Below, piece by piece: positions 1 to 22,452 of a stretch of 22,452 nt of DNA. The notes beneath the pieces are model-generated. The model was given only the letters and a program-made list of their open reading frames with translations, had not been told where the DNA came from and did no database searches. The stretch spans positions 1-22,452 of IMG/VR virus record IMGVR_UViG_3300042475_005409; one strand, 5' to 3'. A program made the translations under genes and the position numbers. The stretch comes from a virus. Every line of letters starts with the position of its first letter. Within the stretch, counting starts at the first letter, position 1.

Positions 1-1399
1 TACGTCCGTTAAGGACGGCTAGGATCTTTTTAACGATGTAAGATTTTACACCTTCTTCGGACACTACAAACTTAACACATTCGAGTACTGAGCAATCTTT
101 ATCGAGCTTTTCAAGACTTTTTTTACCGATTTTAAGTTTTTCCTCGAGTTCTTTTACTACATTCTCTAAAGCTTCGTTGGTTAGTTTTTGAACTTCTTTG
201 ATTTCTTTTAGAAGTGCCTGAATATTTTCGTTAATAAGGCTGATTTTAGTTTCAGTGTTTTTATTATTGCTAATAACATCTCTTACTACGTTCTTTTTAT
301 CTTGAATATCTTTGAGTTCTTTTTCTTTTTTAGATTGATCAGAGTTAACCTTATCTAAGGTTTTTTGTGCAGCGATTAACTCTTTGTTGAGGCCCTTAAG
401 CCTGATATTAAGTTCTTTTTTATTAGCTTCTTTATGCTTTAGATCGTCGTTAGAATAAGCCCTCTTACAAGTAGTACAAATAGCACCTACTTTTTCAATC
501 TCTTCTAATTGGTCCTCTATATGACTAATCTTACTTTTAATATCAGCTAAGGTTTGATAGGCCTGTTTGTAGTCTTTCTGAATATTGACTAATTCGTCTT
601 TACAAGATTGTTCTTTTTCATCAAGCTTTTGCATGACGTCGTCTGGGAGCTGTTTAATTTGTTTTATTAAATCGGCTATTTTAACTTTGTTTTCGGCAAT
701 ACGTTTTTCAATCTCAGCAATTTTCTGTTTTTTATTCTCTTCAAATGTATCAAGCTGTTCTTTATTGAACTTATAACCTTTTTCAATTCCTTCTACTTTA
801 GTAAAGAGTACTTCGTAATCCTTCTTTAAGATATTGTGCTCTTCTCTAGCCTTAGAAAGCATTTCAGAGAAGATTTCAAGACTAAGAATACTTTCAATAA
901 ATTTTCTCTTATCAATTTTAGACTGAGCCATAAAAGGCACAGTGTTATTGATGGTCATAATGACTGAGTTCTGAAAGATCTTACCATTTGATAAAACAAG
1001 CTTTTGAATGTACTCATTCGTCTTGGCCATTGTAGAACGGGTAATATCTTCACCGTTCTTGGTCATATGACACTTTGTGGGATTAATGGTTCTTGTGATA
1101 CGGTACTGGGACAAACCATTTCCGTTTTCGATATCAATATCAAGTACTACTTCGCATTTCTTCTTTGTGAAAGAATTGACTATTAAGTCTTTGGAAAGCT
1201 CTCTAATAGTTGTTCCGAACAAAGCAAAGTACAAAGCATCAGCAATAGTTGATTTGCCTACACCGTTCTTAGAATCTTCCTTGTCGTAATTTGTTCCGGT
1301 AATGACATTTACACCAGTTTGAAAATTAATAGTTACTGGTGTTTCCCCGACAGAGAGGAAGTTCTTGATTGTAAGAGATTTAAAATTTACTAGACGCAC
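1..1399 (-). CDS. 46: gp46-like recombination endonuclease subunit (Rad50/SbcC family), 3' part missing
   Basis: This is the ATPase partner of gp47. The pair resects DNA ends for recombination-dependent replication. I translated 466 codons before the window edge; T4 gp46 is about 560 residues, so the C-terminal ABC half (signature, Walker B) lies outside. The N-terminus reads MRLVNFKSLTIKNFLSVGET. A P-loop with GVGKST lies at residues 46-51, preceded by GTN at 35-37 and an insertion. A long charged coiled-coil region follows, with a zinc hook CTTC at 308-311, then GVKSYIVKK near the edge, as in other gp46 proteins. The start is a GTG: TAA lies directly upstream in frame, and no ATG occurs before the conserved N-terminus. 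It begins 15 bp after the epimerase stop and has no clear ribosome site. In T4 it lies next to gene 47; here about 13.5 kb of sugar genes separate them. Confidence 0.93.
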   Translation of the reverse strand, partial: MRLVNFKSLTIKNFLSVGETPVTINFQTGVNVITGTNYDKEDSKNGVGKSTIADALYFALFGTTIRELSKDLIVNSFTKKKCEVVLDIDIENGNGLSQYRITRTINPTKCHMTKNGEDITRSTMAKTNEYIQKLVLSNGKIFQNSVIMTINNTVPFMAQSKIDKRKFIESILSLEIFSEMLSKAREEHNILKKDYEVLFTKVEGIEKGYKFNKEQLDTFEENKKQKIAEIEKRIAENKVKIADLIKQIKQLPDDVMQKLDEKEQSCKDELVNIQKDYKQAYQTLADIKSKISHIEDQLEEIEKVGAICTTCKRAYSNDDLKHKEANKKELNIRLKGLNKELIAAQKTLDKVNSDQSKKEKELKDIQDKKNVVRDVISNNKNTETKISLINENIQALLKEIKEVQKLTNEALENVVKELEEKLKIGKKSLEKLDKDCSVLECVKFVVSEEGVKSYIVKKILAVLNGR

Positions 1400-1414
1400 T
1401 TAATACAGTATACA

Positions 1415-2374
1415 CTACTTTGCTATTTGCTCAACTATCCAGTTATACGTCTTCTCAATACCATCTTTTAACGGGTAGTTTGGTCTCCAATTAAGTTTTT
1501 CAAAAATAAGTCTATTGTCTGATGTTCTCCCTCGGACACCAAGTGGGCCAGGTATGTGTTTTTTAGTTACTTGTTTGTTTGCAATACCAGCTGCAACATC
1601 TACAAGTTGATTAATAGTTACCATTTCATCAGATCCAATATTGATAGGTCCTTGAAAATCTGATTCCATAAGACGCAACACACCATCTAAACATTCATCT
1701 ATATAAAGAAAACTTCTCGTTTGTTCACCGTCGCCCCAAATCTCAATCTCACCACCATCTCTAGCTCCAGCTACTTTTCTACAAATAGCAGCTGGAGCTT
1801 TTTCTTTACCGTTATTCCATGAACCCTCTGGTCCATAGATATTGTGAAAGCGAGCTATACGTACCTGTAAGTTGTAATTACGAGCATAAGCTAAAAACAT
1901 TCTTTCACTAAATAGTTTTTCCCATCCGTATTCGCTATCTGGATTTGCCGGATAGGCTGAACTTTCTTCACAGTTAGGGTTATTTGGATCTAACTGGTTG
2001 TGTTCAGGATAAATACAGGCACTACTACTATAAAATACTTTTTTAATTTTATGTACTACACAACTTTGAGCGATATTTAAATTAATTGTAGCAGAGTTAT
2101 GCATAACATCAGCATCGTGTTCTCCAGTGAAAATATAGCCAGCACCACCCATATCAGCTGCTAATTGATAAACTTCGTCAATATTATCTTTTAAAATGAG
2201 ATTAACTAATCCTGTATCTCTAAGATCTCCACCAATAAAATCGTCTGCAGCTGTTTCAGAAAATTCAGGGTATTTAATATCAACACCACGGACCCAATGA
2301 CCTTGTGATTTTAATCTTTTAACAAGATGGGAACCAATAAATCCACCAGCTCCACAAACAACAATTCTTTTCAT
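1415..2374 (-). CDS. GDP-mannose 3,5-epimerase-like SDR enzyme
   Basis: An extended short-chain dehydrogenase/reductase of 319 residues, probably converting GDP-D-mannose to GDP-L-galactose (or L-gulose) in the cytoplasm. The NAD-binding GAGGFIG lies at residues 8-14. The segments SSSACIYPE (116-124), RFHNIYGP (175-182) and EKAPAAICRK (191-200) follow the plant GDP-mannose 3,5-epimerase (GME) pattern closely. Cys120, Tyr149, Lys153 and Lys192 fall at the same spacing (29, 4 and 39 residues) as Cys145, Tyr174, Lys178 and Lys217 of Arabidopsis GME. I chose the ATG at 2374. An in-frame GTG at 2416 would add 14 residues ahead of the Rossmann motif and overlap the previous gene, and a promoter with a perfect TATAAT lies just before 2374. 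It is the last cassette gene, 15 bp before gp46. A related GDP- or NDP-sugar epimerase is the main alternative. Confidence 0.88.
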   Translation of the reverse strand: MKRIVVCGAGGFIGSHLVKRLKSQGHWVRGVDIKYPEFSETAADDFIGGDLRDTGLVNLILKDNIDEVYQLAADMGGAGYIFTGEHDADVMHNSATINLNIAQSCVVHKIKKVFYSSSACIYPEHNQLDPNNPNCEESSAYPANPDSEYGWEKLFSERMFLAYARNYNLQVRIARFHNIYGPEGSWNNGKEKAPAAICRKVAGARDGGEIEIWGDGEQTRSFLYIDECLDGVLRLMESDFQGPINIGSDEMVTINQLVDVAAGIANKQVTKKHIPGPLGVRGRTSDNRLIFEKLNWRPNYPLKDGIEKTYNWIVEQIAK

Positions 2375-2381
2375 ACAATAT

Positions 2382-2409
2382 ATTATATAGTGCTTATTAT
2401 TTTTTGCAA
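2382..2409 (-). promoter_or_regulatory. Candidate host-type promoter before the epimerase gene
   Basis: Reading on the minus strand, TTGCAA (2409-2404), a 16-bp spacer and a perfect TATAAT (2387-2382) sit in the longest gap of the cassette. Seven bases separate TATAAT from the ATG at 2374, so the RNA would have almost no leader. It would let the epimerase and gp46 be transcribed apart from the upstream sugar genes. AT-rich DNA makes TATAAT common, but the spacing and the position in a gap favour it. Confidence 0.5.
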
Positions 2410-3069
2410 TTAACACATTATTTCGGCAATTTTATCCCAAATAAATGTATCAATATGTTCTCTATTAAAATCATTTCTAACTCTTATTAAAGGGTATTTT
2501 AAAGACTCTTTAATGGCTTCAACGGTTGGTTGTTCTTTATAGCTATCAAATTTATACATATCTAAATGCGTTTTTTTGACACCAGCTGCTGTTAATATTT
2601 TACCGATAACTACATCATCTTCTATAAAATTTTGTAAATTGGTATGATGTCTTAGAATATTAAGTCTTTGAAGAATATCTTGTGAAAAAACACAGCAGGT
2701 TCCAGAAATAAAATCCCAATCGGGCTCATAACTACCCATATATAACTCTTTACTATTATTAGAACTAATAAATTTTTTAATAAGCTCAATATTTATAAAA
2801 GTTGAACTATTACATCTAATAACATAATCGTAGTCTACAAAAAAGTTTTTATCGATAAGGTCGATAAATTTATTGTACATAACCGGTATTAAACCTTCAT
2901 TTGAATAGTAATTTAATTGACGATTGTCTATGTTATGTTTAGTATTATCTAAACCATTATACAAAAAATAAAACTCTTCATTATGTTTAGTGAGATATTT
3001 TCTTTTAATATTATCAAAATGATTATATAAAGGCGAGTCGTAAGTTAGTATTACAGTGCAGACTTTCAT
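2410..3069 (-). CDS. Putative glycosyltransferase, GT31-like, no DxD motif
   Basis: A 219-residue soluble protein starting MKVCTVILTYDS. YDYVIRCNSSTF (80-91) stands where GT-A enzymes carry the metal-binding DxD. ISGTCCVFSQD (121-131) and FIEDDVVIG (148-156) resemble the late acidic ED-V motif of beta-1,3-galactosyltransferase-type (GT31) enzymes. I therefore read it as a GT-A-fold transferase with unknown donor and acceptor. It overlaps the upstream methyltransferase by 4 bp (ATGA), which suggests coupled translation. The RCNSST stretch in place of DxD may mark a subfamily, or metal binding may rest on the later acidic residues. Family placement is tentative; a glycosyltransferase role is likely from fold pattern and context. 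Confidence 0.62.
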   Translation of the reverse strand: MKVCTVILTYDSPLYNHFDNIKRKYLTKHNEEFYFLYNGLDNTKHNIDNRQLNYYSNEGLIPVMYNKFIDLIDKNFFVDYDYVIRCNSSTFINIELIKKFISSNNSKELYMGSYEPDWDFISGTCCVFSQDILQRLNILRHHTNLQNFIEDDVVIGKILTAAGVKKTHLDMYKFDSYKEQPTVEAIKESLKYPLIRVRNDFNREHIDTFIWDKIAEIMC

Positions 3070-3650
3070 ACGGCATTTTCTTTATACTTTAAAACAATAT
3101 AATCATTATTATCGACATTAATATTTCTGCTTAAATCTATTATATATAATTTTAAATCGTCTTTTATGTTGTTTAGATTACCTAAAAATGAAGTATGAAT
3201 ATCTTCACAATATAGCATACCTTTTTCTGAAAGTAATTCATCATAATTTTTTAGAAAAAATTCTTGATGCTCCCATGCATGACTTCCATCATCAATTATT
3301 ATATCAAATAAACCGTGTTTTTCTTTAAGAGCAGAAATAGTTTCTAGTGTATATGCGTCTTGTTTATAAAACGTTATTTTATTGTTAAGAGGTATTTCTG
3401 GTTCAAGAATGTCTATTCCAACTACATGCTCAACAAAGTCTAAATTAGACCAAATTACCAGACTTATACCTGTAGCGACACCAATTTCTAAAATTTTAAG
3501 CGGTCTTCCAACTTTATGAGCTTGAGAGTGAAAAAGTAGGTCATATATTGGACCGTATCTATGCGCTTGTCGGCCATGGACGTTTGGATCTCTTGGTATA
3601 AAATGCTTATCACATAAAGAATCAGATAATATTTTGCAAATGTTAGTCAT
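3066..3650 (-). CDS. SAM-dependent O-methyltransferase, MycE/macrocin-type
   Basis: A class I methyltransferase of 194 residues, probably methylating a sugar hydroxyl. The SAM-binding motif I is LEIGVATGISL (54-64). DDGSH at 120-124 and EDIHTSF at 149-155 match the pattern of metal-dependent sugar O-methyltransferases such as mycinamicin MycE, where acidic residues in these segments bind magnesium. The ATG at 3650 is preferred over an in-frame TTG at 3683: it overlaps the upstream gene by only 8 bp and starts just before the conserved region. It lies between an exostosin-like transferase and a GT31-like transferase. The protein is shorter than MycE and lacks its N-terminal extension. Confidence 0.72.
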   Translation of the reverse strand: MTNICKILSDSLCDKHFIPRDPNVHGRQAHRYGPIYDLLFHSQAHKVGRPLKILEIGVATGISLVIWSNLDFVEHVVGIDILEPEIPLNNKITFYKQDAYTLETISALKEKHGLFDIIIDDGSHAWEHQEFFLKNYDELLSEKGMLYCEDIHTSFLGNLNNIKDDLKLYIIDLSRNINVDNNDYIVLKYKENAV

Positions 3651-4509
3651 AATTAATTTTTTCTTTCCAATAATTAAGCTCAAGCATCTCTAAATTAAAC
3701 TTAGAAAAGGGGTAAAAATTGTTGATTTGTTGTTCTAAAAATTCTTTTGTGATATCTTTATAGTTGTCTACAAATAGTATAGGTAAATGTTTGAAGTCAT
3801 CGAAGCAGTACTCTGTTTTTGGTACAATAGGCACACAACCAAGATATAAACATTCCCAAATACGGTGACAATCAGCACCATTGCCAAGGGGTGCAAAACT
3901 AAAATTAGATTGCTTTATTTGTCTAATATAATTAGAAAATGGTGTGTATTGAGCCATTTGAAATCCATTTTGACTTGTATCATTGTTAGCTTGATGTCTA
4001 TGTTCAGGGTTTGTAGACATATCAAAACTTTTATGTACTAAGTTTATTTTAGGTAAGTCTTGATAGATAGTTTCTTGAAGAGCTTGTAAGTTGCCATGCG
4101 GCCATTGACTATTTGCTATAGCTATTGGTAGTGAGAATAGATTTGGGTGAGTTGTATACTTGTTCTGACAAAACCATTTCTTAATTTTGTTAGAAACAAG
4201 ATATTGAAGCATCGAGGAATCAACGCCGTTATCACTATTATGGGTTACAAGTGTAAAGGTTGATTCAATTTGCGGAAATACTTTTTCAAAGAAAAAGGGC
4301 AATATATGAGTGTAGACAAATATACTTTTAGCGTACTTTATTTTATCTGGTATTGGGTTAACAGGGGTGTTTGGATCAAACACGTAACACTCAACTTTTA
4401 TATTTTTGAGTTGTGTTTTGACTAAATCTGAAGCAAAATTACTCTCAACATTTAGAGCAATAGAAACCTCTGTTAGTTCTTGAAACTTTTCACCTGTTAT
4501 AAAATTCAT
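3643..4509 (-). CDS. Exostosin-like (GT47-type) glycosyltransferase
   Basis: A 288-residue GT-B-type protein. The C-terminal signature at about 203-230 contains FSFAPLGNGADCHRIWE and then LGCVPIV, the donor-site pattern of exostosin-like (GT47) enzymes, with an invariant-looking Arg and Glu. The N-terminal half is weakly conserved and probably contacts the acceptor. An ATG at 4509 gives an ATGA overlap with the upstream stop. An upstream ATG at 4536 would add nine residues inside the previous gene and is less likely. It is one of three exostosin-like proteins in the cassette but diverges from the tandem pair at 7554-9317. Donor sugar cannot be read from the sequence. Confidence 0.72.
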   Translation of the reverse strand: MNFITGEKFQELTEVSIALNVESNFASDLVKTQLKNIKVECYVFDPNTPVNPIPDKIKYAKSIFVYTHILPFFFEKVFPQIESTFTLVTHNSDNGVDSSMLQYLVSNKIKKWFCQNKYTTHPNLFSLPIAIANSQWPHGNLQALQETIYQDLPKINLVHKSFDMSTNPEHRHQANNDTSQNGFQMAQYTPFSNYIRQIKQSNFSFAPLGNGADCHRIWECLYLGCVPIVPKTEYCFDDFKHLPILFVDNYKDITKEFLEQQINNFYPFSKFNLEMLELNYWKEKINYD

Positions 4510-5240
4510 GTTTTTAAAATTTCTTGTCTTTTCCATTCATGATTAGCTATGTAATCAACATGAGTTAAGTTTAATGTATTTTTAAAATCAAAAACGTCTT
4601 CATAAATTAGTTTACGTATTTTATATCTACTAGGATATTTTTTATGTATGTAATGAAAGTATAACTCATATTCTGAAAAACCGTGATGCCAATTATTGAT
4701 ATTTTCGATAATAGTTTGCCAGACCTCTTTATTAGGTTTGCTTATTAAATCAAAGATCTCTTTTAAAATACATTTTTCAAACATCATGTGATGACAAATA
4801 CCTGAGACATTTACACTCCTCTCAAAGAAGGGGTTTAAACGGGTCATGCAGTCAAAATAATCAGGTGTATATTCGTGTGTGTACGAATAAAGAGGTGTTT
4901 CTTCTTCTATAAAATTTACGGTCTTTAAAAAAATAACATCTGAATCTAAAACTAAAAATGTTTCTGTTAACTCCTCAATCAAGAATAAATGTAGTTTAAC
5001 TAGCTGCTGGTAATACCAACCAGCTCTATCTTGAGGTATTTGCGGATTTATTAAGGTTATATCTTTTTTTGTGAAGGGAAAAATCTTTTCATCTATCCAT
5101 TTCACATTAGGGTGATCAAACATTTCGGATGAAATGATAAAAATATTATTCTTGTTTGCAACATTATTACATGATTTTATACATTCATCGATAGTATACG
5201 CATCTTTTGGATGATAAGGGATAATAATGTCATGCTTCAT
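4506..5240 (-). CDS. Putative GT-A glycosyltransferase, DUF6492-like
   Basis: A 244-residue soluble protein starting MKHDIIIPYHPKD. GWYYQQLVKL (74-83) followed by FLVLDSDVIF (95-104) is the arrangement I associate with the DUF6492 group, where the DSD triplet (99-101) would bind the metal of a nucleotide sugar. A later SGICHHMMF segment fits the same group. I chose the ATG at 5240, which overlaps the upstream gene by 11 bp. The longer reading from 5306 adds 22 residues that lie inside the upstream gene's coding region. Substrate is unknown. The family name is from memory of motifs; the GT-A assignment is firmer than the DUF number. Confidence 0.65.
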   Translation of the reverse strand: MKHDIIIPYHPKDAYTIDECIKSCNNVANKNNIFIISSEMFDHPNVKWIDEKIFPFTKKDITLINPQIPQDRAGWYYQQLVKLHLFLIEELTETFLVLDSDVIFLKTVNFIEEETPLYSYTHEYTPDYFDCMTRLNPFFERSVNVSGICHHMMFEKCILKEIFDLISKPNKEVWQTIIENINNWHHGFSEYELYFHYIHKKYPSRYKIRKLIYEDVFDFKNTLNLTHVDYIANHEWKRQEILKT

Positions 5241-6024
5241 ATTTTTGAAGGTTTTTACTATGTACGTGGAGATTGTATATTTTATATTCTTTTTTGTTAA
5301 AAACAAGAAGAGGTTTTTTATTTTTAAAAATAATATTAGGAGGTGTTTTTTGTAAACATCCTCCCACTATTTGTGTTGAATCTATAAAGCCTGGACTATG
5401 GCCGTTCGGAGTTCCGTCTATGAATTGCCCGTATGAGGAGGGATCAAAAATATATTGTGTGTTGGGTATAAAAGTAGGGTGAACAGGTAGAGGTGTTATG
5501 AGGTCGTGGCCACAATAACCTAGTAGCCTCATTTCATGTGTTTCACCTAACATCTCTTTAACTTTTCCCTCCCCTTGTAAAATGAGGGAATATATTTTTT
5601 TTGTTATATCGTTAAAACAAGAAAAATTTTTAATAACACTAAAACCGAATGTAAATTCTGTTTTTTTATGTGGAGTTATATATACTTTGTTCTCAGTAAT
5701 GTTATTGATAACAGAACTAGGGTAATATACTAGTACATCATTATCAAAGTGAATAGTTGGTTCTTTTTTATTTTGTATAAAAGTATTTAATAAAAAGATT
5801 CTTAATAAAGAGGTATACCAGAGAGGATCAGGATTATATTTTAGGTAATTACCAATATCGGGTATACTAAGGTCATTCTTATTGATAATATTGACGTTTT
5901 CAATAACTATATTTTGATCCGTAATTAGATAGATTTTAGAAGTGGTGTCTACACTTAGTATTTGTCTCAAGCAAGACCTTAAATGTGGAGGTGTTGGCCC
6001 TAGACTGACTAATACATAATTCAT
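5230..6024 (-). CDS. Putative GT-A-type glycosyltransferase
   Basis: A 264-residue protein starting MNYVLVSLGPTPPHL. The segment PTIHFDNDVLVYYP (89-102) has a DND triplet in the place of a GT-A DxD motif, right after a predicted beta strand. NLHVHSKNL near the C-terminus resembles the terminal His-containing strand that closes many GT-A active sites. Five bases separate it from the upstream GT11-like gene, and it overlaps the downstream gene by 11 bp. I do not recognise a CAZy family. No membrane segment is visible, so it should act in the cytoplasm. Confidence 0.6.
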   Translation of the reverse strand: MNYVLVSLGPTPPHLRSCLRQILSVDTTSKIYLITDQNIVIENVNIINKNDLSIPDIGNYLKYNPDPLWYTSLLRIFLLNTFIQNKKEPTIHFDNDVLVYYPSSVINNITENKVYITPHKKTEFTFGFSVIKNFSCFNDITKKIYSLILQGEGKVKEMLGETHEMRLLGYCGHDLITPLPVHPTFIPNTQYIFDPSSYGQFIDGTPNGHSPGFIDSTQIVGGCLQKTPPNIIFKNKKPLLVFNKKEYKIYNLHVHSKNLQKYEA

Positions 6025-6029
6025 AATTT

Positions 6030-6827
6030 TTAAATATTTGTATTTGGTTCAGCAATTAATAAAACTTTTTTACAATTATTTTCTGGAATAAACAAATCAA
6101 TATCATCTGTTCCCGGTATCGCTGGCCATATTCCACCTGTTTGCAAAAATGGAAAATAAACAATATTTTGATTACCAAGAAAGGCAGCCCACCAAGAAAA
6201 TGTAGACTGGGAGATAAAAAGATTTTTTGCATACAACATGTAATTGAAATCATTCGCTTCACTGTCTGTGAAGTATGGGTACTGCCAATTTGTACACGGG
6301 GCAGGAGTTAAAATATTACAGCCTTGAGCTTTTAAATCTTGTATTAGAGGTGAATTTATATTATCAGTAACTATTGAAACATTAGTGTACTGCATTTGTT
6401 TTAAAAAATTTCTGTAAAACGTATCTCCTAAATATGCATTTATATTTTTATAATCTGTTTCTCTAATATGCATAACAAGTTCATTGTCAGCAGGTATATC
6501 ATTTAATGTGTTATTAATTGCTAATTGCTCTTTTAACCATTCACGATGTTTAAGTAAAGGTTTAACCTTTTGAACGTAACTGTCTATAATAATATTTTGA
6601 TTTGTGTTCAATAAAAAATCAAAATCATAATATTGATTACCAAATGTTGATGTTCTTATTGTAGTTAGATCGTTAGATTCAGGTGATTGGGATTTAATAC
6701 TATTAAAATAAGGTAACGAAGGAGCACAAAAACGCGCGTGTTTTTCATGTGCTAATATTAATCCTAGTGCGTATTGAAACAGTCTATTACCTGTACGGCC
6801 TGAAGGTTCTATTATAATATTCATCAT
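6030..6827 (-). CDS. GT11-family (alpha-1,2-fucosyltransferase-like) glycosyltransferase
   Basis: About 265 residues with all three GT11 hallmarks. GRTGNRLFQYALG near the N-terminus is a variant of GGLGNQLFQYAxG. VMHIRETDY at about 118-126 corresponds to the HxRxxDY donor-binding motif. SQSTFSWWAAFLG at about 206-218 corresponds to the SxFSWWxAxL motif. GT11 enzymes transfer L-fucose from GDP-fucose to a galactose 2-hydroxyl. No GDP-fucose genes are visible here, but the cassette has a GDP-mannose 3,5-epimerase, so GDP-L-galactose is a plausible donor (inference). Two ATGs, 6827 and 6824, sit at the upstream stop; 6827 gives the ATGA overlap common in this cassette. A longer reading from 6881 lies inside the upstream gene. 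Confidence 0.85.
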   Translation of the reverse strand: MMNIIIEPSGRTGNRLFQYALGLILAHEKHARFCAPSLPYFNSIKSQSPESNDLTTIRTSTFGNQYYDFDFLLNTNQNIIIDSYVQKVKPLLKHREWLKEQLAINNTLNDIPADNELVMHIRETDYKNINAYLGDTFYRNFLKQMQYTNVSIVTDNINSPLIQDLKAQGCNILTPAPCTNWQYPYFTDSEANDFNYMLYAKNLFISQSTFSWWAAFLGNQNIVYFPFLQTGGIWPAIPGTDDIDLFIPENNCKKVLLIAEPNTNI

Positions 6828-7546
6828 GCTAAAATTAATTGTTTTTGAGTTAGTGTTCGAATTTCGTATTCCTGATTCCAATTATTTGGACCTAAAAAAT
6901 TGTAATTTTTAAACAAGCACTTATTCGTCACAAACCTTTTAATATCTATTTGTTGAAATTTGTGATTTAAATAATGTTCAGCAGACCAAATATCAGTATA
7001 TTGTAAATAGTTGTTATCGTATATTATAGGTAAATAGTTTGTAGTGCAAATATAAGGGGAATCATCAAATGCCCATTTTTTATGTTTTGCGAAATTTTGC
7101 GAGTTATTTTCAAATAACTCTATTGTTTTTAGATGTTTGTAAGATTTAAGATTTTGAAATTCATCTTTTTGAAACATTAAATTTAACATTATATCTTTTT
7201 CTAAAAATAAAAAATGCAATAAATCTTCTATTACAACATTATCGTTATCAAAACTAAATGTATCGTCTTGATGAAAAAGAAAAAAATTACCTTTAAGGGT
7301 GTCAACAACATTTAATAGTCTCTTAATACATTGTGTGTAGGTTATATTATTATTAATAAAAATTTTTAAATTAGGTATATTATTATTCTGTTTAAACCAG
7401 TTAATTAGTTCTTCACTACAGTTATGAAATGAAAATATGTTAATATCAAAGAATTTTAATAACTGATGAAATTTTTTATCTCTAAATTTAATTTCTAAAA
7501 GTTGTTTACGGTCATTACCATATGTTTGACAAAATGAGATTTTCAT
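6824..7546 (-). CDS. Putative glycosyltransferase, family unclear
   Basis: A 240-residue protein starting MKISFCQTYGND, very rich in Asn, Lys, Phe and Ile. The clearest signal is NFFLFHQDDTFSF (87-99): a hydrophobic strand ending in DD, as in GT-A enzymes that use a DD or DxD metal site. TQCIKRLLNVVDTL just before it looks like the helix that precedes this strand in GT2-like folds. The context, between a GT11-like gene (4-bp ATGA overlap) and an exostosin-like gene (7-bp gap), supports a role in the same pathway. I do not recognise a family. Confidence 0.5.
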   Translation of the reverse strand: MKISFCQTYGNDRKQLLEIKFRDKKFHQLLKFFDINIFSFHNCSEELINWFKQNNNIPNLKIFINNNITYTQCIKRLLNVVDTLKGNFFLFHQDDTFSFDNDNVVIEDLLHFLFLEKDIMLNLMFQKDEFQNLKSYKHLKTIELFENNSQNFAKHKKWAFDDSPYICTTNYLPIIYDNNYLQYTDIWSAEHYLNHKFQQIDIKRFVTNKCLFKNYNFLGPNNWNQEYEIRTLTQKQLILA

Positions 7547-7553
7547 TTAAAAA

Positions 7554-8414
7554 CTAAAGATTTTTTTTAATATAAACTGAAAAATTTTCTTTTTTATACA
7601 CTTCATAAGCTTTTATACAGTTAGATCTCATTTCGATTATTATTTTTTTATCGATATTTGTTAAAATATTTTCTATATCTGTATAGGTCATTTTTTCAAA
7701 ATCTTTTTCTTGTATTTGTATTATTGTATCTGACCAATTCCAATCAGGTAAAACCCAGTCGTCAGAAATTAAAATAGGTATAGCCCCCGCCTGTAAGCTT
7801 TCCCAAAATCTTACTGATGATGGCGAGCTTCCTCGCGGGCATAATGAAAATATACTGCGTTCAAGTATGCTTTGATATTCTTTTTCTTCCCTTACCTTTA
7901 GAGTGCTGTTAAACGTATTTGGATCGATATGATATTGATCCCTATAGATAATATTGTTTCCTACAATTCGCTCTTTCATTCTTTCTCTTATGGGGTGAGA
8001 CGTGTATGTACCTACAAATGAAAATAAAATATCTTTAAAAACCTCTTCAAAGGAAAAAGAGCTAGTGAACGGTATCGGTATAAATTGTATATTATCAATA
8101 GTGTTGTATTTACTATGAAGAGGTGTAAAAACTTTTGTGATGTTTAGATGTTTATAATATAATTCTAAAAGCATGTAACTATCGTGTTGACATACGGTAA
8201 AGTTATTTGTTTGATCTGTTTTAAATTTACTAAGAGTTTTAAAGTAAAATTCTTTTGGTTGTTTATTAGGGTAGTTCAACCAATGACTGTTTAAAATTTG
8301 AGTCCAAGGAACAGCAATATAGTTAAGATCCGTATCTTTCAGCTGCTTAAAGCATTCATACTCAACAGGAAATTTTTCATAAGAAAATATTTCTTCAAAA
8401 AATGAATAGACCAT
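7554..8414 (-). CDS. Exostosin-like (GT47-type) glycosyltransferase
   Basis: A 286-residue GT-B-type protein with a clear exostosin signature: FVGTYTSHPIRERM at 133-146, then FSLCPRGSSPSSVRFWESL at 189-207 and AIPILISDDW at 211-220. The CPRG, Arg, Glu and IPI residues are the usual donor-site marks of GT47. It abuts the next upstream gene, also exostosin-like, with no gap, and shares its FxGxxxSHPIR and C-RG...R-x-x-E motifs, so the pair probably arose by duplication. They now differ widely, so they may add different sugars. No membrane anchor is visible, unlike animal exostosins. Confidence 0.78.
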   Translation of the reverse strand: MVYSFFEEIFSYEKFPVEYECFKQLKDTDLNYIAVPWTQILNSHWLNYPNKQPKEFYFKTLSKFKTDQTNNFTVCQHDSYMLLELYYKHLNITKVFTPLHSKYNTIDNIQFIPIPFTSSFSFEEVFKDILFSFVGTYTSHPIRERMKERIVGNNIIYRDQYHIDPNTFNSTLKVREEKEYQSILERSIFSLCPRGSSPSSVRFWESLQAGAIPILISDDWVLPDWNWSDTIIQIQEKDFEKMTYTDIENILTNIDKKIIIEMRSNCIKAYEVYKKENFSVYIKKNL

Positions 8415-9317
8415 TTATATATTATAACTCAAATACTGAGCAAATCCATCTGGAGCAATGTATTTCGTATATGTTTCTCGAATATTTTGCTGTAACGCTA
8501 TTAATTTATCTTCTGCTATCGACGACCAAAATTCATTTAACAGCGTGTTAAGATTGTTTATATCTGTTACGTAAATGCCTGTATTACTCCAATCAGTCTT
8601 ATCCTGGCACGGGTAAACACAATCGGTATCAATAATAATAGGTATGCGACCGCATGAGAGTGTTTCGTATAATCTGTAAGAAAAGTTACCTGCCCCTCTA
8701 CAACATAAAACAAAATCAGAATTTACTATATTATCTACATACACTTTTCTGATATTTGAGTCATGAGGTGCACCGCCCCAAAAACTATTTCTTATTATAA
8801 AATTTTTATTGATGTGTTCGTTTTGATTTAATATATTAAGACAATCGTTACGGATCGGGTGAGATATGTAACCGCAAAATCCTACTGTCGGTTTATTAGC
8901 TTTTAGCCTGAAAGCTTTGTCTGGTACAAATAAATCTTGAGACCATGCTGGCATGGCGTGTTCATTTATTTTTTTCTTCGAAGCTAATAGAGATGTTCTA
9001 TATAAAACAAGATTATCAAAACTTGCAACAGGTAAACTATTATCGTCATTATAAAAGCAATAAACTTTTTTATTGTAGTGCTTAGCTAGTTCGACGTACT
9101 CAACTACGTTAGAATCAAATTTTTTAGGATATATAAAAACGTCAGCTTCTTCTTTATTAACTAATTTAATATTCTGTTTTATACCTGGAAGCCAATTATT
9201 GTTTTTAAAGTCATTATCTTTGTTAATAACGTCCTCGGAAAAAAAAGGTAAAAGTAGAAACTGTTCTGAAGTAAATTTTGTAAAATCTACACTATCATAA
9301 TCAAACCAAATTTTCAT
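8415..9317 (-). CDS. Exostosin-like (GT47-type) glycosyltransferase, paralog of its neighbour
   Basis: A 300-residue protein starting MKIWFDYDSVDF. GFCGYISHPIR at 146-156 parallels the FVGTYTSHPIR of the next gene. FVLCCRGAGNFSYRLYETL (202-220) and GRIPIIIDTDCVYP (223-236) form the GT47 donor-binding region. YNDDNSLP (89-96) lies in the N-terminal domain. The start overlaps the upstream GT77-like gene by 17 bp, the longest overlap in the cassette. The reading is secure because both protein ends look natural. Cytoplasmic and soluble by sequence; sugar specificity unknown. Confidence 0.77.
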   Translation of the reverse strand: MKIWFDYDSVDFTKFTSEQFLLLPFFSEDVINKDNDFKNNNWLPGIKQNIKLVNKEEADVFIYPKKFDSNVVEYVELAKHYNKKVYCFYNDDNSLPVASFDNLVLYRTSLLASKKKINEHAMPAWSQDLFVPDKAFRLKANKPTVGFCGYISHPIRNDCLNILNQNEHINKNFIIRNSFWGGAPHDSNIRKVYVDNIVNSDFVLCCRGAGNFSYRLYETLSCGRIPIIIDTDCVYPCQDKTDWSNTGIYVTDINNLNTLLNEFWSSIAEDKLIALQQNIRETYTKYIAPDGFAQYLSYNI

Positions 9318-9963
9318 AGTTGTGTTTAATCATTTTAATGAGCTGTAATTTGTTAGCTACACCCTTAACGTAATTAGCATGATGTACGAGAATTTCTTTT
9401 GGCGGGACGATATCTGTGACATTATCCCAGTTATGAGTGCCATCTTTATTATTGAAGAAGTTACCGATAGTAAAATATTTTTTATTATCAAGGAGTTTAT
9501 ATTTTACTAAATTTCTGTGCTCGTTTAATGCTACTTGATCATTGACCAAATATCTAAATGTGCTTTTAATAGTTTGAAAGAGCTTTTTAGTGTCGTTATT
9601 ACTCTTACATGCAAAAAAACCAGCGCAAAGACTTCCACAATCTTCCTGACATACAATATCTACATCAGTTAATTGTTCTTGTAAATCGGTTACGAAAGGT
9701 TTAAGAAATTGTATATCGCAGTCGGCAAATATAAACCAACTATTAAATGTTTCTTCTATAGCTGTAAGTATAACATCTAATTTAAAATCCATTGAATCAA
9801 GCCAACCCTGTGTCATAAACATGCCATCTTGAGTGGTTTGAGTGTGATTTAGTACTTTTATTGCTACTTCTTCTTTTGAGTATAAAGCTCTTAACGATGC
9901 TTTAAAGAAGTCATCATATAGTTGTTTATGACTATCGCTATAATGTGTATAAATTTTAACCAT
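9301..9963 (-). CDS. Nucleotide-diphospho-sugar transferase, GT77-like
   Basis: A 220-residue GT-A-type protein. NSWFIFADCDIQFLKPF (74-90) carries a DCD metal motif in the style of the nucleotide-diphospho-sugar transferase (GT77-related) group. CAGFFACKSN and NDQVALNE downstream are typical of that group: a glycine-rich turn, then NDQ. LVHHANYVKGVANK near the C-terminus gives the closing His-containing segment. It overlaps its upstream neighbour by 8 bp and its downstream neighbour by 17 bp. Donor and acceptor unknown. Confidence 0.7.
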   Translation of the reverse strand: MVKIYTHYSDSHKQLYDDFFKASLRALYSKEEVAIKVLNHTQTTQDGMFMTQGWLDSMDFKLDVILTAIEETFNSWFIFADCDIQFLKPFVTDLQEQLTDVDIVCQEDCGSLCAGFFACKSNNDTKKLFQTIKSTFRYLVNDQVALNEHRNLVKYKLLDNKKYFTIGNFFNNKDGTHNWDNVTDIVPPKEILVHHANYVKGVANKLQLIKMIKHNYENLV

Positions 9964-10693
9964 TACTATTAATAAAGTTTTTTAATTTATTAATTTCTTC
10001 TTCAATTTCTTTTTTATATGTTTCAATAAACTGTCTACTATTCCAAATACCTTTACGAAGGTCTTCAAGATTTTGAGAAACAGGGTCTTGATTGTTATCT
10101 GTAACACTGTAATGCAGGTGTTTAATAAGAATATCATGTCTATAAACAGTTCTCTTTAAAGTGTCGAATACAATTTGTGGCCATGTATCGTGATGTGTGT
10201 TTTCCATATACGGCTCTACAAAATACCCTGTGGTATTAATATAATTTTTATGAATAAAAAAATTTACACAAAGCGGTGGTATTTGTGCATATTGATTGCC
10301 TGGGCCACGCATTCCATCATTGCAATGAACCATAATAATTTTATCTTTGGGTGCATTTTCAAATTCTTTATTGACATCAATATCCCAAGCTTGAGTTTTG
10401 AACATCATATCATCCCCAATCATAGCGTAAATATCAGCATCGATTTTTTTTGCCATACCATTCCACATTGTAGATAGACCTAAAAATTTACCGTTGTTTT
10501 TAAATTCAACAACTTTAACAATAGAGACATTTTGTTCTAGATAATCATAATATTTTTTAGCAGGATCATCTTCATCGACTCCTAAAACCAATATTACGTT
10601 TTTTGGATCTTTAACTGTAGTAATAAGACTAGAAACAAGCGTGAGTAACTTATTCATTCTATTTCGAGTTGGACACATTAATGCAATTTTCAT
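9956..10693 (-). CDS. GT2-like glycosyltransferase
   Basis: A 245-residue protein. It begins MKIALMCPTRNRMNKL, the PTRNR opening common in GT2-like enzymes. IYAMIGDDMMFKTQAWD (88-104) gives the DD metal motif. MRGPGNQYAQIPP and HHDTWPQIVFD downstream fit an acceptor or catalytic loop, though I cannot name the catalytic base. The charged C-terminal tail EIEEEINKLKNF probably forms a helix. It overlaps the FkbM-like gene by 4 bp and the GT77-like gene by 8 bp. Phages carry related small transferases, but the substrate cannot be inferred. Confidence 0.66.
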   Translation of the reverse strand: MKIALMCPTRNRMNKLLTLVSSLITTVKDPKNVILVLGVDEDDPAKKYYDYLEQNVSIVKVVEFKNNGKFLGLSTMWNGMAKKIDADIYAMIGDDMMFKTQAWDIDVNKEFENAPKDKIIMVHCNDGMRGPGNQYAQIPPLCVNFFIHKNYINTTGYFVEPYMENTHHDTWPQIVFDTLKRTVYRHDILIKHLHYSVTDNNQDPVSQNLEDLRKGIWNSRQFIETYKKEIEEEINKLKNFINSNG

Positions 10694-11343
10694 ATTTTTT
10701 TATAAATTACGTGATTGTCGTTAGGTTTATCCCCATCTGCTTGAAAATCTGCAAATATAAAGTTATTAGTTTCTGCTAATTTTTCTATATTTTTTAACCC
10801 TTCAAGTCCATGAAGTTCATTGGGGCTATCATAATCATTAGGACTAAAACCCCAATGTTCAAAAACTATTATATCAAAACTATTTTGTAAGTTGCTTTTA
10901 AAAATACTATTAATAATAAAACTGTCAAATCCTTCTGTATCAATATATAAAAGGTTTATGTGTTCGATATTAAATTCTTTTAAAACATTTTTTATAGTTT
11001 TTGTCGGTACCGTGGCAAACACCTGTTCGGTATTCCAATCTTTAAGAGGTTTTATAGAACTATGTTCTGAACGACCGGTAGAGCTATACATATTAATATT
11101 TTTAATATTTTCGTCATCTGTTATTGCAATATTAATAATATTATAATTTAGATTTTTATAATTTTGTTTAATACTTTCGTTTAAGTTTGCATGAGGCTCG
11201 ATAAGTAAAATATTTTTTGGTAGGTATTTTTGACATAGCTTGTTAAAAAAGTCATTACCGTCATTAGTGCCAATCTGTAAAAAAAATAAATTTTGTAGAT
11301 CAGTTTTTTGATATGTAAGAATGTCTTCTAGAGTTAGTATCAT
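10690..11343 (-). CDS. FkbM-family SAM methyltransferase
   Basis: A 217-residue class I methyltransferase of FkbM type. FLQIGTNDGND (21-31) is motif I, LLIEPHANL (46-54) the second SAM contact, and LLYIDTEGFDSFII (131-144) the conserved D-x-E-G segment of FkbM proteins. The family methylates hydroxyls on sugars and polyketides. The ATG at 11343 is chosen over an in-frame TTG at 11364, which lies directly against the upstream stop and adds only seven residues. It overlaps the next gene by 4 bp. Of the four methyltransferases in the cassette this is the easiest to place in a family. Confidence 0.82.
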   Translation of the reverse strand: MILTLEDILTYQKTDLQNLFFLQIGTNDGNDFFNKLCQKYLPKNILLIEPHANLNESIKQNYKNLNYNIINIAITDDENIKNINMYSSTGRSEHSSIKPLKDWNTEQVFATVPTKTIKNVLKEFNIEHINLLYIDTEGFDSFIINSIFKSNLQNSFDIIVFEHWGFSPNDYDSPNELHGLEGLKNIEKLAETNNFIFADFQADGDKPNDNHVIYKKI

Positions 11344-11364
11344 AAAAATATTAGCTATTAACAA

Positions 11365-12003
11365 TTAATCGTATTCGGGCCATTTTTCTTTAAGAAAAGG
11401 TTCTATACCATGCGTCATTTCATAATGCTTTTCATTTAATAAAATATGACTCTGCATTTTCAAATGTTTAATTTTTGCATTTTGTAATAAAGCATGTTTA
11501 AGATTATGCTTTTTTAAGTTATTACAATAGTCATTATCTTGATACCAAAATTTAAATTTTGGATCAAAAAGACCGATAGTACCTAAAGTTTTTCTTGTAA
11601 AAGCAATACAGCACCCTATAACATGATAACCAACTTTTGTCCCTTCAATATCATCAAGAATATTATTATGGGTGTTAACGTCTTGAGGGCATACAGAATC
11701 GTATATATCTAGTTTTGTTTCAATTTCTTGTAAACAACCAGGTGAAAAAATAACGTCATTATTAGAAATAAGTATTTTATTGTCATCTGTATAGCTTAAA
11801 CCGTAGTTTATAAATTTATTATAATTAAATTCCTCTTCTGGAAATATAAATTTAGCATTTAATGGAATATTTTTACCTTTAAGCTTACTATTCGTTTCAA
11901 CCACAATTACAGAATATTTGTTTGTGTCAATACTATCAATACAATCTTTTAAAAGATAAAAATAAGAAGGATTTGCAGTATTAGACAATATTATTATAGT
12001 CAT
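11365..12003 (-). CDS. GT2-family glycosyltransferase
   Basis: A 212-residue GT2-type enzyme starting MTIIILSNTANPSYF. ILISNNDVIFSPGCL (77-91) carries the NDV form of the metal motif often seen in rhamnosyl- and related GT2 enzymes. GCCIAFTRKTLGTIGLFD (130-147) followed by FWYQDNDYC (152-160) is the usual GT2 acceptor loop and catalytic acidic segment, here QDND instead of the more common E-D-x-D. It lies one base after the GT4-like gene stop. The length is near the minimum for a GT2 domain, with no C-terminal extension or membrane helices. Confidence 0.78.
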   Translation of the reverse strand: MTIIILSNTANPSYFYLLKDCIDSIDTNKYSVIVVETNSKLKGKNIPLNAKFIFPEEEFNYNKFINYGLSYTDDNKILISNNDVIFSPGCLQEIETKLDIYDSVCPQDVNTHNNILDDIEGTKVGYHVIGCCIAFTRKTLGTIGLFDPKFKFWYQDNDYCNNLKKHNLKHALLQNAKIKHLKMQSHILLNEKHYEMTHGIEPFLKEKWPEYD

Positions 12004-12004
12004 A

Positions 12005-12889
12005 TTACGTGAAGCGTTGTAGCAGATTTAATATCTGTTTTTCGTGTGTTTGTTTGTCGTTTTGAACTACATTAATATACGGAATAAATTCAGTAATTAA
12101 TGTATTATAGTTTTTAAGAGCGTCGCGTAATAAGTCGGGTGTTTGGGATGTTAATTCTCTAAGTTTAAATTTATTTGAAATAGGGACATCTAAGTCGTTT
12201 TTAGCTGAACCAAAACATGAGGTAAGTATTATATTATCGCATAGAGCTGCTTCCCGTGGTATACGGTCTCTTCCCGGGTGGTGACCAAAATCTATATACA
12301 CTTTTGACTGCTTTAAAATTTGTATAATTTGCTCTTTAGACATGTCCTGTAAAGGCACAAACTGTAGATTGTATTTTTGTGAATTTTTTATTAAATGCAT
12401 TGTAGCTTCAAGACCTTTTAAGGGATTAAAAGTAATAATGTCTCGTTTAGGTAATTTGTTATTATCAATACCGTCAATGTAGTCAAAGACTGGTAAAATG
12501 TTCGTAATACCATTTTTTATTAAAAATTGATTTGCATATTCTGATTGATATAGATGTAATATATCTGAGTTGTTAAAGTCCTTGAAATTATTTTTGTTAT
12601 TATCAACACTTAACCACCAAACAGCTTTTTTGCAGTTTTTAAATTCTTGTAATGAGCCTGTCCATATTTCTGCATAAACAACCAACATGTTTTCGTTATC
12701 CTCAACCTTATTAGTTATTCTAACGTGCCTATAACGTTTATACTCATCAGGGATTGGGTTGGCATGATCGTTATTGACGAACTTAATATAACACTCTCCG
12801 CCAAGTCTATTGACAGTATCACAAAACTGATATATAGATTCAACACCGCCAGTACGGTATGCTGGTTCGTTATATATTACAATTTTCAT
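12005..12889 (-). CDS. GT4-like (GT-B fold) glycosyltransferase
   Basis: A 294-residue GT-B-type protein. YRTGGVESIYQFC (11-23) matches the N-terminal glycine-rich loop of GT4 enzymes. KVYIDFGHHPGRDRIPREAA (196-215) matches the C-terminal donor site, where an E-x7-E-type motif is common; here Glu213 follows the GRDRIPR segment. It is the only GT4-like gene in the cassette. It begins three bases after the methyltransferase stop. The protein is shorter than typical GT4 enzymes (350-400 residues), and the inter-domain region looks compact. Confidence 0.72.
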   Translation of the reverse strand: MKIVIYNEPAYRTGGVESIYQFCDTVNRLGGECYIKFVNNDHANPIPDEYKRYRHVRITNKVEDNENMLVVYAEIWTGSLQEFKNCKKAVWWLSVDNNKNNFKDFNNSDILHLYQSEYANQFLIKNGITNILPVFDYIDGIDNNKLPKRDIITFNPLKGLEATMHLIKNSQKYNLQFVPLQDMSKEQIIQILKQSKVYIDFGHHPGRDRIPREAALCDNIILTSCFGSAKNDLDVPISNKFKLRELTSQTPDLLRDALKNYNTLITEFIPYINVVQNDKQTHEKQILNLLQRFT

Positions 12890-12892
12890 ATT

Positions 12893-13537
12893 TTATTCTT
12901 TAATAAAATAAGGAAAGGTCATAACTTTTTCCCAGTTTGTATTTGTTCCAAATTCGGGGTTTTTGTTCTTAAGTTGAACAAATGTCATGTCCCAAGATTC
13001 TGGATAGGTTTCAACCTTTATAAACTCGTCTTCGTAATTCATTTCCTTTAAAATAAAGAATTCTTTGACTCCATCGTCAGGGCGATCCCAATAAGAATTT
13101 GCATAAAAATCTTTTTTATCAGGTGGCCAGCACGTATCATGAAAGACAATAAGTCCTTGATCTTTTACATGAGGTAACCAATGTTTTAACTCTAAAAGAA
13201 CCTGCTCTTTAATATGTAGAGTGTCCACAAATAAAACATCTATCTTACCGCTGTTCCAGTTTTTACTCGCTGTTATTGAATCTTGATATATAAATGTATA
13301 CTTAGGGTGGTTAATTAAATCATCATCGATTTGTTTTTCAATATCGACACCAAAAACACGATTATTACGATCTATTGACTGATAGAGCATAATCATCGAT
13401 GACACTCCACCTCTTACACCTAGATCTACTAAGGTGGAGTTAGTAATATTCTGTAGTTTGTTTTTTAAAACAATACTATTGTTACCTAAGTCGGTCCAAG
13501 TATAGTCTATTATTTTTGTATCATTAAAAATATTCAT
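12893..13537 (-). CDS. Class I SAM methyltransferase (Methyltransf_24-like)
   Basis: A 214-residue protein. LVDLGVRGGVSSM (36-48) is a motif I variant. KIDVLFVDTLHIKEQVL (98-114) is the strand that ends in Asp with a nearby His, and GLIVFHDTCW (128-137) the following strand. This D-x-LH...HD pattern is shared by Methyltransf_24 proteins and by the cephalosporin hydroxylase-like group. Motif I here is DLGVRGG rather than ExGxxxG, so SAM binding is likely but not certain. It overlaps the GT2-like gene upstream by 4 bp. It is distantly similar to the methyltransferase at 14376-14894, with the same LH...EQVLL element. Confidence 0.68.
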   Translation of the reverse strand: MNIFNDTKIIDYTWTDLGNNSIVLKNKLQNITNSTLVDLGVRGGVSSMIMLYQSIDRNNRVFGVDIEKQIDDDLINHPKYTFIYQDSITASKNWNSGKIDVLFVDTLHIKEQVLLELKHWLPHVKDQGLIVFHDTCWPPDKKDFYANSYWDRPDDGVKEFFILKEMNYEDEFIKVETYPESWDMTFVQLKNKNPEFGTNTNWEKVMTFPYFIKE

Positions 13538-14379
13538 GATTTTAATTTTTTTATCATTTGTATAATTTGTTCTTTCGGAACAAAAGGTGGCTGATTGGGA
13601 TAGTGCCCATGTTTTTGAAGGTATTTTTCTCGGCCACTGTAAACATTCTTACCCCACTCTTCAGATTTATTAGCAATTGAAGAATTATCAATGGCTCCAG
13701 GTGCCTCTGTTAAGAGTTTATGACTATCAGCTAGATCAGCAAACCACCAAAAAGGTGGGTGGTATCCCGCTTTAATAATTCTATAGGTATGATCAACGTG
13801 TTCCCAGGCATTATAGAATTGCTCATCAATGAGACCTACTTTTTCAAGTACCTCTCTAGTAAAGAAAGAGAACATAGCAACAGTGTGTTCGTATAGTGCT
13901 ACTTTAATATCTTTTGAATATTCAATTATAAGTTTTGGGTTTGGTTCTGAGTCTTGTTTAAGGAGATGTCGATTATGAAGATCAAACTGAATATCTTGTT
14001 TACGATTAAAAGGTGAGCCAGGTCCGTAATTAAAATGATGAATACCTGATAGCTTATATGCGTCAATATACTTGTTAAAAATATTTTTATCTAAAACAAG
14101 CATATCTTCTTCTATAATAAAAATATAATCACAATTTTCGCTAAGTAGATAACGCATTGCTTGATTTTTTGCTTTTGCAACACCCTGTCTTTGTGGTGTT
14201 TGCTCGTGTAAACGAATCTTTTCGCTTAATCCGATATTAACATTATGCTCTTTTAAGGGTTTGCCATCATTAATAATATAAAGACAGTCAATATTGGTGC
14301 TATCTAGAGATTTTAAAAGACCTTTCAAATAATCAGGTCTATCACAAGTTATAATTCCAACTCCAATTTTAGTACTCAT
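13534..14379 (-). CDS. GT2-family glycosyltransferase
   Basis: A 281-residue GT-A enzyme. IGVGIITCDRPDYLKGLLKSL (5-25) is a standard GT2 opening. IFIIEEDMLVL (86-96) places EED where DxD is expected. MFSFFTREVLEKVGLIDE (169-186) and NAWEHVDHTYRIIKAGY (190-206) give the acceptor loop and the catalytic W-E-H-x-D segment. A C-terminal part after 210 has several Trp and Pro residues and may recognise the acceptor. The ATG at 14379 overlaps the upstream stop (ATGA); the reading from 14394 lies inside the previous gene. With the adjacent methyltransferases it forms an MT-GT-MT group at the start of the cassette. Confidence 0.78.
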   Translation of the reverse strand: MSTKIGVGIITCDRPDYLKGLLKSLDSTNIDCLYIINDGKPLKEHNVNIGLSEKIRLHEQTPQRQGVAKAKNQAMRYLLSENCDYIFIIEEDMLVLDKNIFNKYIDAYKLSGIHHFNYGPGSPFNRKQDIQFDLHNRHLLKQDSEPNPKLIIEYSKDIKVALYEHTVAMFSFFTREVLEKVGLIDEQFYNAWEHVDHTYRIIKAGYHPPFWWFADLADSHKLLTEAPGAIDNSSIANKSEEWGKNVYSGREKYLQKHGHYPNQPPFVPKEQIIQMIKKLKS

Positions 14380-14894
14380 TTTATAAAATACCAAGCATCT
14401 GTCGGTATAAGATTGATAATTTTGTTTTGTGTATGTGCGAATTCATCAACTGCCTGACGTACTCCTTGTATTGTGTTATAATCGTGACCGGAAAATACTC
14501 CTCCTTGTTTTAATTTAGGGTAGTAATTCTTACAATCTAAAAGTACTTGTTCATAGGTATGAAGCCCGTCAATAAAAATAAAATCAAAAAAATCATTTTC
14601 AAAATTTACAAGCGCATCGTCTGAAGTTTGTTTATAATGAATAAAGCGTTGTTCATGTTTAGCTAATTTAATTTTAGCTTTTTTCTCTGCACTATCTGGA
14701 TCATCTGCATGATGTGTTAAACGGCCATTCCAGTCTGTATATATTTGATAAGGATCAATACCGTAAAGAGTTAATTGTGGCAGAGAGGTAAGTAAAAAAT
14801 CTGCACCGGTTCCATCATAATTACCAATTTCTAAACCGACAATTGTTGATTTATTTTTTAGTAATTCTATTAATCCTAAGCTTGAATATCCCAT
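14376..14894 (-). CDS. Class I SAM methyltransferase (Methyltransf_24-like)
   Basis: A compact 172-residue methyltransferase, and the first cassette gene to be transcribed, four bases after the gp47 stop. VGLEIGNYDGTGADFLL (19-35) is motif I. FDFIFIDGLHTYEQVLLD (103-120) and GGVFSGHDYN (131-140) are the conserved Asp-Gly-Leu-His and Gly-His-Asp segments of this family. The length matches a bare catalytic domain. The closeness to gp47 suggests the cassette is read through from the recombination genes rather than from its own promoter. The methyl acceptor is unknown. Confidence 0.76.
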   Translation of the reverse strand: MGYSSLGLIELLKNKSTIVGLEIGNYDGTGADFLLTSLPQLTLYGIDPYQIYTDWNGRLTHHADDPDSAEKKAKIKLAKHEQRFIHYKQTSDDALVNFENDFFDFIFIDGLHTYEQVLLDCKNYYPKLKQGGVFSGHDYNTIQGVRQAVDEFAHTQNKIINLIPTDAWYFIK

Positions 14895-14898
14895 AATT

Positions 14899-15960
14899 TT
14901 AATGTTCGTTTACTGTTTGTGAAATTCTATAAAGATCTATACATTTATCAAGAATATCTTTTTTAGGCACGGGTGTATCTAAAAGATTTACAAATTCATG
15001 TAATGCCGTATCTATGTCAATACTAACTTCATTTAGTTCTGTAGCCGATAGCTGTACTGACTCAAAAATATTAAAATCTGTTCTTACATGCTTAGGTTTG
15101 TATTGATAAAATTTTGAAAGCATCAGACTAAGAACTTGCTCATTAACATTTCTGTCAACACAAAGACTTACAAAGTTATTGGATAACTCTTCTGAGATGT
15201 TCTCTAACGCAATTTTGCTATCTAAGAGATCTGATATTTTAATCTTTTTATGCTTTGGTGTTACGTTATTTTCAATAAGTTCTAAAGATAAATCATTAGT
15301 ATCGAGGATTGTAAATCCTTTAACTTGCTCTCTATCACCAAAGTCTAGTTCATGAGGTGAACCTAGATAAAGAATAGACTTACCGTTTGTATACTTTCTA
15401 TGATCTCTGCAATGAAAGTGCCCGGTAATAACAAGCTTGGTTTTGTCGAGCAAGGACTCACTTTCAATACCATGGTCGCACACCTTATGGGCATTCATCT
15501 TAAAGTTAAGAATCTCAAAATGCCCGATGACTACATCACAGGGTGGTATTTCTTCAACTGGTACCCCCCACGGACAGAAGCTAAAAACTTTACCGTTAAG
15601 ATTGACGGTTTTAAGCTCCTTAAAGACTTTTACATTTTTATAACCATCGAGAATAGAAATAGAGTTAATATCTGATTTGTCTTTGTAATAACAATCGTGA
15701 TTACCAGTAATAGTGAGAATGTTATAATTCTTTAGAATATCAAAGAATTGATAAGCACAATGAATAGTATTAACTCCAATTTCATGTCTATTATGAAAGA
15801 TATCACCGGCAATAATAATATCTTTTATACCACGTAATTTAAGCTCTTTATCAAACCATCTTGCGAAGTCTAAAGCGATATTATGCCAGGTTTGAGAGTT
15901 TTGATGAACCCCTAGATGTATATCTGATATACAGGCTACTTTGTTAGAACTAAAATGCAT
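14899..15960 (-). CDS. 47: gp47-like recombination nuclease (Mre11/SbcD family)
   Basis: A 353-residue calcineurin-like phosphoesterase, the nuclease partner of gp46. All metal-binding motifs are present: SDIHLG (12-17), AGDIFHNR (51-58), TGNHD (85-89), GHFE (146-149) and TGHFHCR (179-185). The length is close to T4 gp47 (339). The C-terminal part after 230 is diverged, as expected for the region that contacts gp46. The start ATG overlaps the gp55 stop by one base (TAATG), so translation is probably coupled. In T4 gene 46 follows closely; here the sugar cassette begins instead. Confidence 0.95.
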   Translation of the reverse strand: MHFSSNKVACISDIHLGVHQNSQTWHNIALDFARWFDKELKLRGIKDIIIAGDIFHNRHEIGVNTIHCAYQFFDILKNYNILTITGNHDCYYKDKSDINSISILDGYKNVKVFKELKTVNLNGKVFSFCPWGVPVEEIPPCDVVIGHFEILNFKMNAHKVCDHGIESESLLDKTKLVITGHFHCRDHRKYTNGKSILYLGSPHELDFGDREQVKGFTILDTNDLSLELIENNVTPKHKKIKISDLLDSKIALENISEELSNNFVSLCVDRNVNEQVLSLMLSKFYQYKPKHVRTDFNIFESVQLSATELNEVSIDIDTALHEFVNLLDTPVPKKDILDKCIDLYRISQTVNEH

Positions 15961-16523
15961 TACTGATTTTCAACTCGGAAAGAGTCATCGTACTCACTAT
16001 CAAACTTTGTATTCTTTTGAAAAGGTATTTGACCAGATTCTGTAAGAAGCGAGTAAACTTCTGTCTGATAGCGGTGAATTGTGTCGTGTTCTTTCTTTTC
16101 TTTCTTAATACGGTTTTGGAAAGCTCTGTAAGCGACTTTAGTAAAATATGAGAACGGATTATAGCCTGATTTGCATTTAAAACGTTTACGCGTCAAAGCT
16201 GTAATCATTTTAATAATTGCATCCCCAATCATTTCTTCTTTATAAGAATAGTTAATAAAATTGTTTGCATACCCAAGACGGGTCGCAATCTTTTGAATCA
16301 TATCAGCTAAATCAGAAGGAATATCCTTACCCCCTTCTTCGTAGTAACGAATAATGTGATTCTCCATTTCAATTGGATCAACGTAGTTAGGTTTAAGTTC
16401 CTCTTTTGTACGACGAACACGCTTCTTTTTGATTTTTGGTTCGGAATCCCACAAAGATGAAAAATCCTCTTCATTAGGGTCATTTTTAAAATCATCGTCT
16501 TTAATTTTTCTGCGTCTAGGCAT
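15960..16523 (-). CDS. 55: gp55-like late-transcription sigma factor
   Basis: A 187-residue protein, almost the size of T4 gp55 (185). It directs host RNA polymerase to late promoters, which in T4 have the sequence TATAAATA. SYKEEMIGDAIIKMI (about 92-106) and NPFSYFTKVAYRAFQNRIKK align with the SWKQEMIADGI and [20 protein letters not shown] segments of T4 gp55, the remnants of sigma region 2. The N-terminal 45 residues are very basic (MPRRRKIK, KIKKKRVRR) and not typical of T4 gp55. It has a promoter-like sequence in the 32-bp gap after uvsW. The repeated TTAAATAATA element on the plus strand is a candidate target. Confidence 0.9.
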   Translation of the reverse strand: MPRRRKIKDDDFKNDPNEEDFSSLWDSEPKIKKKRVRRTKEELKPNYVDPIEMENHIIRYYEEGGKDIPSDLADMIQKIATRLGYANNFINYSYKEEMIGDAIIKMITALTRKRFKCKSGYNPFSYFTKVAYRAFQNRIKKEKKEHDTIHRYQTEVYSLLTESGQIPFQKNTKFDSEYDDSFRVENQ

Positions 16524-16531
16524 AATATAAA

Positions 16532-16559
16532 AGTATATAACAACTTGTTAATAAATCAA
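16532..16559 (-). promoter_or_regulatory. Candidate promoter for the gp55 sigma gene
   Basis: On the minus strand, TTGATT (16559-16554), a 16-bp spacer and TATACT (16537-16532) form a host-type promoter that matches the sigma70 consensus at 4 of 6 and 5 of 6 positions. Eight bases separate it from the ATG of gp55. The -35 element overlaps the uvsW stop codon. It would allow gp55 to be made independently of uvsY and uvsW. Confidence 0.45.
16538..16550. promoter_or_regulatory. Perfect 13-bp palindrome, possible operator
   Basis: TAACAACTTGTTA is a perfect inverted repeat with one central base. It fills most of the spacer between the -35 and -10 elements of the candidate gp55 promoter. A dimeric repressor bound here would block polymerase. 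No repressor gene is visible in the window, so this is positional inference only. Confidence 0.35.
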
Positions 16560-18001
16560 CTCTCATGTAGTTCTGTAACTGAGTATGATATCTGTTCTCT
16601 ATCGTAGAGAGCTAAACGTTCAGTTACATGCTTATTACCGTAACGGAGATTATCCCAAATATCAAAAATTGTAGCGCGCTTTTTACTAGCATGTTTTCTT
16701 AAACTTCTCCCAATAGACTGAATAATTTTTATTCGAGCTTTTCCAATAGCAGCAAAAATAATATTATGAAGATTTTTAATATTAATACCAGTTGAAAAGA
16801 TCTTTGAAATAGCAATACAGGCGACATTATCTTGTTCTTCCATTAACTTACGGATCATTTCTCGTTCTTCGATCTCAATAGCACCATGAACAAAATGAAC
16901 TGCCTTATCAGTATTTTCTTGAAGTACTCTCAATAACTCTTCACCATGGGCAATACGATCTACCATTATGAGAGTATTTTTATCAGCTTTATTTACAAGC
17001 TTAGTTATGATGTCGTTCCTAAACTTGTTAGTTTGTAACCAGGTTATTTCTTCTTCATATCCTGCAGTTGGGTTATGCATAGATGGAACAGTAAATTGCG
17101 GGACGTTACTGTAGTTTAACTTTAAAGCAGCTACGTGAACCTGAGATATGTACTTCTGTTCTCTGAGGTCAGCAGACTGTTTAAAGTAAATTACTCTGCC
17201 TATCTTCCCGAATATGTTCCATTGGTCGATTTTATCGTCTGGCAAAGTTCCTGTAAGTCCGTAGCGAAATAATGCAGGAATTTGCTCCACCACTTTATTA
17301 ATTTTGTTTCCATAACGAATTTTGTGTACTTCATCTATAACAAGTAATTTTATATCTTTAAGCAAAGATAGGTCTTGTTTTTCAGAGAGTAAAATTTGTG
17401 CATTTGAAATTACTATCTTAGCATTCTTATTCGGTTCTGTTGAGCCAGTCCACTTAGTAATTTCATCTTCCGGGATTCCGTACTCAAGGAAGTCTGAGTA
17501 GGTTTGAGCAACGAGTTGAATGTCGGGTACAAGAATTAAAGTTTTACAATCATGCTGGGCTTGAATAGATTTAACCAACAAAGCAATTACAAGAGTCTTA
17601 CCTGCTGAAGTTGGTAATACTATTACACCTGACTTATTTTTAATAGCAGCCAGGACTGACTCTTCTTGATAGTCTCTCGGGTCAAGATTTAGCTTTACAA
17701 GCTCTTCTTTTAGAGTAGGTATAGCTATTATGTCTCTAAACTTATCAGTTAGTTCAATATTAAACTGTATGTCCTGAGTCTTTAAAAACTCAAGAATCGA
17801 AAATAGCAATCTCGGTTCAAATCTACCTTGAGGGGTTATAGCGTATTGTCTTGTCTGAGGCCTGTAACCAATAGCGTAACGGCGCTTGAAGACTTGTTGT
17901 TTATCTTCAACCGAAAAATGTTCTCGAATATTTGGAAGATAGTCTGAAACTATTATACCTTTTTTACGAGAAGTATCATAATCAAACGTTACATTTACCA
18001 T
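16556..18001 (-). CDS. uvsW: UvsW-like recombination helicase
   Basis: A 481-residue superfamily 2 helicase that in T4 remodels branched DNA and helps switch origin-dependent to recombination-dependent replication. Residues 1-100 form the N-terminal DNA-binding domain. RDYQ at 109-112 serves as Q-motif, PTSAGKT (130-136) as Walker A, IDEVHK (222-227) as motif II, TGT (250-252) as motif III, and QSIGRSLRK (428-436) as motif VI with arginine fingers. The length is near T4 UvsW (about 500). It lies five bases after the uvsY stop, and the same two genes are also close in T4. There is no Shine-Dalgarno sequence before the ATG. Confidence 0.93.
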   Translation of the reverse strand: MVNVTFDYDTSRKKGIIVSDYLPNIREHFSVEDKQQVFKRRYAIGYRPQTRQYAITPQGRFEPRLLFSILEFLKTQDIQFNIELTDKFRDIIAIPTLKEELVKLNLDPRDYQEESVLAAIKNKSGVIVLPTSAGKTLVIALLVKSIQAQHDCKTLILVPDIQLVAQTYSDFLEYGIPEDEITKWTGSTEPNKNAKIVISNAQILLSEKQDLSLLKDIKLLVIDEVHKIRYGNKINKVVEQIPALFRYGLTGTLPDDKIDQWNIFGKIGRVIYFKQSADLREQKYISQVHVAALKLNYSNVPQFTVPSMHNPTAGYEEEITWLQTNKFRNDIITKLVNKADKNTLIMVDRIAHGEELLRVLQENTDKAVHFVHGAIEIEEREMIRKLMEEQDNVACIAISKIFSTGINIKNLHNIIFAAIGKARIKIIQSIGRSLRKHASKKRATIFDIWDNLRYGNKHVTERLALYDREQISYSVTELHES

Positions 18002-18006
18002 TAAAC

Positions 18007-18426
18007 TTATGTGGTTTCCATGCGGACTATTTCAATAAGGTTTCGAATATCAAATCCAATTGACCTAAAATTAGTTTCAATTTTTTCGAGGTATTCTATT
18101 ACTAAACTATGCTCAGCTATTTGATCATCGATTTTTATAATTACGGGATGATTTTGTTGAGCTTGTTCTAAAGTTTTAGGATTAAGACCGACAGGTGATT
18201 CATGCTCGAGCTTATCGGCAATTTTTTTCTGAGCTTCTTTTCTGAGCTTTTTAAGTTTTAAAATTTCTTGTTTGTGGTACATGAGACGACCGACCCAGTA
18301 GTGACGCGTTGCCGGCAAGTCCATTTGAACCTGCTTCATATTAAACTCATCTACAGTAACGTATTTTTTGATCTCTTCGTTATATTTTTCTATTAACGAA
18401 ATAACTGACTGTTCTTGGTCTTCCAT
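18007..18426 (-). CDS. uvsY: UvsY-like recombination mediator
   Basis: A 139-residue helical protein, nearly the size of T4 UvsY (137), which loads the UvsX recombinase onto single-stranded DNA coated by gp32. The segment HYWVGRLMYHKQEILKLKKL, then RKEAQKKIADK, parallels the T4 stretch with LYSKWLNKH and RIEAQKKVAL. GFDIRNLIEIVRMET at the C-terminus parallels GFAIKHIQDMRAFEA. Identity is modest, but size, motif order and position before uvsW agree. It is the first gene of the minus-strand block and the only gene here with a Shine-Dalgarno-like AAGG ahead of its start. Confidence 0.85.
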   Translation of the reverse strand: MEDQEQSVISLIEKYNEEIKKYVTVDEFNMKQVQMDLPATRHYWVGRLMYHKQEILKLKKLRKEAQKKIADKLEHESPVGLNPKTLEQAQQNHPVIIKIDDQIAEHSLVIEYLEKIETNFRSIGFDIRNLIEIVRMETT

Positions 18427-18440
18427 AATTAGTACCTTTT

Positions 18441-18468
18441 ATAATAGCTTCTTTTAGGTAAGAAACAA
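18441..18468 (-). promoter_or_regulatory. Candidate promoter for the uvsY-to-gp46 transcription unit
   Basis: On the minus strand, TTGTTT (18468-18463), 16 bp, then TATTAT (18446-18441), followed by AAAAGG and the uvsY ATG. The -10 is a 5 of 6 match, the -35 only 3 of 6. Weak -35 elements are expected if an activator helps, as with T4 middle promoters, but I see no MotA-box-like sequence with confidence. Confidence 0.4.
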
Positions 18469-18469
18469 C

Positions 18470-18479
18470 TTAAATAATA
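18470..18479 (+). promoter_or_regulatory. TTAAATAATA element, candidate late promoter, copy 1
   Basis: This exact 10-mer lies four bases before the start of the 46-residue gene at 18484. The core TTAAATA resembles the T4 late -10 element TATAAATA. It sits back to back with the uvsY promoter in a 57-bp divergent region. Three more exact copies precede plus-strand genes further on. Confidence 0.5.
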
Positions 18480-18483
18480 AATA

Positions 18484-18624
18484 ATGCAATCATTTAAACA
18501 ATTTTTAGCTGAAAAAGAAGAAAAGCGTAGATTAGATCCTAAATGTTGGAAGGGTTATCGCAAACAAGGTACTAAGCTTAAAGACGGTACTAGAGTAAAT
18601 AAGTGTGTTAAAGTAAACAAATGA
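18484..18624 (+). CDS. Small basic protein with T4-type capsid-targeting peptide
   Basis: A 46-residue protein. The first ten residues, MQSFKQFLAE, closely follow the T4 capsid-targeting sequence MKTYQEFIAE of the internal proteins, which the gp21 protease removes after the Glu. The rest is Lys/Arg-rich (about a third of residues) with DPKCWKGYRKQGTK and a second Cys at 41. I recall similar small proteins in marine T4-like phages but know no function. A basic peptide carried in the head with the DNA would fit. It overlaps the next gene by ATGA and has a candidate late promoter four bases upstream. Confidence 0.75.
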   Translation: MQSFKQFLAEKEEKRRLDPKCWKGYRKQGTKLKDGTRVNKCVKVNK

Positions 18625-18842
18625 TTAATTTAGAACAAATAGTTTTAGACGTTTTGAATGAAGAAAATGTAACAGGAGGGGCTGCATCAGCTTTTGGTTC
18701 AGGGGTTCAGTCTACAGCTACTCAATTTTCAGGGGATAACTATGCTCCTGGAGATGCGCGTATTCCTAAAAGTATATTTGGTGGTATAGTTACTCGTAGA
18801 GGATTAATTAAAGGCAAGAAAAAGCGTAAAAAGAAACGCTGA
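18621..18842 (+). CDS. Small phage protein with Gly-rich centre and basic tail
   Basis: A 73-residue protein starting MINLEQIVLDVLNEE. The N-terminal helix ends in VLNEE, which contains an LxE pattern like a T4 prohead protease site. A Gly/Ser/Ala-rich centre (GGAASAFGSGVQ) and GDNYAPGDARIPKS follow, and it ends in a run of ten mostly Lys/Arg residues, KGKKKRKKKR. The tail suggests contact with DNA or RNA. Function unknown. It overlaps the preceding 46-residue gene (ATGA), so the two are likely made together. Confidence 0.7.
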   Translation: MINLEQIVLDVLNEENVTGGAASAFGSGVQSTATQFSGDNYAPGDARIPKSIFGGIVTRRGLIKGKKKRKKKR

Positions 18843-18852
18843 TTCTGCTTTT

Positions 18853-19266
18853 ATGGATACAGGTCATTGGCTTATTAACGAGAATGTTAGCGTACATGAA
18901 GACATGTTTGGCTTCATTTATGAAATAACTAATAAGGTTAGTGGTAAGAAATATATTGGTAAGAAGCAATGTATCCATAAAATTAAACGTAAACCACTCA
19001 AGGGCAAGACACGTAATAGAATTGATCATAAAGAATCAGATTGGAAGACCTATACTTCATCATCTAACGAATTAAACGAAGATATTCAAAAGCATGGTAA
19101 AGAAAACTTCGAATTTCGTATCTTGAAGGTTTGTGGTTCTAAATGGGAGTTAGCTTGGGAAGAAGCTAAAGAACAAATAAGCAAAGACGTTTTGCGAAGA
19201 GATGATTATTATAATGGTATTCTGAACCTTAGAATCGGGACTCCTCCTAAGAGTCTCCTTAAATAA
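18853..19266 (+). CDS. GIY-YIG endonuclease-like protein (SegE-like)
   Basis: A 137-residue protein. FIYEITNKVSGKKYIG (21-36) is the FIY-x10-YIG signature of GIY-YIG nucleases. The rest fits the SegE-like group found in T4-type phages, with a basic loop (IKRKPLKGKTRNR) after the motif, WKTYTSSS, and WEEAKEQI carrying the likely catalytic Glu. It may be a free-standing homing enzyme or a domesticated nuclease. There is no intron or broken gene nearby to show recent homing. It begins 10 bp after the previous stop. An internal Met at 18904 directly before the catalytic motif is an alternative start. Confidence 0.75.
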   Translation: MDTGHWLINENVSVHEDMFGFIYEITNKVSGKKYIGKKQCIHKIKRKPLKGKTRNRIDHKESDWKTYTSSSNELNEDIQKHGKENFEFRILKVCGSKWELAWEEAKEQISKDVLRRDDYYNGILNLRIGTPPKSLLK

Positions 19267-19268
19267 TA
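19259..19268 (+). promoter_or_regulatory. TTAAATAATA element, candidate late promoter, copy 2
   Basis: The exact 10-mer spans the final Lys and stop codons of the GIY-YIG gene and lies four bases before the ATG at 19273, the same spacing as copy 1. Confidence 0.45.
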
Positions 19269-19272
19269 CATA

Positions 19273-19887
19273 ATGGAATTGATTGACGAAAAGAAAGTAT
19301 CTGCTTTTAAACCAGTTTCGAGATGTTTATATTGTAATTCTACATCTTACGGCAAAGGTTGTAGGTTTGCGCCTAAAGGGGTACATTTTCATCCTTCAGA
19401 CCCTAAAAAATGTTCGTATTGCGGGTCACCATCTTTTGGTAAAGGGTGTAAGTTAAATCCGTTTTCAGATATTCACCTTCATGGTATTGATTATAACAAA
19501 ATGTTTAACGAATCTTTAAGAAATAAATTTTTAACTCAACAGCTTAATAAATCCTTTACAGACTTCGAGGCTTACAAACTTGGTATTATAAACGAAAAAG
19601 GAGATAAGATAAAAGAGCCAATAACCGAGCAAGAGAGAGCTGCCTATTCACCAGAAACAAAAACAATTCTTAAGATTAAAAAATATCTTGGTTCAAAATT
19701 AGATCTTATAAATCAGACAGCAATCTTAGAAAACGCTTCTAATATTGAGTACAATAAAGAGAATCATAAAACGTTTTTAGAGTATGAGCAAAAAATTAAT
19801 AATATTTTTGCCCAACTTCATGAAACAGCTGATAATGCTATTAAAGATGGCTTGACCCTAGAGCAAGTTCAGGCATTATTACAATAA
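19273..19887 (+). CDS. Protein with two tandem Cys/His zinc-binding modules
   Basis: A 204-residue protein. Two copies of one module follow each other: C18-x2-C21-x8-C30-x7-HxH40 and C47-x2-C50-x8-C59-x8-HxH70, each with the sequence G-K-G-C in the middle. Together they should bind two zinc ions. The remainder is helical and charged, with AAYSPETKTILKIKKYLG and a C-terminal ALLQ helix, and has no motif I recognise. It may be a DNA- or protein-binding adaptor. It overlaps the next gene by one base (TAATG). Function unknown; the zinc sites are inferred from spacing. Confidence 0.75.
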   Translation: MELIDEKKVSAFKPVSRCLYCNSTSYGKGCRFAPKGVHFHPSDPKKCSYCGSPSFGKGCKLNPFSDIHLHGIDYNKMFNESLRNKFLTQQLNKSFTDFEAYKLGIINEKGDKIKEPITEQERAAYSPETKTILKIKKYLGSKLDLINQTAILENASNIEYNKENHKTFLEYEQKINNIFAQLHETADNAIKDGLTLEQVQALLQ

Positions 19888-20378
19888 TGCATTTCAAAGA
19901 GTATCCCAAGTCCCGGGTTTGCGGCATAGACTTCTATCCTTACTTCGTAGAGGCTCTCAAAGAGTCTTACGGGTTCTGTAAAAAATATAAGATCCCTTAT
20001 TCATTTAAATCTAAGGACATTCAAAAGTTCTTTTATCATTATTGTTTAGAAAAGCTTTGTTATGGGTATCAAAAATGTGACTCCAAGTATCCAAAAGCTC
20101 TTGTTGTATATCCTTTACCAAAAGATGTTGGATTTACTGATAAGCATTTTGAAAAAGTATTAAAAGTATTGCCTGTACCCTGGGTCAAAGTTCGTCAATT
20201 TGATTCACCGGACACTGAATACGCAGTACAAAGAGTTTTATCTAACGGTAAACTTATAAGCTCGAAGTTAGAAAAGTTTTTGAATAAGAATTCTCTTATT
20301 AACTTCCAGAAAAAAAATAAAAAAATAAAAACTTTTTCCATGGGTACAGTTGATTTAGCTAACGGCACCCCTAATTAA
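19887..20378 (+). CDS. Phage protein of unknown function
   Basis: A 163-residue protein starting MHFKEYPKSRVCGIDFYPYF. It is rich in Tyr, Phe and Lys, with FFYHYCLEKLCYGYQKC and KVLPVPWVKVRQFDSPDTEY as the most distinctive segments, and a basic Lys/Asn tail near 145. There is no signal peptide or membrane segment. I do not recognise a family. Its start overlaps the preceding stop by one base, so it belongs to the same unit as the zinc-binding protein. A 67-bp gap with a hairpin follows. Confidence 0.65.
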   Translation: MHFKEYPKSRVCGIDFYPYFVEALKESYGFCKKYKIPYSFKSKDIQKFFYHYCLEKLCYGYQKCDSKYPKALVVYPLPKDVGFTDKHFEKVLKVLPVPWVKVRQFDSPDTEYAVQRVLSNGKLISSKLEKFLNKNSLINFQKKNKKIKTFSMGTVDLANGTPN

Positions 20379-20396
20379 TGTAAAGAATTGTAAGCC

Positions 20397-20415
20397 CTTC
20401 GCCAAATAGGCGGAG
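20397..20415 (+). other. GC-rich hairpin in the 20379-20445 gap
   Basis: CTTCGCC, loop AAATA, GGCGGAG: a 7-bp stem with one G-T pair, unusually GC-rich for this DNA. No T-run follows, so a simple intrinsic terminator is unlikely. It may protect the end of the upstream transcript or be processed. It lies 18 bp before a TTAAATAATA element. Confidence 0.45.
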
Positions 20416-20432
20416 AAAATTACTGTTCCTGA

Positions 20433-20442
20433 TTAAATAATA
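20433..20442 (+). promoter_or_regulatory. TTAAATAATA element, candidate late promoter, copy 3
   Basis: The exact 10-mer lies in a non-coding gap three bases before the ATG at 20446, so its conservation cannot be due to coding. Confidence 0.5.
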
Positions 20443-20445
20443 TAT

Positions 20446-20703
20446 ATGAGTAAATTTGATGCCATTTATAAAAGAATAGAAGAAGCCTTACCGATAACAT
20501 CACAACAGCAAGCAACCGCTGCTGGTGTTCCACCTAAACCTGTCGCTGGTCAACCGCAGCAGCCTGCCGTTGATCCTAAAATTGTACAAGAACTAATTGC
20601 TGCTAAGACAGAACAACAAGTTCAAATGGCATTGCAAAAAATGCAAGCCGCTCAACAAGCTCAGCAACAAAAACCCGGTACACCAACACAACCTGCTGCG
20701 TAA
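20446..20703 (+). CDS. Small Gln/Ala/Pro-rich protein
   Basis: An 85-residue protein. The N-terminal helix MSKFDAIYKRIEEALP ends in IEE-A, which fits the T4 prohead protease pattern (L/I-x-E, then A). The rest is low complexity: Gln, Ala and Pro make up about half, with PQQPAV, KMQAAQQAQQQK and TPTQPAA. Such composition suggests a flexible or scaffold-like protein. It abuts the next gene with no gap. Function unknown. Confidence 0.62.
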   Translation: MSKFDAIYKRIEEALPITSQQQATAAGVPPKPVAGQPQQPAVDPKIVQELIAAKTEQQVQMALQKMQAAQQAQQQKPGTPTQPAA

Positions 20704-21072
20704 ATGGATAAGGTTATTGTTAACCTTATAAAAATTCAAAACCAGTTAAGAATTCTTCACTGGCAAACACTTTCTTATGCTGCCCATAAAGCTTTAGGTA
20801 ATGCTTATGGCGATTTAGATGATTTAATTGATAGTCTTGTTGAAATACATCAAGGCAAATACGGAAGACTTAAATTTGAAACTCCAATCGATTTTGGCTT
20901 AGTTAATCAAGATGAAATTGATTTAGAAGACGTCCTTATTCAACTAAATGACTATTTGACCGGTTCATTTAACGAAATGCATGACCCGATTAAGGATACA
21001 GATTGTCTTAACGTTAGAGACGAAATCTTAGCTGTTATTAATAAACTACGCTATCTCTTAACGCTTAAATAA
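20704..21072 (+). CDS. Small helical phage protein with Dps-like residues (DUF5856-like)
   Basis: A 122-residue, all-helical protein. The first 50 residues resemble the start of Dps/ferritin-like proteins: LRILHWQT, then His28, Asp43 and Glu47. The spacing His28-x14-Asp43-x3-Glu47 is the same as His63, Asp78 and Glu82 of E. coli Dps; LHW lies three residues closer than in Dps. I associate it with DUF5856 of T4-like phages, from memory. It is shorter than Dps (about 165), so a full dodecamer cage is doubtful. It may be a four-helix structural protein that kept the motif by descent. It sits between the Gln-rich gene and the KxDG protein. Confidence 0.65.
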   Translation: MDKVIVNLIKIQNQLRILHWQTLSYAAHKALGNAYGDLDDLIDSLVEIHQGKYGRLKFETPIDFGLVNQDEIDLEDVLIQLNDYLTGSFNEMHDPIKDTDCLNVRDEILAVINKLRYLLTLK

Positions 21073-21074
21073 TA
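21065..21074 (+). promoter_or_regulatory. TTAAATAATA element, candidate late promoter, copy 4
   Basis: The exact 10-mer spans the last Leu-Lys-stop codons of the helical protein and lies seven bases before the ATG at 21082. Confidence 0.42.
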
Positions 21075-21081
21075 AAGCGTT

Positions 21082-22332
21082 ATGATCGAACAAGCTTTTA
21101 ATAGCTTATTTTGGAAAAATTATAATAAACCTCAACCTCTTGTAGTAGAACAAGAATCAAAGGGTATTAATTTCCATCTCACCCACCTTGAAGAGTTGGT
21201 ACTCGTGGGTCAAAAACAGGGGTTAGACGTTGCTATTAGATTTATTAATGAATTAACTAATATCTTCGAGGGTAACACTGATTCTAAGCTTTTTACTACT
21301 GTTAAATTTGATGGTGCACCTGCTGTATTAGCAGGGTATAACCCGGAAAACGGTAAGTTCTTTGTATCTACTAAAAATCCTGATAAAGCAAGCTATTCAA
21401 TTCCAGAAATCGTACAAAACTTTGGTCATGCACCAGGTTTGGTCGAAAAGCTTAAATTAGCCTTTTTGTATCTTCCTAAAGTTATTAAACAAAACTACTA
21501 TCAGGGGGATTTTATGTTCAGTAAATCTGATATTCGAGAAATTGAATATGAGGGTCAAAAACTTTTAACATTTAAACCTAATACTATTACTTACGCTGTT
21601 GAAGCTGATTCACCTCTCGGACAAAAAGTACGTAACGCGCAAATCGGTATTGTCTTTCATACCAAATATACAGGTGGGGTCGGTAAAGAAACATCTAAAA
21701 CTCCCGATGTATCAGTTAAAGAGTTTAATCTTATACCTGAAGTGTTTGTCGACGATGCTAAATTTAAAGACGTTTCGGGTATGGCTACTTTAACCAATCA
21801 AGAAGAAGAGCTTATTAAAACAAATCTTGACAAAGTACAAAAGGCTGGAGGGGTTATTGATTGGTTGTCCCTTACCCCTACAACTTACGCTAATCTTAAT
21901 ACATTTATAAACACTTTAATTCGTCAAGGGAGATTTGTAGATGATCCTGATAAAAATTTCGATGAATTTGTTGAATGGGTTAATAATAGTTTCGATAAAC
22001 AGATCGAAAAATTAAAAACTGAAGCCGGGCGTCAAAAGAAAATAGAATCAAAAGCTAAGAATACAGAATACTTACAAACCAATAAAATGACTTTAGTAAA
22101 TATATTCTTTGTTTCCAAATTACTTGCCGAAATTAAAAAGATCTTTATAGAAAAATATAACAACGCTATTAACTCTCGTCAATTTTTAGCTCAACCTGAC
22201 GGCACTCTTAAAGTCACTCAACCTGAAGGTTACGTAGCTGTAGATCATGAAGGTAATATGATTAAGCTTGTCGACCGGTTAGAGTTTTCTAGAGCTAATT
22301 TTTCAATACCTAGGGAGAAAAAATTTCAATGA
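21082..22332 (+). CDS. DUF6267-like phage protein with KxDG ligase-like motif
   Basis: A 416-residue protein. FTTVKFDGAPAVLAG (71-85) contains KFDG, the lysine motif I (KxDG) of ATP-dependent nucleic acid ligases and capping enzymes. GDFMF (142-146) and IGIVFHTKY (188-196) could serve as motifs III and IV/V. I recall the family as DUF6267 in T4-like phages; its function is not known to me. NFHLTHLEELV (30-40) is the usual N-terminal element of the family. The first 23 residues, ending LVVE, may be a cleaved leader. The last four bases overlap the next gene (ATGA), which encodes a nucleotidylyltransferase-like domain. Confidence 0.7.
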   Translation: MIEQAFNSLFWKNYNKPQPLVVEQESKGINFHLTHLEELVLVGQKQGLDVAIRFINELTNIFEGNTDSKLFTTVKFDGAPAVLAGYNPENGKFFVSTKNPDKASYSIPEIVQNFGHAPGLVEKLKLAFLYLPKVIKQNYYQGDFMFSKSDIREIEYEGQKLLTFKPNTITYAVEADSPLGQKVRNAQIGIVFHTKYTGGVGKETSKTPDVSVKEFNLIPEVFVDDAKFKDVSGMATLTNQEEELIKTNLDKVQKAGGVIDWLSLTPTTYANLNTFINTLIRQGRFVDDPDKNFDEFVEWVNNSFDKQIEKLKTEAGRQKKIESKAKNTEYLQTNKMTLVNIFFVSKLLAEIKKIFIEKYNNAINSRQFLAQPDGTLKVTQPEGYVAVDHEGNMIKLVDRLEFSRANFSIPREKKFQ

Positions 22333-22452
22333 TAGCTTTTAACCGTTTTTTTACAGAACAAATTAGAGATGGTAAACTGGTAATAATTTACCCAGGGCGC
22401 TTTCAACCTGCTCATAGAGGTCATGCTATGATTTATAACTCAATAGTAGAAG
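22329..22452 (+). CDS. HxGH nucleotidylyltransferase-like protein, 3' end outside window
   Basis: Forty-one codons are visible. MIAFNRFFTE (1-10) resembles a T4 capsid-targeting peptide. YPGRFQPAHRGH (21-32) follows, the nucleotide-binding loop and HxGH motif of cytidylyl-/adenylyltransferases such as NMN adenylyltransferase and glycerol-phosphate cytidylyltransferase. Such proteins are found in many T4-like phages. It starts with an ATGA overlap on the preceding gene. The substrate cannot be decided from this fragment. Confidence 0.8.
   Translation, partial: MIAFNRFFTEQIRDGKLVIIYPGRFQPAHRGHAMIYNSIVE

Follow-up and report, generated by a model that had tools for sequence, protein, structure and literature searches.

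Bacteriophage T4 is known to direct internal proteins into its head by means of an N-terminal capsid-targeting sequence. Mutational work in T4 assigned head targeting to residues 4 and 7 of this tag, and cleavage to residues 8 and 10 (PMC9026906). For cyanophages, the virion proteome papers list metabolic enzymes in the particles (cytidylyltransferase/NMNAT, SAM hydrolase, kinase and a Cas9-like nuclease), the cytidylyltransferase/NMNAT-like proteins being reported from four cyanophage virions. The authors were unable to separate cargo from carry-over. In the open-access literature that we searched, we found no paper linking capsid targeting with cyanophage proteins.

We analyzed a stretch of viral DNA of 22,452 nucleotides (the window; record IMGVR_UViG_3300042475_005409), in whose ORF translations two genes, at 18484 and 22329, were found to start with the strict tag M-x2-F-x2-F-[LF]-x-E. 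The T4 reference tag, MKTYQEFIAE, was read off the T4 record at two adjacent ORFs (65416-66415), which are internal-protein genes. The gene at 18484..18624 (plus strand) encodes a 46-aa basic peptide, MQSFKQFLAEK..., in which the tag MQSFKQFLAE (18484-18513) is followed by a CWKGYRKQGTKLKDGTRVNKCVK module. The tag is retained in the relatives G004 and G005, where the changes are mostly synonymous (codon changes: 15-16 synonymous, 7-9 non-synonymous; base differences at third codon positions: 20-22). By this codon-change pattern, 18484 is a real gene. Its body aligns with modules of two proteins detected in virions, S-CREM2 gp160 and SSZBM1_139.

The gene at 22329..22452 (plus strand) contains the start of an NMNAT/cytidylyltransferase-like enzyme, MIAFNRFFTEQ..., with the tag MIAFNRFFTE at 22329-22358; the end of the window cuts it after 41 codons. 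Its full-length orthologue in G007 (204 aa) scored above the cut-off for PF01467 and has the CTP_transf_like domain, and the GRFQPxHxGH motif is present in the window as GRFQPAHRGH. The nearest PDB sequences are NMNATs, at weak scores (E 0.0088 or weaker). We class the product of 22329 as an NMNAT-like nucleotidylyltransferase, with NMN as its putative substrate. In the lineage of the window, the strict tag is found on the nucleotidylyltransferase of each of the eight contigs, across which the bodies of the proteins are as low as 20-28% identical. Other members of the lineage have instead the cyanophage-like GRFNPPT type, at 20-28% identity.

A different kind of evidence pertains to 18621..18842 (plus strand), a 73-aa product that starts MINLEQIVLDVLNEENVTGG... 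and mimics the segment of gp23, the major capsid protein, that holds the cleavage site and N-arm, followed by a polybasic C-terminal tail. When it was aligned to gp23 of the relatives G001-G003, none of 1,000 shuffles aligned equally well. It has the gp23-arm homology and basic tail of the gp61.1-like arm mimics, and it has no capsid domain. Cleavage is predicted at VLNE/E. The first-pass annotation had pointed to VLNEE as a prohead protease site, and this site gains independent support because the gp23 alignment spans the expected cleavage position. The arm mimicry, a ground that the first-pass annotation did not have, probably places 18621 in the cargo set. In G005, the counterpart of 18621 is joined in frame to an 18484-type peptide. 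A tblastn search of 18621 against phages gave no match, and similarity to gp61.1 was undetectable. The products of 18484 and 18621 are both strongly basic.

The gene at 21082..22332 (plus strand) encodes a DUF6267 protein (PF19782), which is a possible cargo enzyme and a predicted ligase-like covalent nucleotidyltransferase. Across 60 sequences, KxDG (motif I, with its lysine), EG and K are invariant, as is expected of the ligase superfamily. The AlphaFold2 model of 21082 matched RNA ligases (ligases dominate the VIA-align matches, where Z reaches 9.3); the Foldseek E-values for the model were not significant, and the DUF6267 profile gave no meaningful match to PDB sequences. We predict an RNA/DNA-ligase-like enzyme. 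We found no literature on DUF6267. The N-terminus of 21082 is disordered and keeps a late tag-like core, AFNSLFWKN...LVVE/Q. This partly tag-like start had been overlooked in the earlier reading of the locus, and many relatives are tagged outright: orthologues in Melnitz, DLP_6 and many contigs have the strict tag or nearly so.

A further candidate is the 85-aa Q/P/A-rich product of 20446..20703 (plus strand), which starts MSKFDAIYKRIEEALPI... and has F4 together with a fitting cut site, MSKFDAIYKRIEE/A. The start is partly conserved in one relative only, G007 (MSKFDSIIQKLQE-N); in G004 and G005 a gene for an unrelated protein, about 490 aa long, stands in its place. PADLOC returned nothing beyond a chance-level match for 20446. 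The IEE-A site that had been proposed here is a candidate cleavage site that may be a chance resemblance.

Short N-termini can resemble one another fortuitously, and the tag is short. The loose pattern [LIVFM]-x-E, found near the N-terminus in 51 of the 216 genes of S-CREM2, has no predictive value for presence in the virion (p=0.26); because it is so common and not predictive, a remark on a protease site is weak evidence by itself. The census of M-x2-[FY]-x2-F-x2-E starts that the first-pass annotation had suggested was run on 15 T4-like phages and gave 20 among 2,291 genes, compared to a chance level of 0.69 (maximum 4) in 2,000 shuffles of residues 2-21. The window itself has two such starts in 32 genes (P(>=2)=0.00035). 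The heptad [FY]..F..E has its peak, 20 genes, at residue 4 and a background of 0.73 per position over residues 12-59, which amounts to a single register. At position 8, on which we did not select, 41 of the 43 tags have L, F or I. In T4, the strict motif picks up the two internal-protein genes and gp61.1, and it misses every other T4 gene, Alt among them. The T4 ORF that we take to be IPI, with a displaced cut, is also missed. No gene of HTVC008M matched the strict motif, and a megablast of the whole window against phages found no match. Both 18484 and 22329 have the aromatic residues at 4 and 7, the hydrophobic residue at 8 and the glutamate at 10, conserved lineage-wide even where the body of the protein diverges. 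The earlier remark that their starts resemble the T4 tag is therefore upheld, the key T4 residues being in place and such starts occurring far above chance. Chance resemblance is highly improbable as a general account, and for 18484 and 22329 it is effectively excluded.

The motif might yet have another role, such as the binding of another protein, of phage or of host, within the cell, with the virion enzymes being carried over. Two proteome papers concede possible carry-over of abundant proteins, and the sole convincing strict-motif gene product of S-SZBM1, SSZBM1_191, was undetected in virions. In S-CREM2, on the other hand, all four strict-motif genes are represented in the published virion proteome, compared to 50 of 216 genes overall (p=0.0026; P=0.036 when only proteins of at least 150 aa are counted). 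In S-SZBM1, the untagged DUF6267 protein (SSZBM1_141) was undetected, whereas its tagged neighbor was detected; in the virion-detected cytidylyltransferase of this phage, the tag (MRFRQFIIEA) is shorter by one residue. The tag was present in the eight cytidylyltransferase/NMNAT-like genes that we read. As the conserved residues, moreover, match those of the T4 head-targeting peptide, we regard carry-over as quite unlikely. A weightier alternative, though still a doubtful one, is that the tag is a true prohead-core tag and that the proteins bearing it serve head assembly or DNA condensation, as opposed to acting in the host. The strong basicity of 18484 and 18621 agrees with such a role, as does the copying of the capsid N-arm by 18621, and lysines of the T4 internal proteins contact the packaged DNA (PMC3012670). 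Against it, 22329 and many tagged neighbors (adenylate kinase, SAM hydrolase, kinase, cytidylyltransferase) are enzymes, unlike structural proteins.

With good confidence, then, we favor head cargo loaded by a T4-type tag, which most likely comprises 18484 and 22329, probably 18621 and possibly 21082. As the tagged proteins of a related phage were all in its particles, the window phage probably sends its DNA into the host accompanied by an enzyme and small basic proteins. The core of the first-pass proposal, in which T4-type targeting peptides mark a basic peptide and a nucleotidylyltransferase for packaging, is well supported: the tag has the right residues, it is both modular and conserved, and related phages have proteins bearing it in their published virion proteomes. 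Loading, cleavage, injection and purpose in the window phage we infer. Like the T4 capsid-targeting sequence, the N-terminal M-x2-F-x2-F-[LFI]-x-E would dock the cargo on the scaffold core while the prohead assembles. The protein would be released inside the head when gp21, the prohead protease of the T4 type, cut behind the glutamate. DNA would be packed around the freed protein and both would enter the next host, where the enzyme would be available at once on infection, alongside basic peptides that contact DNA. The relatives G001-G003 encode gp21 and gp23; the window does not reach that region.

A tag that can be read from sequence would provide an independent criterion for cargo, and it predicts loading of proteins that are so far without virion tests. 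It would also widen the T4 capsid-targeting system, known from coliphages, to the Kyanoviridae and the lineage of the window, with new kinds of cargo. A more speculative and rather unlikely extension is that T4-like aquatic phages preload the head with a repair-and-resupply kit, including the NMNAT-like enzyme (for NAD+ rebuilding) and the DUF6267 ligase-like enzyme. In relatives, the proposed kit would also have adenylate kinase and P-loop or phosphatase-like proteins. If true, such a kit would answer defenses of the first minutes, NAD+ depletion and nicking of RNA or DNA, before phage genes are expressed.

The putative cargo shares with T4 IPI, IPII and IPIII and their capsid-targeting sequence a ten-residue tag with F/Y4, F7, a hydrophobic residue 8 and E10. 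As with the T4 internal proteins, the tag is modular on unrelated proteins, and some of the cargo is small and basic; relatives of the window phage have gp21 and gp23. The putative cargo of the window phage differs in including an NMNAT-like and possibly a ligase-like enzyme. Like T4 gp61.1, 18621 is small and copies the cleavage-site and N-arm segment of gp23 ahead of a lysine-rich tail, which suggests that gp61.1 and 18621-like small genes are copies of the cleavage-site arm of the capsid protein. The difference is that gp61.1 starts with the strict tag, whereas 18621, which starts MINLEQIVLDVLNEE, lacks the F4/F7 pair. With T4 RNA ligases 1 and 2 and the Naegleria RNA ligase, 21082 has in common a predicted adenylyltransferase fold, KxDG, EG and a late lysine; it differs by a long helical insert and an identity of 10-17% in structure alignments. 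Compared to the cytidylyltransferase/NMNAT-like virion proteins of cyanophages (T4-GC190; S-CREM2 gp154, SSZBM1_140), 22329 belongs to a shorter type with the motif GRFQPxHxGH, whose members in relatives have about 204 aa, yet it shares with them the PF01467-type motif, the tag and, in many genomes, the DUF6267 neighborhood.

The stretch, a viral fragment of 22,452 bases, has genes for gp46-like, gp47-like, UvsW-like (helicase) and UvsY-like proteins on its minus strand, followed on the plus strand by the putative cargo block; this gene content places it among T4-like phages, and the phage records searched held no close match. The first-pass annotation had positioned genes of the block at 18484, 18621, 20446 and 22329. 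All four are found there, encoding respectively a 46-residue basic peptide, proteins of 73 and 85 residues and an NMNAT/cytidylyltransferase-like enzyme; the last, on the plus strand, runs for 41 codons before the window ends. A SegE-type GIY-YIG homing endonuclease gene (18853-19266), also found in the related contigs G001, G004, G005 and G007, lies inside the block, with the small basic genes on one side and the remainder on the other. The gp46 and gp47 genes are near neighbours in T4; here an island of about 16 minus-strand genes (1415-14394) sits between their counterparts, and several of its genes resemble those for glycosyltransferases, methyltransferases or sugar epimerases. Its flanks are kept in G004, G005 and G001 (about 85% in G004/G005) and the island mostly is not, so it looks hypervariable.

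The first ten residues of T4 IPIII are all that loading needs, residues 4 and 7 serving targeting and residues 8 and 10 processing (PMC9026906). The T4-type targeting peptide that the first-pass annotation had read in 18484, and the similar one in 22329, have the matching residues: MQSFKQFLAE presents F4, F7, L8 and E10, and MIAFNRFFTE presents F4, F7, F8 and E10. The strict motif, M-x2-[FY]-x2-F-x2-E, starts 20 of 2,291 genes in 15 T4-like phage sequences, against a mean expectation of 0.69 when each N-terminus was shuffled (2,000 trials; maximum 4). The heptad keeps to a single register (20 genes have it at residue 4, against ~0.7 per position at 12-59), and the motif is almost absent at internal methionines (1 of ~6,400; 0 of 2,422 in a second set). 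At the unselected position 8, L, F or I occurs in 41 of 43 distinct tags; K occupies position 2 in 28 and S or T position 3 in 26.

The strongest evidence for the cargo reading is the co-occurrence of tag and virion presence in cyanophage S-CREM2, whose virion proteome is published (PMC10665884 Table 3). We translated 216 annotated S-CREM2 genes, 50 of them virion-detected. The motif, given beforehand by the first-pass annotation, matches a SAM hydrolase (MKDFDSFLEE), an APH-like kinase (MKRFDAFLTE), gp136 (MQTFSMFFSE) and a cytidylyltransferase (MKNFSSFLTE), and all four are virion-detected (Fisher p=0.0026). Long proteins are more easily detected; within the set of at least 150 residues (41 of 92 in the virion), 4/4 gives P=0.036. 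Permitting L at residue 4 adds gp13, virion-detected too (p=0.00057). In Cas9-like gp12, another protein detected in the virion, the sequence LRFASFMAE-A is displaced. Cytidylyltransferase/NMNAT-like proteins are reported from virions of S-SM1 (T4-GC190; PMC3037559), S-SZBM1 (PMC9146016) and S-SCSM1 (PMC9602691). M-x2-F-x2-F-[LF]-x-E-A starts 8 of 8 such genes, from S-CREM2 and seven other cyanophages, a set without those of S-SM1 and S-SCSM1; S-CRM01 g127 starts likewise (MKLFNQFFKEA). The S-CRM01 kinase, a virion protein according to a citation, begins MISFDQFLSE. Two of the cyanophage proteome papers consider carry-over into virion preparations possible, and tagged SSZBM1_191 is a counter-case, absent from the S-SZBM1 proteome list (PMC9146016); the tag, as a sequence feature, is a separate argument for cargo against carry-over.

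Cluster C cyanophages have a recurrent cassette of tagged or near-tagged genes (S-CREM2 gp12-gp15, stretch L030 7704-13331, all virion-detected; S-CRM01 g127-g131, stretch L114 4249-8827), with a small protein (MKDLHSFLTE/MKKLDQFLTE), the kinase (MKRFDAFLTE/MISFDQFLSE) and a Cas9-like nuclease or the start of its homologue.

The tag is both conserved and modular. Among closer relatives, retrieved with the DUF6267 protein 21082 as query, the nucleotidylyltransferase downstream of DUF6267 is tagged in all eight lineage contigs that reach the gene (MKTFRQFFLE, MKTFKQFFTE, MKTFRQFFTE, MIAFNHFFTE twice, MRTFRQFFKE, MIAFNQFFTE, MIAFNRFFTE). The enzyme bodies are of two types, only 20-28% identical to each other, and G002 and G003, with opposite types, have 8 of 9 tag residues in common. 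Across 79 further DUF6267 loci the strict tag starts 18 of 577 genes, among them genes for an adenylate kinase (PF00406, E 1.8e-40), for a P-loop protein of Zeta_toxin/AAA type, for proteins bearing a HAD-like FDIDDTLF motif and for DUF6267 itself. Melnitz and DLP_6 have a tagged DUF6267, whereas that of S-RSM4, S-SZBM1 and S-CRM01 lacks the tag.

No function is described for DUF6267. In the AlphaFold2 model of 21082 (pLDDT 86) the N-terminal residues 1-30 are disordered, and VIA-align matches the core best to RNA ligases (Naegleria, Z 9.3; T4 Rnl2, 8.2; T4 Rnl1, 7.9); KxDG, EG and a late lysine do not vary across 60 sequences. Since Foldseek alone gave weak matches, the ligase-like assignment is likely but falls short of proof. 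Within the window's lineage the N-terminus of this protein retains F-x2-[FL]-[FYW], shifted two residues downstream, with a candidate cut further on (AFNSLFWKN...LVVE-Q). The T4 ORF taken as IPI (MKTFKEF...ITE-A, 95 aa) is a precedent for this displaced-cut layout; cutting at ITE-A gives a product of 76 residues, as published for the mature protein. The DUF5856 protein (20704-21072; PF19174; PHROG label, starvation-inducible transcriptional regulator) is untagged and well conserved across the lineage, and shows weak similarity to a T4 protein of 128 aa. As cargo, 20446 is unproven. An unrelated protein of ~490 aa replaces it on the minus strand of G004 (L105 ~16480-18030) and G005 (L107 ~5620-7170); its N-terminus is MINFVGLCEKVLIAE-NAPKKT, and an NNPGNLEYG stretch recalls cell-wall lytic enzymes.

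The 18484 peptide is retained in G004 and G005 as MQTFRQFFTEKEEKRRLDPKCWKGY, the changes being mostly synonymous; G007 has different small basic peptides in its place, one being MTSFKEFYKQQLLEKKDKCYYKAKRKYKVFPSAYASGYIVRCRK. Two proteins detected in virions contain parts that align with the 18484 body, CWKGYRKQGTKLKDGTRVNKCVK: S-CREM2 gp160 (score 79, no shuffle above 57) and SSZBM1_139 (score 85, no shuffle above 52). The G007 replacement aligns with the adjoining module of gp160 (score 116). The alignment of 18621 with gp23, the major capsid protein, of the relatives begins at the expected cleavage site and extends into the N-arm of the mature protein (LNEENVTGG...TATQFSGDNYAPGDARIPK against LREGSNSAA...TATTFSGDNYASGDARLPK; 0 of 1,000 shuffles), and KGKKKRKKKR follows as the C-terminus. 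G005 joins the 18484 and 18621 types in a single reading frame. T4 gp61.1 (NC_000866 18966-19130, stretch L050, minus strand) has the same build as 18621, a gp23 cleavage-site/N-arm copy (of gp23 residues 57-93) and then a basic tail, and bears a strict tag. Alignment pairs this tag with the end of the gp23 propeptide (KTFKEFIKE-DMVAGD/QAFGSFLTE-AEIGGD; score 82, shuffles at most 48), which suggests that the targeting peptide may be a copy of that end. Some T4-like records label the gp61.1 homologue a "major capsid domain-containing protein".

In T4, proteins enter the scaffold core via the tag, the prohead protease gp21 cuts them and many are ejected into the host (PMC9026906); gp21 and gp23 are both found in relatives G001-G003. 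By analogy, the tag would take cargo into this phage's head, where it would be cleaved, and the cargo would then reach the host. There the NMNAT-like enzyme would likely serve NAD+ supply at the start of infection; the basic peptides would likely contact DNA inside the head. The packaged set proposed by the first-pass annotation holds up largely for 18484 and 22329 and better than expected for 18621, and was incomplete in leaving out 21082. The open-access literature searched yielded no earlier description of capsid targeting in this lineage. The system is of a known kind, T4 capsid targeting, but its cargo is different.
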